Part shown: piece after piece, positions 1 to 64,000 of the stretch
Layout: the number at the start of each line of letters is the position of its first letter
Numbering within the stretch: position 1 is the first letter of the stretch
From: Prolixibacteraceae bacterium
Lineage (GTDB): Bacteria; Bacteroidota; Bacteroidia; Bacteroidales; Prolixibacteraceae
Length of the DNA stretch: 64,000 nucleotides
NCBI GenBank assembly: GCA_028683385.1
Contig: JAQUIJ010000018.1
Coordinates: 1 to 64,000, forward strand
Direction of reading: 5' to 3'
The notes under the pieces: generated by a model
The model's database searches: none
The model's input: only the letters and a program-made list of their open reading frames with translations
Told to the model about the DNA's origin: nothing
Translations under genes and position numbers: made by a program

Positions 1-101
1 TTTTGAGCATCTCAGCTTTCGATAAAACCACTATCGCTGAACTCCTTACCGAAATTCATTCAAATCAAAATGTCAAAGAACAGCCTACACTATTTGATTA
101 A
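1..101 (+). CDS. C-terminal fragment, possibly an insertion-sequence transposase
   Basis: An open frame enters from the left edge and gives 32 residues ending in EQPTLFD before TAA at 99-101. The short charged tail with a terminal LFD/LFN-like ending resembles the C-termini of IS4-type transposases in Bacteroidetes, but this is recall of a pattern and not a domain match. The context supports it: the stop lies only 4 bases from the broken 3' end of a convergent AraC-type regulator gene, as expected when an insertion sequence ends just past its transposase. The rest of the gene lies outside the window, so the catalytic residues cannot be checked. Confidence 0.4.
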   Translation, partial: LSISAFDKTTIAELLTEIHSNQNVKEQPTLFD

Positions 102-105
102 AAAA

Positions 106-963
106 TTAACGCACCAGTACTAATTCAGGATTTAAAAAAAGCCTTTTTTCTTTAAATAGTTGCAGAACTGTTAAATCCGCATTGGTTTCTTTAGAATCAT
201 CATTCACATTAGAGTCCTTCATTTCCTGAATTGTGGCGCCAATAAAGGAGATGTCGGGTTGAACAATTGCCTGAAAGAAAATATAGAATGAAAAAGAAAT
301 CACAAAAATATAGTAAACCATAAATACAGCATGGTTACTATATGCTCCAAATAGTTCGGCTCCGGTGGTTAATCCCCTTATTCCAACCAATATGGCCGTC
401 GATCTGATCCAGATCATGTTCTTTTTGGAGATATCAGAAACGGTTTGCCTCATGATAAAGTCGTTCCTTTTAAATAGTTTGTATATCATCAGAGCGTAAA
501 AAATTCCCTGAAAGAAGACAATCAACCGGGTTAAAATAATCAAAACGTTGAATTGGAAATTTCCAGGTACGTACACCTTGTAAAAATCATTGATATTCAA
601 TATTTTCCAGTCAGGATATCCAAAGTAAATGATCAGTGTGGTAATAAAAACAACCCCTACTGGTATGAAATGTAAAGAATCTTTTAAGGTGATTTTATTA
701 TCCTTTTGAGTTAATCCTTTGATGTAAAAAAAGATCAACGGAGTTATGATCACTTTTATTGGGCCAACCACCAATCGAAGATATACGATGTAAGTTTGGA
801 ATAAGGAAGTGGTTGGCGACAAGACATAGAATACTTGAAAAAAGAAAAAAAGGAAAAGGTATGTAAGGTTTTTTCTATTCGATGTAAGAATAATGAACGC
901 AAGCACAACAGAAAACGAAGAATAAATAACTAACAGAATGAAAAAAAGAATCGTTGCTGTCAT
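106..963 (-). pseudogene. AraC-type membrane regulator lacking its DNA-binding domain
   Basis: The 285-residue product has about seven hydrophobic segments and the FYIKGLTQ ... LHFIPVG pattern seen in the N-terminal membrane domain of Bacteroidetes regulators that end in an AraC helix-turn-helix domain. The frame stops right after LFLNPELVL, which in the family is where the linker enters the DNA-binding domain (usually followed by about 100 residues). The last two residues (VR) look like read-through into foreign DNA. I infer truncation by the insertion whose transposase-like end is at 1-101. The ATG at 963 is chosen over an upstream start at 1014 because a -7 promoter element at 991-998 would fall inside the longer form. 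A stand-alone membrane sensor is the alternative. Confidence 0.6.
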
Positions 964-990
964 TCGGATAAAATGAAAATTTAAGTTGAT

Positions 991-998
991 CAAAGATA
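991..998 (-). promoter_or_regulatory. Bacteroidetes -7 element for the AraC-type gene
   Basis: On the minus strand this reads TATCTTTG, matching TAnnTTTG. Transcription would begin near 985, giving a leader of about 22 bases before the ATG at 963. No convincing -33 element was seen. Confidence 0.4.
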
Positions 999-1014
999 AG
1001 CTCAAAAACCACAA

Positions 1015-1344
1015 AAACTATCAAGGTAATATTAAATATGATAATTATAATAATTTATTAGGACAGGATTTCACTTATTAGGAAAAGAAAATATTCTAAA
1101 TATCCGAAAATTATACATCTACACTTTTTGGAACCGAACAGAATTCGAGTTATTGAGACATAATTACGTTTAGCTGGACTTTAAAGTTATTGCCCCAATG
1201 ATAAATTGTTTGAATATTCATAAAATTAATTATTGGCATTTTTCGGAACGTTGTCGTTCATTGGAGTACGCCATACGGAGAAATAAAACAGAGCGAAAAT
1301 AGATAAACGAAGATGTAGATTAATCCTAAAAACAAAGGTCAAAA
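1015..1344. other. Gene-free AT-rich interval
   Basis: About 330 bases lie between the divergent truncated regulator and the secreted-protein gene. It has no open frame of note, no strong hairpin and no clear TAnnTTTG element facing right. It presumably holds the promoter of the gene at 1345, but I cannot point to it. Confidence 0.5.
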
Positions 1345-1848
1345 ATGGAGCACAAAAAGTTATATTTAAGTGTAGTACTCTTGTTCGCACTTGGCCTAAC
1401 ACGGCTAAATGCTCAGGAAAGTGTTAACGTCAGTGGCGACAATGCTTTGGGCAGTGGTGGCTCGGTTAGCTATTCGGTGGGGCAAGTAGTTTACACCACC
1501 AATTCGGGAACTACCGGCACGGTATCACAAGGAGTACAACAACCTTACGAGATTTCGGTGATAACCGGATTCGAAGACATTAAATGGATGAACCTGAACT
1601 GCTCAGTGTATCCAAATCCAACAACCGATTATTTAACACTGAAAATTGATGCATCTGCCTCAATTCCTATCCGGAACTTGTCGTATCAGTTATATGATAT
1701 GAATGGAAGACTTTTAGAATCCGGAAAATTGGAAAGCTACGAAACACAGATCGTCATGGTAAATCTGGTACCTGAAACCTATTTACTGGAAGTATTCGAC
1801 CAAAACAAAATTGTAAAATCATTTAAAATCATAAAAAGATCACTCTGA
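1345..1848 (+). CDS. Small secreted protein with type IX sorting domain
   Basis: The 167-residue protein has a signal peptide (residues 1-23, ending LNAQ), a short Gly/Ser/Val-rich mature region, and a C-terminal type A sorting signal. The signal starts at SVYPNPTTDYL and ends in FKIIKRSL, the usual SVYPNP ... KIIK layout of Por secretion tails. It is therefore predicted to cross the outer membrane by the type IX system and be anchored or released there. The mature part is too short to suggest an enzyme. Its stop overlaps the next ATG by one base (TGATG), so the two are probably translationally coupled. The last 41 codons are duplicated as a broken copy at 5555-5677. Confidence 0.85.
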   Translation: MEHKKLYLSVVLLFALGLTRLNAQESVNVSGDNALGSGGSVSYSVGQVVYTTNSGTTGTVSQGVQQPYEISVITGFEDIKWMNLNCSVYPNPTTDYLTLKIDASASIPIRNLSYQLYDMNGRLLESGKLESYETQIVMVNLVPETYLLEVFDQNKIVKSFKIIKRSL

Positions 1849-2202
1849 TGAAAAACCTATTTACCTTTTTCACCGCAATCCTGATTTCAGGAATTCTGTA
1901 TGCACAATCGCCTCAAAAAATGAGTTACCAGGCCGTTGTTCGCGATGCATCCAACAAACTGGTGGTAAACCATCAGGTAGGTATGCAAATTAGTATAGTA
2001 CAGAGTTCGGAAGACGGAAAAGTGGTTTATACCGAAATGCAAACACCAACGACCAATGCCAATGGACTGGTAAGTATAAAAATTGGGGGTGGTGCTGGTT
2101 TTACAACCATTGATTGGGCCAATGGACCTTATTTTATTAAAACAGAAACCGATCCTGCAGGAGGAACCAGTTACACGATTACCGGCGTCAGTCAATTGTT
2201 AA
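1726..2202 (+). repeat. Copy 1 of a 477-bp segmental duplication
   Basis: This stretch covers the last codons of the type IX-sorted gene and the first 118 codons or so of the next gene. It recurs at 5555-6031 at a constant offset of 3829 bases with only scattered mismatches. Identity starts abruptly at AAATTGGAAAGC and fades after the codons for SVPYALYA. Confidence 0.85.
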
Positions 2203-3911
2203 GTGTACCATATGCCCTGTATGCCGAAAAGAGTGGTTCTCCAGGTCCGCAAGGTGACAAAGGAGATAAGGGCGACAAAGGTGATCAAGGCCCGAGAGGA
2301 ATTCAAGGTTATGATGGTGCCAATGGATTAACTACCTCGGTTAATGGAGTTACACAGATAAACGGAGCTATAACCCTTACAAAATCAAACATTGGCTTAG
2401 GCAATGTTGATAATACTTCGGATGCCAATAAACCCGTCAGTTCGGACACCCAGACAGCCTTGAACCTGAAAGTTGATAAGGTAACCGGTAAAGGCTTGTC
2501 AAGCGAAGATTACTCAACTGCTGAGAAAGCAAAATTGGCAGCAATTTCGGGAGATAACACAGGTGACCAGGATTTAAGCGGCTACGCCACCACTTCAACT
2601 GTAACCAGTGGATTAGCCACCAAAGTTGACAAGGTAACCGGCAAAGGCTTGTCAAGCGAAGATTACACATCTCCTGAAAAAACTAAACTCGCTGGTATTG
2701 CCACAGGCGCAGAAGTTAACGTGCAAGCTGACTGGAATCAAGCCACAGCTACGGCAGATGATTTTATTAAAAACAAACCAACCTTGTTTACCGCTTCAGA
2801 TGAAACCGACCCTGTTTATTCTACAGATCCTGCTGCATCCATTACTGATGCCGGAAGTGGAGAAGTAATCACCAGTTCAGAAAGAACAAAACTGAATGGT
2901 ATTGAGGCTCAGGCAGAAGTTAACGTGCAAGCTGACTGGAATCAAGCCACAACAACGGCAGATGATTTTATTAAAAATAAACCTACCACTATCACTTCGG
3001 CACAGGCAACTGCTATTACAACCAATACAAGTGACATTACAAATTTGAAATCAGAGCAATTAACTCAGAATAACGCAATCGCTTTAAATACCGCTAAAAC
3101 AGGAATAACTTCGGCTCAGGCCAGTGCTATAGTTGCCAACACAGCCAAAGTAGGAATCACACCTGCCCAGGCCAGTGCCATTGTAGCAAATACAGCCAAA
3201 GTTGGCGTTACTCCCGGCACCGCAGCCGGCCAAATGCAATACTGGAACGGCTCTGCATGGGTAATAATTGCACCGGGTTCTAACGGGGCAGTGCTAACTC
3301 TTACAGGAGGTGTGCCAAAATGGAAAGTTGAACTTGCAGCAGGTGAAGTAGAAAATCCAACAACAGGTAAAATCTGGATGGATCGCAATCTTGGCGCTTC
3401 CCAAGTTGCAACAAGCAGCACCGATGTGGCTTCGTATGGCGACTTGTACCAGTGGGGGCGACTCACTGACGGACATGAAAAACGAAACTCTGCTACAACC
3501 TCTACTCGAAGCGCCAGCGACACACCCGGGCATGGTAACTTTATAACAAGATCCAGTTCTGATTGGCCTTTTGATTGGCGCAACCCGCAAAACAACAACT
3601 TATGGCAAGGTGTAAGCGGAATAAACAATCCCTGCCCAAGCGGTTACCGAGTACCAACAATAGCAGAATGGGAAGCAGAGCTCTCAAGCTGGGGCAGCCG
3701 TAATTCTGCTGGGGCTTTTGCCTCTCCGCTTAAATTGCCCTTAGCAGGCTACCGCGAATGCACTAATTCGTTTATAAATACAAGTTCATTCTATTGGTCA
3801 AGTGACTTAGATGGTGTATTTGTGTTTACGCTTAGATTTTTTGATACAAATGCCTTTAGTTCGAACTGCAACCGGGCGGATGGATGCTCTGTGCGCTGCA
3901 TTAAGGATTGA
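1848..3911 (+). CDS. Secreted collagen-like protein with Fib_succ-type C-terminal domain
   Basis: The 687-residue protein has a signal peptide (ending YAQ) and a conserved N-terminal domain (about 20-128). A collagen-like Gly-X-Y run follows (about 130-160, GPQGDKGDKGDKGDQGPRG). The centre resembles tail-fibre stalks: VDKVTGKGLSSEDY occurs twice and VNVQADWNQAT twice. The C-terminal domain runs from about 500 (GKIWMDRNLGAS, YQWGR, GYRVPTIAEWE, SVRCIKD), the pattern of the Fibrobacter succinogenes major paralogous domain. It probably forms an extended surface or matrix fibre with a globular tip. It has no type IX sorting tail of its own and directly follows, with a one-base overlap, a gene that has one. 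Its paralogue at 5677 shares the N-terminus but not the tip. Confidence 0.75.
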   Translation: MKNLFTFFTAILISGILYAQSPQKMSYQAVVRDASNKLVVNHQVGMQISIVQSSEDGKVVYTEMQTPTTNANGLVSIKIGGGAGFTTIDWANGPYFIKTETDPAGGTSYTITGVSQLLSVPYALYAEKSGSPGPQGDKGDKGDKGDQGPRGIQGYDGANGLTTSVNGVTQINGAITLTKSNIGLGNVDNTSDANKPVSSDTQTALNLKVDKVTGKGLSSEDYSTAEKAKLAAISGDNTGDQDLSGYATTSTVTSGLATKVDKVTGKGLSSEDYTSPEKTKLAGIATGAEVNVQADWNQATATADDFIKNKPTLFTASDETDPVYSTDPAASITDAGSGEVITSSERTKLNGIEAQAEVNVQADWNQATTTADDFIKNKPTTITSAQATAITTNTSDITNLKSEQLTQNNAIALNTAKTGITSAQASAIVANTAKVGITPAQASAIVANTAKVGVTPGTAAGQMQYWNGSAWVIIAPGSNGAVLTLTGGVPKWKVELAAGEVENPTTGKIWMDRNLGASQVATSSTDVASYGDLYQWGRLTDGHEKRNSATTSTRSASDTPGHGNFITRSSSDWPFDWRNPQNNNLWQGVSGINNPCPSGYRVPTIAEWEAELSSWGSRNSAGAFASPLKLPLAGYRECTNSFINTSSFYWSSDLDGVFVFTLRFFDTNAFSSNCNRADGCSVRCIKD

Positions 3912-3932
3912 TAATATTTATAATTTGCCACT

Positions 3933-3968
3933 AAACACTGCCTCATTTAAGAGAGGCAGTGTTTTACA
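3933..3968 (+). terminator. Intrinsic terminator after the collagen-like gene
   Basis: A perfect 12-bp stem, AAACACTGCCTC with GAGGCAGTGTTT, encloses an 8-base loop and ends in a short T run, 21 bases past the stop codon. Confidence 0.75.
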
Positions 3969-3999
3969 GATAAAAACCAGTATAAGTTTATAAAATCAA

Positions 4000-5436
4000 A
4001 TGTTCACTTTAAAAAGCTTAAATAGTGTAGGTGTCTTGTGCATGCTTATGCTGATTTCTCTGTTGATGAAAGCTCAGCAAACCATCACCGGGAACTTTCC
4101 AAACCTTGCCAATCAACAATTATTGTTGGTGGGTTTTAACGGTTTTGATACTTATACAATCGACAGCGTAAAGGTCAGCGAAAAAGGAATATTTCAGCTC
4201 AATTTCGGTGCGAAAGATTATGGTATGGCTTATCTGACTTCAGAAGATAATAAAGCTTTTACTGTAATACTCACTGCCGATGAGAATTTAAAACTGGTAG
4301 GGAAAACGCTGGCATCTCCTGAAACAGTGGCAATAACTTCGGGCAAACAAAACCAGCTTTTTGTGCAATATGCCACCGAACATCCCCGAAGAGAGCAAAC
4401 CTTAAGTGCATGGGATTACCTTGCAAAAATTTATAGTAAGGATTTTCTTTTCGCAGTTCATGAATTTCCCTCAAAAGCAATAGAAGAAGAAAAACAACGC
4501 ATTAAAGCCGAAGACAGCTTGTTTTTGGCAAGTTTAGCATCTGATTCTTATGTGAGTTGGTATTTGCCTGTGAGGAAAATGGTAAGCTCAGTTTCCACGG
4601 TTGCCCAGTACCGCACCAATGAAATTCCCGCTACCATAGCCGCTTTCCGCAAAATGGATTATAACGACCCACGTTTGTATAAAAGTGGTTTGTTAAAAGA
4701 TATCCTTGAAAGCCATTTTTGGCTCATCGAAAACAGTGGCCGTTCATTGGATTCGGTGTATATTGAAATGAATAAATCCATTGACTACATCGTTGAAAAT
4801 CTTTTGGCAGACGAACAAAAATTGAATGAAATAACAGAGTATTTGTTTAAAGCATTGGAAAAACGCAGTTTGTTTGAAGCCTCAGAATACCTGGCCATAA
4901 AACTATTAAACGAACAGAGTTGCACTATAAACAAAAATTTTACCGCCCAACTTGAAAGCTACCGCGCTATGAAAATTGGCAACATAGCTCCCGATTTTGC
5001 CTTCGAAAAAGATTGTTTTGCACCAGGCCACGAACCCGGAAAATTACCACAAAAACTTTCTGATATTAAAAGTAAATATACCTTGGTCGTATTTGGTGCA
5101 AGCTGGTGCCCTCAATGCCCTCAGGAACTTTCACAAATTTCCGGATTATACGAAAAGTGGAAAACACAGGGTCTGGAAGTCGTTTTTGTTTCGCTTGATG
5201 ATGACCAACAAAATTTCAAAAATTTTACAAGCATCTTCCCCTTTATCAGTGTATGCGACTACCAGAAATGGGACAGTTCTGCGGCAAAGGAATACCATGT
5301 TTTTGCCACACCTACCCTATTTTTATTAGACAACAAACAAAAGATCTTGCTCAGGCCCAACTCTGCTCAGCAATTAGATTCCTGGGTAGATTGGTATCTG
5401 GTGCAAGGGAACAAGCAAAAAGTTGGTGAACATTAA
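4000..5436 (+). CDS. TlpA-like thioredoxin-fold protein with DUF4369-like N-terminus
   Basis: The 478-residue protein has an N-terminal export signal (ending MKAQ), a beta-rich N-terminal region like DUF4369, and a helical middle. A C-terminal thioredoxin fold of the AhpC/TlpA type follows from about 325. The redox motif is SWCPQC (Cys370, Cys373), and a cis-proline is visible in FATPTLF (about 438). The family acts in the periplasm as a thiol-disulfide oxidoreductase, often reducing apocytochromes or other exported proteins. That fits an organism with very Cys-rich exported cytochromes nearby, but it is not in that operon and faces the opposite way, so the link is only a suggestion. It sits between two collagen-like genes and after a terminator. 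Confidence 0.8.
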   Translation: MFTLKSLNSVGVLCMLMLISLLMKAQQTITGNFPNLANQQLLLVGFNGFDTYTIDSVKVSEKGIFQLNFGAKDYGMAYLTSEDNKAFTVILTADENLKLVGKTLASPETVAITSGKQNQLFVQYATEHPRREQTLSAWDYLAKIYSKDFLFAVHEFPSKAIEEEKQRIKAEDSLFLASLASDSYVSWYLPVRKMVSSVSTVAQYRTNEIPATIAAFRKMDYNDPRLYKSGLLKDILESHFWLIENSGRSLDSVYIEMNKSIDYIVENLLADEQKLNEITEYLFKALEKRSLFEASEYLAIKLLNEQSCTINKNFTAQLESYRAMKIGNIAPDFAFEKDCFAPGHEPGKLPQKLSDIKSKYTLVVFGASWCPQCPQELSQISGLYEKWKTQGLEVVFVSLDDDQQNFKNFTSIFPFISVCDYQKWDSSAAKEYHVFATPTLFLLDNKQKILLRPNSAQQLDSWVDWYLVQGNKQKVGEH

Positions 5437-5554
5437 TAGATTGACAAAGTCCGGGATCATTGAGTTAAAATCGAAATTAATGGAAACCTATAATGACTGA
5501 AAATCAGATCCGGATCGTGGACGGCTTCGCCAGTTAAATTATTTAGTATCCAGG

Positions 5555-5677
5555 AAATTGGAAAGCTACGAAACACAGATCGTCATGGTAAATCTGGTAC
5601 CTGAAACCTATTTACTGGAAGTATTCGACCAAAACAAAATTGTAAAATCATTTAAAATCATAAAAAGATCACTCTGA
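5555..5677 (+). pseudogene. Orphan type IX sorting-signal tail (broken duplicate)
   Basis: This is an in-frame copy of the last 40 codons plus stop of the gene at 1345 (KLESYETQ ... KIIKRSL). It has no start codon and no upstream coding part. It arrived as part of the 477-bp duplication and keeps the same overlap with the following ATG at 5677. It is not expected to be translated. Confidence 0.8.
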
Positions 5678-6031
5678 TGAAAAACCTATTTACCTTTTTC
5701 ACCGCAATCCTGATCTCAGGAATTCTGTTTGCACAATCGCCTCAAAAAATGAGTTATCAGGCCGTTGTTCGCGATGCATCCAACAAACTGGTGGTAAACC
5801 ATCAGGTAGGTATGCAAATTAGTATAGTACAGAGTTCGGAAGACGGAAAAGTGGTTTATACCGAAACGCAAACACCAACGACCAATGCCAATGGACTGGT
5901 AAGTATAAAAATTGGTGATGGTGCTGGTTTTGCAAGCATTGATTGGTCTGCCGGACCTTATTTTATTAAAACAGAAACCGATCCTGCAGGAGGAACCAGT
6001 TACACGATTACCGGCGTCAGTCAATTGTTGA
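5555..6031 (+). repeat. Copy 2 of the 477-bp segmental duplication
   Basis: This is nearly identical to 1726-2202 (offset 3829 bases). Differences are few, for example TATGCA against TTTGCA at the signal-peptide end. The sharp left edge lies inside a reading frame, which indicates a DNA-level duplication or gene conversion and not gene-by-gene evolution. Confidence 0.85.
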
Positions 6032-7575
6032 GCGTTCCCTATGCCTTGTATGCAAAAAATTCGGGCAGCTCAATTCCCGGACCACAAGGAGAACAAGGAA
6101 TCCAAGGAGAGAAAGGAGTCCGGGGAGAAAGGGGCATTCAAGGCGAGACAGGTGCTACTGGTCCACAAGGCGTTACTGGAGCCGACGGACAAGATGGTGT
6201 TGGTGGTGTAACACAAGTGGTCAATACAAGTATTTTATCATTAACAGGTACCGGAACAGTTGCCGACCCATATATTATTGATGCCAACGAAACCGACCCT
6301 GCTGTAGCTGCAAACTTTGATTTTACCGGAGCAGCCAATGGTGATTTATTGCAATTTAACGGAACAAAATGGGTAAAAGTAACTCCTGATTATATTTCGG
6401 ATTACACCGTTACCGAAAGTGATGTAACAGACCAACAAGCCGCTTTAAGAGTTACCGAAAGTCAAATCAGCGATTTGCAATCATATTTAACGAGTGAAAC
6501 CGACCCTGCCGTAACAGCAAACTTTGATTTTACCGATGCCGCCGCCGGAGATTTATTACAATTCAACGGAACAAAATGGGTAAAAGTAACTCCTGATTAT
6601 ATTTCGGATTACACCGTTACCGAAAGTGATGTAACAGACCAACAAGCCGCTTTAAGAGTTACCGAAAGTCAAATCAGCGATTTGCAATCATATTTAACGA
6701 GTGAAACCGACCCTGCCGTAACAGCAAACTTTGATTTTACCGATGCCGCCGCCGGAGATTTATTACAATTCAACGGAACAAAATGGGTAAAAGTAACTCC
6801 TGATTATATTTCGGATTACACCGTTACCGAAAGTGATGTAACAGACCAACAAGCCGCTTTAAGAGTTACCGAAAGTCAAATTAGCGATTTAGACCACTTT
6901 ACAACAGCCGATGAAACCGACCCTGTTTATTCTGCATGGGATAAAGACTACGAAGATTTAATCAACAAACCAAGTATTCCGACCGCCGCCAATGGCTCCG
7001 AGACCATAGTTACAGCCGGAACGAACATAACCGTTACAGGAACAGGTACAACTGCAAGCCCTTATGTGGTTAATGCAACAGGAGCAACACCTCTTTTCAT
7101 TGGCCAAAGCTACCAGGGTGGTATTATATTTTGGTTAGATGCCACGGGGCAGCACGGTTTAATAGCAGCCACTGCCGACCATAGTGCGGCGATACAATGG
7201 TGGAATGGCACGAATAGATCCACAGGTTCAACCGGAGATGGATTATATGCAGGTAAAATGAATACGGCTATGATAGTAGCTGCCCAAATGACAGATAACC
7301 AAACTGGCAATTTTGCAGCAAAAGTTTGTGCCAATTATTCCGTTATAGATGGAGGCGTTTTGTATGGCGACTGGTATTTACCATCAGAATACGAATTAAA
7401 CCTTCTATTTTTGCAAAAGGATATAGTTGGCGGTTTTGTTGGCGATTGGTATTGGAGTTCCAAGGAGGCGACCTTTTATATAGCGTATGCACGTTTACAG
7501 AGATTCAGCGACGGCGCTACCACTGAGTATTACAAGGAACAAACTCACTCTGTGCGTGCAATTCGGTCTTTTTAG
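5677..7575 (+). CDS. Secreted collagen-like protein with 69-residue repeats and Lcl/DUF1566-type tip
   Basis: The 632-residue protein shares its signal peptide and N-terminal domain (1-118) almost exactly with the protein at 1848. A longer collagen-like Gly-X-Y run follows (about 130-168, GPQGEQGIQGEKGVRG). Two full and one partial copies of a 69-residue unit come next (205-about 405, beginning ETDPAV), and then a C-terminal domain (about 478-632). That domain shows YQGGIIFWLD, WYLPSEYELN and YWSSKE, the pattern of Lcl/DUF1566 domains found on collagen-like adhesins. It is likely a surface fibre or adhesin whose length changes by repeat number. No type IX tail is present. A different tip on the same base suggests domain shuffling between the two paralogues. 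Confidence 0.75.
   Translation: MKNLFTFFTAILISGILFAQSPQKMSYQAVVRDASNKLVVNHQVGMQISIVQSSEDGKVVYTETQTPTTNANGLVSIKIGDGAGFASIDWSAGPYFIKTETDPAGGTSYTITGVSQLLSVPYALYAKNSGSSIPGPQGEQGIQGEKGVRGERGIQGETGATGPQGVTGADGQDGVGGVTQVVNTSILSLTGTGTVADPYIIDANETDPAVAANFDFTGAANGDLLQFNGTKWVKVTPDYISDYTVTESDVTDQQAALRVTESQISDLQSYLTSETDPAVTANFDFTDAAAGDLLQFNGTKWVKVTPDYISDYTVTESDVTDQQAALRVTESQISDLQSYLTSETDPAVTANFDFTDAAAGDLLQFNGTKWVKVTPDYISDYTVTESDVTDQQAALRVTESQISDLDHFTTADETDPVYSAWDKDYEDLINKPSIPTAANGSETIVTAGTNITVTGTGTTASPYVVNATGATPLFIGQSYQGGIIFWLDATGQHGLIAATADHSAAIQWWNGTNRSTGSTGDGLYAGKMNTAMIVAAQMTDNQTGNFAAKVCANYSVIDGGVLYGDWYLPSEYELNLLFLQKDIVGGFVGDWYWSSKEATFYIAYARLQRFSDGATTEYYKEQTHSVRAIRSF
6289..6891 (+). repeat. Tandem 207-bp in-frame repeat
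   Basis: Units start at 6289, 6496 and 6703 with exactly 207-bp spacing. Units 2 and 3 are nearly identical at the DNA level. Unit 1 differs mainly in its first third (GAANGD against DAAAGD). The third unit departs from the pattern after the codons for SQISDL. Copy number is likely variable between strains. Confidence 0.85.
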
Positions 7576-7688
7576 CCAATTATTTATTTAACCGCTAAAT
7601 GGTCTGTTTTTTCAAACTAACATGGAGTTAATATCCTTGTCGGTTTATTTTTAGAAAATGAATAAAAAACTCGTGGAAAATCAGAACC

Positions 7689-7754
7689 GGTGTTTATCTG
7701 TTATTCGTGAAAGACAATGAACGGATACAATCATTTAAAATTCAGTTAAGGTAG
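7689..7754 (+). pseudogene. Second relic of a type IX sorting tail
   Basis: Twenty-one codons plus stop read GVYLLFVKDNERIQSFKIQL and end in Arg-TAG. This is the terminal strand pattern of a type A sorting domain (GxYLL ... SFKI). An in-frame stop lies about ten codons upstream and no gene body precedes it, so it appears to be the decayed end of a lost gene. Confidence 0.5.
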
Positions 7755-7778
7755 TAGTTAACGATACAAAACAATTCT

Positions 7779-7814
7779 AAAAAATCCGGTGCCCGAAAAG
7801 CATCGGATTTTTTT
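7779..7814. terminator. Bidirectional terminator between convergent genes
   Basis: The stem AAAATCCG(G)TGC pairs with GCA(T)CGGATTTT, with an A run on the left and a T run on the right. It can end both the rightward collagen-like gene and the leftward cytochrome operon, whose last stop is at 7830. Confidence 0.7.
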
Positions 7815-7829
7815 GTGACTGTGAGTAGA

Positions 7830-9452
7830 TTAAAACCTTTGGGTGAGGCTTACATAGATGCTGTGGTACTTGTTCGATTTATCGAAAGTGCCATCGTAAT
7901 TGGCTGAAAAATACATTTTCTTGCTGATTTGCCAGGAGAGTTCCAAAGCTGCCATGTGTTGCAGGGACCGTGGTCCAGAAGTGGCATTCAGGTATCTATT
8001 ATCAACCAACCGGTAATTGATTCCAGCACTCAACTTCGAAGGAACAAGTTCTTTATCCACTTGAACACCGTAAATCATTCCGTCGACATAGCTTGACTTA
8101 ATCCAGTTGGTCGAGAATGTGACCGATGAATTGATTCCGGGCACTTTGGAGAACGTTAAAAAGCCATTGACATTGAGCATCGGATGGATGTCGTTTTTCT
8201 GGAAACGATATCCTCCCGTTAAACTTGAGCTGATCAAATTCGATGGCCGGTAATTGATCCGAAGTTGGTATCCCTGCCTGGTGGCATCCTGTAACAACAG
8301 ATCGAGGTAGTTTTTAAACGTTTCGTAGTAAATTACGTTTTTACGTGCGTCATATGAAAGGTAAGCCGACAGTTGTTTGGAAACCCGGTAGCGTAACGAA
8401 AGATAAAGGCTCGTTAAACTAATTGTATTGGTTGGAACGCTGTCTTTCAATGCGTATAAGTCTACATCAGCCGAGACAAACAGGTTGATGTTTTTAATCA
8501 GTGAATTGTCGTGCTGAAAGTACGCGAAGCGTCGGTCGGTCATTCCGTGGCTCGTTTGTTGAAAAAACGCCAGCGAAGTCGACATGTTGCCCGCTTTGTT
8601 GTTGATTTCGTGCGATACGTAGCCACCGTATTCGAAAAGTTTGGGATTGAAACTGTAATCGGTATAGTCAGGGCTGGTTCCGGCAACTGCCCCAAAAGTG
8701 AAATTTCCGGCTTTCGTTTCAGCTTGTAAGCCATCAATGGCGCCAATGCTGGCAATTTTGGGATTTATTTTCCGGCCAACTGCAATTTGTGTTTTGTTGG
8801 TCACATCATAGTTTACCGACAAGCTATAGATTTTAAGCGCGTTGAAAATATTATTCTGGACAGTAGCCCACTCATTGAGCTTATGAGTAAACGTAATGTA
8901 GGTGTCTGTCGAAATTCTACCTCCTGAAATATGATCGGCCGAAAGCGTAAAAGTGTACCTCATTCGCTGGTTAAAATCCGATGTATTCGAGAAACTTGAA
9001 TAGGATGAGGCCGACAATCGTCCCCTGATTTTCTCCGCTCTTTCTGATCCGGGTAATGATTTGGCCGGAAGTTTCGATTCAGGACTTTGAATAGAATCAG
9101 TTCTGAGGCTTGAAGGTCCGGTAGGGATTTTATCTTTTATTGGCGCAGACTTTGGCGATTTTTTAACTTTGATGACAACAACGTCTGAAACTTTAATGTC
9201 GGTTTTAGCAATAGGCTTGCCGACACACGAAAGTGAAGATACCGATTCGGTGACAAACAGTGGAACTAAAGCCTGATCCTTCCGGATAAAGACGGTATCG
9301 CCGGGCTGCACCAATCCTGAAGTTTCAAACTTCACGTAAATATTCTGAAGGGTAATGTATGAAACTTTTCCTTCAGCAATTGGCCGATCCTCTTGCCCGT
9401 AAAGATTCAATATTGATAATGTCACTATGAAAATTAAAAAGCACCTCTTCAT
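7830..9452 (-). CDS. Outer-membrane beta-barrel, last gene of the multihaem operon
   Basis: The 540-residue protein has a signal peptide (1-20, ending NLYGQ) and a small N-terminal beta domain (about 25-95) that includes NIYVKFE and PGDTVFI. A Lys/Pro/Ser-rich linker (about 95-145) leads to about 390 residues of alternating polar and hydrophobic strands ending in LTQRF. The terminal aromatic residue is typical of outer-membrane barrels. It has no CxxCH motif. Following two secreted multihaem cytochromes by 44 bases, it is the natural candidate for the porin sheath of a porin-cytochrome conduit. I do not recognise it as a homologue of MtrB or the Geobacter porins. It could instead be a general barrel protein of unknown role. 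Confidence 0.65.
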   Translation of the reverse strand: MKRCFLIFIVTLSILNLYGQEDRPIAEGKVSYITLQNIYVKFETSGLVQPGDTVFIRKDQALVPLFVTESVSSLSCVGKPIAKTDIKVSDVVVIKVKKSPKSAPIKDKIPTGPSSLRTDSIQSPESKLPAKSLPGSERAEKIRGRLSASSYSSFSNTSDFNQRMRYTFTLSADHISGGRISTDTYITFTHKLNEWATVQNNIFNALKIYSLSVNYDVTNKTQIAVGRKINPKIASIGAIDGLQAETKAGNFTFGAVAGTSPDYTDYSFNPKLFEYGGYVSHEINNKAGNMSTSLAFFQQTSHGMTDRRFAYFQHDNSLIKNINLFVSADVDLYALKDSVPTNTISLTSLYLSLRYRVSKQLSAYLSYDARKNVIYYETFKNYLDLLLQDATRQGYQLRINYRPSNLISSSLTGGYRFQKNDIHPMLNVNGFLTFSKVPGINSSVTFSTNWIKSSYVDGMIYGVQVDKELVPSKLSAGINYRLVDNRYLNATSGPRSLQHMAALELSWQISKKMYFSANYDGTFDKSNKYHSIYVSLTQRF

Positions 9453-9496
9453 TCAATCCTTTCTGTTAGTTTCTCCAAATCTTCTGATCTCTCTCC

Positions 9497-12415
9497 TTAA
9501 TCTCCTTTTCCTGTTGGATGACATCGATAACACCCAGCACTGCCTTGACTTTGGTTATGAGCTCTCGCATGACATGCAGATGTTACACAAGTGAATACGG
9601 TATAATTTGTTGGCGTTGTATGGCAGGTTGCGCAGCTAATATTGGTGTGCTTTCCGCTCGATATGGGGAAATATGTTGTATGATTAAATGTCGAAGGTAC
9701 CCAGGCTGTTGTTTTATGACAGGATGCACAGTCCGTTGAAAACCCCGAGGTTTTATGTACCGGATTTTTGGTATTGTTATAGTCTGTGGTATGACATGCA
9801 TAACAAGTGTTCGGTGTTGAAGTATAATTTCCGTTGTGGCATGCAGCACAGTTATTGGCAATAGAGGCATGTGCACCGGTTAATGCATAATAGGTACTGT
9901 GAATGGGGAATGTAGCTGGCTGCCATCCGGGATTTGTAGTATGACAATCAGTACATGTAACCGACAATCCCAAAGTCTTATGGTTTGGATTAGCTGCTGA
10001 ATTGTAATTGGTTTGATGGCAGCTTTTGCATTCCATGGATGTTCCGGCATAACCTGTCGTATGGCAGCTTGCACAGTCAACGGTTGTGTGGGCGCCAGTC
10101 AATGGGAAATTGGTTGCTGAATGATTGAAAGTCGCGCCCAACCAGTTATTATTGTTGTGGCACAAGGTACAATCGGTCGGGAACTTGGAAGCCACATGAC
10201 CCTTCGCGCCATTGTATTGAGTCTGATGACAGGAAATACAATCTGGTTTTGCCGAAGTTGTATTGCCTGCGTGACACGACGAACATTGAACAATAGCGGC
10301 ATGTGCTCCGGCTAAAGTAAATCCGGTAGAGCTGTGTTTAAACGATGAAGGTTGCCAGGCCGTAGTGGTATGGCAAGTTTTGCAATCTACTGAAATTCCG
10401 GCGGCAGTGTGGTTTGGAGCCTGTGCAGTGTTGTATTTTGCCTGATGACAACTTTTACATTCCATAGATGTTCCGGCATAACCTGTAGTGTGGCAGCTTG
10501 CACAATCAACGGTTGTGTGAGCACCTGTCAATGGAAAATTGGTTGCTGAATGGTTGAACACAGCATTAAGCCAGTTATTATTGTTGTGACACAAGGTACA
10601 ATCAGTCGGGAACTTGGAAGCCACATGACCCTTTGCGCCATTGTATTGAGCCTGATGACAGGAAATACAATCTGGTTTTGCAGAAGTTGTATTACCTGCG
10701 TGACACGACGAACATTGAACAATAGCTGCATGTGCTCCGGCTAAGGTAAATCCGGTAGAGCTGTGTTTAAACGATGAAGGTTGCCAGGCCGTAGTGGTAT
10801 GGCAAGTTTTGCAATCTACTGAAATTCCGGCGGCAGTGTGGTTTGGAGCCTGTGCAGTGTTGTATTTTGCCTGATGACAGCTTTTACATTCCATGGATGT
10901 TCCGGCATAACCCGCTGTGTGGCAACTTGCACAATCAACGGTTGTGTGAGCACCTGTCAATGGGAAATTGGTTGCTGAATGGTTGAACACAGCATTAAGC
11001 CAGTTATTATTGTTGTGACACAAAGTACAATCGGTTGGGAACTTGGAGGCCACATGTCCTTTAGCGCCGTTATACTGAGCCTGATGGCAGGAAATACAAT
11101 CTGGTTTTGCTGAAGTGGTATTGACTGCGTGACACGACGAACATTGAACAATAGCTGCATGTGCTCCGGCTAAAGTAAATCCCGTAGAACTATGCTTAAA
11201 CGATGAGGGTTGCCAGGCCGTAGTGGTATGGCAAGTTTTGCAATCTACTGAAATTCCGGCGGCAGTATGGTTTGGAACCTGTGCCGTATTGTATTTTGCC
11301 TGATGACAACTTTTGCATTCCATGGATGTTCCGGCATATCCAGTTTTATGGCAGCTTGCACATTCAACGGTTGTATGAGCACCTGTCAATGGGAAATTGG
11401 TCGAAGAATGATTGAAAGTTGAACCAGTCCAATTATTTAAATTGTGGCATATACGACAATCGGTCGGGAATTTGGAAGCCACATGTCCTTTAGCGCCGTT
11501 ATACTGAGTTTGGTGGCAGGAAATACATTCAGGTTTTGCCGAAGTGGTATTGCCGAGGTGACACGACGAACATTGAACGACCGTTGCGTGTGCGCCTGTC
11601 AATGGGAAATTGGTGTTACTATGGTTAAAGGTTGACGTTTTATAATCAACTATCGTATGACAGCTTTTGCAATCCGTAGAAATTCCTGCCTTTAAATGGT
11701 TGGGAATCTGAGTTGCGTTGTAATTGGTCTGATGGCAGCTTATACATTCCGTAGACAATTTCTGGTAAGTTCCACCGGTATGACATTGCACGCAACTGAT
11801 ATTATGACCTCCGGTAAGTGGGAAAACACTATGGTCGAAGTTAGTTGTTGCCCAGGCAGTGGATTTTACCCCATGGCAATCGGTACAATTCGTTGAATAT
11901 CCCAGTTTTTGGTGATTTGGGGAAGTGGTGCCCAAGTAATCTTTTTTGTGGCAATCCACACATTCAACGCCCAAAGGTTCAAATTTCAGGTTGGTCGATG
12001 ATTTATGGCAAGATGCACAATCAGTAACCGCATGGTTGCCTTCCAACGGGAAACGGCTTAACTGGTGCATGGTTTTGGTATTTTCAATAATCCATGTTTT
12101 GGGAGTATGGCAGCGTGCACAATCGGGTCCGAGCGTATTGGTGTGCATATCCGTATGACAGGCCACACACTCCGTTTTTGCTTCCTGAAATTTCAACGTT
12201 TGGTGGCAACTTTTACAATCTACTGTTTGGTGTTGACCGGTAAGTTTGAATTTTGTGGTATTGTGATCAAACGACATATCAGCTTTTGTCACTTTCCAGG
12301 TGTCGGCATTGTGGCACGAAGCGCAATCGATTTTAAATCCGTCACCATGCGGCGATTGGGCAAAACCAACGAGGACAGAAAATAGGAATAAAATTAAATA
12401 TGACAGCTTGTACAT
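9497..12415 (-). CDS. Giant secreted multihaem c-type cytochrome (about 40 haems)
   Basis: The 972-residue protein has a signal peptide (ending GFAQ). I counted 39 CxxCH motifs by eye plus one CX4CH (CVTSACH) near the C-terminus, so up to 40 covalent haems. Many extra His residues sit in repeated NHSxTNFPLTGAH and PNHTAAGI segments and could be the distal ligands. The centre consists of near-identical 143-residue units with six CxxCH each. The last 60 residues (from FPISSGKH to CYRCHPTGKGD) match a C-terminal module I recall from large multihaem cytochromes of Ignavibacteria and Bacteroidetes. It overlaps the upstream 20-haem gene by 22 bases. Predicted location is the periplasm or cell surface, working as a long electron wire or capacitor. 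Haem maturation genes are not in this window. Confidence 0.85.
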   Translation of the reverse strand: MYKLSYLILFLFSVLVGFAQSPHGDGFKIDCASCHNADTWKVTKADMSFDHNTTKFKLTGQHQTVDCKSCHQTLKFQEAKTECVACHTDMHTNTLGPDCARCHTPKTWIIENTKTMHQLSRFPLEGNHAVTDCASCHKSSTNLKFEPLGVECVDCHKKDYLGTTSPNHQKLGYSTNCTDCHGVKSTAWATTNFDHSVFPLTGGHNISCVQCHTGGTYQKLSTECISCHQTNYNATQIPNHLKAGISTDCKSCHTIVDYKTSTFNHSNTNFPLTGAHATVVQCSSCHLGNTTSAKPECISCHQTQYNGAKGHVASKFPTDCRICHNLNNWTGSTFNHSSTNFPLTGAHTTVECASCHKTGYAGTSMECKSCHQAKYNTAQVPNHTAAGISVDCKTCHTTTAWQPSSFKHSSTGFTLAGAHAAIVQCSSCHAVNTTSAKPDCISCHQAQYNGAKGHVASKFPTDCTLCHNNNNWLNAVFNHSATNFPLTGAHTTVDCASCHTAGYAGTSMECKSCHQAKYNTAQAPNHTAAGISVDCKTCHTTTAWQPSSFKHSSTGFTLAGAHAAIVQCSSCHAGNTTSAKPDCISCHQAQYNGAKGHVASKFPTDCTLCHNNNNWLNAVFNHSATNFPLTGAHTTVDCASCHTTGYAGTSMECKSCHQAKYNTAQAPNHTAAGISVDCKTCHTTTAWQPSSFKHSSTGFTLAGAHAAIVQCSSCHAGNTTSAKPDCISCHQTQYNGAKGHVASKFPTDCTLCHNNNNWLGATFNHSATNFPLTGAHTTVDCASCHTTGYAGTSMECKSCHQTNYNSAANPNHKTLGLSVTCTDCHTTNPGWQPATFPIHSTYYALTGAHASIANNCAACHNGNYTSTPNTCYACHTTDYNNTKNPVHKTSGFSTDCASCHKTTAWVPSTFNHTTYFPISSGKHTNISCATCHTTPTNYTVFTCVTSACHARAHNQSQGSAGCYRCHPTGKGD
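10100..11386 (-). repeat. Three tandem 429-bp units inside the 40-haem cytochrome gene
   Basis: The landmark CAATGG(G)AAATTGGT recurs at 10100, 10529, 10958 and 11387, exactly 429 bp apart. Each unit encodes 143 residues with CKTCH, CSSCH, CISCH, CTLCH, CASCH and CKSCH-type sites. The three units are almost identical in DNA, while the copies on both flanks are diverged. This points to recent unequal crossing-over. Confidence 0.9.
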
Positions 12416-13986
12416 TGCCTATCAGTGTTTTTGTATTGTATGAACGGAACAATTGTCGAATTATTTTGATGGTGACATTTCCTGCAGTCAACATTCTTAT
12501 GTCCACCATCCAATTTAAACCGGGTTTTGTTGTGGTCAAAGCGTTCGGCCTTCCAGTTATCAAATCCGTGGCAAACGGCACAGTCGGTTGATCCGTTGGT
12601 GCTAAATTGTTTCTGATGCACATCGGTATGGCAGCTTTCGCAATTAGGCTTCAAATCAGAAAAAACCTGGGTAACCTGACTCGAATTGACTTTTTTGAAG
12701 TGGCAATCACGGCATGATGCTTCCGCATGTTTCCCTTTCAATTCAAATGTAGTGATTTTGTGATCGAATGTTACTTTGACCCAGTCGTTTACCGTATGAC
12801 ATTTATCACACCGGCCTTCGGGAATAAATTTGGGGTCGATAAAATTCTTGTGAATATTCTCGTGACAGGCCGAACAGTTTTTATCCAGACCGCGGAATTT
12901 CCAATCCTCTCCCTTTTTATGACAGGTCAGGCATGGAATCGCCAAATGAGCACCTTCAAGTTTAAACTGCCCCTTATTGTGTTGCTCTATGGTAAACGAT
13001 GTCTCTTTGTAGCTATTCTCATTGTGACAGTCTTTGCAGTCTGACTTAGGATTCTGCCTTGTAAATTGTCCGTTGTGGTAATCTTTATGGCAATTGTTGC
13101 AAAGGTCGTGTTTAATCGGGGTGGTTAAACTGCCTTTGTGACAAGCCTTACAATCAACAGTTTGGTGTTTCCCTTTCAGTAGGAAATTGGTTTTGCTATG
13201 GTCAAAAGTTTTTATTCCTGAAATCTGGTGAAACGATTCTTCGGAATGGCATTTGCGGCAATCGTTTCCGAATTTATTATCGTGAACATCTTTATGACAG
13301 GCGGTGCAGTTATTAAAAGCAATACCTGAAAATTTCTGAACGTCCTGCCCGTTTTTCTTTTCCATCGGGTGACATTTGAGGCAGGCGACATCAGCATGTT
13401 TTCCGCGGAGAGGGAATTTGGTGGTCTGATGGTCAAATTTTTTGGTCGTTTTAAACGAATCAAACGAATGGCAATTTATACAGTTGGTGGGCAAAGTCCC
13501 CTGATGATAATCTTTGTGGCAACTTAAGCATTCGGTACTCAAGCCAAGAAAAGTCATCTTTTTCTTTCGGATTGCCGGATCTTTAATATTCTCGGCTTTA
13601 TGGCAATCCACGCATTGTTTTCCCTTGTGTTTTCCTTCCACCACAAAGCCTGCATCCTTGTGGTCAAATTTTGTTTTATCCAGATGTACAATGTCATATT
13701 TTCGCGTGAGGTGGTCGCTGTGACAAGCAATACAATTTTTCCCACTCACTTTTGGCGATGCATGAAATCCCTTTTTCTGATCAATCCGCACTTTTAACTC
13801 TTTGTGGCAGGCCAAGCACTTTTGATCCGAAACATGTTCGCCTAAATCATGACATTGGGTGCAGTTCGACATTCCTTCGAGATGGGCATGTGGCTCTGCC
13901 AATTCACCAGGTGATATTTGTCCTGAAGCCATCAAGCTTAAGAATAGAAATGCCAGAGAGATTTGTAGGTGAATTATCAATTTCAT
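12394..13986 (-). CDS. Secreted 20-haem c-type cytochrome
   Basis: The 530-residue protein (from the ATG at 13986) has a signal peptide (ending MASGQ) and exactly 20 CxxCH motifs by my count. These are spaced through repeated HxxxxxxLxGKHxxxxCxxCH segments of the cytochrome c3/c7-like type, such as LKGKHQTVDCKACH. A two-residue longer TTG start at 13992 is possible, but ATG gives a better signal peptide. It lies 9 bases after the flavoprotein gene and overlaps the 40-haem gene by 22 bases. Its place between the membrane components and the larger cytochrome suggests a periplasmic carrier that takes electrons from the inner membrane. The alternative is a second surface cytochrome. Confidence 0.85.
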   Translation of the reverse strand: MKLIIHLQISLAFLFLSLMASGQISPGELAEPHAHLEGMSNCTQCHDLGEHVSDQKCLACHKELKVRIDQKKGFHASPKVSGKNCIACHSDHLTRKYDIVHLDKTKFDHKDAGFVVEGKHKGKQCVDCHKAENIKDPAIRKKKMTFLGLSTECLSCHKDYHQGTLPTNCINCHSFDSFKTTKKFDHQTTKFPLRGKHADVACLKCHPMEKKNGQDVQKFSGIAFNNCTACHKDVHDNKFGNDCRKCHSEESFHQISGIKTFDHSKTNFLLKGKHQTVDCKACHKGSLTTPIKHDLCNNCHKDYHNGQFTRQNPKSDCKDCHNENSYKETSFTIEQHNKGQFKLEGAHLAIPCLTCHKKGEDWKFRGLDKNCSACHENIHKNFIDPKFIPEGRCDKCHTVNDWVKVTFDHKITTFELKGKHAEASCRDCHFKKVNSSQVTQVFSDLKPNCESCHTDVHQKQFSTNGSTDCAVCHGFDNWKAERFDHNKTRFKLDGGHKNVDCRKCHHQNNSTIVPFIQYKNTDRQCTSCHI

Positions 13987-13995
13987 GCTCAATCT

Positions 13996-15330
13996 TTAAT
14001 CATGCTTTAAAACGGCTTCTCCAAATTTTTTGTCAACTCTAATTCCTGCCTTTTCCAGAAACTGGGTTGGAAGTTCACCTCCGGCAAAAATATAAACCTG
14101 GTCGTTTTCCAAATCAGTTACTTCGCCTGAAAGCAAATCAACGATTTTAACTTTATCATCTTCAATTGATTTCAGGTTGGTGTTAAACCTGACATCGATT
14201 TGCTTCTGCGCAATCGCTTCCTTTATTTTTTGATTATTTCCAACTTTTATTCTTCCAAAAGATTCCCCGCGGTACGAAAGTGTAACCTGATTTTGGTCCA
14301 TTAAAAGTAAAGCAGTTTCAATGGCTGAGTCTCCGCCACCGACAACAACTATTTTTTTGTCTGAGATTAATTCAGGTTCGAGTAATCGGTAAGCTACTTT
14401 TTCACTCATTTCACCCGGAATATTCAGTTTTCTCGGTGTTCCTCTTCGGCCAATTGAAAGGAGTACCTTTCTTGTCGTAAACTGCTCTTTGGAAGCCGTC
14501 TCAACTACAAATCGTTTGTCCTGAAAAACAATACTTTCCACTTTCGATTGTTCTTTAATTACAATCTCATTTTTCCCCAAAACATTGTTCCATAAATCGA
14601 GTAATTCCATTTTGGTCGTTTCGCGGAGTTTTACCTTGCCATAAAGTGGAATATCCATGGGTGAGGTCATCACAATTTTTTTTCGGGGGAAGGTAAAAAC
14701 TGTTCCGCCCAGAGAATCCTGCTCCAAAGTTATTGCTTTCAGATTGTGTTTCTTTGCAGTGAGTGAAGCTGAAATACCAGCAGGTCCGGCACCAATAATA
14801 ATGATGTCGTAATCGGCCTGAATGTGTTTGTCTATTTTTTTTGCCAGATTTTCAACAGCCTGTTTTCCTTGTTCAACGGCATTTCGAATCAGTCCCATTC
14901 CTCCTATTTCGCCGGCAATATAAATACCCGGAACGTTGGTTTCGAACGATTGATCAACATGTGGAATATCGACACCACGCTTTTCCGTTCCGATACACAG
15001 CGTAATAGCATGAGTCGGGCAAGCGTGAAAACAGGCGCCATGACCCACGCAATGCGATGCATTAATGGTAGTTGCCTTTCCGTTTAAAATGCCCAGTATG
15101 TCATGTTCCGGACAAGCGGAGATACAAGCTCCTGTTTGAATGCAGGAATTGACGTCAACTACAGGGTGCAATGAAACGGGCTCGTGCAATCCCTCTTCCT
15201 TTGCAATTTTGATCTTTTCTTCAACTATTTTCGAGTTTTTCTTTTCCTTCCGAACATAGAAATACACGATCGAAACAAAGAGAATTGCGATGAATGAATA
15301 GATGACAATATTTTCAGTTAAAACTTCCAT
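13996..15330 (-). CDS. Membrane-anchored ferredoxin-flavoprotein oxidoreductase, apparently circularly permuted
   Basis: The 444-residue protein has one N-terminal membrane helix (8-26), a charged linker, and a two-motif ferredoxin domain (63-104). An FAD site IIGAGPAG follows (178-185), then an NAD(P) site VVGGGDSA (329-336). The ferredoxin motifs are Cys63-x5-Cys69-x3-Cys73 and Cys94-x5-Cys100-x3-Cys104, so the usual second Cys is Thr66 in one and His97 in the other. The segment TNVPGIYIAGEIGG (131-144), which normally closes the FAD fold at the C-terminus of thioredoxin-reductase-like enzymes, lies here before the FAD site, and the C-terminus ends where it would be expected. The likely role is electron exchange between NAD(P)H and the cytochrome b encoded just upstream (8-base gap). 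Direction of flow is unknown. Confidence 0.75.
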   Translation of the reverse strand: MEVLTENIVIYSFIAILFVSIVYFYVRKEKKNSKIVEEKIKIAKEEGLHEPVSLHPVVDVNSCIQTGACISACPEHDILGILNGKATTINASHCVGHGACFHACPTHAITLCIGTEKRGVDIPHVDQSFETNVPGIYIAGEIGGMGLIRNAVEQGKQAVENLAKKIDKHIQADYDIIIIGAGPAGISASLTAKKHNLKAITLEQDSLGGTVFTFPRKKIVMTSPMDIPLYGKVKLRETTKMELLDLWNNVLGKNEIVIKEQSKVESIVFQDKRFVVETASKEQFTTRKVLLSIGRRGTPRKLNIPGEMSEKVAYRLLEPELISDKKIVVVGGGDSAIETALLLMDQNQVTLSYRGESFGRIKVGNNQKIKEAIAQKQIDVRFNTNLKSIEDDKVKIVDLLSGEVTDLENDQVYIFAGGELPTQFLEKAGIRVDKKFGEAVLKHD

Positions 15331-15338
15331 TTTACGAT

Positions 15339-16211
15339 TTAAAAAATCCAGTGAGCACCAAAAGTAATCGCCACACCAACATGGATAAGCATAATAATCA
15401 GCATAAGCAATGCAAATGGCAAATGCGCCACATGCCAGTATTTAAATAGGTTTTGCATGGAGATCAAGCGGTCAATTTTCCGATTCAGGCTAATTTCATC
15501 TTTGATAAGCCTGATAACCTCTTTATATCCTTTCCCATTGATATTGTTATGTTTCATAATTTCTTTTACTTCACTGACAGTTCGGCGTTCGAATTTATAT
15601 TTGGCAATACTTCGTGCCAACATGCTGCTTCCCGTTCTGTCGGGGCGTTTTTTTACAGCATTCAAAATATCTTCAAGAGCCATTTCTTCGATGTGATATA
15701 CTGTGACGAGTTTTTTGTTTAGTTCATCTTTGATTTGATTAATCTCGTTCAGGTTCATTTCACGACCTTCAATGGTTCTTGGAATTTGAAGGTAAATGTA
15801 TCGGCCAATCACCCCACTCAAAACTACAGCAATCATACTCCAGAAACTGACAGCAACCAGTCCGCCAAACTTGAAAGCTGTATGGTAAAGCACTAATATA
15901 GGACCGAGTGTGCAGAGAAAGATATGAAATTCGAGCCAGTATTTTAAAACGCCAATTCGCGAAAACTTACTGACTCGTTTACGAAGCATGTAGGTCGCCA
16001 CACCAACAAGCATAAGAAATGAACCGAGTATCCCTAATGTGTGGCCCATAAAACCACTTGGCTTTAGTGTTTGATTATCAGGATGAAAGAACCGATTTTC
16101 AACGCCCAAAGAATAGTAAGAGTACCCATGGTAGGCCAAAAATGAAGTTGCTAGTACTACAACCAAAATAAGAAATCCGATATAAATCCGGTGAATACTG
16201 ATCCCTCCCAT
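15339..16211 (-). CDS. Di-haem membrane cytochrome b, first gene of the operon
   Basis: The 290-residue protein has about five hydrophobic helices (roughly 8-28, 55-76, 92-112, 118-140, 262-284) and a charged cytoplasmic-type loop of about 115 residues before the last helix. His96 and His110, and His263 and His277, form two pairs spaced 14 apart on separate helices. This is the classic bis-His layout for two b haems stacked across a membrane, as in cytochrome bc1 cytochrome b. I do not recognise the family. It leads the operon, so it is the probable quinone-linked or flavoprotein-linked membrane step that passes electrons to the periplasmic cytochromes. The long loop may dock the flavoprotein encoded next. 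Confidence 0.7.
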   Translation of the reverse strand: MGGISIHRIYIGFLILVVVLATSFLAYHGYSYYSLGVENRFFHPDNQTLKPSGFMGHTLGILGSFLMLVGVATYMLRKRVSKFSRIGVLKYWLEFHIFLCTLGPILVLYHTAFKFGGLVAVSFWSMIAVVLSGVIGRYIYLQIPRTIEGREMNLNEINQIKDELNKKLVTVYHIEEMALEDILNAVKKRPDRTGSSMLARSIAKYKFERRTVSEVKEIMKHNNINGKGYKEVIRLIKDEISLNRKIDRLISMQNLFKYWHVAHLPFALLMLIIMLIHVGVAITFGAHWIF

Positions 16212-16835
16212 ATTAATAATTTAAATTACCTTCTATCAACCTGATTCGCAGGTAAAAGTAAAAATAAACAATTTGAGTTTATCAAACGTCATTTTATATC
16301 ATTTAGTATGAGCTTGATTTAAATGTATGGATATCATTAAAATACAATAAATTGATCTAAATTTAGTACGAAGTTATTCTTCCTACTAAGGATGTTGTAT
16401 CAATTCGCTTTTGTGAAATGAAATGTATTAATAACATTCAAATTGTGACCAGAGCAAATGATGTGATTAAAAATTATAAGCAACACATCAGCTAGAAATA
16501 ATTTTTCTAATTATAAAGAGTGAATTGGCCAAAATATCATTTGTTTACAATTTCTTAACAATCAGAAAAAGAGCTAAATAAATGCCTGTAGTGCTGCAAA
16601 ACATACCACTTTCAATTTGTAAGCAATCTGCCGAATATTTATATTAAAAAGAGAGTTCTTTTCATTTTCTTTTCATTTTCGGACTTAAATCAGTGATTCA
16701 CCTTTTGATTTTTTTTTTGCCTTTTTTACTTTATGGAAACCTGATTTTTGATATGTTTTTTAGAGCTGAATTGCCTGTAGATTTGCACTGTTCAATGTCA
16801 GAAAACTTAATTATTGCAAACTAAAACAAAAGAAA
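16212..16835. other. Long divergent intergenic region
   Basis: This 624-base AT-rich region separates the leftward cytochrome operon from a rightward small secreted-protein gene. I see a possible inverted repeat TGATGTG/CACATCA (16459-16465 and 16484-16490), an 11-bp direct repeat TTCTTTTCATT twice in a row (16656-16677), and a -7 element for the right gene at 16778-16785. No TAnnTTTG element facing the cytochrome operon was found, so its promoter may use an alternative sigma factor or be weak. No coding frame is evident. Confidence 0.5.
16778..16785 (+). promoter_or_regulatory. -7 element upstream of the 157-residue secreted protein
   Basis: TAGATTTG followed by C matches TAnnTTTGC. A T-rich stretch at 16755-16760 lies in the -33 region. 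The transcript would carry a leader of about 45 bases. Confidence 0.5.
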
Positions 16836-17309
16836 ATGAAAAAGAGAAATTTGTTTGTTCAATTGATGTTAATAGTTTTTACGATGATTTCTATTAGCGT
16901 TTGGGCTGGTAACGAAGAATCTTTTAATTCGATTCATAAGATCTCCCCCGATCTGAATTTTAGTCCTAGTTCCAGCTTCCAGAAAAGTTGGGAAATTGCT
17001 TATGGTGAGTCAAAAACACCTGTTCGTGTTTTCATGAAGGAAACTAAAAAAGGACAGGAATATTTGGTTCGTACCAAGTACTTCGAAGTGAAATATGTGA
17101 ATGGTTCTGCTGGTTTTGGTGCCAGAGCGGTAAGTGAAGCTGATCGTACGGTCAGTGAAGCTTTAAATGAAGCCGTATTAAATCAAACTCAGCTAAATGG
17201 CCAGAAATGTATTAGCCCAGAAGCGATTGGAAGCGACCAGGTTCTGGAAATGATTGCCAGCTATCTTCCCGATTTGCTCAATGAACAGTACATCAGCATC
17301 CTAAATTAG
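16836..17309 (+). CDS. Small exported protein of unknown function
   Basis: The 157-residue protein has a clear signal peptide (1-24, ending SVWAG). The mature part is soluble and acidic-to-neutral with a single Cys (in GQKCISPE), and has no repeat or sorting tail. I do not recognise the family. The segment VFMKETKKGQEYLVRTKYFEV suggests a short beta-sheet domain followed by a helix. It stands alone between its own promoter and a strong terminator, so it is a monocistronic unit. It is divergent from the cytochrome operon, and co-regulation from the shared 624-base region is possible but unproven. Confidence 0.7.
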   Translation: MKKRNLFVQLMLIVFTMISISVWAGNEESFNSIHKISPDLNFSPSSSFQKSWEIAYGESKTPVRVFMKETKKGQEYLVRTKYFEVKYVNGSAGFGARAVSEADRTVSEALNEAVLNQTQLNGQKCISPEAIGSDQVLEMIASYLPDLLNEQYISILN

Positions 17310-17331
17310 TCCGATAGATTTTTATCGAGTA

Positions 17332-17361
17332 AGCCGCTTCAAGCAATTGAAGCGGCTTTTT
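17332..17361 (+). terminator. Strong intrinsic terminator
   Basis: A perfect 11-bp stem AGCCGCTTCAA/TTGAAGCGGCT is capped by a GCAA tetraloop and followed by a T run, 22 bases after the stop of the small exported protein. Confidence 0.9.
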
Positions 17362-17431
17362 TATGTGCTTATACCAACCACATCCTTCAAATAAATTATC
17401 TTTACCGTACTGAGGTTCCCGATTTCGATTG

Positions 17432-18724
17432 ATGATGAAAAAGGTATTAATAATCACTTATTATTGGCCACCATCGGGTGGAGCGGGCGTTCAGCGGTGG
17501 CTGAAGTTTGCAAAGTACCTGCCTGAACTGGGCTGGCAACCAGTTATTCTGACGGTTGATCCTGAATTTGCAAGTTATCCGCAGCGTGACGAAAGTCTTG
17601 CCAAGGAGGTTGGATCAGATTGTCTGGTTTACACCACGAAAAGCTTCGAGCTCTACAATTTTTATAAGCTGATCTCCGGAAAGAAGGAAGTTCCGTACGG
17701 CGGTTTTGCTAACGAATCGAAAGAAAGCTCGTTCCAGAAAATCTCCAAATTTCTTCGTGGTAATTTCCTGCTGCCCGATCCTCGAAAAGGTTGGAATAAA
17801 TATGCTTTAAAAAAGGCTACTGAACTGATCCGTGAATTCAATATTGAGACGGTTGTAACCACGAGTCCGCCACATTCTACTCAACTCATCGGGCTTAAAC
17901 TAAAACAACAATTTAACATTCGCTGGATCGCCGATCTGCGTGATCCCTGGACTGATATTTATTATTACAACCAGTTTAAGCACACGAAACTTGCTTTACG
18001 CGTAGACAAAAACTACGAACGAAAAGTGATTGAAAATGCTGACGTCTTAATCACTGTGAGTGAAGATGTGAAACGGATTTTTGCAGAGAAGAGTGAATTG
18101 CCGATTGCTGCGAAAACAGTTGTTATTCCGAACGGGTTTGATGAGGACGATTTCAGGATAACAAATATTCCAACCGAAACGAAAAAGGTAATTACATATA
18201 CCGGTACTATTTCTGAAGCTTATGATGTAGATTGTCTTTTGGAAGCGCTTTGTCTTTTGAGTGAAGATTCGAAATCTCAATTACTCGTCAGGTTTGTCGG
18301 CAAAGTTCCGCCTTCGGTAGTATATAAGTTCCGGTCAACAGGACTTGAAGTCGAGCTAGTTGGCTATGTCGATCACGTCAAATCCATCGAATATCTGTTT
18401 CGGTCTAATTTACTTTTGCTGGTTATTCCCAAGGTAAAAAGCAATCAAGGCATACTTACAGGTAAATTCTTTGAATATCTGGCTTCGCAAAAGCCAGTAC
18501 TAGCCATTGGTCCAACCGATGGCGATCTGGCCAAAATCATTCAGGAGACAAAATGTGGCAAACTCTTCGACTATGAAGATTCAACCGGGATGCTTCAGTT
18601 TATTCAGGAAAAACTGATTCACTCCAAAACAACAATGGAGTGTGAATCGGCAAGCAAGTATTCACGGAAAGAGCTAACGAGAACGCTAATCGAATTATTT
18701 GAAGCTAAAAATCAGGAAGCATGA
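17432..18724 (+). CDS. Family 4-type glycosyltransferase
   Basis: The 430-residue protein has a GT-B fold. The N-terminal ITYYWPPSGGAGVQRW motif and the C-terminal GILTGKFFEYLASQKPVLAIG motif are typical of Bacteroidetes GT4 enzymes that add sugars from nucleotide donors during surface polysaccharide or glycan assembly. EYLASQKPV is the donor-binding region. The frame has stacked TTG-ATG-ATG starts, and I take the ATG at 17432 (the next at 17435 is equally good). Its last four bases overlap the next gene (ATGA), so the two form an operon and probably act on the same glycan. Confidence 0.85.
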   Translation: MMKKVLIITYYWPPSGGAGVQRWLKFAKYLPELGWQPVILTVDPEFASYPQRDESLAKEVGSDCLVYTTKSFELYNFYKLISGKKEVPYGGFANESKESSFQKISKFLRGNFLLPDPRKGWNKYALKKATELIREFNIETVVTTSPPHSTQLIGLKLKQQFNIRWIADLRDPWTDIYYYNQFKHTKLALRVDKNYERKVIENADVLITVSEDVKRIFAEKSELPIAAKTVVIPNGFDEDDFRITNIPTETKKVITYTGTISEAYDVDCLLEALCLLSEDSKSQLLVRFVGKVPPSVVYKFRSTGLEVELVGYVDHVKSIEYLFRSNLLLLVIPKVKSNQGILTGKFFEYLASQKPVLAIGPTDGDLAKIIQETKCGKLFDYEDSTGMLQFIQEKLIHSKTTMECESASKYSRKELTRTLIELFEAKNQEA

Positions 18725-20541
18725 CCAAAACTGTAATCATAAACCGGCCACTTACAGATTCCGAAATTATTGAGGTTAAGCGATTGGCTGAAACGGGTTC
18801 AACGATTTTTGCTTTTTCAGGAAATGAAATTTCGGGAATTACACAACAAATTACGTTGAGTCCGGACGAAAAGCGACAGGTGAATTACGAAACGATGGCC
18901 GAAGTATTGCAGTTTGGCGATGTGACCTATAACGATAAAACCATTTCCGATCTGTTTCGGATCGACAATGCCAGCGTGTGGCACTACCACAAATTCAGGG
19001 TTTATTTTGCCGTTCGAAACCTGATGTATTTTCTGAAACCGCTTGAACAGCTTTTCATTTCTTTCGAGAATCAAGTCTGGTTTGTTTCTACTGATATTAA
19101 GCCCTTAAAGAAATTATATTCTGAAGTTGATTTCCGGTTTCCGGCCACAAAACCTAAAATCAAATTCAATTTTAGAAATCTGCTTAGTTATCTGATTCTG
19201 ATTAAATATCGGGTTTTCCGCTACCTGATTTCTCCGCGGAAAAATCCGGAGTACCTGTTGTATCTGACAGAAAAGTACTCGACCGTGATGGATAAAAATT
19301 CGCTGGAACCCGGATCGGGTCATCATATTCTTGAATACCTCATTTCTGAATTGGACGAACGCTTTAGCTTGTTGACCGAAGTTTTAATGCCTAAACCGAA
19401 AGGAAAGTCGGATTATTCGTTTTCGGGTCAGCAATATAAAATGTCATCAAATCATCAGCGCAAGATTTTTCTGGAAGGATTCCTGCTTTCAGGCTTGCTT
19501 AAAAGGCGTGTTCGCGAGCAGACCAGAAATGCTCACCGGGCTTTGCGGCACGCCTATCCAAGGGCGCATGAGGCACAGTTATCACCAATTCAAAAATTGA
19601 CTCTTGAGATCTTTCAATCGCTCGACAAATCGTCCAGATATTATTTGTTTCGGTATTTTGCAGCCCGTAAATTTTTCGATCATTCCGGAGTTAAAGCGGT
19701 AATAGCAGCCGATGAAAATAGTCCACTTACTAAATCAATTCTGGATGCAGCCAAATTCTGCGGAATTAAGGTTGTTGGTTTACAGCACGGAACGATGCAC
19801 GATTTGCATCCGGCATATCTTTATACTGAAAACGATCGGGAAAATCGGGTGATGCCCGATTTGACGCTGACTTGGGGAAAATACTGGGAGAAGTTTCTAA
19901 TCCGGAAAGGAAATTATCCACCTGATTCAGTGATTTCGGTTGGACAAATCCGCACCGATATTATTCCTTTATTATTGGCGGCCGAAAAACAAAAACAAGC
20001 CCAATCAACCGATCTTATTGTATTTGCATCGCAACCACAGCGCGATCCCGAATTGAGGTATCAGGCAGCCTTCGATGTTTTTAAAGCCGTGAAACGTTTG
20101 CCAAAGTCAAAACTCATCGTTAAACTTCACCCCCGCGAATTTGCCGATTCGGATTATTATGAAGCTATCGCAAAAGCGGCTGGTTGTACCAATTATGTGC
20201 TTGATACAACTTCCGATTTGTATCAACTCATTGCTTCGTGCAATGTATTAATTACTTGTTTCTCAACGGTTGGTACCGAAACGGTTTATTTCCATAAGCC
20301 ATTAATTATTCTCGATCACCTGAAACAGGACATTCAAGGATATGTGGCTGAAGGAGTTGCTTTTCATGCCACCAATTCGTTTACTCTTGAAAGCATTCTC
20401 GCCGGAATTTTCCGTGGAACCCTGAAAATTGACCGCGATAAATACGATTCGTTTATTGAAAAATATGCTTATCGTATTGATGGAAAGGTGGCAGAAAGAT
20501 GCATTAAGGCAATTACTCTGAATAGATCTGAATTTAAATAA
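18721..20541 (+). CDS. Putative capsule/surface-polysaccharide biosynthesis glycosyltransferase
   Basis: The 606-residue cytoplasmic protein has no signal peptide. The C-terminal half (about 330-590) has features of GT-B enzymes of capsule and CDP-glycerol/KDO transferase type: VVGLQHGTMHDLHPAY, LTWGKYWEKFL, IVKLHPREF, and a late CFSTVGTETVYFHKPLI motif for nucleotide-sugar binding. The N-terminal half is not recognised and may bind the acceptor. It overlaps the upstream glycosyltransferase by four bases. The sugar donor and acceptor cannot be told from sequence. It converges on the next gene with about 60 bases between. Confidence 0.65.
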   Translation: MTKTVIINRPLTDSEIIEVKRLAETGSTIFAFSGNEISGITQQITLSPDEKRQVNYETMAEVLQFGDVTYNDKTISDLFRIDNASVWHYHKFRVYFAVRNLMYFLKPLEQLFISFENQVWFVSTDIKPLKKLYSEVDFRFPATKPKIKFNFRNLLSYLILIKYRVFRYLISPRKNPEYLLYLTEKYSTVMDKNSLEPGSGHHILEYLISELDERFSLLTEVLMPKPKGKSDYSFSGQQYKMSSNHQRKIFLEGFLLSGLLKRRVREQTRNAHRALRHAYPRAHEAQLSPIQKLTLEIFQSLDKSSRYYLFRYFAARKFFDHSGVKAVIAADENSPLTKSILDAAKFCGIKVVGLQHGTMHDLHPAYLYTENDRENRVMPDLTLTWGKYWEKFLIRKGNYPPDSVISVGQIRTDIIPLLLAAEKQKQAQSTDLIVFASQPQRDPELRYQAAFDVFKAVKRLPKSKLIVKLHPREFADSDYYEAIAKAAGCTNYVLDTTSDLYQLIASCNVLITCFSTVGTETVYFHKPLIILDHLKQDIQGYVAEGVAFHATNSFTLESILAGIFRGTLKIDRDKYDSFIEKYAYRIDGKVAERCIKAITLNRSEFK

Positions 20542-20603
20542 AACCTGAAATCTGCTTGGAAAACTAAGGTTTATATTCCGGGAAGTATGTAACAACAAGT
20601 TTT

Positions 20604-22181
20604 TTAATTCAACCGATCCATGCAGCAGTCCTTGAATTTTTTTCCGCTTCCACATATACAAGGATCGTTTGGCCCGGTTTTCATGTACATTTCTGCATTA
20701 TGATCCAGCGGAAAATCTATTTTGCTTTTCTCTTGCTTCTTCTTTTTGGGAAGGAAAGTGCCAATAAATCCAAGGTATCGGTTAAAAATATCCAGTAAAT
20801 CTTGCTTCGATTCCTGATTATTTCCTTCTTTCTCAATTTCAGTTCTGACTTTCTGGATTGGGCCACAAATTCCTTCACAAACATAAGTCATCCGAAACAA
20901 TCGCTCAATATCGGGCAATAGGCGTTTTTCCCTTATTTCGGTAATGTCAGAAACGATAAATGCCAACAACTCACTGCTGTTCAGATTTTGATTACCTGCA
21001 TTTTCAATAAAATAATCAATTACATCATCGTACCAATGGATGATCTCATTTTTTCGGTGAGGCTGATAAAAATAAATTTGCTGAACAGCAGTTAATACCG
21101 ATGTTTTTACATAAGTATCAACGTTTGGCTTGAACATAAACGCCTTAAGCTGATCGAGTTGAGATTCTCCAAGATAGTATATTGGCTCATAAATTGTTTC
21201 TGTTTTGTGATCGCCCAACCAAAATACAAGGAAGTCACTATCAAAAGAAAGGAACTTTAAAATTAAACCCAGACTTTCTTTGGCTTTTAATTCGGCAAGC
21301 AGCAATATAGCATGAAGTGGAAAAGAAAGTCGGTCTTCACCAATCCCTTCGGTTTCAAAAAGCTCTTCAAAATAACGATATCTTGAAATACTATCATTCA
21401 AAACCAGTTCCAGGTCAGCAATCACGCTTGGTCTGGGCAGTGCAAGTATATTTTCAATAAATATATGTGGAATGCTCAGGTCAAATTCGTAAAGACAGTA
21501 GATTTCCGGATGAATAAAAACCGGATTTTCTCTCGTTTGTTCTTCCGCAAATGAGCTTTGCTTTGTAATAACGTTTTTAGCATTCCCCGGATTAAGTCCT
21601 TTGATTCCCTTTTCAAGTAACCTAAAATGAAACCAATCTTTAGCGCTTTTGGTGTCCTGATGATCAGGAAACAACTTATCCAATAAATTTAATCTCGATT
21701 CGGCGTCTTCCAGATTTCCTGTCTCAAAAAAGTACTGGATGGCAAATTTGGTAAAACTGGTAAACTCGCCCACATAAAATACGTCGCGATTGGGATATAA
21801 ATCCTTTAACTCCATCTTCTCTCCCAGAAGCGATTTAATTTTGTCTAATTCATTGCGGTGAAAATAGGTAGCGGCGATATTTAATACTCCAAACAAATAA
21901 TCCGGATGTTCTTTCATAACCCACCGGTTTACTTCCTCACATTTTTCAGTTTCACCAATATTATTGTAGGCAATACTTAGGCAGTTTTTCAATTGCGGAT
22001 TTTGGGGAAACTTCTGGATCAGTTTCAGAATAAGGGGAATAACTGTTTTGTTTCCTTTATGAATATCGAAATACAGATCTTTAATTTGATCCTTTAAGTA
22101 AGTAGTCATATGGTTTTGACGATCCAGGAAATCCGAATCATCAGTCAGGTTATAACCATCTACTCTAATAATGCTACTCAT
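20604..22181 (-). CDS. TPR-like/DUF1186 protein with C-terminal SEC-C zinc motif
   Basis: The 525-residue soluble protein has a helical, TPR-like N-terminal part (about 20-180), including a NCLSIAYNNIGETEKCEE repeat. A DUF1186-like region follows (about 235-460), rich in helices and containing FPLHAILLLAELKA. It ends in a SEC-C motif DPCICGSGKKFKDCC (CxC-x8-CC) that binds zinc. SEC-C tails often mediate contact with ribosomes or SecB-like partners, but the role of DUF1186 proteins is unknown. It has its own transcription unit and is convergent with the glycan genes. Confidence 0.75.
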   Translation of the reverse strand: MSSIIRVDGYNLTDDSDFLDRQNHMTTYLKDQIKDLYFDIHKGNKTVIPLILKLIQKFPQNPQLKNCLSIAYNNIGETEKCEEVNRWVMKEHPDYLFGVLNIAATYFHRNELDKIKSLLGEKMELKDLYPNRDVFYVGEFTSFTKFAIQYFFETGNLEDAESRLNLLDKLFPDHQDTKSAKDWFHFRLLEKGIKGLNPGNAKNVITKQSSFAEEQTRENPVFIHPEIYCLYEFDLSIPHIFIENILALPRPSVIADLELVLNDSISRYRYFEELFETEGIGEDRLSFPLHAILLLAELKAKESLGLILKFLSFDSDFLVFWLGDHKTETIYEPIYYLGESQLDQLKAFMFKPNVDTYVKTSVLTAVQQIYFYQPHRKNEIIHWYDDVIDYFIENAGNQNLNSSELLAFIVSDITEIREKRLLPDIERLFRMTYVCEGICGPIQKVRTEIEKEGNNQESKQDLLDIFNRYLGFIGTFLPKKKKQEKSKIDFPLDHNAEMYMKTGPNDPCICGSGKKFKDCCMDRLN

Positions 22182-22469
22182 ATTTGCCTTTATTAATTTT
22201 TTACTGAACAGTTGCAGCCGTCAGCAAAATCTTCCAACACCTAAACTTTTGTAGTGAAAGCCTGTAATCTGACATTCATCCAGAATTTAATTGCAAATGT
22301 ATAGCAATTGTCGAATTCATTTGCTCAAATGTCTAAAATATTGCGAGCCAACAACGGTTAAATCTCGTATGTAGCAGATAATTAATCACCAAAACCCATA
22401 AAACGTTCACTAATTTTCTTTAAATTTAGTTGAAAGTCAATTCAATCAATAATCAGTCCCGAACCTGTG

Positions 22470-23159
22470 ATGAAATCTTCAATACTTTTTTACCTGACCG
22501 AACTCTTATTTCCCAGACTTTGTGTGGTTTGCGGCGATAAGCTGATCGAACAGGAACAGTGGGTTTGCCTGCATTGCCTTCACCATATTCCCAGAACAAA
22601 TTATCATCTTAATCTGAATAACCCCGTTTCGCAAATATTCTACGGAAGAGTCCAAATCGAATTTGCCACCGCTTTTTTTAGATTCAGTAAAGGCAGTCGG
22701 TACCAAAAATTGCTGCACAATTTGAAATACAAAGGAATGAAAGAGCTTGGTGAGGAAATCGGGAAACATTTTGGTATTGACCTGTTGCAATCGCCCGAAT
22801 TTTCATCGGTTGACGTAATTTGTCCGGTTCCATTGCATCCACAGAAAGAGAAGAAACGAGGTTACAACCAAAGCTGGTGGATTGCCTCCGGAATTGCCAA
22901 ACAAATGAATAAAGAACTTTCAGCCAATAACCTGAAACGAGTAACGGCCACCGAAACACAAACACGCAAAAACCGATTCGAACGCTGGCAAAACGTGGAA
23001 GGCATTTTCGAATTATCCGATCCGGAAGCTTTCTCCGGAAAACACGTTTTACTAATCGATGATGTGGTAACCACCGGTTCAACGCTTGAAGCGTGCGCTG
23101 CATCCATCCTTTCAAAAACCAATGCACGGGTGAGTATTGCCACATTAGCTATTGCCTGA
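22470..23159 (+). CDS. comF: ComF family phosphoribosyltransferase-like protein
   Basis: The 229-residue protein has an N-terminal zinc-finger-like CVVCGDKL ... CLHC region and a C-terminal type I phosphoribosyltransferase fold. The PRPP-binding signature is VLLIDDVVTTGST (about 191-203), and CPVPLHPQKEKKRGYNQS is the typical ComF stretch. ComF is needed for DNA uptake in naturally competent bacteria and is widely kept elsewhere with a less clear role. The ATG at 22470 is preferred to a GTG one codon earlier. It stands alone, and a 296-base gap follows. Confidence 0.9.
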   Translation: MKSSILFYLTELLFPRLCVVCGDKLIEQEQWVCLHCLHHIPRTNYHLNLNNPVSQIFYGRVQIEFATAFFRFSKGSRYQKLLHNLKYKGMKELGEEIGKHFGIDLLQSPEFSSVDVICPVPLHPQKEKKRGYNQSWWIASGIAKQMNKELSANNLKRVTATETQTRKNRFERWQNVEGIFELSDPEAFSGKHVLLIDDVVTTGSTLEACAASILSKTNARVSIATLAIA

Positions 23160-23219
23160 TTGATTCATTTCTCAGCTATAAACCTGACAAACATTCATAA
23201 AATCAAGAAATGGTTTTTA

Positions 23220-23227
23220 TACCTTCG
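23220..23227 (+). promoter_or_regulatory. Possible -7 element upstream of tryptophanase
   Basis: TACCTTCG followed by C is one base from TAnnTTTGC. If used, it gives a leader of about 220 bases before tnaA that contains the 29-codon frame at 23249. Confidence 0.3.
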
Positions 23228-23248
23228 CAACATATAAACCTTTCGGTC

Positions 23249-23338
23249 ATGAATGCCATTTTGAGGAACATCTTGTTGACTGCACTTTTCAATCACCTTT
23301 TCCTGAACCTGAAAAATAGGGACGGATTTGCTGCTTAA
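23249..23338 (+). CDS. Possible 29-residue leader ORF before tryptophanase
   Basis: ATG to TAA gives MNAILRNILLTALFNHLFLN plus nine more residues ending GFAA. It lies in the leader of tnaA, 118 bases upstream of its start. In Enterobacteria a tnaC leader peptide with Trp and Pro controls tnaA. This frame has neither residue, so if it has a role the mechanism must differ. It may be chance. Confidence 0.2.
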   Translation: MNAILRNILLTALFNHLFLNLKNRDGFAA

Positions 23339-23455
23339 CCTCCATTTGCTGTTATTCTGACAGCTCTCATTTCAATTTCCTTATTAATATTTCGTTCATT
23401 TTTAACTTGCATTGATTGATGTTTGATTAATCGTGTGCCTTAATGATTTACTCCA

Positions 23456-24838
23456 ATGAATTTACCATTCGCCGAAAACTATAAAATCAAAATGGTAGAA
23501 CTCATCTACCGTTCAACCCGCGAGCAACGTGTACAATGGATCGCTGATGCCAATTACAACCTGTTTAACCTGAGTAGCGATAAGGTTTTTATCGATTTAC
23601 TAACTGACAGCGGAACCGGAGCGATGAGCGATCGCCAATGGGCTGCAATTATGACTGGTGATGAAAGTTATGCCGGATCGTCGTCCTACTATCATTTGAA
23701 GGAAAAAATCCAGACGATATTTGGATTCGAACACTTTCTACCAACCCATCAAGGCCGTGCTGCCGAAAATGTTTTATTCTCTGTTCTGCTGAAGGAAGGT
23801 GACCTGGTTCCCGGGAATTCACACTTTGACACCACAAAAGGACACATCGAGTACCGTAAGGCAAAAGCCATCGATTGTACCATCGACGAGGCTTTTGATA
23901 CCGACAGCACTTTCCCGTTCAAAGGAAATGTTGACCTCGCTAAACTCGAAAAAGTTTTTAAGCTTCAGCCTGAAAAGAATATTCCGGCAATGATCATGAC
24001 CATTACCTGCAACTCTTCCGGAGGGCAACCTGTTTCGATGGCAAACCTGAAAGCGGTGAAAGAAATGGCCACTGAATATGGCGTTCCGGTGATTTTCGAT
24101 TCGGCCCGTTTTGCCGAGAATGCATGGTTTATCCAGCAACGCGAAGAGGGATATTCCACCAAAACAATCAAAGAAATCGTGAAAGAAATGTTCACGTATG
24201 CCGACGCCATGACCATGAGCAGTAAAAAGGACGGCGCTGTGAACATTGGCGGTTTTATGGCCATGAGAAACATCGATTGGTACGATAAAGCCTCTACGTT
24301 CAACATCATGTACGAAGGTTTTGTGACCTATGGTGGAATGGCCGGACGCGACATGAATGCTCTGGCTGTTGGTCTTGATGAAGTGACAACCAACGATTTT
24401 CTGGACACGCGAATCAAACAGGTTCAATACCTTGGCAACAAACTGATGGAATACGGAATTCCGATTCAGCAACCTATTGGCGGACATGCCGTTTTTGTTG
24501 ATGCCAAGAAGTTTTTGCCGCATGTGCCTAAAGAAGAATACATTGCTCAAACGCTTGCCATCATTCTTTATCTTGAAGCTGGCGTACGCGGTGTTGAAGT
24601 GGGAACTTTGCTGGCCGACCGTGATCCGGAAACGAACGACAACCGATACCCAAAACTCGAATTTCTGCGTTTGGCGATTCCACGCCGCACCTATTCAAAC
24701 AACCATATGGACGTGGTCGCTGCCGGGCTGAAAAACATTTTCGAAATCCGCGACGAAATCCGGACTGGCCTACTAATCCGGAAAGAGGCAGCAATCATGC
24801 GGCATTTTACCGTTCTTTTAGAAAAAGTAAAATCATAG
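23456..24838 (+). CDS. tnaA: Tryptophanase (tryptophan indole-lyase)
   Basis: The 460-residue PLP enzyme cleaves L-tryptophan to indole, pyruvate and ammonia. The PLP lysine is in MSSKKDG (Lys257/258), and the family segments LTDSGTGAMSD, THQGRAAEN and DSARFAEN are present. The protein is close to tyrosine phenol-lyase in several places (VNIGGF, YGGMAGRDM). However, the position of the phenol-binding arginine of that enzyme (Arg381 in Citrobacter) is Val in GVRGVEVGTLL, and the whole sequence follows the Bacteroides tryptophanase pattern. No tryptophan permease gene is adjacent. A strong terminator follows at once, so it is monocistronic. Confidence 0.88.
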   Translation: MNLPFAENYKIKMVELIYRSTREQRVQWIADANYNLFNLSSDKVFIDLLTDSGTGAMSDRQWAAIMTGDESYAGSSSYYHLKEKIQTIFGFEHFLPTHQGRAAENVLFSVLLKEGDLVPGNSHFDTTKGHIEYRKAKAIDCTIDEAFDTDSTFPFKGNVDLAKLEKVFKLQPEKNIPAMIMTITCNSSGGQPVSMANLKAVKEMATEYGVPVIFDSARFAENAWFIQQREEGYSTKTIKEIVKEMFTYADAMTMSSKKDGAVNIGGFMAMRNIDWYDKASTFNIMYEGFVTYGGMAGRDMNALAVGLDEVTTNDFLDTRIKQVQYLGNKLMEYGIPIQQPIGGHAVFVDAKKFLPHVPKEEYIAQTLAIILYLEAGVRGVEVGTLLADRDPETNDNRYPKLEFLRLAIPRRTYSNNHMDVVAAGLKNIFEIRDEIRTGLLIRKEAAIMRHFTVLLEKVKS

Positions 24839-24840
24839 AT

Positions 24841-24886
24841 AAAAGCGGAGGCAAACCCTTCTCGAATTTGCCTCCGCTTTTTATTT
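24841..24886 (+). terminator. Strong intrinsic terminator after tnaA
   Basis: The stem AAAGCGGAGGCAAA/TTTGCCTCCGCTTT (14 bp, perfect) has a 10-base loop and T-rich tail, starting three bases after the stop codon. Confidence 0.9.
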
Positions 24887-24917
24887 TTTTCCTGAAAATA
24901 ACGGTCATTTGTTCGTC

Positions 24918-25532
24918 TTAGAAATCAAGTCGATACAGAACAGTCGTACTTAGCAAATTATTGAATTGGTTGCTTCTCCAATACCATAACGGATCGCCTT
25001 TCTGTTTGCGGATAGGCAACACAGAATAAGCTCCACGCAAATCAACAAAAAGCCGCTTCGTAAACTGGAACCGAAAACCCAATAATCCCTGAAGATCGAA
25101 TTCACTGAACGCTTTCTGGTCTTGTTCGGTCAATTTTCCGTAGTCGTTGTATTCGGTTCCGCTAATCAAATAGCCCGGCGACACGCCAACCAACAGAGAT
25201 ATTCTTTCACCCGTTCGAAAGCCGAGATAAACTGGGAGATCGACATAATTCAATCGCATGATGTATTTGATCTGCCCGTCAGTCGCCAATGAGTCGATGT
25301 TCCGGCTACCTTTTTGTGCGAATTTGAGTTCCATTCCGGCATAAACCGTGCGTGAAAGGTTCGTTTGAACGTATCCACCCAGAGCTATGCCCGGTTTATG
25401 GTAACCACTATAATTATCGCCATCAACCTGCGAAGCATTAAGTCCGACAAGCACGCCTCCTTCAAACCGTTGTGAAAATCCTCTTAAACTGACGATTGTC
25501 AGCAGCAAAACGATGAGATAAAACTGCTTCAT
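24918..25532 (-). CDS. Porin-family outer-membrane beta-barrel protein
   Basis: The 204-residue protein has a signal peptide (ending GFSQ) and an eight-strand-sized barrel of the PF13568/OmpA-like outer membrane protein type. GGVLVGLNASQVDGDNYSGY begins the first strand and the protein ends in VLYRLDF. Such proteins are abundant in Bacteroidetes and have no assigned transport role. Its ATG overlaps the stop of the sirtuin gene by four bases, so it is co-transcribed with it, although no functional link is obvious. Confidence 0.8.
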   Translation of the reverse strand: MKQFYLIVLLLTIVSLRGFSQRFEGGVLVGLNASQVDGDNYSGYHKPGIALGGYVQTNLSRTVYAGMELKFAQKGSRNIDSLATDGQIKYIMRLNYVDLPVYLGFRTGERISLLVGVSPGYLISGTEYNDYGKLTEQDQKAFSEFDLQGLLGFRFQFTKRLFVDLRGAYSVLPIRKQKGDPLWYWRSNQFNNLLSTTVLYRLDF

Positions 25533-26215
25533 ACCAGTTCCTTTAATTTTGCTTTCAGGATTTCAACTCCTTTACTTGCTTTTTCCTGAATATAGGTCAC
25601 ATTCCGAATAAAGACAGAAGGACGTTCCGGGTCAATTACAAAAATAGGAGTTTCTCTTTTCGCGTAATTGACCAACCCGGCTGCCGGATAAACATTCAAG
25701 GATGTTCCGATGACTACCAGAATGTCTGCCGATTCAACAATGGGGATGGCATCGTCCATGGCCGGAACTGCCTCACCAAACCATACAATATGCGGACGAA
25801 GCTGGCTGCCTTTGGCGCACTTTTGCCCAAATTTCAGTTCCCAGCCATCAATATCGTAAATCAACGATTCGTCAACCGAACTGCGTGCTTTTTTGAGTTC
25901 GCCGTGTAAATGCAAAACCGATGAACTTCCAGCGCGTTCGTGCAAATCATCAATATTCTGGGTAATAATCTGCACTTCAAAATCCTTTTCCAGATCAACC
26001 AATCCGATATGACCGGCATTGGGTTCCGATTCGTACAGTTGCTTCCGGCGATCGTTGTAAAATTTCATGACCAGCATCGGGTTTTTCGCCCAGGCTTCAG
26101 GAGTAGCAACCTCTGTTACATCATATTCTTCCCAAAGTCCACCCATATCGCGGAAGGTACGGATCCCACTTTCCTGGCTCATTCCGGCTCCTGAAAGGAT
26201 TACAAGTTTTTTCAT
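25529..26215 (-). CDS. cobB: NAD-dependent protein deacylase (sirtuin, CobB-like)
   Basis: The 228-residue enzyme removes acyl groups from lysines using NAD. Visible are the NAD-binding SGAGMSQESGI (8-18), TQNIDDLH (85-92), the catalytic His104 in LHLHGEL, and RPHIVWFGE. Tyr53 and Arg56 in FYNDRR match the Tyr-x-x-Arg pair of class III sirtuins that favours succinyl and other acidic acyl groups. The usual four zinc cysteines are gone, since only Cys133 remains. The length is typical for small bacterial sirtuins. It is co-transcribed with the barrel gene downstream. Confidence 0.85.
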   Translation of the reverse strand: MKKLVILSGAGMSQESGIRTFRDMGGLWEEYDVTEVATPEAWAKNPMLVMKFYNDRRKQLYESEPNAGHIGLVDLEKDFEVQIITQNIDDLHERAGSSSVLHLHGELKKARSSVDESLIYDIDGWELKFGQKCAKGSQLRPHIVWFGEAVPAMDDAIPIVESADILVVIGTSLNVYPAAGLVNYAKRETPIFVIDPERPSVFIRNVTYIQEKASKGVEILKAKLKELV

Positions 26216-26286
26216 TTTTATATGTTTTTTGATTGCAGATCAACGATTAACATTATTCGTTTACGTGCCGGTTCGTTAATCATCAA

Positions 26287-27198
26287 TCAATTTTTTATTT
26301 CGCGATCAGTTGCCCGGCGAAAGCCTTCAACTTTCAAATTGCCGTTTTTATATACATCCACAATCATGCAAGCACTATTTTCAGGCCCATCACCATCAAC
26401 CACCGCATTCACCGAGTAATAAGGAATTCCGTTGATCAGATTATAGCTTTCCTCGTGAACATGACCCTGAAAAACACAAAGCACCTTTCCTGATTGCTCC
26501 AAAACTTGACGCACTTCAGCCGCATTTTGCACTTCCAGTTTTACATCTCTCGAATGGCTGAGCATTTGGTGAATAAAAATAATTACCGGTAAGCGATTCC
26601 CTTTTAAATCATTTTTTAGCCAATTGATCTGACTTTCAGTAATAAATGAATCGTCCCATGAAAAATTACCATGATCGTAGGCTTTCCCTTCTTTGGTGAA
26701 GTCTCCGTCCAAAACCACAAAATGAATTCCTTTCCGGCTGAACGAATAATAGCTTTCAGTCTTCGGAATGCCAGTATTTTCAACCCTTTCCAGAAATTGT
26801 TGCTTCGAAATTCCATCGGTGTCGTGATTGCCAAGGACGTGATAAGTCGGGCCATTAAATTTTTGAAATACTGACTCAATATCAGCTAGGTATTTCAGTG
26901 TATTGGCTTCATTCGGAACTACATCCTGATCTTTAAAATCGCCAAGTTCGATCATAAAATCAACTTTTTGACGATTCATTTCATTAACAGCATCTTTCAC
27001 TTTCGATAGTGACTGTCGATAAAAACGATTTCCGGCAGGCTCCCGGTCGGCATAATGAATATCCGAGATCATTCCAAATCGGATGATCGGCTTTGCGCCA
27101 ATTTTCGCAAATACGTTTGGCGAAATCATTAATCCGGCAACTGTAGTTCCTGCAATTCCGATGAATTTTCTTCTTGAAAGAGACCATTTTTCAGGCAT
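26287..27198 (-). CDS. Tat-exported calcineurin-like phosphoesterase
   Basis: The 303-residue protein begins with a twin-arginine signal (SLSRRKFIGIAGTTVAG), so it is exported folded. The metallophosphoesterase motifs are all present: DIHYAD, GDFKDQD, GNHD, an H in the IFIHQMLSHSRD block, and GHVHEE. These bind two metals and hydrolyse phosphoester bonds; the substrate is unknown. I take the ATG at 27198 because an upstream TTG (27219) would lie at the transcription start implied by the -7 element at 27221-27228. It is monocistronic. Confidence 0.85.
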   Translation of the reverse strand: MPEKWSLSRRKFIGIAGTTVAGLMISPNVFAKIGAKPIIRFGMISDIHYADREPAGNRFYRQSLSKVKDAVNEMNRQKVDFMIELGDFKDQDVVPNEANTLKYLADIESVFQKFNGPTYHVLGNHDTDGISKQQFLERVENTGIPKTESYYSFSRKGIHFVVLDGDFTKEGKAYDHGNFSWDDSFITESQINWLKNDLKGNRLPVIIFIHQMLSHSRDVKLEVQNAAEVRQVLEQSGKVLCVFQGHVHEESYNLINGIPYYSVNAVVDGDGPENSACMIVDVYKNGNLKVEGFRRATDREIKN

Positions 27199-27220
27199 AA
27201 TCAGATCGATTTGTTTCAAC

Positions 27221-27228
27221 CAAAGATA
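27221..27228 (-). promoter_or_regulatory. -7 element for the phosphoesterase gene
   Basis: Reads TATCTTTG on the minus strand, a perfect TAnnTTTG. It sits 23 bases before the ATG at 27198 and decides that start. Confidence 0.5.
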
Positions 27229-27319
27229 AGAATTAAACCTCCTCGCGAATCTGCCATTTTCGAAATGTTGTCATTATAAACGGTAGAAACAACGGTCGTC
27301 TTCAAACCAAATATTTCAT

Positions 27320-27327
27320 TAAATTTG
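27320..27327 (+). promoter_or_regulatory. -7 element for the MNT/HEPN pair
   Basis: TAAATTTG followed by C, a perfect TAnnTTTGC, 16 bases before the ATG at 27344. The leader would be about 10 bases long. Confidence 0.55.
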
Positions 27328-27343
27328 CTGGAAAGTAAATTGT

Positions 27344-27685
27344 ATGACTGGGTTAAACTACATACCATTAATCATCGAGAAACTCATTGCAACAAAGCCA
27401 GAAAAGATCATTCTTTTTGGTTCGTACGCTTATGGAGAACCGACCAATAACAGCGATCTGGATATTCTTGTCGTTACTGGTGACAAAATAATTCCTTCAA
27501 GTTTTGCAGAAAAGAGCAAAATCTATCTTAAAATATCACAGGCCATTTCAGATATTAAAAAAGAGTTTCCAGTTGATTTAATTGTACATACAAAAGCAAT
27601 GCATCAGCAATTTATTGAGGATAATAGCTTATTTGCCCGGGAACTTCTGATAAAAGGGAAAGTGCTATATGAAAAAAACAACTAA
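27344..27685 (+). CDS. MNT-type minimal nucleotidyltransferase (antitoxin-like)
   Basis: The 113-residue protein has the pol-beta-type motif FGSYAYGEPTNNSDLDILVV, giving Gly26-Ser27 and the acidic pair Asp38/Asp40. A third acid is at Asp78 (PVDLIV). All catalytic positions are present. In MNT-HEPN pairs this protein usually neutralises the HEPN partner by binding or by AMPylating it. It overlaps the HEPN gene by 17 bases, as usual for the pair. Many MNT/HEPN pairs have not been shown to be toxic, so a housekeeping nucleotide-transfer role remains possible. Confidence 0.85.
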   Translation: MTGLNYIPLIIEKLIATKPEKIILFGSYAYGEPTNNSDLDILVVTGDKIIPSSFAEKSKIYLKISQAISDIKKEFPVDLIVHTKAMHQQFIEDNSLFARELLIKGKVLYEKNN

Positions 27686-28058
27686 TGATTGGTTTAGTAG
27701 TGCTGAAAGTGACTTGTTCCTTATTCAAGAGATCATTTCGAGGGAGAACCTGACTCATTTATCTGCATTCCATGCCCAGCAAGCAATTGAAAAATCCTTC
27801 AAAGCGATCATTGAAGAGTTTGAACTTGGCTTTATCAAATCGCATTCATTGGAAATGCTTTATAATAAAGTCAAAGTACATATTACCTCAGATATAAATA
27901 TGGATCAGCTCATTCTTCTTGATCAGTTATATATTGATGCCAGATATCCCGGAGAATTAGGTTTATTGCCTGATGGCAAACCATCGACAAAAGAAGCTAA
28001 AGAGTTTTATATCCTTGGAGAACAAATATTTGAAGCTGCAAAACTTGTTTGCAAATAG
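27669..28058 (+). CDS. HEPN-domain protein paired with MNT
   Basis: The 129-residue all-helical protein has the PF05168-type features SAFHAQQAIEKSFKAII, KSHSLEML and IDARYPGELG. Toxic HEPN RNases carry an R-x4-6-H motif in a late helix. Here the only such string is RENLTH near residue 25, outside the usual place, so RNase activity is doubtful. It is co-translated with the nucleotidyltransferase. The best reading is a type VII-like toxin-antitoxin or a non-toxic HEPN scaffold. Confidence 0.8.
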   Translation: MKKTTNDWFSSAESDLFLIQEIISRENLTHLSAFHAQQAIEKSFKAIIEEFELGFIKSHSLEMLYNKVKVHITSDINMDQLILLDQLYIDARYPGELGLLPDGKPSTKEAKEFYILGEQIFEAAKLVCK

Positions 28059-28105
28059 TACATCTCATTCCTTAATAATTATACAATTCCTAGTTTTTCA
28101 GCAAA

Positions 28106-28588
28106 ATGAGCAATACAACCATCCAAACACTGACGTTTATTTTTGACAATACAACCGATCATATTCTTTTGCATCAGATTGCCGAAGATGGTCCGTTGAA
28201 ACGAAAACATTCAGGAATAAAAGGCAACATTGGGTTGTTGGAAGACATGAACAATGCCGCAATCCGTAGCATTCAGGAAACCAGCGGACTCGAAGTTTCA
28301 GAAGCAGTTTTGCGTGGAGTGGTCAAAGCCATTCAGGACGAAAGCCAAACAGCCACCATTTATTTCGTTTACGAATCGGCGAAATTTTCCGGAGAATTGG
28401 AGAACAAGCTTTCGGGACGCCTCAAATGGGTCGACATTCTGAATATTTTCAATTTACAAATGGAGAGCCTTGTTCAGGAAATTATGCCCAACCTTCTCGA
28501 CGGTGAAAGTTTCTTTGAAGGAACGGTTCACCTGAGTAGTCAGGATGAGATCATTAGTTCCGATATCCGCATTTGCAATACAATCTGA
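28106..28588 (+). CDS. Nudix-fold protein with a degenerate Nudix box
   Basis: The 160-residue protein has the overall order of an 8-oxo-dGTP-type Nudix hydrolase. The expected box G-x5-E-x7-REUxEExGU reads GNIGLLE ... RSIQETSGL. The first Glu of the RE pair is Ser and the last metal-binding Glu is Thr, leaving one of three. Catalysis would be weak or lost, and a binding or regulatory role is possible. It lies between the MNT/HEPN pair and dnaG on the same strand. The -7 element of dnaG falls just after it, so it is a separate unit. Confidence 0.65.
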   Translation: MSNTTIQTLTFIFDNTTDHILLHQIAEDGPLKRKHSGIKGNIGLLEDMNNAAIRSIQETSGLEVSEAVLRGVVKAIQDESQTATIYFVYESAKFSGELENKLSGRLKWVDILNIFNLQMESLVQEIMPNLLDGESFFEGTVHLSSQDEIISSDIRICNTI

Positions 28589-28623
28589 TCGGAGAATCAG
28601 GGGAATTTCAACCTTTAAATTTT

Positions 28624-28631
28624 TACATTTG
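28624..28631 (+). promoter_or_regulatory. -7 element directly before dnaG
   Basis: TACATTTG followed by C, a perfect TAnnTTTGC, ends five bases before the dnaG ATG at 28637. Transcription would start at or next to the start codon, implying a leaderless mRNA. Confidence 0.55.
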
Positions 28632-28636
28632 CATCA

Positions 28637-30586
28637 ATGATTGATCAAGCTACCATCGAGCGAATTGTTGATGCGGCACACATTTCGGATGTGGTGTCGG
28701 AGTTTGTTACGCTTAAGAAAAGAGGTGTTAACCAGCTGGGATTGTGCCCTTTCCATAACGAAAAGACACCTTCGTTTACCGTTTCGCCTGCCAAAGGAAT
28801 TTTTAAATGTTTTGGCTGCGGAAAAGGTGGCAACTCGGTGAACTTCATCATGGAACTGGAGCAACTTAGTTATCCGGATGCTCTGCGGTGGCTGGCCAAA
28901 AAGTTCCACATCGAAATTGAGGAAAAGGAAGAATCGCTGGAAGAGAAGGCACTAAAAGACGAACGCGAAAGTATGATGATCGCTTCGGCTTTCGCACAAA
29001 AGTACTTCAGCCGGTTTTTGCTGAATGAAAATGAAGGCCGCACCATTGGCTTGAGTTACCTGCGCGAACGTGGCATCCGCGACGACATCATTACCAAATT
29101 TGAATTGGGTTATTGCCCCGATGGCAAAGACCTCTTCACCCAGGCAGCCACTCGTGAAGGCTATAAAATGGAGTTCCTCGAAAAGACTGGCCTGACCATC
29201 AAACGCGACGATTGGGTGCGCGATCGCTTTGGCGGACGGGTGATTTTTCCGGTTCACAACGTGGCTGGCCGTGTCATCGCTTTTGGCGGACGAACCCTGA
29301 CCAACGATAAAAAAGTGGCCAAATACCTGAATTCTCCGGAATCGGATATTTACCACAAAGGGCGGACGCTTTACGGAATTTATCAGGCCAAACGCGACAT
29401 TACCCGCTTAGACAAGTGCTACCTGGTTGAAGGGTACACCGATGTGCTTTCGTTCCACCAGGCCGGAATCGAAAATGTGGTGGCCTCATCGGGCACTTCA
29501 CTGACGATCGATCAGATCCGGTTGATCCGTCGGTTTTCGCCCAACATTACCATTGTTTACGATGGCGATGATGCTGGTATAAAAGCCTCACTTCGCGGAA
29601 TCGACATGGTTTTGGAAGAAGGCATCAACGTAAAAGTATTACCTCTTCCGCGTGGTGAAGATCCTGATTCGTTTGCCCGTTCGATGAGCGCCAGCGAGTT
29701 GGCCGAATACATCAAGAAAAACGAAACCGACTTTATCAAGTTCAAGACTCAACTTTTGATGGAATCCGTTGAAAACGACCCGGTTTCAAAAGCGCGTCTG
29801 ATCAACGAAATCGTTCATTCCATATCTGTCATTCCGGATACCATTACACGAACCATTTACATCAAGGAATGCAGTAGGCTGATGGATGTTCAGGAAGCGG
29901 TTTTATATTCTGAAATCAGGAAAATTCAGAACAAACAGTCGGAAGATCATACCCGGAAAGAGCTTCAGGAAATCCAGATACAGGCTTCAAAACCTATCGT
30001 CTTATCCACCGAAAAGAAAATCGTAAATCCATTCGAAACCGAAGAGCGTGAAATCCTTCGAATTCTGCTGAAATATTTTCATCAGGAAGTATTTGAAATT
30101 GAAGACGAAACGACTCATGAAACACATATCTACACCGTTGGTGTTTATGTGTTGTCTGAATTGCAGAATGACGGACTAATTTCGGTAAATGAAAGGGTTC
30201 GGGATATTTTATTGGCTATGGAAGAAAATATTGACAACAAAGATTTCGACCCGATTAAATATTTTACCCAGCATCCCAACAATGAAATCAGCCAGTATGC
30301 GAGTAATTTGTTGGCCGAAAAATACATCGAAAGCAAACGTTGGAGTAAAGGTGGTGCCTTTATCGAAACTGAAAGCGAGTTGCTGCACGAGCTTGTTCCA
30401 ATTCTTATCAAGGAATATAAAATCAAAAACGTAAAACTAATGCAGAAAAATATCTGGTTGCAGATTGACGAAGCATTTAAAAAACGCGATGATGAAAAAG
30501 TGGCCGAACTTCAGACTCAATATCAAAAATTAAATGAAGTCGTTGCTGCACTCTCCAAGATGCATGGATTTCGGGCAATCACATAG
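28637..30586 (+). CDS. dnaG: DNA primase
   Basis: The 649-residue primase makes RNA primers at the replication fork. The N-terminal zinc ribbon has Cys37, His40, Cys58 and Cys61 (CPFHNEKTPSF and KCFGCGKGG). The TOPRIM core has Glu265 in LVEGYTDVL and the metal-binding Asp309/Asp311 in VYDGDDAG. The C-terminal part (from about 430) is the helicase-binding region. The start MIDQATIERI matches the family. The gene is not in the classic rpsU-dnaG-rpoD arrangement. There is no Shine-Dalgarno upstream and its promoter abuts the ATG. Confidence 0.97.
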   Translation: MIDQATIERIVDAAHISDVVSEFVTLKKRGVNQLGLCPFHNEKTPSFTVSPAKGIFKCFGCGKGGNSVNFIMELEQLSYPDALRWLAKKFHIEIEEKEESLEEKALKDERESMMIASAFAQKYFSRFLLNENEGRTIGLSYLRERGIRDDIITKFELGYCPDGKDLFTQAATREGYKMEFLEKTGLTIKRDDWVRDRFGGRVIFPVHNVAGRVIAFGGRTLTNDKKVAKYLNSPESDIYHKGRTLYGIYQAKRDITRLDKCYLVEGYTDVLSFHQAGIENVVASSGTSLTIDQIRLIRRFSPNITIVYDGDDAGIKASLRGIDMVLEEGINVKVLPLPRGEDPDSFARSMSASELAEYIKKNETDFIKFKTQLLMESVENDPVSKARLINEIVHSISVIPDTITRTIYIKECSRLMDVQEAVLYSEIRKIQNKQSEDHTRKELQEIQIQASKPIVLSTEKKIVNPFETEEREILRILLKYFHQEVFEIEDETTHETHIYTVGVYVLSELQNDGLISVNERVRDILLAMEENIDNKDFDPIKYFTQHPNNEISQYASNLLAEKYIESKRWSKGGAFIETESELLHELVPILIKEYKIKNVKLMQKNIWLQIDEAFKKRDDEKVAELQTQYQKLNEVVAALSKMHGFRAIT

Positions 30587-30622
30587 ATTAATTATATTGA
30601 ACGAACATTTCGAATAAACCAC

Positions 30623-31105
30623 ATGAGAACACATTTTATTCACGACCGTAAAGCAATTGATGCCATTTTGAAACAGTGCAAAACCTGTTACGTAGCGATG
30701 TCTGTCGATGATGTGCCGTATGTTTTGCCCATGAATTTTGCCATGGATGGCGATCGGGTTATCCTGCATTCGGCTCAGCAAGGTCGTATGTGGGAAACGA
30801 TTAAAAAGAACCCAAAGGTGTGTATCAACTGGACTTTAGGCGAAGAACTGGCTTGGCAAGACGAAAAGGTAGGATGCAGTTACCGGGTAAAATCCAAGTC
30901 GGTGATTATTGAAGGAACTGCCGAAATAGTTGATGACTTTGATGAGAAAGAACGTCTTTTCACTCAGTTTATGACACAATATAGCGATCTTCCTTTCAAA
31001 TTCAGTGCACCTTCTATCCGAAATGTTGGAGTGTTGATTGTGCCCATCGAAAAATTATCGGCTAAAGAATTTGGAGCAAAGGCTGTTATGCCCTGGAATA
31101 CATAA
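30623..31105 (+). CDS. Nim-like pyridoxamine 5'-phosphate oxidase family flavoprotein
   Basis: The 160-residue protein has an FMN-binding split-barrel fold. LKQCKTCYVAMSVDDVPYVL, MDGDRVILHSA and GRMWETIKKNPKVCINW are the pattern of the NimA-type subgroup, in which some members reduce 5-nitroimidazoles to harmless amines. Whether this one does so cannot be judged from sequence, since most chromosomal relatives are general FMN or haem-binding proteins. It lies 37 bases after dnaG and may be co-transcribed with it. Confidence 0.75.
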   Translation: MRTHFIHDRKAIDAILKQCKTCYVAMSVDDVPYVLPMNFAMDGDRVILHSAQQGRMWETIKKNPKVCINWTLGEELAWQDEKVGCSYRVKSKSVIIEGTAEIVDDFDEKERLFTQFMTQYSDLPFKFSAPSIRNVGVLIVPIEKLSAKEFGAKAVMPWNT

Positions 31106-31156
31106 AAAATCCGAAACGCCTGAAATAGACAGCATTTTCATTAATATTAGTTTCCT

Positions 31157-32200
31157 ATGAAACAAATAGAGGTAAATGACTTTAACCAAATTGTACTTCT
31201 TATCGAAGAAGCCAAAAACAGGGCCTATCAGAAAGTCAACGAAGAATTAGTTTTGCTATACTTTAATGTTGGAAAAATTGTCTCTTTAAAAGTTGATTCT
31301 GGCGTTTGGGGTGATAATACCGTTGAAACTCTGGCTAATTTCATAGAAACCAGATATGCTGGGCTAAAAGGTTTTAACCGCAGAGGCTTATATCGCATGA
31401 AGCAGTTTTATGAAACCTATACTGCTCCAGAATTTATGTCACCGTTGGTGACACAAATGGAAAAATCGGAATCTGAAATGCTCCAATTTGTGACAACACT
31501 GGTGACACGAATTAGTTGGACACATCATCTGCTCATACTTTCAAAAACTAAGACTCCGGAAGAAAAACTTTTTTATATACATCAGTGCATCAACGATAAG
31601 CTATCAAAACGCGAGCTAGAGCGACAGCTTAACTCAGCCACATTCGAAAGAACAATTTTGGCAAGCAAAAAGGTGTCGCCGACAACTTCACATCTGCCAC
31701 AAAACCTTTTTAAAGATCCTTATATTTTTGAGTTTTTAGACCTGCCAACTGGTTTTTCTGAAAGAGATCTGGAAAAAGCATTTGTTTTAAACCTGCAAGA
31801 GTTCATTTTAGAAATTGGAAAAGGTTTTACTTATTTGGGCAATCAATACCGGTTACAAGTTGGAAATAAGGATTACTATACTGACTTACTTTTTTACCAT
31901 CGCGATTTGCAGTGTTTGGTATTGTTTGAACTAAAAATACAGGAATTCGAACCCGAATTTCTGGGAAAACTAAATTTTTATCTGGAAGCTCTTGACCGCA
32001 ATGTTAAACGGCCTCACGAAAATCCAAGTATTGGAGTTTTACTTTGCAAAGGAAAAGATATTGAAGTTGTGGAATATGCAATGGCAAGAAATACGTCGCC
32101 CGCAATGATTGCGGATTATGAAACCAAGTTGATACCTAAAAATATTCTGGCAAATAAGCTTCATCAACTGGTAGAACAACTCTCTTCCAGAGAAGACTAA
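31157..32200 (+). CDS. DUF1016/YhcG-type PD-(D/E)XK nuclease family protein
   Basis: The 347-residue protein has an N-terminal DUF1016 helical region (about 1-165, with VGKIVSLKV and GFNRRGLYRMKQFYE) and a C-terminal PDDEXK nuclease fold. The active-site pattern is YTDLLFYHRDLQCLVLFELK, where Asp and the ExK-like ELK are the expected metal ligands. The family is linked to mobile DNA and defence loci, and E. coli YhcG is of uncertain role. Here it stands alone among housekeeping genes without restriction-modification partners, so it may be a solitary insertion. Confidence 0.8.
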   Translation: MKQIEVNDFNQIVLLIEEAKNRAYQKVNEELVLLYFNVGKIVSLKVDSGVWGDNTVETLANFIETRYAGLKGFNRRGLYRMKQFYETYTAPEFMSPLVTQMEKSESEMLQFVTTLVTRISWTHHLLILSKTKTPEEKLFYIHQCINDKLSKRELERQLNSATFERTILASKKVSPTTSHLPQNLFKDPYIFEFLDLPTGFSERDLEKAFVLNLQEFILEIGKGFTYLGNQYRLQVGNKDYYTDLLFYHRDLQCLVLFELKIQEFEPEFLGKLNFYLEALDRNVKRPHENPSIGVLLCKGKDIEVVEYAMARNTSPAMIADYETKLIPKNILANKLHQLVEQLSSRED

Positions 32201-32223
32201 TCAAATTTAAAATACATTTCAAT

Positions 32224-33261
32224 ATGATTTTAATAACAGGCGGAACCGGATTGGTGGGTGCACATTTACTTTACGAATTGACCAAATCGGGGCATCGGGT
32301 AAAGGCGCTTCGCAGACCGCAAAGCAATACCGAATGGGTTCGGAAAATCTTTTCGTACTATACTCCTGATGCCAATTCTTTGTTTTCTCAAATTGAATGG
32401 GTTGAAGGCGACATTCTGGATTACCTAAGCCTGGAAGAAGCATTAAATGGAGTAACCAGTATTTTTCACTGTGCCGCTATTGTTTCATTCCATGGCGACG
32501 ATCACGACATCATGCTGAACAACAATGTGAAAGGCACCGGAAACCTCATCGATGCTGCCATCCACAACGGGGTTAAACGGTTTTGCCATGTTAGTTCCAT
32601 TGCCGCGCTTGGCAAAACTCAGGATGGAAGCGAAATAACAGAAGAAACCTACTGGACACCTTCAAAACGCAAGTCGGGTTATTCGCTCAGCAAGTTTTTT
32701 TCTGAAATGGAAGTATGGCGTGGAATTGAAGAAGGACTGGATGCCGTAATCGTAAATCCATCGATTATTATGGGACCAGGAAACTGGGAAATTGGCAGTC
32801 CAAAGATTTTTCAATCGATTTGGAAGGGACTGAATTATTATACCAAAGGAATTTCGGGCTTTGTTGATGTACGCGATGTGGTGAAAGCCATGATTCTACT
32901 GATGGAAGAAACCCGATTCGAACAAGTAAAAAATCAACGCTTTATCCTGAATGCCGGAAATCTGAGTTACCAGGATTTTTTCAATAAAATAGCTGATGGA
33001 TTGAATAAGCCGCGCCCACGGAGTTTTGCCTCCGACATCAAGCTTCACATCGCCTGGCGAATGGCCAAAGCCGGGAGCTTTTTCACGGGGAAACGTCCGT
33101 TAATTACACGAGAAGCGGTTTCAGGAACAAACCAAAACAACCAATATTCAGGAGAAAAAATCACCCGTACCATCGGATTTGAATACAGAAGCCTGGATTC
33201 ATCGATTTCTGATATTGCCGAGATCTTTTTGAAAGACATGGTTTTACCTTCAGCAAAATAA
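32224..33261 (+). CDS. Extended SDR, NAD-dependent epimerase/dehydratase family
   Basis: The 345-residue Rossmann-fold enzyme has the N-terminal TGGTGLVGAHL NAD(P) site, the HCAA pattern (FHCAAIVSFHG), Ser in HVSSIAALG and the catalytic YSLSK. The second half, including NPSIIMGPGNW and the membrane-facing C-terminus, fits the dihydroflavonol-reductase/3-beta-HSD-like branch. The substrate is unknown. It starts 23 bases after the nuclease gene on the same strand. Confidence 0.8.
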   Translation: MILITGGTGLVGAHLLYELTKSGHRVKALRRPQSNTEWVRKIFSYYTPDANSLFSQIEWVEGDILDYLSLEEALNGVTSIFHCAAIVSFHGDDHDIMLNNNVKGTGNLIDAAIHNGVKRFCHVSSIAALGKTQDGSEITEETYWTPSKRKSGYSLSKFFSEMEVWRGIEEGLDAVIVNPSIIMGPGNWEIGSPKIFQSIWKGLNYYTKGISGFVDVRDVVKAMILLMEETRFEQVKNQRFILNAGNLSYQDFFNKIADGLNKPRPRSFASDIKLHIAWRMAKAGSFFTGKRPLITREAVSGTNQNNQYSGEKITRTIGFEYRSLDSSISDIAEIFLKDMVLPSAK

Positions 33262-33396
33262 ATAACCGAACCCTGCCTGATAGAATCCGTAAGAAAGCAC
33301 AGAATTATTTCAGGCTTATTGTTAATATGCCAGGAAGCTAGAATCTGCGTAACGATTTTTTAGCTGGCAATAATGAAAGAACCGAATATTTTATAC

Positions 33397-33404
33397 TATA
33401 TTTG
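33397..33404 (+). promoter_or_regulatory. -7 element for the deoxyhypusine synthase-like gene
   Basis: TATATTTG followed by C matches TAnnTTTGC. The leader to the ATG at 33498 would be about 88 bases, long enough for post-transcriptional control, though I see no clear structure in it. Confidence 0.5.
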
Positions 33405-33497
33405 CACGCTTTTTAAAAAACAGGACCAGTCTATCTGGCTTATATTTAACCAAATACAATTGTCTGAAAGTACAATAAAAAGAGAAAAATCAGAAGA

Positions 33498-34517
33498 ATG
33501 AAAAAATCAGATTTATTAAAAAACACCATCGAGCACATCGACATCAAGTCATTCGATTCAACTCCAATCATCGACTCTATGCGTAAAATGTCGTTCACCT
33601 CGCGCGATACAGCCAGTGCAACCGATATTTTATTGAAAATGGTGGGCAATACCGAATGTACCAACATATTGACTCTGGCCGGAAGTACAAGCGCCGCAGG
33701 CTGTATGCAGGTATATGTTGACATGGTTAAAAATAATATGATCGATGTTATTGTGGCAACTGGAGCCTCAATTATCGACATGGATTTTTTTGAAGCACTT
33801 GGTCATAAACACTATCGCGGTACCACCGAAATTAACGATGGCATTTTGCGCGACCTTTATATCGACCGTATTTATGACACTTTCATCGACGAGGAAGAAT
33901 TACAGAACTGTGATGGAACCATTAAGGAAATTACCGATTCGTTGGAGAAAAGACCTTATTCTTCACGTGAATTTATCAAAGAAATGGGCAAATGGCTGAC
34001 TGAAAATTCAGTGAAAAAAGATAGTCTCATCCAGGTTTGCTACGAAAATAACGTTCCAATTTTCTGCCCTGCATTCTCCGACTCAAGCGCAGGTTTTGGT
34101 TTGGCTAAACACCAATGGGAAAATCCTGAAAAACACGTCTCGATTGACTCGGTTGCCGACTTTTTGGAATTAACCAAAATTAAAATGGCTGCCGGTGTAA
34201 CTGGTTTGTTCATGATTGGCGGAGGCGTTCCAAAGAACTTTGCTCAGGATACCGTAGTTTGTGCCGAAATTTTGGGTAAAGAAGTTCCAATGCACCAATA
34301 TGCCGTTCAGATTACTGTTGCTGATGTTCGCGACGGAGCTTGTTCGTCATCAACACTGAAAGAAGCCAGCTCATGGGGGAAAGTTCAGGTAACCGACGAA
34401 CAAATGGTTTTTGCAGAAGCGACTTCGGTACTGCCATTAATTGTGAGTTACGTTTACCACAAAGGAACCTGGAAGAATCGTCAGCCTAAAAGCTGGAGCA
34501 ACTTATTCGAAAAATAA
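33498..34517 (+). CDS. Deoxyhypusine synthase-like protein
   Basis: The 339-residue protein has the deoxyhypusine synthase fold with NAD-binding TLAGSTSAAG, VATGAS, FMIGGGVPKNF and the active-site Lys295 in SSWGK. This position matches the lysine that carries the aminobutyl intermediate in the eukaryotic and archaeal enzyme. Bacteria lack the eIF5A substrate, so the protein must act on something else. Transfer of the spermidine aminobutyl group to a polyamine, giving homospermidine, is a reasonable family-level suggestion. It is flanked by its own promoter and terminator, and no polyamine genes are adjacent. Confidence 0.85.
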   Translation: MKKSDLLKNTIEHIDIKSFDSTPIIDSMRKMSFTSRDTASATDILLKMVGNTECTNILTLAGSTSAAGCMQVYVDMVKNNMIDVIVATGASIIDMDFFEALGHKHYRGTTEINDGILRDLYIDRIYDTFIDEEELQNCDGTIKEITDSLEKRPYSSREFIKEMGKWLTENSVKKDSLIQVCYENNVPIFCPAFSDSSAGFGLAKHQWENPEKHVSIDSVADFLELTKIKMAAGVTGLFMIGGGVPKNFAQDTVVCAEILGKEVPMHQYAVQITVADVRDGACSSSTLKEASSWGKVQVTDEQMVFAEATSVLPLIVSYVYHKGTWKNRQPKSWSNLFEK

Positions 34518-34537
34518 ACGATAATCCAAAATATTTT

Positions 34538-34573
34538 AAGCCCCATTGTTTTCAAAAGCAATGGGGCTTTTTT
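34538..34573 (+). terminator. Intrinsic terminator
   Basis: The stem AAGCCCCATTG/CAATGGGGCTT (11 bp, perfect) has a 10-base loop and a T run, 20 bases after the deoxyhypusine synthase-like stop. Confidence 0.9.
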
Positions 34574-34750
34574 CTGCTTCAGGATTGCGATCGCCAATAA
34601 CTATCTCAAGCGTATTACCGGTAGGTAATTTCTGAATTTTAATGAGTTGAAAGGTGCCAACTCGTCAATTTAAGATGTTTTTGTCTTTTTATCATCGAAT
34701 TGTGCCATTAATTCTGGAATTTCTCCATTTTTTCGCTCTCTCACATCCCC

Positions 34751-34758
34751 TAACTTTG
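34751..34758 (+). promoter_or_regulatory. -7 element that fixes the YceI start
   Basis: TAACTTTG, a perfect TAnnTTTG, lies 22 bases before the ATG at 34780. It sits inside a longer open frame that begins at 34654, so the longer start cannot be used from this promoter. Confidence 0.55.
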
Positions 34759-34779
34759 TGTCATTATAAACAATTAAAA

Positions 34780-35334
34780 ATGACGACAATGGAAAATTTA
34801 ACAAAGACCAAATGGGGTATTGACCCAACTCATAGCGAAATTGCTTTCAAAGTAAAGCACCTGATGATTACCAATGTAAAAGGTGTGTTTAAAGAATTTG
34901 AGGCAAGTATTTATACCACTGGTGAAGATTTTATGACCTCCGAAATCGATTTCTGGATGAATCCGGCATCGGTTGATACGGGAGTTGCCGATCGTGATGC
35001 GCATTTAAAAAGTGCCGATTTCTTCGACGTTGAAAACTTCAGGCAAATACATTTCATTGGAAATACCTATGAAAAAGTTGACAACGACGGAAGCTACGAA
35101 TTGTATGGCGAACTCACCATTAAAGACATAACCAGACAAATTAAACTCGACGTTGAATTTGGTGGCGTGATGAAAGATCCATGGGGAAACGAAAAGGCAG
35201 GTTTCACCATTAACGGAAAGTTAAACCGTAAAGATTTTGGACTGACATGGAACGCAACTTTGGAGGCTGGCGGCGTACTTGTTAGCGACGATGTAAGAAT
35301 AAGCTGTGAAGTGCAACTGGTAAAACAGTCCTGA
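34780..35334 (+). CDS. YceI-family lipocalin-like protein
   Basis: The 184-residue protein matches the YceI pattern throughout: WGIDPTHSEIAFKVKHLM, VDTGVADRDAHLKSADFFD, ELYGELTIKDITRQ and LNRKDFGLTWN. YceI proteins bind isoprenoid quinone-like molecules in a beta-barrel. No signal peptide is present from the chosen start, so this copy is probably cytoplasmic. The open frame upstream (from 34654) codes for nothing family-like and contains the promoter. It is followed by the pirin gene on the same strand. Confidence 0.9.
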   Translation: MTTMENLTKTKWGIDPTHSEIAFKVKHLMITNVKGVFKEFEASIYTTGEDFMTSEIDFWMNPASVDTGVADRDAHLKSADFFDVENFRQIHFIGNTYEKVDNDGSYELYGELTIKDITRQIKLDVEFGGVMKDPWGNEKAGFTINGKLNRKDFGLTWNATLEAGGVLVSDDVRISCEVQLVKQS

Positions 35335-35380
35335 TTTAAATTCGCCTCTTAGCCATTTAACAACGAAAAATTCAGAAATC

Positions 35381-35476
35381 ATGAAACGAGCCATTAGAAA
35401 GTCTTTCACACACACGACAATAATCATAATGGCGAGTTCCATCTGTCAATTAAAAAACAAATATATATACAGATGA
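35381..35476 (+). CDS. Possible 31-residue ORF overlapping the pirin start
   Basis: ATG to TGA encodes MKRAIRKSFTHTTIIIMASS plus eleven residues. Its stop overlaps the pirin ATG as ATGA, the arrangement of translational coupling. The sequence is not recognised. It could be a coupling leader, a relic of another gene, or chance. Confidence 0.25.
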   Translation: MKRAIRKSFTHTTIIIMASSICQLKNKYIYR

Positions 35477-36189
35477 AAAATACAATATTACACAAAGCCG
35501 ATACCCGTGGCGACGCAAACCACGGCTGGTTACATAGCAAACATACATTTAGTTTTGCCAATTATCACAATCCCGAACGGATGCACTTTGGAGCATTACG
35601 CGTGTTGAATGACGATACCGTAGAAGCCGGAAAAGGTTTTGGTACACATCCGCACGACAATATGGAAATCATATCCATTCCGTTGGAAGGCGATCTGGAA
35701 CACAAGGACAGCATGGGAAATGTTGCCGTTATTAAACATGGCGACATTCAGGTGATGAGTGCAGGAACTGGAATATACCACAGCGAATACAACAAAAATA
35801 CCGATCGCAGAGTGAAATTTCTACAAATTTGGGTGTTTCCAAATACGAAGAATGTGACACCTCGATATGATCAGATTACGCTGAATATTTCTGACCGTCA
35901 GAATAAATTGCAACAGGTTCTTTCGCCGAATGCTGACGATGAAGGCGTTTGGATCTATCAAAATGCATGGTTCCATCTCGGAAATTTCGACAAGGGATTC
36001 AGTGCCAATTACAACATCAAAGCAAAAGGCAACGGCGTATATGCTTTTATCCTGAAAGGTGATGTAACCATAAACGACCAGGCTTTAACAACCCGCGATG
36101 GATTTGGAATTTGGGACGTTGACTCGCTGACAATAAAGGCTGACTCTGACGCAGAAATCTTGTTGATGGAAGTTCCAATGACTTTTTAA
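35473..36189 (+). CDS. Pirin family bicupin protein
   Basis: The 238-residue protein has the pirin/YhhW bicupin layout. GKGFGTHPHDNMEIISIPLEG carries the His-x-His-plus-Glu/His metal site, and GTGIYHSEYN carries the later His. Pirins of this type can act as quercetin 2,3-dioxygenases in vitro; the natural substrate is unknown. The C-terminal cupin lacks an obvious metal site, as usual. It begins inside an ATGA overlap with a tiny ORF and is followed after 23 bases by a GNAT gene. Confidence 0.9.
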   Translation: MKNTILHKADTRGDANHGWLHSKHTFSFANYHNPERMHFGALRVLNDDTVEAGKGFGTHPHDNMEIISIPLEGDLEHKDSMGNVAVIKHGDIQVMSAGTGIYHSEYNKNTDRRVKFLQIWVFPNTKNVTPRYDQITLNISDRQNKLQQVLSPNADDEGVWIYQNAWFHLGNFDKGFSANYNIKAKGNGVYAFILKGDVTINDQALTTRDGFGIWDVDSLTIKADSDAEILLMEVPMTF

Positions 36190-36212
36190 TCAATCGAAAA
36201 AAACGTTTCAAA

Positions 36213-36491
36213 ATGGACGTAAAACAGAAAAATGATTCTGAAAAAGGGATGTTCTACATCGAACAGGATGGGAAGATTGTTGCTGAAATGACCTACGTTT
36301 GGGCCGGAACGGAAAAAATTATCATTAACCATACAGAAGTTAATGAAATTTTGAAAGGGCAAGGCGCCGGGAAACAAATGCTCAGCAAAGCCGTTGAATT
36401 TGCCCGGGAAAAAGGACTAAAAATTATTCCGCTCTGCCCGTTTACCAAAAGTGTTTTCGACAAGACTCCCGAATATGGAGATGTATTGTAA
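36213..36491 (+). CDS. Small GNAT-fold N-acetyltransferase (NATD1/YidJ-like)
   Basis: The 92-residue protein is of the short GNAT type (Acetyltransf_CG). VNEILKGQGAGKQMLSKAVEFA holds the acetyl-CoA pyrophosphate loop (QGAGKQ), and LKIIPLCPFTKSVF is the usual C-terminal signature with a conserved Cys. The substrate is unknown. It probably shares a transcript with the pirin gene. Confidence 0.85.
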   Translation: MDVKQKNDSEKGMFYIEQDGKIVAEMTYVWAGTEKIIINHTEVNEILKGQGAGKQMLSKAVEFAREKGLKIIPLCPFTKSVFDKTPEYGDVL

Positions 36492-36738
36492 TCTCCGGAG
36501 ATAAAGCAATAACAGACTGATCGTGTGATCCAAATCATGCGATCAGCTCGTTTTAAGAGGTAGCCACTCGCAGCTTTTGTATGTATGACGGCTGTTGAAT
36601 GAATACGACTTCCATGCCTCAACCTTTAATTGTTGAGGTTAGCAGATCATCACTGTAACTTAAGTGGATTACTATCCAATAAATCGAACCGGTGAAATAT
36701 CCCCACTTTTAGGGATTTCCAGCCTTGTGCAGAGCATC

Positions 36739-36746
36739 TACTTTTG
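36739..36746 (+). promoter_or_regulatory. -7 element for the porin/FMN operon
   Basis: TACTTTTG, a perfect TAnnTTTG, lies 30 bases before the porin ATG at 36776. Confidence 0.5.
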
Positions 36747-36775
36747 GCAGTATAAAAATTCACTGAAAAAAGTAT

Positions 36776-37984
36776 ATGAAACGGATCTTATTTTCTACAG
36801 CATTGATGTTAGCTGCTATTTTTTCACAAGCCCAAACATCGGAACAAACAAAACCGACATACCAGAACCTGGCCGACCAGTTGTTATCGTCAAACAGTAA
36901 ACTCACCATTGGTGGTTACGGCGAAGTTCATTATCATCAGCCGCTAAGTTCAGAAATTCGCCAAAACGGTGAGCTCGATGTACACCGGATGGTCATGTTA
37001 TTTGGTTATCAGTTCAGCGAACGGACTCAGTTTGTCACCGAACTCGAATTCGAACATGTGTCGGAAGTGTATGTCGAACAGGCTTTCCTTCAGCACAAAA
37101 TCAATAAATCCATCAATTTCCGTGGAGGTTTGCTTTTAATTCCGATGGGAATTGTGAACGAATATCACGAGCCTACCACTTTTAATGGTGTTGAGCGCCC
37201 GTTGATTGACAACAAAATTTCACCAACTACATGGCGCGAGATTGGTTTCGGGCTTTCAGGAACCATTCAGCCGGCTTCAATTAAATATCAGGCTTATCTG
37301 GTAAACGGGTTTAACGGATACGACGGAACTGCCAAACTGAATGGCAAAAGCGGTTTACGCAGCGGTCGTCAAAAAGGGGCTTCGTCGTACATTAGCTCTC
37401 CAAACTTTACCGGGAAGGTGGAATACTACGGAATCAGGGGATTGAACATTGGTTTGTCGGGCTATTTTGGCGATACCCAAAGCAAGCTTTATAATGGAAT
37501 TGCCAAAGACAACGATGCTGCGCTGGCCAAAGCCGACTCATCAGTTGTGGGGATGTCGATGATTGGACTGGATGCGCGTTACAACCTGAAAGGACTTCAG
37601 TTGCGCGGACAATTCTACTCGGTTTCATTGTCGAACACCGATGAGTACAATCGCTTTACCGGGAAAAACAAAACCACACCCAACGATTTGGGAAGCCTGA
37701 TGACTGGTTATTATATTGAAGCAGGCTACAATGTTTTCCGTCCTTTCGAGAAGGTAAAAACTGAACTTATTCCCTTTGTGCGACTTGAAGGTTACGACAC
37801 ACACGCCGATGTTGCTTCGAATATTACCCGCAACAAATCGTATAAAAATTCGGTTGTAACAGCCGGGCTTACGCTGAAACTGGCACAGGGCGCCGTTCTG
37901 AAAACCGATATGCAATGGGTAAAACCTGATGGGGCAAGCAGTTCCAACAAAGTATTCAGCGCAGGTTTGGGTGTGATGTTCTAA
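36776..37984 (+). CDS. Outer-membrane porin-like protein
   Basis: The 402-residue protein has a signal peptide (ending FSQAQ) and then a barrel-sized domain that starts LTIGGYGEVHYHQP and ends in SAGLGVMF. It resembles the OprO/OprP-like or general porin group of Bacteroidetes. Substrate selectivity cannot be read. It is followed after 13 bases by a covalent-FMN protein, so the pair probably works together at the envelope, for example in reducing or importing an external substrate. Confidence 0.75.
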   Translation: MKRILFSTALMLAAIFSQAQTSEQTKPTYQNLADQLLSSNSKLTIGGYGEVHYHQPLSSEIRQNGELDVHRMVMLFGYQFSERTQFVTELEFEHVSEVYVEQAFLQHKINKSINFRGGLLLIPMGIVNEYHEPTTFNGVERPLIDNKISPTTWREIGFGLSGTIQPASIKYQAYLVNGFNGYDGTAKLNGKSGLRSGRQKGASSYISSPNFTGKVEYYGIRGLNIGLSGYFGDTQSKLYNGIAKDNDAALAKADSSVVGMSMIGLDARYNLKGLQLRGQFYSVSLSNTDEYNRFTGKNKTTPNDLGSLMTGYYIEAGYNVFRPFEKVKTELIPFVRLEGYDTHADVASNITRNKSYKNSVVTAGLTLKLAQGAVLKTDMQWVKPDGASSSNKVFSAGLGVMF

Positions 37985-37997
37985 TCTAAAAAATGCA

Positions 37998-38558
37998 ATG
38001 TTCAAACTATTCATCATAGCTTCCTGTTTTTGGCTCGCTTCGATTAGTTTTCCTCCGAAAGGGATCGACTTTGAAGACAAAACCCTGAAAAAGGAAATTC
38101 AGAAAATCGGCGGAACCGAATCTCCCGAATGGGAAGAAATTTCGTTTCCTGAAGCCAATTCAGTTCAGGGAAAGTTCTTCATCCTTGCCGATTTGAACAA
38201 GATGAAAAAATATATTTATGTAGGAAGGGTGAACAGTTGCCGTGCAGGTGGCTGTTCAAATCCTGCTCTACCATCGATAGGGATTGAAACTTCGGAATAT
38301 TTCGATTATCTGGTTGTGTTCGATACCAATTTGTCGGTTCAACAGGTTAAAATTTACAATTACCAGGCTACTCACGGGCAGGAAGTGACAAATAAGGGCT
38401 GGCTGAAACAATTTCAGGGATACAATGGCAGCCGCTCACTCACAGTTGGGAAAAACATTGATGCCATTTCAGGAGCCACCGTTTCTGTCCTTGCAATTAC
38501 AAATGACATTCAGGAAAAAACACAATTGCTAAAAAAAATAGTTGGCGAAAAGAATTAA
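37998..38558 (+). CDS. Exported FMN-binding protein with flavinylation motif
   Basis: The 186-residue protein has an N-terminal hydrophobic export segment (1-17) and a C-terminal FMN_bind domain. DAISGAT (155-161) matches the D-x-x-S/T-G-A-T site where ApbE attaches FMN to the Thr, here Thr161, as in NqrC and RnfG. A CRAGGC pair (Cys81/Cys86) may form a disulfide or bind a metal. Proteins of this type carry electrons outside the cytoplasm. It is co-transcribed with the porin at 36776. No apbE gene is in the window. Confidence 0.8.
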   Translation: MFKLFIIASCFWLASISFPPKGIDFEDKTLKKEIQKIGGTESPEWEEISFPEANSVQGKFFILADLNKMKKYIYVGRVNSCRAGGCSNPALPSIGIETSEYFDYLVVFDTNLSVQQVKIYNYQATHGQEVTNKGWLKQFQGYNGSRSLTVGKNIDAISGATVSVLAITNDIQEKTQLLKKIVGEKN

Positions 38559-38709
38559 GCAAAGCACCAAGCTCCAAAAATCGGTTCTTTACCTGCTGAA
38601 GATGCTGAAAACCAGCCTACCAGGCGAGCGGGCAGGAAGTTCAGCGTGACTTCTCTTCCTGAAATTTTTTTGCGTATTTTTCTCCTGAAATTCAAAACCG
38701 GAATTGCTC

Positions 38710-39843
38710 ATGCGCATTATTATCGCTCCCGATTCGTTTAAAGAATGTTTAACTGCTACGCAGGTAGCTGCAGCAATTTCAAAAGGGATAAAAAAAGTTG
38801 TTCCTGAAGCTGAAATCGTTTGCATTCCAATTGCCGATGGCGGAGAAGGAACTGTTGAAGCGTTGGTTACAGCCACTTCCGGAAAAATTGTTCAGGCAAC
38901 ATCGGTTGATGCGCTGAATCGAACGATACAATCTTTCTACGGAATTTTGGGCAATGGAAAAACAGCCGTCATTGAAATGGCTGCAGCTTCAGGAATTGAA
39001 TTACTCTCGCCGGAAGAACGGAATCCGATGATTACCTCGACATACGGAACCGGTTTGCTTCTGAAAGCCGCGATGGAAGCTGGTTTTACTGAAATCATTT
39101 TGGGAATTGGCGGAAGTGCAACGAACGATGGTGGAGTCGGAATGGCACAGGCTCTTGGATTTGGACTTCTTGATAAAAACGGTAATCCAATTGATTGGGG
39201 TGGCGGATCGTTGAACGAACTACATCGAATCGACAGTTCCAATGTCCATCCATTGCTACGGAAAGCAAAAATCACCGTGGCTTGCGACGTGCAAAATCCG
39301 CTCTTGGGGTTTGCCGGAGCAACTCATGTTTATGGGCCGCAAAAAGAAGCAACTCCCGGAATGGTTGAAACACTCGAAAAAAACATGACTCATTTTGCGC
39401 AAATTCTTCATCAGGAATTTGGCACTGACTATTCCAACATTCCGGGAGCCGGTGCTGCCGGTGGCTTGGGAGCTGGATTGATGGCCTTTTGTAAAGCTGA
39501 AATCGTTCCTGGATTTGAGCTCATTAGTCATTTGACAGACTTAGAGAATCACATTCAAACTGCATCGCTGGTTTTTACTGCTGAAGGTAAAATTGATGCA
39601 CAAACTGCTTTCGGAAAAACCATCAGCGGAGTGGCTCAACTGGGGAAGAAGTATCAAGTTCCGGTTATTGCTTTAGCGGGTATGGTTGAAGGTAACTTGT
39701 CTGAACTCTTCAGGCAGGGACTTACGTCAGCTTTTGCAATTGCTAACCGGCCCATGAGTCTTGAGGAATCGAAGACGAATGCTGCTCAATTGCTTGCTTC
39801 GACTTCAGAACAAATTATGCGATTAGTTTCCGAAAAAAAGTAA
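38710..39843 (+). CDS. Glycerate kinase
   Basis: The 377-residue enzyme phosphorylates D-glycerate. Family landmarks of the GlxK/GarK type are present: IIIAPDSFKECLTA at the N-terminus, PIADGGEGTVEAL, GIGGSATNDGGVGMAQALG and GAGAAGGLGAGL. The start MRIIIAPDS at 38710 is preferred over a TTG two codons upstream. No glycolate or glucarate pathway genes adjoin it, so the source of glycerate here is unclear (serine or hydroxypyruvate are candidates). Confidence 0.92.
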   Translation: MRIIIAPDSFKECLTATQVAAAISKGIKKVVPEAEIVCIPIADGGEGTVEALVTATSGKIVQATSVDALNRTIQSFYGILGNGKTAVIEMAAASGIELLSPEERNPMITSTYGTGLLLKAAMEAGFTEIILGIGGSATNDGGVGMAQALGFGLLDKNGNPIDWGGGSLNELHRIDSSNVHPLLRKAKITVACDVQNPLLGFAGATHVYGPQKEATPGMVETLEKNMTHFAQILHQEFGTDYSNIPGAGAAGGLGAGLMAFCKAEIVPGFELISHLTDLENHIQTASLVFTAEGKIDAQTAFGKTISGVAQLGKKYQVPVIALAGMVEGNLSELFRQGLTSAFAIANRPMSLEESKTNAAQLLASTSEQIMRLVSEKK

Positions 39844-39883
39844 ATTCTGAAGGAGATTTCAAGTTTACTTATCCGAATAATTG

Positions 39884-39891
39884 TAGATTTG
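39884..39891 (+). promoter_or_regulatory. -7 element upstream of the DUF4350-like gene
   Basis: TAGATTTG matches TAnnTTTG. Transcription would begin near 39897, exactly where a 15-codon ORF starts, and continue to the gene at 39964. Confidence 0.5.
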
Positions 39892-39896
39892 TAAAA

Positions 39897-39944
39897 ATGA
39901 AATCGATTGCACAAATCCTTTCAGAAGTAAAAAAGTACAACTAA
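39897..39944 (+). CDS. Possible 15-residue leader peptide
   Basis: ATG to TAA encodes MKSIAQILSEVKKYN. It begins at the expected transcription start and ends 19 bases before the next gene. Either a leaderless leader peptide or a relic of a lost gene start would fit. Unrecognised. Confidence 0.25.
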   Translation: MKSIAQILSEVKKYN

Positions 39945-39963
39945 TTCTCTAATTTATAACATC

Positions 39964-40743
39964 ATGAAACGAATATTCGCACTTTCTCTTATTTTGTGTG
40001 CTCTGGCCACCGGTAGTTTTGCCCAGAAAAATATTGGCCTTGATAACTGGTTCAACCACGAAACCAATGCCAAAACCGGAAAGATTTTCCATTACACCTG
40101 GGACGATCAGGAAAATAGCGGTTTTTCGCAGCTTGGCGATTTATTTGTGAAACGCGGCGCTAAACTAAATACCATCGCAACTGCTCCAAACAGCAAATCC
40201 ATGAAAGGCATTAATGTTTATATCATTGTTGATCCGGATACCACCAAAGAAAATCCAAAGCCAAATTACATTCAGGCCAACGACATCAACTTTCTGAAAA
40301 AATGGGTGAGTAAAGGTGGAGTTCTTTTGTTGATGGGAAACGATGGCCCGAACTGCGAATTCACTCATTTCAATCAGTTGGCTTTAGAATTCGGTTTTTA
40401 TATGCAGCATTCAACCTTAAATCCAGTGATAAACAGGGATTGGGACATGGCCGCTGAGACCAAATTTACAGATCATCCATTATTTGCAGGGGTTAAGAAA
40501 GTTTACCTGAAAGAAGTTGCACCAATCGTTTTATCGAAGGATGCCAAACCTGTTCTGAAAGATGAAGCAACAAATTCGGTTATTATTGCTGAAGCCAACT
40601 ATGGCAAAGGTTACGTATTGATGGTAAGTGATCCTTGGTTATATAACGAATACATCGACCATGCTTATTTACCACAAAGTTTTGAAAACCTGAAAGCCGC
40701 AAACAATCTGGTTGATTTGCTGTTGAAGAAAGCTAAAAAGTAA
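39964..40743 (+). CDS. Exported DUF4350-like protein (GATase1-like fold)
   Basis: The 259-residue protein has a signal peptide (1-20, ending GSFAQ). The mature part has the flavodoxin/glutamine-amidotransferase-like layout of DUF4350 proteins: VYIIVDPDT, FLKKWVSKGGVLLLMGND, and YGKGYVLMVSDPWLYNEYIDH near the end. In Bacteroidetes such proteins often accompany glycan-degrading enzymes, and a binding or hydrolase role is possible. No catalytic Cys nucleophile is visible in the expected turn. Its neighbours are glycerate kinase and a deaminase, which give no clear hint. Confidence 0.65.
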   Translation: MKRIFALSLILCALATGSFAQKNIGLDNWFNHETNAKTGKIFHYTWDDQENSGFSQLGDLFVKRGAKLNTIATAPNSKSMKGINVYIIVDPDTTKENPKPNYIQANDINFLKKWVSKGGVLLLMGNDGPNCEFTHFNQLALEFGFYMQHSTLNPVINRDWDMAAETKFTDHPLFAGVKKVYLKEVAPIVLSKDAKPVLKDEATNSVIIAEANYGKGYVLMVSDPWLYNEYIDHAYLPQSFENLKAANNLVDLLLKKAKK

Positions 40744-40777
40744 TAATTAAATGACTGAAGTTTGAGTCATTGAATAA

Positions 40778-41812
<1,035 letters not shown>

Positions 41813-41821
41813 ACCAATTTT

Positions 41822-42583
41822 TTAAACGTATTGTGCAATATATTTCAGTCCGTCCAAAGTCAGATTCTCATCAATAATTTCAATTCTTGCCGAAACATTC
41901 TTCAACACTGACGACAGACCTCCAGTAGCGACAACCGTCAACTTTTCACCAAGTTCAGCTTCAGTACGACTGACCATCGAATCAACTAATCCGGAGAAAC
42001 CAAGAACAATACCCGACTGGATGGCATGAACAGTGTTTTTGCCTAGAACCGAAGGCGGTGCACTAAGTTGTACATCGTGCAATTGAGCAGTATTTCCGGT
42101 AAGTGATTTCAGTGCAGTGAGTAATCCCGGAGTTATGGCCACTCCAAGAATCTCTCCCTGGCGACTGATTGTTGTAAATGTGAGGGCAGTTCCGAAATCA
42201 ATGACCATAGTAGAACCACCATAACCAATAAAGGCAGCAGTAGCATCAGCAACTAAGTCGGTTCCAATTTCGTAGGGATCGATTATTTTAATTGGCAAGT
42301 TATCGTAAATGGATGGCTCAACTAAAAGCAAAGAACTTTCGAGCAAGTTATTCAGCATTTCTCTGAACGCTCTTATCAGACTGGGAACGACGCTGCTTAA
42401 AACGGCACGTGAAATATCAGTGTAACTAATTGAAGAACTAGCAAATAGCGATCTAAAAATCACCTCGTATTCGTCAGCCGTTTTCGACCAATCGGTTTGT
42501 ATCCTCCAAATCTTTACCCATTCATTTTCATCGGCAACGCCAAATACAATATTTGTATTTCCTATATCTATGGCTAGAATCAT
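41822..42583 (-). CDS. coaX: Type III pantothenate kinase
   Basis: The 253-residue enzyme carries out the first step of coenzyme A synthesis. It has the ASKHA-fold motifs of CoaX: LAIDIGNTNIVFGV (phosphate 1), GTDLVADATAAFIGYG, VIDFGTALTF (phosphate 2) and VVATGGLSSVL (adenosine). It is not inhibited by CoA in the characterised family members. The length is normal. It is often next to birA or secG genes in Bacteroidetes; here it stands alone. Confidence 0.95.
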   Translation of the reverse strand: MILAIDIGNTNIVFGVADENEWVKIWRIQTDWSKTADEYEVIFRSLFASSSISYTDISRAVLSSVVPSLIRAFREMLNNLLESSLLLVEPSIYDNLPIKIIDPYEIGTDLVADATAAFIGYGGSTMVIDFGTALTFTTISRQGEILGVAITPGLLTALKSLTGNTAQLHDVQLSAPPSVLGKNTVHAIQSGIVLGFSGLVDSMVSRTEAELGEKLTVVATGGLSSVLKNVSARIEIIDENLTLDGLKYIAQYV

Positions 42584-42742
42584 TTTAAATCAGTTTTAAT
42601 TTACCAATTTCTATTCCTTCTGAAATGTGGATGTCTGATCAGAATAGAGATCTCAAAGTTGTGAAATTTATCGTTTACCTGCTAAAAAATAAAAAACAAT
42701 CATCATAAGTTATAATCCTTGATTATATCGATTTTTTTTTTC

Positions 42743-42750
42743 TAAATTTG
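42743..42750 (+). promoter_or_regulatory. -7 element for the receiver-domain gene
   Basis: TAAATTTG, a perfect TAnnTTTG, gives a leader of about 83 bases before the ATG at 42839. Confidence 0.5.
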
Positions 42751-42838
42751 GTTACTCTGTTTTTCATAGTCTATTTAATAATCAGACAGTAGAAAGAGCA
42801 ACCCTTTTCAACCTTTTGGACAATAATATATTTACAGC

Positions 42839-43339
42839 ATGCGAAACACCAAGAATCCTCTAATATTTGTCGTTGAAGACAATCAGATGTACAATAAGCT
42901 TGTGGTTAGTTACCTCAAGACCAATAAATTTACAAATGTTGAGTCCTATTTATCAGGAGAGGAAGCTTTGAATAACATGACAAAGAATCCGGATATTGTT
43001 ATTCAGGATTATCTTCTTGAAGGAATGACTGGCATTGAGGTATTGATCAAGGCAAAGAAAACAAATCCAGATGTTGAGTTTATTTTTCTCTCGGGTCAGG
43101 ATAGTATTGATATTGCAATTAATAGTATGAAATATGGAGCATACGACTACATTGTAAAGGATCAGATGGCTTTGCAAAAAATGGTTAATAAAATTAACAA
43201 GATCAATTCAGTCACTGAATTGGTGACTTCGAACAAACGATACAGAGTTGGAGTTGTTTTGTTTTTTGTTGGTTTAGCCATTCTAATTATCGCCACATTG
43301 GCTATGGCCTTAATGTACCCGCATATTTTTGGATTGTAG
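42839..43339 (+). CDS. Membrane-anchored single-domain response regulator
   Basis: The 166-residue protein has a complete receiver domain (1-125): the acidic pair Glu13/Asp14, phospho-acceptor Asp57 in VIQDYLL, Ser85 in FLSG and Lys107 in IVKDQ. After a short linker it ends in one membrane helix (137-160) and has no DNA-binding or enzymatic output. A receiver fixed to the membrane is unusual. It could be a phosphate sink, a partner for a membrane kinase, or a local scaffold. No kinase gene adjoins it; the multi-PAS kinase at the right edge is 18 kb away. Confidence 0.8.
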   Translation: MRNTKNPLIFVVEDNQMYNKLVVSYLKTNKFTNVESYLSGEEALNNMTKNPDIVIQDYLLEGMTGIEVLIKAKKTNPDVEFIFLSGQDSIDIAINSMKYGAYDYIVKDQMALQKMVNKINKINSVTELVTSNKRYRVGVVLFFVGLAILIIATLAMALMYPHIFGL

Positions 43340-43364
43340 ATTCTCACAAAAAATACAAGTATAA

Positions 43365-43396
43365 AAAACCCGGGCAGGAGACTGCCCGGGTTTTTT
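43365..43396. terminator. Strong bidirectional terminator
   Basis: A perfect 13-bp stem AAAACCCGGGCAG/CTGCCCGGGTTTT with a GAGA tetraloop and runs of A and T on either side separates the convergent receiver and protease genes. Confidence 0.92.
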
Positions 43397-43429
43397 ATTT
43401 TAACTTAAGTGGTATATCGAAAACCTCAA

Positions 43430-45112
43430 TTAGTTGGCTTTTATAATTCTACCCGAATCAAAAATTGCAGCGTATCCATCAGGTTTGTGCAAGATATCCA
43501 AAGCTTTACTAACATCAGAATCGTCTCGTAAAGCTGCTTTTATTGCTCCCTTTTGATAATAGTATCGCGAAACAATTTCATCAGCCAATAATTCAGAAAT
43601 CTCCTTTTTGAAATGTTCCAGATCCTGATCCAGGTTGTGCCCAAGTTTTAGCTTCAGATTTTCAAATTCATCTTTCGAGATGTCGTAGTATTTTTCACGT
43701 TTGGCAACCTCCAACAGATTATCCAATTCTGATTCGGTCTTCGATTCGTATTTAAAGTCCTGCCCTTTAACAAACTGGATAAAATCAGTATAAATTTCAG
43801 GTGTAATTACAAACTCCTCAGGAGATGCAATTTTTTCTGTCTTACTATTGTAATAAGTGGCAAAGTCAAAAATAAGAGAGCCTGTTACTAAATTGGTAGC
43901 CAGGTTACTCAAAGTCTCATCTTCAACCGTGAGATCCGGGGCAACACCTCCACCATCAAAAACAACACGTCCTTTTTTTGTTTTGAATTTAGAGATCAGC
44001 GAGTCAGGAACAATACCTACGCTTCCGTCTTCATTTCGGTGAGAATAGTCGAGTGCCTGAATACAACGTCCACTTGGAATGTAATATTTGGCTGTAGTTA
44101 TTTTTAGTTTGGCATTGTAGCTCAGGTCGCGCGTGGTTTGAACAAGACCTTTACCGAATGTGCGCGTTCCGATAATCATACCACGATCGAGATCCTGAAT
44201 AGCACCGGCCACAATTTCAGAAGCTGAAGCCGACCCCCGGTTAACCAGCACTGCGATAGGCATGATTGTATCAATCGGACTTTCAGTAGCAGTATAAACT
44301 TTATCCCATTGTTTTACTTTCCCTCTGGTGCTTACAATTTCCTGACCTTTAGGAACGAACAAATTGGCAATTCTTACTGCTTCAATCAATAAGCCACCCG
44401 GATTTGAACGAAGATCCAAAACCAAAGTTTTTGCTCCGTGCTTTTCCTTTAATTCAATCAGGGCCATTTTTACTCTTTCGGTGCAATTTTCAGTAAAGTT
44501 TGACAATCGAATGTAACCGGTTTCGTTATCAAGCATTCCATAATAAGGAACCGGATCGATCTGAATTTTTTCGCGCATAATTTCAACATCCATCGGCTTC
44601 TTCTGTCCGTATCGTTGCACCTTAACTACAACCGCTTTGTTGGCCGGACCTTTCAACAGAGCACTAACATCTTCCGTCGAAAGTTTTTCGGTTGATTTAC
44701 CGGCTACCTCCAACAAAACGTCACCAGCTTTCAATCCGCTTTTCTGCGCAGGGAATCCTTCATAGGGCTCAGCAATCAAAATTTTACCTTTCTGTTTACT
44801 GATTAAGGCTCCGATACCAGCATACTCGCCAGTGGTCATGAACCGGAAATCTTCAATATCATCTTCAGGAATAAAGTTGGTGTACGGATCGAGTGATTCT
44901 AGCATTTTGTCGATGCTGGTTTTTACCAACTTAGTCGGGTCAACGTCATCAACATAAAACAGGTTTAATTCCCGAAATAGAGTGTAATAAATATCAAGGT
45001 TCTTGGCTATCTGGAAATTTTTATCGTCTTGTTTAAAGCTATAGAAGCTTATTGCAAAAGCAAATATTCCGACAACGACAATTGCTGCTTTTTTTGTTCT
45101 GGAAAATTTCAT
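43430..45112 (-). CDS. ctpA: C-terminal processing peptidase (S41 family)
   Basis: The 560-residue protease has an N-terminal membrane or signal segment (8-26), a PDZ domain (about 95-185, with GIGALI and SGLKAGDVLLEV) and the S41 core. The catalytic pair fits Ser296 in GSASASE and Lys321 in TFGKGLVQ, exactly 25 apart as in Prc. A C-terminal helical region follows (about 430-540). These proteases trim or degrade envelope proteins. Bacteroidetes carry several copies. It has its own transcription unit. Confidence 0.93.
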   Translation of the reverse strand: MKFSRTKKAAIVVVGIFAFAISFYSFKQDDKNFQIAKNLDIYYTLFRELNLFYVDDVDPTKLVKTSIDKMLESLDPYTNFIPEDDIEDFRFMTTGEYAGIGALISKQKGKILIAEPYEGFPAQKSGLKAGDVLLEVAGKSTEKLSTEDVSALLKGPANKAVVVKVQRYGQKKPMDVEIMREKIQIDPVPYYGMLDNETGYIRLSNFTENCTERVKMALIELKEKHGAKTLVLDLRSNPGGLLIEAVRIANLFVPKGQEIVSTRGKVKQWDKVYTATESPIDTIMPIAVLVNRGSASASEIVAGAIQDLDRGMIIGTRTFGKGLVQTTRDLSYNAKLKITTAKYYIPSGRCIQALDYSHRNEDGSVGIVPDSLISKFKTKKGRVVFDGGGVAPDLTVEDETLSNLATNLVTGSLIFDFATYYNSKTEKIASPEEFVITPEIYTDFIQFVKGQDFKYESKTESELDNLLEVAKREKYYDISKDEFENLKLKLGHNLDQDLEHFKKEISELLADEIVSRYYYQKGAIKAALRDDSDVSKALDILHKPDGYAAIFDSGRIIKAN

Positions 45113-45469
45113 TTCTAACGCGTTGTTAATTAATGTTTTCTGAAGAGAATGCCAGAAGTTAAAATATCAGGTTGCTAATATAAGCTCCTTTTTAGATATG
45201 AATCGTTTCATGGCTTCTGATTCGTAAAATGAAAAACAAAAATAGTAAAAGCTTTGTTCTTATCGGCTTACGTTTAAATCTAAAAAGTTAATTATTCTTA
45301 ACCCTGATATTAAGACTCGAAACAATCATTGGAAATACTTCTGATAATGAGTGGGGAATAGAAGTTGATATAAAGAAGTTAAATACTAAAAAAAGCAAGT
45401 CACTTGTAATCATTAATTTAATGATTACAAGTGACTTGCTAGAACGTTAAATTAATGACCTTTTCTAAA
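45113..45469. other. Gene-free interval with one terminator
   Basis: About 357 bases lie between two leftward genes. The only structure is the long hairpin at 45388-45440, which ends the upstream DUF2147 transcript. The remaining 270 bases are AT-rich, should contain the ctpA promoter, and show no clear TAnnTTTG element. Confidence 0.5.
45388..45440 (-). terminator. Terminator with a near-perfect 47-base palindrome
   Basis: The 23-base arms (45394-45416 and 45418-45440) pair perfectly around a single central base. On the minus strand the hairpin is followed by a run of seven T. It lies 30 bases after the stop of the DUF2147 gene. Confidence 0.8.
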
Positions 45470-45916
45470 CTATTTGGTGGTACGGGTCCAGGTTGTTGAT
45501 CTTCCAAGCCATTTTATTCCGGCCACGTAACCTTTAAGATTCAAAACATTGGCATCTTTGTCGAACCACGCAAAGCAATCGTAAGTTTTACCATTCTTTG
45601 GATCATAAATGCGACCACCCTGCCATTCTTTATCCGAAGCATTGAATTTAAGTTCAGACAAAATCTGCAAACCCAATCTTGAACGCGAACGTAACTTGGC
45701 ATCCGGATTCATGTTGTCCTTCTCTGGTTCACCATTTACATACTTTTCCGGATTAATGTAAATCACCGTTCCAACGAATTTTCCATTTTCCTCTTTCACT
45801 TCAATTTTCGAAGTTTTTTCATCATTCCACCAAATACCGGTAATTTTCTGTGCATCCTGTGCAAATGCTCGCGAAATAAGCAAGCAGAGAACTAAAATCA
45901 ATCCAAGTCGTTTCAT
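45470..45916 (-). CDS. Exported DUF2147 family protein
   Basis: The 148-residue protein (from the ATG at 45916; a TTG at 45934 is also in frame) has a signal peptide ending AFAQ. The DUF2147 pattern is ITGIWWNDEKTSKIEV at the start, then RSRLGLQILSELKF, WQGGRIYDPKNGKTYDCF and LNLKGYVAGIKWLGRSTTW. The family consists of small exported lipocalin-like proteins with no assigned function. It is a single-gene unit ended by the 47-base palindromic terminator. Confidence 0.88.
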   Translation of the reverse strand: MKRLGLILVLCLLISRAFAQDAQKITGIWWNDEKTSKIEVKEENGKFVGTVIYINPEKYVNGEPEKDNMNPDAKLRSRSRLGLQILSELKFNASDKEWQGGRIYDPKNGKTYDCFAWFDKDANVLNLKGYVAGIKWLGRSTTWTRTTK

Positions 45917-46007
45917 AAGCTTATTTTTTAGCAATTTAATTATTTTTTCTGATAATTATAAAAGCAGCCTCTTTGCGACATTTTTTTTGAAAATTAGACA
46001 CTTCCCC

Positions 46008-46032
46008 TGATCAAAAAAATTAATTTTGATCA
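46008..46032 (+). promoter_or_regulatory. Inverted repeat overlapping a -7 element
   Basis: TGATCAAAA (46008-46016) and TTTTGATCA (46024-46032) form perfect 9-base arms with a 7-base spacer. The right arm overlaps TAATTTTG (46021-46028), a match to TAnnTTTG 17 bases before the ATG at 46046. The layout suggests a repressor operator. The regulator is unknown. Confidence 0.5.
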
Positions 46033-46045
46033 AAAATCCCCCATT

Positions 46046-46750
46046 ATGTTCCGAATAGCAATTACTATACTTTTTTTGGCCATTAACGTCCAGGTATTTT
46101 CACAAATCAGTCTTTCTGAAGCTGAAGTTCTTGTTCAAAGTCGCCATGTCTGGCGTGGAGAAAAGCTTGGAACTACCCCTGCCATCGAGCCATCGATCAC
46201 ATTTACCGCCGGACGATTTAGTTTTAATACCTGGGCATCGGTCACAACCAATAATAGCTATTCTGAAATTGACCTGATTCCGGCTTATCAATTCAATGAG
46301 TTCCAGATTACTTTGCTCAATTATTACAACCCTGTTCCGGGAGAAAATAATCAATACCTGAACTTTCAAAAAGGCAAAAGCAGACACTCTTTGGAATTAA
46401 CCTTTGATAATTATTACGTCGATAAACAACGGTTTAAATGGATGGTTGGAACATTTCTGTTGGGCGACAAAAATGAAGACACCGGAAATCCATTCTATTC
46501 AACTTACCTCGAATTGAAATATCCTTTCTCTATTTGGGAAATTGATGCCGAACCCTTTTGTGGAATGACTCCATTTAAAGGATTTTACGCCAATAAATTT
46601 GCAGTAATTAACTCCGGTATTTCATTTAGTAAAAGTTTCAACATTTCACCAACTCTTTCAGTACCCCTAAGTGCGACCTATATTTTCAATCCCAATCAGA
46701 ACAATCATTTTTTTGTAATTGCCTCTGGCATTGCATTTAGCAAGCCATAG
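46046..46750 (+). CDS. Small outer-membrane barrel-like protein
   Basis: The 234-residue protein has a signal peptide (ending QVFSQ). The mature part alternates polar and hydrophobic residues in strand-sized blocks and begins SRHVWRGEKLGTTPAIEPS, a pattern of the TorF-like/bacterial surface barrel group. It has no sorting tail. It ends ASGIAFSKP instead of on an aromatic residue, which is slightly unusual. Function unknown. It may be controlled through the inverted repeat over its promoter and is separated from the marR operon by about 106 bases. Confidence 0.65.
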   Translation: MFRIAITILFLAINVQVFSQISLSEAEVLVQSRHVWRGEKLGTTPAIEPSITFTAGRFSFNTWASVTTNNSYSEIDLIPAYQFNEFQITLLNYYNPVPGENNQYLNFQKGKSRHSLELTFDNYYVDKQRFKWMVGTFLLGDKNEDTGNPFYSTYLELKYPFSIWEIDAEPFCGMTPFKGFYANKFAVINSGISFSKSFNISPTLSVPLSATYIFNPNQNNHFFVIASGIAFSKP

Positions 46751-46800
46751 AACTCCAGGCAATTAAAGACTATTTTATCCTTAATGTTTACTTAATACAT

Positions 46801-46837
46801 ATTAGTTGCACTAGTCAACTAATATGATCTATTTTTG
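46801..46837 (+). promoter_or_regulatory. MarR-type operator and -7 element
   Basis: ATTAGTTG (46801-46808) and CAACTAAT (46816-46823) are perfect inverted 8-base arms with a 7-base spacer CACTAGT, the size and TTG/CAA shape of a MarR-dimer site. TATTTTTG (46830-46837) is a perfect TAnnTTTG. The operator covers the -33 region, so bound MarR should block its own operon. Confidence 0.7.
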
Positions 46838-46856
46838 TTGCTTATAAAAACAACAA

Positions 46857-47291
46857 ATGGAAACGAATAGACAGCTTGGTTATTTTCTTAATAAAACACT
46901 TCGAATCTTTAAAAGTCAGATAAATACTGAATTCAGGAAACAGGGAATTGAATTGACATTTGAACAGTTTGTTGTGCTAAGAATGCTGGATTCAAATTGT
47001 AATATGATTCAGCAGGATTTAGCACATGTCTTGCAAAAAGATAAATCGATTATTGTGAGGCAAATGAATGGACTACTAGACGAGAAGTATGTTGACCGAC
47101 TGACAAATACAAACGATAAAAGGAAAAAGAACCTGACTCTGACAAGTAAAGGAATTGAAATACTGGAACAGTTAAAATTAATTTCAAATGATTTGTCGGA
47201 TAGACTACTGGCCGGAGTTACTGAAAGTGAATACGAGACTTTCAAAAAAGTAATGTTGAAGATTCAGGAAAACGGAGTAGTTGAAGAGTAA
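46857..47291 (+). CDS. MarR family transcriptional regulator of the efflux operon
   Basis: The 144-residue winged-helix protein has LTFEQFVVLRMLDSN (helix 2), QQDLAHVLQKDKSIIVRQMNGL (recognition helix) and YVDRLTNTNDKRKKNLTLT (wing). MarR dimers repress neighbouring genes and let go on binding small phenolic or drug-like ligands. It is the first gene before an RND pump operon (gap 49 bases), with a palindromic operator right upstream. Autorepression with derepression by a pump substrate is the likely scheme. Confidence 0.9.
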   Translation: METNRQLGYFLNKTLRIFKSQINTEFRKQGIELTFEQFVVLRMLDSNCNMIQQDLAHVLQKDKSIIVRQMNGLLDEKYVDRLTNTNDKRKKNLTLTSKGIEILEQLKLISNDLSDRLLAGVTESEYETFKKVMLKIQENGVVEE

Positions 47292-47340
47292 TTCTTAAAA
47301 TGATAAAACGAATTGGAGAAAACATAAAACTATAAACACA

Positions 47341-48522
47341 ATGAAACAACTCAAAAATTTAGGAATGGCTTTGGTGGCGCTGGTTATCGTTTCGTGCGGC
47401 CAAAAGCAGCAGAGCGGGGCTCCGGGCGGAGCTGCCGGACAAGTAAAAGAATATCCGGTTATTGCTGTTACCTCACAATCAACAGAGCTTTTTAAAGATT
47501 ACCCAACAAAATTGGAAGGTCAGCAAACCGTAGAAATACGGTCGAAAATAACTGGATACATCGATAAAATTATGGTCGATGAGGGCGCCTTAGTGAAAAA
47601 AGGACAGGTGCTTTTCCGCCTGAATGCCAACGATCTTCAGGCAAGTGTTCGTTCTGCCGAAGCTTCTGTAAAAGTTGCTGAAGCTGACGCAAATTCGGCT
47701 GCTATCAATCTGGAGAAAACAAAGCCTCTGGTTGAAAAAAATATCATTAGCAAATTTGAACTGGAGTCGGTTGCATCAACGCTAAAAGCGAAAGAGGCAC
47801 AATTGGCGCAGGCCAAAGCTAACCTTGAAAATGCAAAGGCTAATCTTCAGTATACAGCCATTACCAGCCCAGCAGATGGAACAATTGGTACGTTTCCATA
47901 TCGGGTTGGAAGCCTGGTTAGCAGCACAAATGCTGAACCTTTGACCACCGTTTCGAACACCGCAAAAATGTATGCCTATTTTTCGTTAAACGAAAAAGAT
48001 TTTTTGACTCTGACGAAAGGACTGGAAGGTAAAAACCTTCAGGAGAAATTTACAAAACTTCCTGAGGTTTCGCTTATTTTGGCCGATAACTCTGTATATG
48101 AAAAGTCTGGTCGCATTGAAACAGCCAGCGGGCTGATTGACCAAACTACCGGAGCAATCAATATTCGGGCAACTTTCTCAAATACTGAAGGATTGCTCCG
48201 TAGCGGGGGCAGCGGATTAGTCCGCATTCCACAGTTCATCAATTCGGCGATCATTATTCCGCAAAAAGCGACTTATGAATTGCAAGGCAAATACTTTGTT
48301 TATCTGGTTGGACCCGACAATAAAGTACATAACAGCGAAATTGAAGTGTTAACCGGTAATCTTAAAGATTCGTATGTGGTTACTTCAGGATTGAACGCCG
48401 GCGATAAAATTGTATTTGAAGGAATTGCTTCGCTGCGTAATGAAATGGAGATCAAACCTAAACTGGTTGAAGTCGGAAGCCTTTCCGAAAATACCTCATC
48501 TGCAAATCAGCTTAAAAACTAA
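47341..48522 (+). CDS. RND efflux periplasmic adaptor lipoprotein
   Basis: The 393-residue membrane-fusion protein has a lipoprotein signal (LVIVSCGQ, lipidated Cys). The lipoyl half-motifs are GYIDKIMVDEGALVKKGQVLFRL and AITSPADGTIGTFPYRVGSLV, with a long coiled-coil hairpin between (about 100-170, Ala/Lys/Glu-rich). A beta-barrel and membrane-proximal domain follow. It bridges the inner-membrane pump encoded next and the outer-membrane channel. It belongs to the AcrA/MexA type of the HAE1 group. Confidence 0.93.
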   Translation: MKQLKNLGMALVALVIVSCGQKQQSGAPGGAAGQVKEYPVIAVTSQSTELFKDYPTKLEGQQTVEIRSKITGYIDKIMVDEGALVKKGQVLFRLNANDLQASVRSAEASVKVAEADANSAAINLEKTKPLVEKNIISKFELESVASTLKAKEAQLAQAKANLENAKANLQYTAITSPADGTIGTFPYRVGSLVSSTNAEPLTTVSNTAKMYAYFSLNEKDFLTLTKGLEGKNLQEKFTKLPEVSLILADNSVYEKSGRIETASGLIDQTTGAINIRATFSNTEGLLRSGGSGLVRIPQFINSAIIIPQKATYELQGKYFVYLVGPDNKVHNSEIEVLTGNLKDSYVVTSGLNAGDKIVFEGIASLRNEMEIKPKLVEVGSLSENTSSANQLKN

Positions 48523-48535
48523 ATCCGAAAAAATC

Positions 48536-51500
48536 ATGTTCAGAAAATTTATAGAACGACCGATTCTTTCATCGGTTATTTCCATCATTATTGTCATTCT
48601 GGGAGGACTTGCGCTCGTAACGCTCCCGATTGAGCAATATCCTGATATTGCCCCGCCAACGATTATGGTATCGGCCAATTATACGGGTGCAAATGCCGAA
48701 ACTGTTTTAAAAAGTGTCATTACCCCGCTTGAAGAACAGATCAATGGCGTTGAAAACATGACTTATATGGAGTCGACAGCCAGCAACAACGGTGCCGCTT
48801 CTATTATGGTATATTTCAAGCAGGGAACCAATGCCGACATGGCAACGGTAAATGTACAGAACCGCGTTGCGCGTGCAACGAGTTTATTACCTTCAGAAGT
48901 TACCAGAGCTGGCGTTATTACTGCAAAACGACAAAATAACATGCTTGTGGTATTTTCGCTTTATAGCGCAGATGGGAAATATGACGAAACGTTTCTTCAG
49001 AATTATAGCAAAATAAATCTTCTTCCCCAGATTCAAAGGGTTAAAGGTGTTGGTGATGCGATGGTTTTCGGGTCGAAAGATTACGCAATGCGTATCTGGA
49101 TAAAACCCGATGTTATGGCCACTTATAATCTCATGCCATCTGATATTACAACGGCTCTGAGTCAGCAAAATCTGGAAGCAGCTCCGGGTCGTCTTGGAGA
49201 GCAAAACGATCAGACATTTGAATATGTGTTAAAATACAAAGGTAAGTTGGCACAAGCTCAGGAGTTCGAGAATATTATTATCAAAGCCGACAAAGATGGA
49301 AATATTCTTCGTTTAAAGGATGTTGCCAAAGTGGAACTAGGCTCCCTGAGTTACTCTTCGTCCTCAGCCGCTATGAATAAACCCGGCATTGTAATGGCTG
49401 TTTATCAATCTCCGGGATCGAATGCCCGTGAAGTGATTATTGAGGTACAAAAAGTTTTGGATGAAGCGACAAAAGCTTTTCCGGAAGGGGTTAAATACCA
49501 CATCCTGATTAATGCCAATAGTTTTCTGGATTCTTCGATCGAAAAAGTGCTTAGTACTTTGCTTGAAGCTTTTATTCTGGTATTCATTGTGGTTTTCGTG
49601 TTCCTTCAAAATTTCAGGGCTACGCTTATTCCTGCCATTTCGGTACCAGTGGCAATTATTGGTACATTTTTCTTCCTGGATATATTTGGATTTACGATTA
49701 ACCTACTCACCTTGTTCGCTTTGGTGCTGGCGATCGGAATTGTAGTCGACGATGCAATTGTGGTTGTTGAGGCCGTTCACGCAAAGCTGGATCAGGGAGC
49801 CAAAAATGCAAAAGAAGCAACAGTCTCCGCCATGAGCGAGATTTCTACGGCAATTATTTCCATTACATTGGTTATGGCAGCCGTATTTATTCCGGTAACA
49901 TTTATAACCGGAACAACAGGCGTTTTCTACAAACAATTTGGGATTACATTGGCAGTTGCCATTTTGATTTCGGCTGTGAATGCCTTAACCCTGAGTCCGG
50001 CTCTTTGTGCATTATTTCTTAGACCACATAAAGAAGAAGTTCACCAGAGGGGTTTTTTACCGCGCTTTTACAGCTCGTTTAACGTAGCTTTCGATACGAT
50101 GACTGAAAAATACAAACGGGTAACTCATTTTTTCATGGCTAAAAAGTGGATGGCTGTTAGTTTGATCATTGTATTTACTGCCACATTAGCCTTCCTGATG
50201 AAAACAACGCCGACTGGTTTCGTTCCGGCTGAAGACACCGGTGTTTTAATTGTTGATATCAGTATGCCACCAGCTACTTCTGCTGAACAAACGAAAGTAG
50301 TGGTTCAGAAAGTTGACGAAATACTTGCAAACACTCCTGAAATACAGGGAAGAGCAATGGTAATTGGTCGTTCAATCATTAGTGGGCAGGGAAGTGCATA
50401 CGGGATGATGTTCTGCGACCTAAAACCATTCAACGAACGTAAAGAAAAAGGTCAGGACATCAACAGTGTAATCAAACGTCTTTACGGAGCAGTTTCTCAA
50501 ATTAAAAATGCGCGTATTCTGCTCATCACTCGCCCCATGGTTCCCGGTTTCAGTATCGCTGGTGGAGTTGAATTCAAACTGGAAGATAAGACCGGTGGCG
50601 ACATTAAAAAATTCGAAGATATTTCGCGCCAATTTCTTGGCGCCCTAAATCAGCGTCCTGAAATGCAGTACGCCATGACTTCATTTAATACCAATTATCC
50701 GCAGTACCTTGTTGATGTAAATGTGGCTAAATGTATGCAATCTGGAATTAATACCAGTACCGTACTTTCTGCTTTGCAGGGTTACATTGGTGGTTTTTAT
50801 GCGTCAGACTTTAACCGGTTTGGTAAACAATACCGGGTGATGTTACAGGCAGAGCCTGGCTACCGCGGAAATCCGGACGACCTGAACAGTATCATGGTTC
50901 GCACTTCAAATGGAGAAATGGCGCCAATCACTTCATTCATCACCTTAAGTCGATCATATGGACCGGAGAACATAACCCGATTCAATATGTACACATCGAT
51001 CTCGATCAATAGTACACCAAATTTCGGTTATAGCTCTGGCGATGCAATTAAAGCAGTTGAGGAAGTTGCAGCGCAAACATTGCCAGTCGGTTATGGATAC
51101 GAATTTTCAGGTCTGACCCGTGAAGAAATGGCTTCAGGGAATCAGTCAATATTGATATTTGCTCTAAGTGTTATTTTCGTTTACTTCCTGTTGGCAGCTC
51201 AATACGAAAGTTATATTTTGCCCTTGTCCATATTGGTTTCGCTACCAATCGGTATTGCCGGTGCGTTCCTGTTTGCCCGGATAATGGGTGTCGAAAACAA
51301 CATTTACCTGCAAATTTCGCTGATCATGCTCATTGGATTGCTGGCTAAAAATGCCATTCTTATTGTCGAGTTCTCCCTTCAGCGCCGTCATCGCGGACTG
51401 AGCATAATTCAATCAGCAGTCGAAGGTGCTACTGCCCGTCTGCGACCAATCTTAATGACTTCCTTCGCGTTCATTGTTGGGCTGATTCCTTTGGTAATCG

Positions 51501-51700
51501 GTGGTGGAGTGGGTGCTAACGGGAATCGTTCCATTGGTGTAGGTGCTGTAGGTGGCATGTTGATTGGTACCATGATCGGTATTCTGGTCATCCCATCCAT
51601 GTTTGTCATCTTCCAAACCCTTCAGGAAAAAATAAAGAAACCTGAAATGCAGCCAATTTCTGAATTGAACTGCCTGGAAGGTGAAGATGAAAATTTTTAA
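48536..51700 (+). CDS. RND multidrug efflux transporter (HAE1 type)
   Basis: The 1054-residue inner-membrane pump starts at MFRKFIERPILSSVISII, the usual N-terminus. An upstream frame from 48410 overlaps the adaptor and is rejected. It has 12 membrane helices in two halves and two large periplasmic loops. The TM4 proton-relay Asp pair is in LAIGIVVDDAIVVVEAVH, and GLLAKNAILIVEF marks the second half. It exports hydrophobic drugs using the proton gradient. The substrate range is not readable. It starts 13 bases after the adaptor. Confidence 0.95.
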   Translation: MFRKFIERPILSSVISIIIVILGGLALVTLPIEQYPDIAPPTIMVSANYTGANAETVLKSVITPLEEQINGVENMTYMESTASNNGAASIMVYFKQGTNADMATVNVQNRVARATSLLPSEVTRAGVITAKRQNNMLVVFSLYSADGKYDETFLQNYSKINLLPQIQRVKGVGDAMVFGSKDYAMRIWIKPDVMATYNLMPSDITTALSQQNLEAAPGRLGEQNDQTFEYVLKYKGKLAQAQEFENIIIKADKDGNILRLKDVAKVELGSLSYSSSSAAMNKPGIVMAVYQSPGSNAREVIIEVQKVLDEATKAFPEGVKYHILINANSFLDSSIEKVLSTLLEAFILVFIVVFVFLQNFRATLIPAISVPVAIIGTFFFLDIFGFTINLLTLFALVLAIGIVVDDAIVVVEAVHAKLDQGAKNAKEATVSAMSEISTAIISITLVMAAVFIPVTFITGTTGVFYKQFGITLAVAILISAVNALTLSPALCALFLRPHKEEVHQRGFLPRFYSSFNVAFDTMTEKYKRVTHFFMAKKWMAVSLIIVFTATLAFLMKTTPTGFVPAEDTGVLIVDISMPPATSAEQTKVVVQKVDEILANTPEIQGRAMVIGRSIISGQGSAYGMMFCDLKPFNERKEKGQDINSVIKRLYGAVSQIKNARILLITRPMVPGFSIAGGVEFKLEDKTGGDIKKFEDISRQFLGALNQRPEMQYAMTSFNTNYPQYLVDVNVAKCMQSGINTSTVLSALQGYIGGFYASDFNRFGKQYRVMLQAEPGYRGNPDDLNSIMVRTSNGEMAPITSFITLSRSYGPENITRFNMYTSISINSTPNFGYSSGDAIKAVEEVAAQTLPVGYGYEFSGLTREEMASGNQSILIFALSVIFVYFLLAAQYESYILPLSILVSLPIGIAGAFLFARIMGVENNIYLQISLIMLIGLLAKNAILIVEFSLQRRHRGLSIIQSAVEGATARLRPILMTSFAFIVGLIPLVIGGGVGANGNRSIGVGAVGGMLIGTMIGILVIPSMFVIFQTLQEKIKKPEMQPISELNCLEGEDENF

Positions 51701-51728
51701 GGTTTTTGATATCAGAAATTTATAAGTT

Positions 51729-53120
51729 ATGAGAATACATACAATCAAACAGATACTCATGGTCACGGGAGTTGTCGGAATTCTGGTTTCGTGCAGCACA
51801 TCGAGACATTATCAGCGGGGAACTGTATCGACCGATAAACTATTTGGCGACACGTTGGTAACTGATACGGTGACCATGGCAAGCCAACCCTGGCGAGAAC
51901 TTTTTACCGAAACCCATTTGCAAAAACTCATTCAGGAAGGATTGGATAATAACCCTGATTTACTGTTAGCCATGCAAAAAGTGGTTGAAGCCGAAGCTTA
52001 TTTTTCGCAGAGTAAAGCTGCTTTGTTACCAAGTGTTTCAGCTAACGGGAAAGGAACATATATACGAAATCCTGAATCAATTTATCCGAATGGTCCACGC
52101 GAAGTGAGTACGTATCAGCTTTCGGGCGAAGCCAGTTGGGAAGTGGATTTATGGGGGAAACTGAGCAGTTCAAAACGGGCGGCTTATGCCAATTTTCTGG
52201 CCAGCGATGCTGGAAGAAAGGCTGTTCAAACCCGCCTGATCTCAAGTATTGCTTCGGCTTATTATACTTTGGCCGGACTCGATGCAAAACTTGCAATTAC
52301 ACAACAAACCGTAAAAAACAACATCGATCTGGTTGAGACCATCAAGGTGCTGAAAGAAAGCGGAAAAGTAACCGGTGCTGCCATCGTTCAAAGCGAAGCT
52401 GCCCGATACGCTGCAGAGGTTACTATTCCTGATCTGCAACAGCAAATCCGCGAAGCCGAAAATGCACTTTGTTTGTTGCTCGGACGTGTTCCGGGAACGG
52501 TGGAGCGAGGAAAAATTGAAGACCAAACCTTGTCATCGATCCTGAAAACAGGAGTGCCGGCTCAATTGCTCGACAATCGCCCTGATGTAATGCAAGCCGA
52601 ATTTGCCGTGATGAGCGCTTACGAAACCACCAGCAGCGCACGTGCCTATTTTTATCCGGCATTGACATTGACTGCATCAACTGGTTTTGCTGCAGCCGAT
52701 CTCAACAAGTTGCTCGATCCGACCTCGTTTGCTGCCAATGTAATTGGCGGATTGGCTCAACCGTTGTTCAACAAACGCATTAATTCCACTCGCTTAAAAG
52801 TAGCCAAGGCTCAGCAGGAAGAAGCATTGATCAGCTTCAGAAATACTTTGCTGAAAGCCGGTCAGGAAGTACACAATACGTTGGGTTCGTACGAATCGTC
52901 GGTTCGAAAAATTGCTTTGCGCAAACTGCAACTCGATGCGTTGATCAAATCGGTTGACTACACCAAAGAATTGCTGACTTATGGTTCGGCAACCTATACT
53001 GAAGTTTTGAATGCACAAACCAGCTTATTATCGGCTCAGTTGAATAGTGTGAACGACCAGCTGCAGCAACTAAACGCCGTGGTTACACTTTACCGCGCGC
53101 TGGGTGGCGGCTGGAAATAA
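51729..53120 (+). CDS. TolC-like outer-membrane efflux channel lipoprotein
   Basis: The 463-residue protein has a lipoprotein signal (GILVSCSTS) and two outer-membrane efflux repeats of the NodT type (about 65-255 and 275-460), rich in coiled-coil helices. NNPDLLLAMQKVVEAEAYF and NRPDVMQAEFAVMSAYE are the repeated starts. Trimers form the exit duct for the pump encoded upstream (28-base gap). It completes the marR-adaptor-pump-channel operon. Confidence 0.93.
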   Translation: MRIHTIKQILMVTGVVGILVSCSTSRHYQRGTVSTDKLFGDTLVTDTVTMASQPWRELFTETHLQKLIQEGLDNNPDLLLAMQKVVEAEAYFSQSKAALLPSVSANGKGTYIRNPESIYPNGPREVSTYQLSGEASWEVDLWGKLSSSKRAAYANFLASDAGRKAVQTRLISSIASAYYTLAGLDAKLAITQQTVKNNIDLVETIKVLKESGKVTGAAIVQSEAARYAAEVTIPDLQQQIREAENALCLLLGRVPGTVERGKIEDQTLSSILKTGVPAQLLDNRPDVMQAEFAVMSAYETTSSARAYFYPALTLTASTGFAAADLNKLLDPTSFAANVIGGLAQPLFNKRINSTRLKVAKAQQEEALISFRNTLLKAGQEVHNTLGSYESSVRKIALRKLQLDALIKSVDYTKELLTYGSATYTEVLNAQTSLLSAQLNSVNDQLQQLNAVVTLYRALGGGWK

Positions 53121-53138
53121 GATTTGACCAATTATCTG

Positions 53139-53208
53139 ACCACAGATTACGCAGATTCACACAGATTATTTTTCTCTGTTAAAATCGGTGTAATCTGTGG
53201 TTTATTTT
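53139..53208. repeat. Intergenic palindromic repeat (terminator-like)
   Basis: Perfect 12-base arms ACCACAGATTAC (53139-53150) and GTAATCTGTGGT (53190-53201) flank a centre that repeats CAGATT. A T-rich run follows. I recall elements of this composition (ACAGATTA repeats) dispersed in many Bacteroidetes genomes. It probably also ends the efflux transcript. Confidence 0.6.
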
Positions 53209-53242
53209 TTTGTTTTTTTGTGGTGTACTAAATTCTTGATCG

Positions 53243-53818
53243 ATGGCAAAAGTAAATTGGAGACCTGGAACCATGATTTACCCGCTTCCGGCGGTTTTGG
53301 TTACCTGTGGCGAAACACCCGAAGAATATAACCTGTTGACAATTGCATGGACTGGAACCATTAGCAGCGATCCGCCCATGTGTTACATTTCGGTTCGCCC
53401 GTCGCGCCATTCCTATGAAATCATTAAACGAACCGGCGAATATGTGATCAATTTAACTACAGAAGAACTAGCTCGTGCAACCGACTGGTGTGGCGTAAAA
53501 TCGGGCGCAAAGGTCAACAAGTGGAAGGAAATGGGATTGACACCGGCTCCTGCAACTATCGTGAAAGCGCCAATCCTGGCTGAAGCACCCATCAGTATTG
53601 AATGCAAGGTGAAACAGATTATTGAGTTGGGCGTTCATCACATGTTTATTTCTGAAGTGGTGAATGTGATTGCCGACGATCGTTACATTGATCCCGAGAC
53701 CGGTGCTTTCAGCCTGAAGAAGGCAAATCCTTTGATTTATTCGCACGGTCATTATTTCAAAATGGGCGACCCAATTGGTAAGTTTGGCTGGTCGGTTGAG
53801 AAGAAGAAAAAGAAGTGA
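53243..53818 (+). CDS. Flavin reductase-like FMN-binding split-barrel protein
   Basis: The 191-residue protein is of the flavin reductase/DIM6-NTAB family. RPGTMIYPLPAVLVTCG, NLLTIAWTGTISSDPPMCYI (the typical FMN-binding stretch) and RHSYEIIKRTGEYVINL are present, with SHGHYFKMGDPIG near the C-terminus. Members bind FMN and reduce flavins or other acceptors with NAD(P)H. The lysine-rich end is just a tail. It stands alone between two intergenic repeats. Confidence 0.85.
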   Translation: MAKVNWRPGTMIYPLPAVLVTCGETPEEYNLLTIAWTGTISSDPPMCYISVRPSRHSYEIIKRTGEYVINLTTEELARATDWCGVKSGAKVNKWKEMGLTPAPATIVKAPILAEAPISIECKVKQIIELGVHHMFISEVVNVIADDRYIDPETGAFSLKKANPLIYSHGHYFKMGDPIGKFGWSVEKKKKK

Positions 53819-53854
53819 TCAGTGGTCAGGTGCAGTTTGCAGAAAAAACAGATT

Positions 53855-53990
53855 ACCCTGAAAGGGTTAAATATAAATAGCCCCAGGTAAGAAGGAACGA
53901 CGCAACCCGGGGAGTAAAATACAAAAACAAATAGGCGCAACCACTGTTTTTATTTGGAATACAAAAGATGTATGCGCCGCATAGAATAAC
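53855..53990. repeat. Multi-hairpin intergenic element
   Basis: The 194-base gap after the flavin reductase gene holds several short hairpins: ACCCT-GAA-AGGGT (53855-53867), CCCCAGGT (53881-53888) with ACCCGGGG (53905-53912, one mismatch), and a GC-rich GGCGCAA ... GCGCCGC region near 53970. It is richer in GC than its surroundings and non-coding. It looks like a mobile or REP-type intergenic repeat, or a structured 5' leader of the peptidase gene. Confidence 0.45.
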
Positions 53991-54012
53991 GTAGATTAAG
54001 AAAGATAAAATC

Positions 54013-56067
54013 ATGACTCAGGAAAACACAAAACATACAGAAAATCCATTACTGAAATCCTTCTCTGGAATTCATCAAACTGCACCATTCAACTCAATTA
54101 AAATAGAACATTATCTGCCGGCATTTGATGTTGCCATCGAAGAAACCAAATCAGAAGTTCAGCAAATCATCGACAATCCGGCGAAACCTGATTTTGTCAA
54201 TACAATAGTGGCGCTGGATTTAGCAGGCGAAAAGCTGGAGCGTATCAAAGGCATTTTCTTTAACCTGAATTCGGCTGAGACCAGCGACGAAATGCAACAC
54301 ATTGCACAGGAAATTGCTCCAAAGTTGTCCGATTTAGGAAACGACATCAGTCTGAACGAGCAGCTTTTTGCCCGGATTAAAGAAGTTCACGACCAAAAAG
54401 ATAGTCTGGTTTTGAACGTTGAAGAATCGACTTTGCTCGAAAAAACCTATCGTCGGTTTGTTCGCAGTGGTGCCAACCTGAATGAAACTGACAAAGCCAA
54501 ATACCGCGAAATCACTAAAGAATTATCGACACTCGGATTGCAATATCAGCAAAATGTACTGGCCGAAACCAATGCTTACGAATTACTGATTACCGACGAA
54601 AAAGATTTAAGCGGACTTCCGGCATCGGTGATCGAGTTGGCAGCTCAAACAGCTCAGGCAAAAGACAAGCAAGGCTGGCTTTTCAACCTTCAATATCCAA
54701 GCTATTTCCCATTCCTGAAATATGCCGACAACCGTTCGTTACGCGAACAAATTTTTCGTGCATCGAGTTCGAGAGCGAATCACGAAAACGAAAACGACAA
54801 CAAGGCAAACATCAAACGGCTGGTTCATTTGCGGTTAGAAAAGGCGAATTTACTCGGGTTCAAAACACATGCAGCATATAAACTTCAGGAGCGAATGGCC
54901 GAAACACCTGAAAAAGTAATCAACTTTTTAGAAGAGCTTCATCAGCAATCGAAACCATTTGCGCTGAAAGAATTTGCCGAAGTTCAGGAATATGCTGAAA
55001 AAGCTGGATTCAAAGGACCCATTCAACGCTGGGACTGGGCGTATTATTCTGAAAAACTGAAGTCGGAAAAATACGACTACACCGACGAGGAAGTAAAACC
55101 TTATTTGCAGTTAGAAAAGGTAATTTCAGGAGTATTCCAGTTGGCTCAAAAACTTTATGGGTTGAGCCTGAAAGAAAATAAAAACATTGAAGTTTATCAC
55201 CCGGATGTGATGGCCTACGAAGTTTATAACGAAAAGGAAGAATTTATTGCCGTTCTGTATCTCGATTTTTTCCCACGCGAAAGCAAACGTTCCGGAGCGT
55301 GGATGACCGATTACCGAACTCAATCGAATGTGAACGGAAACTCAGTGAGGCCGCACGTTTCGCTGGTAACCAACTTCACGAAATCGACAGAGACGACGCC
55401 ATCGTTGCTTACTTTTGACGAGGTGACCACCTTTCTGCACGAGTTTGGACATGGCTTGCACGGCATGTTGTCGCAATGCCAATATCCGGGAACTTCGGGC
55501 ACCAGTGTGTATTGGGATTTTGTGGAACTACCCTCGCAGATGCACGAAAACTGGGCCTACGAAAAAGAGTGGCTCGACACATTTGCTGTTCATTTTCAGA
55601 CCGGAGAAAAGATGCCACAGGAGTTGATTGAGAAAATACAGAAAGCGCAAAACTTTCAGGCGGCTTACATGATGGAACGGCAGTTGAGTTTTGCCATGCT
55701 CGATATGGCTTATCACCACGGTGGATTGCCATCGGATGCTGACTTGAAAGCTTTTGAAATGAGCGCAATTGCTTCAACTGACTTATTCGAGCCTGTTGAG
55801 GGAAGCTTGCAAAGCACGTCATTTTCGCATATTTTTTCGGGCGGATACGATGCCGGCTACTATAGCTACAAATGGGCTGAAGTATTGGATGCCGATGCTT
55901 TTTCGGTATTTCAGGAGAAAGGAATTTTTGACCGCGAAACAGCCGATTCGTTCCGGAAAAATATTCTGGAAAAAGGTGGAAGCGAACACCCAATGATTCT
56001 ATACAAAGCCTTCCGTGGACAGGAACCAACAGCAACTGCACTGTTGAAAAGAAACGGGTTGATCTAA
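54013..56067 (+). CDS. M3 family oligopeptidase (Dcp/oligopeptidase A-like)
   Basis: The 684-residue cytoplasmic zinc peptidase has the active site FLHEFGHGLHG (His476, Glu477, His480) and the downstream Glu in FVELPSQMHENW. The GYDAGYYSYKWAEVLDAD signature near 615-630 belongs to the Dcp/OpdA branch. There is no signal peptide, so it is thought to act on peptides inside the cell. The whole family length is present. A bidirectional terminator follows. Confidence 0.92.
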   Translation: MTQENTKHTENPLLKSFSGIHQTAPFNSIKIEHYLPAFDVAIEETKSEVQQIIDNPAKPDFVNTIVALDLAGEKLERIKGIFFNLNSAETSDEMQHIAQEIAPKLSDLGNDISLNEQLFARIKEVHDQKDSLVLNVEESTLLEKTYRRFVRSGANLNETDKAKYREITKELSTLGLQYQQNVLAETNAYELLITDEKDLSGLPASVIELAAQTAQAKDKQGWLFNLQYPSYFPFLKYADNRSLREQIFRASSSRANHENENDNKANIKRLVHLRLEKANLLGFKTHAAYKLQERMAETPEKVINFLEELHQQSKPFALKEFAEVQEYAEKAGFKGPIQRWDWAYYSEKLKSEKYDYTDEEVKPYLQLEKVISGVFQLAQKLYGLSLKENKNIEVYHPDVMAYEVYNEKEEFIAVLYLDFFPRESKRSGAWMTDYRTQSNVNGNSVRPHVSLVTNFTKSTETTPSLLTFDEVTTFLHEFGHGLHGMLSQCQYPGTSGTSVYWDFVELPSQMHENWAYEKEWLDTFAVHFQTGEKMPQELIEKIQKAQNFQAAYMMERQLSFAMLDMAYHHGGLPSDADLKAFEMSAIASTDLFEPVEGSLQSTSFSHIFSGGYDAGYYSYKWAEVLDADAFSVFQEKGIFDRETADSFRKNILEKGGSEHPMILYKAFRGQEPTATALLKRNGLI

Positions 56068-56073
56068 AATAGT

Positions 56074-56137
56074 AAAAAGTCATTGGTCAATAGGAAATTG
56101 TTAAAGGCATCTTTCCGAATGACTAATGACTTTTTTT
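56074..56137. terminator. Bidirectional terminator-like hairpin
   Basis: AAAAAGTCATTGGTCA pairs with TGACTAATGACTTTTT (one mismatch) across a 28-base loop, with a T run at the right end and an A run at the left. It lies between the convergent peptidase and PAP2-like genes. Confidence 0.55.
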
Positions 56138-56143
56138 CTTTTG

Positions 56144-56764
56144 CTAGATGAATGTGACAACTGCCAGAAGGATAAAAAACCCAATTGAAAGCCCGGTGTA
56201 AACCTGCGATTGTGTGTGCTTTTCGAGAACCAGGCGCGATGTACCTATCAGTCCGGCAGTAAGTATGAGTAGCGATAATAGTTGCACCGGATTTTCCTGA
56301 AGCCTGAACGACAGTCCTAAAATACCGCCAACGAGGCCTCCAATAGCAGCAGCATGAATACTGATTCTCCATCTCATTGAAATGGGCAGAAGTGCAATCT
56401 GAATCAAGATTGCTCCCAGCAGAAAAACGTTGTATGCAGGAAAGACCGGCAGTCGTTTCAATAATTGATATCCTAAATAATAAGAAATGGAACTAATCAG
56501 CAACGACAAAACCCGATCGGTGTTTTTTTCCATACTCAGGTCAAACTTCGGATTGATTGACAGAATTAAAACACTAATTGCCGGCAAAACACAAGTTGAC
56601 AGAAAAACCACCAGAAGCATATATCTTTTTACATTCCATGGGATAATTGAGAAGTAAAAGTCGGAATTAAACAGGAGCAAAAAGCCTATAGTAGGGATCA
56701 GCAATGGATGAAAAACGAGAGATGTGACGCGAGCTATTAGCGACAGAGTTTTATTGTTGTTCAT
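56144..56764 (-). CDS. PAP2-like integral membrane protein
   Basis: The 206-residue protein has six or so hydrophobic helices. ISIHAAAIGGLVGGILG and SRLVLEKHTQSQVYTGL recall the last two motifs of PAP2 lipid phosphatases (SxxxH and SR-x5-H). The pattern is incomplete: no first KxxxxxxRP motif is visible, so activity is doubtful. It may be a membrane protein with a PAP2-like fold and another role. It is just downstream of rpoN (minus-strand order) across a repeat-rich gap of 114 bases. Confidence 0.6.
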   Translation of the reverse strand: MNNNKTLSLIARVTSLVFHPLLIPTIGFLLLFNSDFYFSIIPWNVKRYMLLVVFLSTCVLPAISVLILSINPKFDLSMEKNTDRVLSLLISSISYYLGYQLLKRLPVFPAYNVFLLGAILIQIALLPISMRWRISIHAAAIGGLVGGILGLSFRLQENPVQLLSLLILTAGLIGTSRLVLEKHTQSQVYTGLSIGFFILLAVVTFI

Positions 56765-56776
56765 TTATTATTCAAT

Positions 56777-56878
56777 TAATTAACGATTAGTGATTGTTGA
56801 TTAACGATTAACGAAGGAGGCTTTTTCTGATTTTTCAATCTGCAATCGTTAATATCAAATCGTTAATCTGCAATCGTT
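56777..56878. repeat. AACGATTA/TAATCGTT repeat cluster
   Basis: This short gap holds several copies of TTAACGATTA-like words on the left and AATCGTTAAT-like words on the right, able to form imperfect hairpins around a GGAGG-CTTTTT centre. It may work as the rpoN terminator. It looks like decayed intergenic repeat DNA. Confidence 0.45.
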
Positions 56879-58330
56879 TTATAGTTCTTTTCTCATACGG
56901 GCAACCGGAATCCCGAGTTGTTCACGGTATTTGGCAACTGTTCGGCGGGCAACGAGATATGATTTTTCTTTCAGGATTAAGGCAAGTTTTTCGTCGGTAA
57001 CAGGATGTCGTTTGTCTTCATTATCAATACATTCAGCCAGTATTTTTTTAATTTCACGCGTCGAGACTTCCTCGCCGGTATCGGTTTGCAGGCCTTCTGA
57101 GAAGAAGTATTTCAACGGATAAATTCCGAAATGAGTCTGAATGTATTTGCTGTTCGAAACACGCGAGATGGTAGAAATATCAAGTCCGGTTAAATCGGCA
57201 ATGTCTTTCAGAATCATAGGTTTCAGCTTGGTTTCGTCGCCATCCTGGAAAAACTCTTTCTGAAATTTAATGATTTCGCTCATCGTAACAAATAGCGTAT
57301 TATGGCGTTGCCGAATGGCATCGATAAACCATTTGGCCGAGTCCAACTTCTGTTTCATGAACGTCAAAGCCTCTTTTTTATCTTTCGTAGTACCGATCTT
57401 ATTTCCTGAATAGGATTTCATCAGATCGATGTAAGTGCTGTTTAGCTGAAGGTCGGGAACATTTTTCTGGTTCAGGCTCAGGTTGAGTTCACCTTCGAGG
57501 TTGTCGAGTAAAAAGTCTGGAACAATAACCTGATTGGATTTGCCCATTGGGTTACTGTATGAACTTCCCGGTTTCGGATTTAACTTCAGAATTTCATCAA
57601 TGGATTCCTTCAGTTCTTCTTCAGAAATTTCGTATTTCTTCAGAATTTTATCGTAGTGTTTTTTTGTAAATTCCTCAAAACAATCCTTAATAATCCGCGC
57701 TGCCAGACTTGTCGAATTTTTCCCTTTTTTTCGCTTGATCTGAAGGAGCAAACATTCCTGAAGATCTCTTGCTCCAATGCCTGGCGGATCAAAATCCTGA
57801 ATAATTGCAAGGTAACGTTCCAGATCCTCCAATTTAACTTCGATATTCATGTGAAAAGCCAGATCGTCTGAAATGGAGAGCAAATCGCGTCGGAGGTATC
57901 CATCTTCATCAATGTTGCCAATAATGTATTCAGCAATAAGCTCCTCTTCTTCTTTCAGGTTCGATAAGCCAAGTTGTTCAATCAGCGAATCGTGAAAGCT
58001 AACACCTGACGAATAGGGCATATCAACCTGCTTGTCGTCTTTCGAATAATTATTGGCAGCTAAACGGTAACCCGGAACATCTTCATCGTTGAGGTAATCG
58101 TCCAATGAGAATTCGTCATCTGACTGAGAATCATCGGTATCTGTATCATCAAAGCTTTCATCTAAATCATCACCCTCAACCAGTTCCAGAATCGGATTTT
58201 CTTCCAATTCACTTTTTATACGTTGTTCGAGTTGCATGGTAGGAATCTCCAGCAGCTTGATAACTTGTATCTGCTGTGGAGAAAGCTTTTGTAATAACCG
58301 CTGCTGTAAACTCAATCTCTGATCTGCCAT
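56879..58330 (-). CDS. rpoN: RNA polymerase sigma-54 factor
   Basis: The 483-residue protein has all parts of sigma-54: the Gln/Leu-rich region I (LQQRLLQKLSPQQIQVIKLL), the acidic region II (about 60-110, many Asp/Ser), the core-binding region III, and a helix-turn-helix with the RpoN box ARRTVAKYRE (461-470) that reads the -24 element. The C-terminal VARMRKEL is typical. It needs AAA+ activators, none of which is encoded in this window. The operon at 7830-16211 lacks a visible TAnnTTTG promoter, but I found no convincing -24/-12 site there either. Confidence 0.96.
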   Translation of the reverse strand: MADQRLSLQQRLLQKLSPQQIQVIKLLEIPTMQLEQRIKSELEENPILELVEGDDLDESFDDTDTDDSQSDDEFSLDDYLNDEDVPGYRLAANNYSKDDKQVDMPYSSGVSFHDSLIEQLGLSNLKEEEELIAEYIIGNIDEDGYLRRDLLSISDDLAFHMNIEVKLEDLERYLAIIQDFDPPGIGARDLQECLLLQIKRKKGKNSTSLAARIIKDCFEEFTKKHYDKILKKYEISEEELKESIDEILKLNPKPGSSYSNPMGKSNQVIVPDFLLDNLEGELNLSLNQKNVPDLQLNSTYIDLMKSYSGNKIGTTKDKKEALTFMKQKLDSAKWFIDAIRQRHNTLFVTMSEIIKFQKEFFQDGDETKLKPMILKDIADLTGLDISTISRVSNSKYIQTHFGIYPLKYFFSEGLQTDTGEEVSTREIKKILAECIDNEDKRHPVTDEKLALILKEKSYLVARRTVAKYREQLGIPVARMRKEL

Positions 58331-58347
58331 TTCGAATCAACTTTCCC

Positions 58348-58355
58348 CAAAATTA
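58348..58355 (-). promoter_or_regulatory. -7 element for rpoN
   Basis: Reads TAATTTTG on the minus strand, a perfect TAnnTTTG, 18 bases before the ATG at 58330. Confidence 0.5.
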
Positions 58356-58443
58356 AGATTTTTAATCGAATCATATAACTCCGGGATTTAAAAAGAGGAA
58401 AGTCAGTAATTCTCAGAAAGCAAGTAATGGGTGAAAATTCGGA

Positions 58444-59949
58444 TTATTCCTGAACCGGATATCCAAATTCAGTAGTTTCTTTCATGATACGTCCGCTGTT
58501 GTGAACTCTTTTTACTTTTTTAGGCTTGTGAAACGGAAGAGTTTTGGTTGGCGAACTATACAATTTTCTTTTCCTGAACAGATAAAAACAAGTGCCGGCA
58601 GTTATCCCTGAAAAATCTGATATTGAAGGCACTAAAAACGCCAGAAGGTTATCGGTGCCAACATAAACCTGACCGAAATCGCGATTAAACTGAATCGCCA
58701 AAGGAATATTAGTGTAAGTATTTCCAATTATTGAGTACCCGGTGTTAACAGTGAATTTTTTAGATACATCAAAATTGGCTGAAAGTAAAAGGCTATTATG
58801 GTTAAAGTTTTTAAGACTGATATACCGGTCGATGAGGTTAATTTTTACGGTTGGGCTAATCTGGTAATTGACTCCCGCATATAGGGTTACCGGCAATGGT
58901 GTTGAAAACCGGGTTCCATCATTCGTCAATTGAAATATACTTGAAAATGAATTGGTGAACGAAACACTATCAGAGCTTTTGGAAATAATCTGTTGCCCAT
59001 TTACAGAACTGGGAGGGTCAAGGCTTGTTGGTTTCATCGGATATTCTCCATCAAATATCTTCGAATTCAGGTTGGTTTTCCAGAATATTTTTCCCAGATC
59101 GATTACACTCATTGAAACCGACAGTTTAGGGGTGATTTTATATTTGATACCCAAATCGACTCCTACACCTGGATTTCCAGAATTAAAAACATAGCTGCTT
59201 ATCGATGAAATATCCGGGTTACCAGAAACGGACCCATCAGGGTTGACATTAGTTGCTTCGGGCATTGAAAAGTATCCTTTTCCCCAGGTCTTTAAAGCGT
59301 ATGTACCTGGCTGATCCTGACGAATTGCACCTGAAATCTCCGAAGAAAAAACTGATTTGCCAAAATAGAGTTTTGCCCTTATTCCTGCTGTCAATTTGTG
59401 ATTTTTCTGAGGAAGAGAATAAGCAATACTGTATTCCCGGTAATGAATGACTTGAACCGGAATATTTTGCACCTGATCAACAAAGACACTTTTAATTTCA
59501 GGAAGAATCATGAATTCGCTAACCGGACCTTTCACCGAGGCTGAAAATGCTACATTTTCCATGATCCGGAAATTCAGGAATCCAAAGCGAGAGCGATAGG
59601 TAAAGGTTAGTAACCCAGTTTCCAGTTTTTGATTGTAGGTGGGTTGCCCTACCATACTTTTAACAATATCAATGTAATCATCGTCTTTATTCTCCCCTGA
59701 AATTAATTTTGAGAACAGATTTTGAATTTCCTTTTGATTGTTAAACCCGACATTCGTTCCGGCAAGTGGGAAAATACTAAAAGTGAATTGAGCGTCTGAA
59801 GTCAAAAATGCAGGATTATAACTCGACGAATTAAACTGATTTTCAATCGGATAAAATGACATATTTGTCTGAGCCTTACTCTTAAAGATTAAGGCTAACA
59901 CCAAAAACAATATTAACAACAGGTGCTTCCTATTCAGATAAAGCTTCAT
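58444..59949 (-). CDS. DUF5723-type outer-membrane protein, copy B
   Basis: The 501-residue protein (MKLYLNRK start at 59949; a GTG and another ATG lie just upstream) has a signal peptide ending SKAQ and a barrel-type body. The family landmarks FNSSSYNPAFLTSDAQFTF, HYREYSIAYS, IRAKLYFGKS and GVDLGIKYKITPKL are shared with the protein at 60131. A basic C-terminal tail (RKRKLYSSPTK) follows the last strand. The family is specific to Bacteroidetes and of unknown role. It shares strand, layout and about 180 bases of spacing with its paralogue. Confidence 0.8.
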   Translation of the reverse strand: MKLYLNRKHLLLILFLVLALIFKSKAQTNMSFYPIENQFNSSSYNPAFLTSDAQFTFSIFPLAGTNVGFNNQKEIQNLFSKLISGENKDDDYIDIVKSMVGQPTYNQKLETGLLTFTYRSRFGFLNFRIMENVAFSASVKGPVSEFMILPEIKSVFVDQVQNIPVQVIHYREYSIAYSLPQKNHKLTAGIRAKLYFGKSVFSSEISGAIRQDQPGTYALKTWGKGYFSMPEATNVNPDGSVSGNPDISSISSYVFNSGNPGVGVDLGIKYKITPKLSVSMSVIDLGKIFWKTNLNSKIFDGEYPMKPTSLDPPSSVNGQQIISKSSDSVSFTNSFSSIFQLTNDGTRFSTPLPVTLYAGVNYQISPTVKINLIDRYISLKNFNHNSLLLSANFDVSKKFTVNTGYSIIGNTYTNIPLAIQFNRDFGQVYVGTDNLLAFLVPSISDFSGITAGTCFYLFRKRKLYSSPTKTLPFHKPKKVKRVHNSGRIMKETTEFGYPVQE

Positions 59950-60130
59950 AATCATGATTTTAAACACTCAACAAACAGAATCATTCAATGTTGCTGAATC
60001 CGTATTGTATGGTTTAAACAATTTAGTTTTCGTGATCACATAAACCACAAAAGTTAAAATTCCTGAAAGTTATAACGTAGGATTTTAAGGTAAGGTATTT
60101 GTTACATTAACTTAACCTTATATTTCAAGG

Positions 60131-61606
60131 TCATTCTTCAGAAGTATTTCTTTTGATCAGTCCAGTTCGATTAACCGGAATAATTTTTCTTCTTTTATAA
60201 AAGGGCAGGTATTCATGCTCTTCATAATTGATTTTATTCCGGAAAAGGAAAAAGCACATACCGAAAGTTATACCTGAAAAATCTGCCGATGATGGGAGAA
60301 GAAAAGAAAGAAAATTATCAGTTCCGACGAAGTATTGGCCTGCTTTCCACTGGTAAGTCAGGGCCAATGGGATGTTGGTATACGAATTCCCAAGAATTGC
60401 ATACCCCGTTGTAATCTTGAGATTCTTTTTAACGTCAAAGACGCCTGTTAGCGAAAGGCTGTTGTAACTAAGGTACTGCTTTTGGATAAATCTGTCTACA
60501 ATTCCGATATTCAGTTTTGGATTAACCTGGTATTGCAAGCCTACAAATAAAGTTACAGGCATTGCGGTCGAATAAGAAGAGCTGTCAACATCAAGCTTAT
60601 ATAAATCTGGAATAGATTCATAATCGGTGGAGAAATTTTCATTTTTTGTTAGCGTTGTTTGATCGCCTGAGACGATAAATGCCTGAGGAAATTGATATTC
60701 GCCCTTATAAATCATTGTATTCAGATTTTTTTTCCAGTTGATCTTTCCCACATCAAGAACGCTTGACGAGACCACCAAATCAGGCGTAATTTTGTAGGTA
60801 AATCCAAGGTCGAAACCGGTTCCGAGATTTCCAGAGTTCATGATATATTTACCAACTGTAAAATCATTCGTCTGATTGACAGCAGTTAGCTGTTCCTGAT
60901 CATTTTTTACGATTGTAACGGGGAACGACAATTGAACCCGATTGCGGGTTGTCATAAAATACTCAGAATTTCTTTCAATGACTTCGCCCTGAATATTAGA
61001 ATTCATCGAAAACTTACCAAAGTATAATTTAGCTCTGATCCCCACCGAAAGCTTGTTTTTAATTATTTCGTTGGCATACCCAAGGCTGTATTCACGATAG
61101 TGCATCGCATGTGCCGGAAACATCTGTGGCTTGTTCAGAGTCACCGTCCTGAAGTCCTGATTCATTAGAAATTGCGAAAACTGGCCTTTCAAGTTCGTCA
61201 ACATCTGCATGTTTTCCTTAATCGAAAAATTAAATGTGCCGAAATGTGAATGATAACCAACATTAAGTAGTGGCACTTCCATTCGCTGGTAAAATAAACC
61301 AAGATCCAACATACTGTTGAATACTGCTTTAAGATCTTCGGTTGTCTGATTGCCTTTAATCACATTTAAGACCATGTCCTTAATAACCAACTGATTGTTA
61401 TACCCTACGCTCATTCCGGCTAAGGGTAAAATACTGAAAGTAAAATTCTTCTGAGAAGTTAAAAATGCAGGGTTGAAATTTGATGTGTTATACTGGTCGG
61501 GAGTATTATAAAAAACCATGTTTGTTTGAGCATTACAATGTAACGTCAAAATCAACAAATAAGTTAGAAATAGAAAAACTGGTTTCCCTTTACGTTGATA
61601 TTTCAT
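60131..61606 (-). CDS. DUF5723-type outer-membrane protein, copy A
   Basis: The 491-residue paralogue of the protein at 58444 has a signal peptide ending NAQ, YNTSNFNPAFLTSQKNFTF, MHYREYSLGYA, IRAKLYFGKF and TGFDLGFTYKITPDL. The C-terminal SDNFLSFLLPSSADFSGITFG matches copy B (NLLAFLVPSISDFSGITAG). The two are clearly diverged, so the duplication is old. The barrel is probably in the outer membrane, with the basic tail (FYKRRKIIPVN) facing the periplasm. It lies between copy B and a multi-PAS kinase on the same strand, but a 165-base gap separates it from the kinase. Confidence 0.8.
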   Translation of the reverse strand: MKYQRKGKPVFLFLTYLLILTLHCNAQTNMVFYNTPDQYNTSNFNPAFLTSQKNFTFSILPLAGMSVGYNNQLVIKDMVLNVIKGNQTTEDLKAVFNSMLDLGLFYQRMEVPLLNVGYHSHFGTFNFSIKENMQMLTNLKGQFSQFLMNQDFRTVTLNKPQMFPAHAMHYREYSLGYANEIIKNKLSVGIRAKLYFGKFSMNSNIQGEVIERNSEYFMTTRNRVQLSFPVTIVKNDQEQLTAVNQTNDFTVGKYIMNSGNLGTGFDLGFTYKITPDLVVSSSVLDVGKINWKKNLNTMIYKGEYQFPQAFIVSGDQTTLTKNENFSTDYESIPDLYKLDVDSSSYSTAMPVTLFVGLQYQVNPKLNIGIVDRFIQKQYLSYNSLSLTGVFDVKKNLKITTGYAILGNSYTNIPLALTYQWKAGQYFVGTDNFLSFLLPSSADFSGITFGMCFFLFRNKINYEEHEYLPFYKRRKIIPVNRTGLIKRNTSEE

Positions 61607-61771
61607 ACAACAATTTAATCATAGTACTTGGAGATCATCAACGCCTTCGCCCGGCTTAATCAGACAATTTCTCCGCCGGCAAATATCATTAATTTATATA
61701 TAACTAAAAACATCAGTCAAATTCAATTTGTTTTATGCTAGCTAAAAGCAAAAAGAGTGATTAGATCTTCA

Positions 61772-64000
61772 CTAAAATGATGAGTTAGCTGAAATCCTGT
61801 TGGGAATCGAAAAGTAGAACTTGCTTCCCTTTCCGGGTTCACTTTCAACCCAGATTCTACCACTATGTTTCTCAATAAATTCCTTGCATAGTAACAACCC
61901 TAAACCGGTTCCCTTTTCTTTTTCAGTGCCTAAAGTAGATTGGTTCTGATCAATCCTAAATAACTTCGAGGTTGTTTCTTCATCCATTCCAATTCCGTTA
62001 TCCGACACTGATACCACCAGATCATTAAGTGTTTGCTCCGCTGAAATAATAATTTCGCCACCCACGTTGGTGAATTTTATGGCATTCGAAATTAGGTTTC
62101 TCAGTATGGTATTAATCATAGCCTTGTCGGCAAAAAAAGATGGATTAACTGACGTTTCCAAATAAATAGTGATAGATTTTTGTTGAGCAAATGCAAATAA
62201 TAACTCAGTCACTTGATTTATTGAGTCGGCAAAGTCAATCTTTTCAGGAGTAAAAACGATGTGCCCTGTTTGGGCTCGTGACCATTCCAACAAATTCATC
62301 AACAAATCCATCGCTTGCTGCGAGGAATTCTGAATTATGCTTGCATATCTTTCAATAGCAGCGTAGTCTTTTTCCTCAATCTGTCTTATTAGTAAATTAC
62401 TGAACCCAATGATGCTATTGAATGGACTTTTTAAATCGTGTGCAATGATAGAGAAAAATTTGTCTTTGGTGGCATTAAGTTCACGTAAGTGGCTTTCATT
62501 TTCCAGAAGACATTGTTCTGCTAATTTCTGATCAGTAACGTCAATTGTATACCCCGCCAATAGGTTTTTACCATTCTGTGTGATTGGAAATTTAATTGTT
62601 ACATAATACCGACCATTTAATTCCTCGTCAAGTGTAATTGGGTCGCCTCCTGATACAATTGCCCAATCGTCGGCAGTAATCTTTTCGGCGAATTCCAGCG
62701 GAAAAAGTTCGTACATAGTTTTTCCAACCATATCAGAACCTGAAATTCCAATCATATCCGTATAATTTTCACTTGCTCTTAATACCCGACTTTCGGTAGG
62801 TGTAACTTCCTTGATGAATGAATAAATTGGCGAATGTTTCATAAAGAGGGAAAGGAGCTCCTCGTTTTTCTTTAGCGCTTCAAGGTTATTTTTCGATTCG
62901 GTAATGTCTCGGGCAAAAATGGCCACCCTATCAGTTATTTTATTCCGATCAAAAATTGGATGAATTGAATACTCAATACTTCTTTCAGCCCGAACATCTT
63001 CACCGTATTGAGTTACACCTGTTGAAATAGCCAGATCAATCAGCTCTTTTCTTTTTTCCCCAACATCTTTGGGTAAATAATCGTAAATCTTTTTCCCCAG
63101 TAAATCTTTTCGTGCAAATCCCAATCTGCTGGCATGTCCTTCATTGTTATCAATTATTGTTCCGTCCTTTTGGAGCAATAGCATGGAGTCTGATGTTGAT
63201 TCCATTATTGCCCGGGCGTTTGTTTCGTTCTCCAGAATTAGTTGTTCGATCTGCTTCCGCTCGTTAATGTCCTGAAATGATCCCCGTATTTTAGCAATAT
63301 TTCCGATTTTGTCACGAACAGCTTCACCGGTCGATTTTACCCAAATACGATTGCCATTGGCTGTGATCAATTCCAATTCCAGATCAAATGGAGTTCCCAA
63401 CTCTGCGCAGGAGTTTATAGCATTCGTAATTTTATCACGCCATTCAGGAGCATAAAAATTTATTCCTTCAGCGAGCGAAGGAGAATATCCTGCAGGCATT
63501 TCATGAATAGCAGCAACCTCATCCGACCACGTTACTTTTTTCTTTGAAAGATTAAGCTTCCATCCACCAAATTTGGCAGTACGACCTGCTGTTCGCAATA
63601 ACGAATAATTTGCTTTCAATAAATCCTCTGCATTCTTTCGTCCGGTTATGTTGCGGATGATATGAACGGCTCCGGTGAGTTGTTTGTCGGGATCAAACAA
63701 AGGATCGACAGTAACGTGCAACCATTGGTCTCCTTCTTGCACTTCGGCATTTTCACGCTTACCGGTTTGCATCATTTTCCTAAACGGACATTTGGAGTGT
63801 GGATATTCAGTGCCATGAATTACCCTATAACAATGCATGCCGATAAGATTTTCATTTTCAGAAAACGTTTGCATGGCTTTGTTATAGCGAACAATCCGCT
63901 GATTGCTATCGATAATACTAATGGCATCTTCAACCGCATTAAACGTGGAATCCCAAAGATTAGTCTCGTCTAAGCAATTGGATGATGAATGCGCTATGAC
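61772..64000 (-). CDS. Multi-PAS hybrid-less sensor histidine kinase (5' end outside window)
   Basis: The frame is open to the right edge, so an internal ATG at 63874 is not the true start; 42 further codons are readable (FNAVEDAISIIDSNQRIV is a PAS start). Four PAS domains are visible. The first has Cys-rich GMHCYRVIHG ... CPF; the second has FGGWKLN and WSDEVAAIHEM; the third has IMESTSDSMLLL; the fourth has FMKHSPIYSFI. A HisKA domain (FFSIIAHDLKSPFNSIIGFSN, phospho-His) and a HATPase domain (NAIKFTNVGG, VSDNGIGM, GTGLGLLLCKEF) follow. No membrane helix is seen in the visible part, nor a receiver domain. The CxxxxHG...C..CP PAS may bind a metal or haem. Confidence 0.9.
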   Translation of the reverse strand, partial: VIAHSSSNCLDETNLWDSTFNAVEDAISIIDSNQRIVRYNKAMQTFSENENLIGMHCYRVIHGTEYPHSKCPFRKMMQTGKRENAEVQEGDQWLHVTVDPLFDPDKQLTGAVHIIRNITGRKNAEDLLKANYSLLRTAGRTAKFGGWKLNLSKKKVTWSDEVAAIHEMPAGYSPSLAEGINFYAPEWRDKITNAINSCAELGTPFDLELELITANGNRIWVKSTGEAVRDKIGNIAKIRGSFQDINERKQIEQLILENETNARAIMESTSDSMLLLQKDGTIIDNNEGHASRLGFARKDLLGKKIYDYLPKDVGEKRKELIDLAISTGVTQYGEDVRAERSIEYSIHPIFDRNKITDRVAIFARDITESKNNLEALKKNEELLSLFMKHSPIYSFIKEVTPTESRVLRASENYTDMIGISGSDMVGKTMYELFPLEFAEKITADDWAIVSGGDPITLDEELNGRYYVTIKFPITQNGKNLLAGYTIDVTDQKLAEQCLLENESHLRELNATKDKFFSIIAHDLKSPFNSIIGFSNLLIRQIEEKDYAAIERYASIIQNSSQQAMDLLMNLLEWSRAQTGHIVFTPEKIDFADSINQVTELLFAFAQQKSITIYLETSVNPSFFADKAMINTILRNLISNAIKFTNVGGEIIISAEQTLNDLVVSVSDNGIGMDEETTSKLFRIDQNQSTLGTEKEKGTGLGLLLCKEFIEKHSGRIWVESEPGKGSKFYFSIPNRISANSSF

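Follow-up and report, generated by a model that had tools for sequence, protein, structure and literature searches.

A PCC3-like gene cluster of Bacteroidota with giant multihaem cytochromes and a membrane-anchored flavoprotein, a candidate trans-envelope electron conduit

A candidate electron conduit

Five genes at positions 7830-16211 of the window, the 64,000-nucleotide stretch of contig JAQUIJ010000018.1 (Prolixibacteraceae bacterium, assembly GCA_028683385.1, positions 1 to 64,000) analysed here, probably specify a single PCC3-type conduit for electrons across the cell envelope that links cytoplasmic NAD(P)H with the outside of the cell (probability roughly 0.6). In the proposed route, a flavoprotein with a one-helix anchor and cytoplasmic domains would exchange electrons between its FAD, its iron-sulfur clusters and NAD(P)H (or ferredoxin). 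A cytochrome b would take them on across the inner membrane through two stacked b haems. From there they would be passed to a 20-haem cytochrome, CytA, bridging the periplasm, and through or along a 22-strand barrel to CytB, putatively a linear wire made up of tri-haem units and varying in length from species to species. As an NAD(P)H-dehydrogenase-like module feeds the conduit, net flow would usually be outward, with reducing power disposed to minerals, humics, electrodes or other cells. The locations of CytA and CytB, the formation of a complex, the electron path, its direction and NAD(P)H as the donor are what we infer from the gene products and their order, which fit the path from cytoplasm to cell surface drawn in an initial annotation of this DNA.

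Gene content of the cluster

Five leftward open reading frames were found exactly where that annotation had placed them, all on the reverse strand, as are all features given below. The distances along the operon are 8, 9, -22 (an overlap) and 44 bases, in agreement with the tightly spaced run that had been described, and the frames form a genuine and conserved unit. The 9-base gap is obtained when CytA starts at the ATG at 13986, probably its true start, which lies in frame two codons past the TTG that opens the 532-aa reading. A scan with the Bacteroidota -33/-7 promoter pattern, in the form that we take to be the usual one, gave 3 matches against 4.6 expected, and none lay upstream of the operon. 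Gene content and order, conservation, motifs, haem numbers and repeat units, on which the following sections draw, were all observed directly.

Inner-membrane components

The first gene (15339-16211) encodes a 290-aa membrane cytochrome b with two haems, of the inner-membrane-protein (IMP) type known from PCC3, as judged by the motifs W92x3H96x13H110, S132GxxG136 and W259x3H263x13H277, a set that matches the one given for PCC3 and PCC4 IMPs in He et al. 2017 (PMC5566968). The two WX3HX13H motifs, in the third helix (residues 92-110, positions 15882-15938) and the fifth helix (residues 259-277, positions 15381-15437), would supply the haem b ligands. H96 and H110 are kept in 108 of 108 homologues and H263 and H277 in 107, the remaining one having a gap, and the full IMP motif is present in 105. 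The protein had no Pfam or NCBIfam match above cut-off, a PDB sequence search was empty, and none of 53 pattern matches in viral contigs was a relative. A structure model was set aside as poor (pLDDT 66), giving no good confirmation of five helices.

The second gene (13996-15330) encodes a 444-aa membrane-anchored ferredoxin-flavoprotein with an N-terminal helix, a two-cluster ferredoxin and a YpdA/thioredoxin-reductase-like FAD/NAD(P) domain, as indicated by Pfam matches to Pyr_redox_3 (8e-42) and Fer4_10 (2e-9) and by YpdA/Bdr (7a7b, E 1e-37) as the closest solved chain. The FAD/NAD(P) domain is like that of the bacillithiol disulfide reductase YpdA/Bdr and of thioredoxin reductase. Unlike YpdA, the flavoprotein has an added membrane anchor and no redox Cys in the FAD domain: position 184 in the GxGPxG motif, where YpdA carries its redox Cys, is Ala in 109 of 112 homologues and Cys in none. 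The invariant Cys residues all fall within the ferredoxin part, which has an unusual two-cluster motif, CxxTxxCxxxCP + CxxHxxCxxxCP (15019-15144). Its six Cys and His97 are present in 112 of 112 homologues; at position 66, 102 of them have T or S, nine have Cys and one has Ala. This protein may be a missing piece of such conduits, an entry point for NAD(P)H.

Multihaem cytochromes and barrel

CytA (12394-13992), probably the periplasmic wire, has 20 CxxCH motifs and matches the Cytochrome_C7/C3 families of Pfam. CytB (9497-12415, 972 aa), probably the outward wire, is built of repeated tri-haem units and has 39 CxxCH motifs and one CX4CH near the C-terminus (9569-9589) as its fortieth site, so that the two proteins together have 60 c-type haem sites, in line with the roughly 60 haems first proposed. 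In 500 shuffles the mean number of CxxCH was 0.25 for CytA and 0.5 for CytB, with maxima of 2 and 3. There are exactly two Cys per haem site in both (40 in CytA, 80 in CytB), and their 47 and 80 His residues, respectively, are enough for bis-His ligation at each site. Tandem Repeats Finder identified an array of 3.6 copies of a 429-bp unit (143 aa, six haems) with 90% matches in cytB (10014-11578), and the cytB orthologue in genome G012 has one such unit fewer. Neither CytA nor CytB has a lipobox, sought by eye, or a Por_Secre_tail, sought with Pfam, and this counts against the conduit. Matches of CytB to beta-lactamase-named NCBIfam models were judged spurious and assigned to its Thr/Ala-rich repeats.

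The last gene (7830-9452) encodes a 540-aa outer-membrane beta-barrel. The prediction of barrel size that had been suggested for it was made with AlphaFold2 from a 17-sequence alignment (mean pLDDT 78, pTM 0.62), and the model has an N-terminal beta domain, a low-confidence linker and then 22 strands from residue 141. Among the 50 Foldseek matches listed, only generic barrels (FimD, MOMP, TonB-dependent receptors) were found, with a query TM of at most 0.48, and no homology was inferred. These unspecific matches and the poor cytochrome b model count against the conduit. The barrel matches no Pfam family, and a PDB sequence search gave one meaningless match (E 0.34).

Distribution and gene order

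Among 395 sampled Bacteroidota genomes, the barrel gene was found in 35, cytochrome b in 40 and the flavoprotein in 39, and all 35 barrel genomes also carry cytochrome b (Fisher p 4e-45, uncorrected for relatedness). Of the five cytochrome b genomes with no barrel match, three have a weak barrel in place, one ends inside cytB and one has an unmatched 605-aa open reading frame there. A PCC3-like giant-cytochrome conduit, described in Proteobacteria in the literature considered here, would on these counts extend to about a tenth of sampled Bacteroidota, cultured hosts included. The spread of the system from Bacteroidales and Saprospiraceae to Ignavibacteria is apparently new.

The conserved five-gene synteny for which the initial annotation had proposed a search exists and is strong. 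The flavoprotein gene occurs as a single copy in each of 25 of 101 genomes searched, the own genome counted. Among 23 regions around relatives' flavoprotein genes, representing 23 of the 24 non-own matches, 17 have all five genes in identical order and strand and six stop earlier at a contig end. In the best 80 named GTDB loci, all five genes lie in order in 56 (intervening genes allowed) and 23 loci end too early to show the order, whereas L116 is roomy yet retains cytochrome b and the flavoprotein without adjoining cytochrome genes, which counts against the conduit. The position of the flavoprotein gene alternates between two orders, cytb-FAD-A-B-barrel and cytb-A-B-barrel-FAD, and the barrel gene comes after a cytochrome gene in relatives' clusters. 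A barrel conserved without the cytochromes had been named as an observation that would refute the conduit. At the genome level none was found, as all 35 barrel genomes carry cytochrome b, but stray copies of the locus do exist: G359 has an additional orphan barrel, interrupted by in-frame stops and lacking an adjoining system cytochrome gene, which counts against the conduit, G477 has an additional CytB-barrel pair (18 CxxCH) without the other three genes, and G240 has a remnant only. A search of the plasmid collection with the barrel gave one record, from Emticicia. As candidates for a sixth conserved gene, a GW-domain-like gene downstream (15/77) and a CcsA-like haem lyase gene upstream (9/102) were rejected, neither being universal.

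Maribellus and Mangrovibacterium are among the cultured carriers. Hosts also include Phaeodactylibacter xiamenensis (L090) and Emticicia oligotrophica, both aerobic in habit, and a haem-copper oxidase family match was found in 24 of 25 carriers and 45 of 76 non-carriers (15/16 and 31/62, respectively, outside the own genus). The main role of a strict fermenter electron sink is thus disfavoured. This enrichment suggests that carriers are mostly respiring types, in which the wire could serve uptake: the conduit would then work inward, with Fe(II), minerals or partner cells oxidised at the surface and electrons delivered to quinone via cytochrome b, and the flavoprotein would make reducing power from part of them. 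Such a direction seems unlikely, given that the cluster constantly holds an NAD(P)H/ferredoxin-type flavoprotein. With Fe(II) or a similar surface donor, the reduction of NAD(P) runs uphill, and we know of no iron oxidiser among the named Bacteroidota hosts. On the other hand, PCC3 was first noted in iron-oxidising Proteobacteria and proposed for Fe(II) oxidisers (PMC5566968). Sideroxydans CL21 has two PCC3 copies, and the IMP gene in one of them was significantly up-regulated with iron-oxidising ability according to PMC12442390, which also calls PCC3 functionally unverified. The cluster also hints at a part in extracellular redox reactions for Bacteroidota from groundwater, sediment and sludge.

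Haem numbers

Haem sites were counted in 73 of the 83 barrel loci, omitting ten in which the number of cytochrome genes preceding the barrel was not exactly two (L039, L042, L058, L065, L124, L130, L142, L146, L156 and L157); the G477 pair also lies outside this count. CytA has 20 haems in 63 of the 73 clusters and 23 in seven. The number in CytB follows 3n+1 in 67 of the 73 and ranges from 10 to 82, and in draft genomes it may be too low where repeats collapsed. Exceptions to either rule (L076, L085, L092, L108, L126, L127, L128 and L153) were retained. On a tree of 70 clusters, leaving out L076, L126 and L153 with a broken or disordered CytA, haem number changed at least 48 times in CytB and at least 3 times in CytA. 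An assembly artefact was set aside as the explanation, as the single-contig genome G012 has the cytB gene with 34 haem sites and an Emticicia record titled complete has it with 40.

This quantised length rule, with a fixed CytA and CytB in 3n+1 steps, is apparently new. A fixed CytA and a variable CytB would be expected where one wire has to bridge a set distance and the other can vary at will. A tentative elaboration, which we put somewhat below an even chance, is that NAD(P)H-coupled conduits of the PCC3 type are widespread in Bacteroidota. Periplasm width would hold CytA at 20 (23) haems, and CytB would be a modular ruler that tandem-repeat recombination changes in tri-haem steps (3n+1, n = 3 to 27), which would tune electron reach beyond the cell; a cluster of the ferredoxin module would be His-ligated or three-iron, in adaptation to the task. 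The natural 10-to-82-haem variants in similar operons would allow conduction and reach to be measured against wire length.

The two unequal patterns suggest two different spans and not the single store that would be formed if the giant cytochromes acted as a capacitor within the cell or at its surface, or as a periplasmic sink, with the barrel used for export or anchoring. Sixty haems in one operon would suit such a store, storage is raised by the authors of PMC11495043 and PMC10734462, and flavoprotein-IMP-cytochrome trios without a giant wire occur. However, the presence of cytochrome b in every barrel genome of the phylum sample also speaks against it, and we regard it as highly unlikely.

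Relationship to known systems

The initial annotation had put the cluster forward as a strong candidate for an undescribed system, which was not supported: its architecture appears to be that of PCC3, as compared by description, motifs and haem numbers, and PMC11495043 had already drawn attention to giant secreted cytochromes in Saprospiraceae. In the published description (PMC5566968), PCC3 of Proteobacteria comprises a porin, periplasmic and extracellular giant cytochromes and a five-helix di-haem IMP, and the cluster resembles it in a porin, two giant cytochromes and an IMP of ~300 aa with two WX3HX13H and SGXXG. A barrel, modelled with 22 strands, is encoded beside multihaem cytochromes in complete clusters, and the IMP motifs are found in the window protein and nearly all of its homologues. 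PCC3 has a median of 21 periplasmic and 34 extracellular haems, the latter up to 85, with 22-39 residues per haem (median 26) and T/S/A/G-rich repeats (PMC5566968 and PMC10734462). The haem numbers of the predicted periplasmic CytA and extracellular CytB fall within the corresponding ranges (~21 and ~10-85), as do the 26.6 and 24.3 residues per haem, respectively, and CytB, with its tandem units, is 14% T, 9% S, 10% A and 6% G.

Differences from PCC3 were also found. As far as the description in PMC5566968 shows, proteobacterial PCC3 has four genes and no flavoprotein, whereas here a fifth gene, for a membrane-anchored flavoprotein of the NAD(P)H/ferredoxin type, is constantly present, which is apparently new. 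The two gene orders given above also set the cluster apart. The barrel has 22 predicted strands versus up to 42 in PCC3, CytA has 20 or 23 haems versus the 21, 24 or 27 listed for Gallionellaceae (PMC10734462), and CytB follows 3n+1.

MtrCAB, MtoAB and PioAB share the logic of a barrel with multihaem cytochromes. The cluster lacks an MtrB/PioB-family porin and a decahaem MtrA/DmsE, and none of the five genes is of the CymA type. The lack of likeness to Mtr proteins noted at the outset was upheld, as the barrel has no Pfam family and the NCBIfam porin and decahaem models all stayed below their cut-offs (for the decahaem model TIGR03508, 40.5 and 28.7 bits versus 192.2). The OmbB-OmaB-OmcB and Ext clusters of Geobacter also combine a porin with several cytochromes, but matches to the ExtN/ExtO, GSU2203 and GSU2204 models are weak and far below cut-offs; those of CytA to ExtN/ExtO (48 bits, cut-off 200) and of the barrel to GSU2204 (8e-6, 24.8 bits, cut-off 350) were not taken as homology. 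The seven-gene Bacteroidetes_1 cluster, as outlined in PMC8258643, differs in having six cytochromes and one barrel.

More distant relatives are plasmid trios of a 2Fe-2S/FAD reductase, an IMP relative (21-31% identity to that of the window) and a 7-haem cytochrome, to which residues about 24-265 of CytA match with 24-26% identity. The trios show that the combination of cytoplasmic flavoprotein, IMP and c-type cytochrome recurs, which counts for the conduit. In contrast to the cluster, they have no giant wire and no directly adjoining barrel gene, and in the two tested the flavoprotein is of the ferredoxin-reductase and not the YpdA type. The IMPs of seven 7-haem trios include none with the full PCC3 motif, which counts against the conduit; two HX13H are present in 7/7 and SGXXG in 5/7.

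Distant relatives of the module lie beside copper or heavy-metal genes on plasmids of Variovorax, Qipengyuania and Methylophaga, as would suit a surface reductase for a specific non-respiratory purpose (ferric iron or haem acquisition, or detoxification of oxidants or metals), a wire-extended analogue of eukaryotic ferric reductase or NADPH oxidase. The patchy distribution among the 101 genomes is in line with this, and He et al. (PMC5566968) compared the IMP motif with ferric-reductase domains. However, up to 82 haems would be a heavy investment for assimilation, and the only recurrent neighbours among those tested were the CcsA-like and GW-like genes, which makes such a reductase quite unlikely beside the PCC3-type conduit. 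In the Glaciecola trio, a phosphate-selective-porin gene is located a few genes upstream.

The five genes and their products

Five leftward genes at 7830-16211, proposed from sequence alone as an undescribed extracellular electron transfer operon, were found at those coordinates on contig C22 of the host genome (5.9 Mb in 54 contigs). CytA (532 aa), the probable periplasmic wire, includes 20 CxxCH motifs (shuffle maximum 2), and CytB (972 aa), the probable outward wire, includes 39 (shuffle maximum 3), or 40 haem sites once one CX4CH is added. Every Cys in CytA (40) and CytB (80) belongs to a haem site, the 80 His residues of CytB amount to exactly two per haem, and both proteins belong to the cytochrome c7/c3 families of Pfam. 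The 444-aa flavoprotein combines a hydrophobic N-terminal stretch with a ferredoxin part for two clusters and a FAD/NAD(P) domain like that of YpdA/thioredoxin reductase, and the 540-aa barrel is modelled with a small N-terminal beta domain followed by 22 strands, as counted from the element list of the predicted structure. The 290-aa cytochrome b matched no named family above cut-off in Pfam or NCBIfam. The five genes are best explained as encoding a complete electron path.

Divergent from the operon, a gene at 16836-17309 encodes a 157-aa protein that matched no Pfam family above cut-off; homologues adjoin the operon in four further genomes of the host's genus (L027, L028, L029 and L035). 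A second cytochrome cluster of the host genome (L050, C17:119000-138000, locus 2020-11750) encodes a 7-haem c7/c3 protein, a cytochrome b561, a 960-aa 19-haem protein with a b561-like part, a NapC/NirT-type 6-haem protein, a 4-haem protein where a c554 match fell, and a ResB/CcsA assembly protein.

Probable route of electron entry

The cytochrome b carries the motifs W92x3H96x13H110, S132GxxG136 and W259x3H263x13H277, and the full set is kept in 105 of 108 homologues. WX3HX13H occurring twice together with SGXXG is the motif set given, in the available text of He et al. (PMC5566968), for the inner-membrane protein (IMP) of PCC3, the giant porin-cytochrome cluster. As judged by positively charged stretches at 77-90 and around 137-145, the long loop preceding the fifth helix is probably cytoplasmic, on the side expected for the flavoprotein. 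The ferredoxin motifs of the flavoprotein, C-x2-[T/S]-x2-C-x3-CP and C-x2-H-x2-C-x3-CP, are unusual. Their six Cys and the His are invariant in all 112 homologues, the T/S position being Cys in nine and Ala in one, and a three-iron cluster, or a four-iron cluster with His or another ligand, is possible. A role as a YpdA-type disulfide reductase was ruled out, since none of the 112 homologues has a Cys where YpdA has its own, and the FAD domain contains no Cys that is invariant.

Conservation and distribution of the gene cluster

Conserved five-gene synteny, named in the initial annotation as a check on the operon, was confirmed. All five genes occur in the same order in 17 of the 23 wider regions fetched, the other six reaching a contig end first. 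The flavoprotein is present as a single copy in each of 25 of 101 genomes, the host included. A flavoprotein profile scan of GTDB genomes gave at least 547 relatives; among the best 80 loci, 56 include the five genes in order, some with extra genes interposed or more than one CytB-like gene, and 23 end before. Hosts among these 80 include Bacteroidales (Maribellus luteus, Mangrovibacterium lignilyticum), Saprospiraceae, including Phaeodactylibacter xiamenensis with 23 (CytA) and 82 (CytB) haems, and Ignavibacteria. Only one of the 80, L116 from Ignavibacteria CG2_30_36_16, has the cytochrome b and flavoprotein with no cytochrome genes after them; at 1005-3869 a 217-aa gene separates its cytochrome b from the flavoprotein, with no multihaem gene adjoining. 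Similar genes of ~200 aa come between cytochrome b and the gene that would otherwise follow it in the Ignavibacteria-like loci L117, L130 and L159.

In a second subtype, the genes run cytb-CytA-CytB-barrel-FAD. On plasmid pEMTOL02 of the cultured Emticicia oligotrophica (L131, 8821-21474), the entire conduit, with 23 and 40 haems, lies alongside a cytochrome c assembly gene; hence it could spread from host to host and be accessible to laboratory study. A GW-like small protein gene, absent from the window, is directly 3' of the barrel gene in 15 of 77 loci (L040, L043, L045, L056, L064, L065, L079, L081, L085, L088, L091, L094, L097, L104 and L131).

A barrel conserved without the cytochromes had been put forward as a case against the conduit. 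In a phylum sample of 395 genomes, the barrel was found in 35, cytochrome b in 40 and the flavoprotein in 39, and all 35 barrel genomes fall among the 40 with cytochrome b, so the case was not found at genome level. At locus level, genome G359 has an orphan barrel (L161, C26, 10456-11883) that is interrupted by two in-frame stops and flanked by no other gene of the system, in addition to a full second-subtype cluster. In its congener G477, an extra pair of CytB (18 CxxCH) and barrel genes (L160, C11, 326-3402) is present, with a second-subtype barrel elsewhere. In G240 (L152, C56, 2866-3988), a cytochrome b gene with in-frame stops comes immediately before a barrel remnant of 94 C-terminal residues; the intervening genes are missing, as if the middle of the cluster had been deleted. 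Set beside the general co-occurrence, these stray copies indicate that the five genes are mostly, not always, retained or lost jointly.

Haem number of the two cytochromes

At 73 of 83 distinct barrel loci, the window among the 83, the barrel is preceded by exactly two cytochrome genes. In these 73 clusters, the CytA haem number is 20 in 63, 23 in seven and lower in three with broken frames or disturbed order. CytB ranges from 10 to 82 haems and takes the form 3n+1 in 67 of the 73 clusters, the exceptions being L085 (30), L092, L127 and L128 (12 each), L108 (11) and L126 (last cytochrome 23, order disturbed). On a single tree of 70 clusters built from the cytochrome b, flavoprotein and barrel proteins, Fitch parsimony required at least three changes in CytA number and 48 in CytB number, but only five in the CytB remainder modulo 3. 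The window cytB gene includes a 429-bp tandem array (unit 143 aa with six haems, 3.6 copies, 90% matches), and its orthologue in genome G012, where the other four proteins are 95-99% identical, is shorter by one 429-bp unit. Together, these data indicate that CytB is made of tri-haem units gained or lost whole, while CytA is near constant. That motifs of giant cytochromes may be won or lost in pairs or multiples has been noted (PMC7399161, available text); the 3n+1 rule was not found in the literature searched.

Comparison with PCC3 and other systems

According to the available text of PMC5566968, PCC3 of Alpha-, Beta- and Gammaproteobacteria combines the IMP with a porin and two cytochromes: one periplasmic, with a median of 21 haems, and one extracellular, with a median of 34 and a maximum of 85. 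The cytochromes have 22-39 residues for each haem and repeats rich in T, S, A and G. At the level of sequence traits, the Bacteroidota five-gene set agrees with this description. According to the accessible part of PMC10734462, the Gallionellaceae PCC3 periplasmic cytochrome has 21, 24 or 27 haems, also in steps of three, whereas the extracellular one takes many values from 10 to 35 and, unlike CytB, does not follow 3n+1. PCC3 in Sideroxydans CL21 is called functionally unverified in the portion available of PMC12442390.

The observation of the five genes was correct, on evidence stronger than sequence alone could give, but an undescribed kind of system was too strong a claim. Judged by sequence, the set represents a widespread PCC3-type variant; it has a putative entry subunit of the NAD(P)H type, and the length of its outer wire changes fast and in quantised steps. 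No report of PCC3 in Bacteroidota with extracellular electron transfer was found in the literature searched. A published Bacteroidales porin-cytochrome cluster, as far as its available text goes, is a different one (PMC8258643), Ignavibacteria clusters are reported with other porin types (PMC7399161), and the accessible text of PMC11495043 lists very many-haem secreted proteins of Saprospiraceae, and in its abstract over 100 motifs for Bacteroidota, without a gene cluster. As no match was found in this literature, which excluded subscription papers, preprints and supplements, the constant flavoprotein, two gene orders, Bacteroidota-wide spread and length rule look new.

Probable direction of electron flow

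Haem-copper oxidase family matches occur in 24 of 25 carriers versus 45 of 76 non-carriers (p 0.0004) and, outside the host genus, in 15 of 16 versus 31 of 62 (p 0.001), p values that ignore kinship; matches were accepted to E 0.001, two of 69 lie under the curated cut-off, and the family includes nitric oxide reductases. Six such matches fall in the host genome. Most carriers are thus of a respiring type, which fits both electron disposal at low oxygen and electron uptake for oxygen. Outward flow is favoured, with modest confidence, because of the flavoprotein in the cluster.

Plasmid relatives of the putative entry module

On seven of seven plasmids (Alteromonas, Variovorax, Qipengyuania, Glaciecola, Bradyrhizobium, Methylophaga and Pontibacter), a gene distantly related to that of the cytochrome b lies between one annotated as a 2Fe-2S or FAD oxidoreductase and one for a 7-haem cytochrome. 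The full PCC3 motif is absent from all seven of these membrane proteins, each still having at least two HX13H. Neighbours include hydrogenase genes in Alteromonas and Glaciecola, where the trio is immediately upstream of a NiFe hydrogenase operon (L132, L135) and is possibly a hydrogen-to-NAD(P) link across the membrane, and copper or heavy-metal genes in Variovorax, Qipengyuania and Methylophaga. The two trio flavoproteins tested (Alteromonas and Pontibacter) have FAD_binding_6, NAD_binding_1 and Fer2 domains. A Sphingobium plasmid encodes a membrane protein with the full motif, a thioredoxin-reductase-type flavoprotein with ferredoxin domains, and a 10-haem cytochrome. Different flavoproteins thus appear to have been combined with one kind of membrane protein plus a c-type cytochrome.
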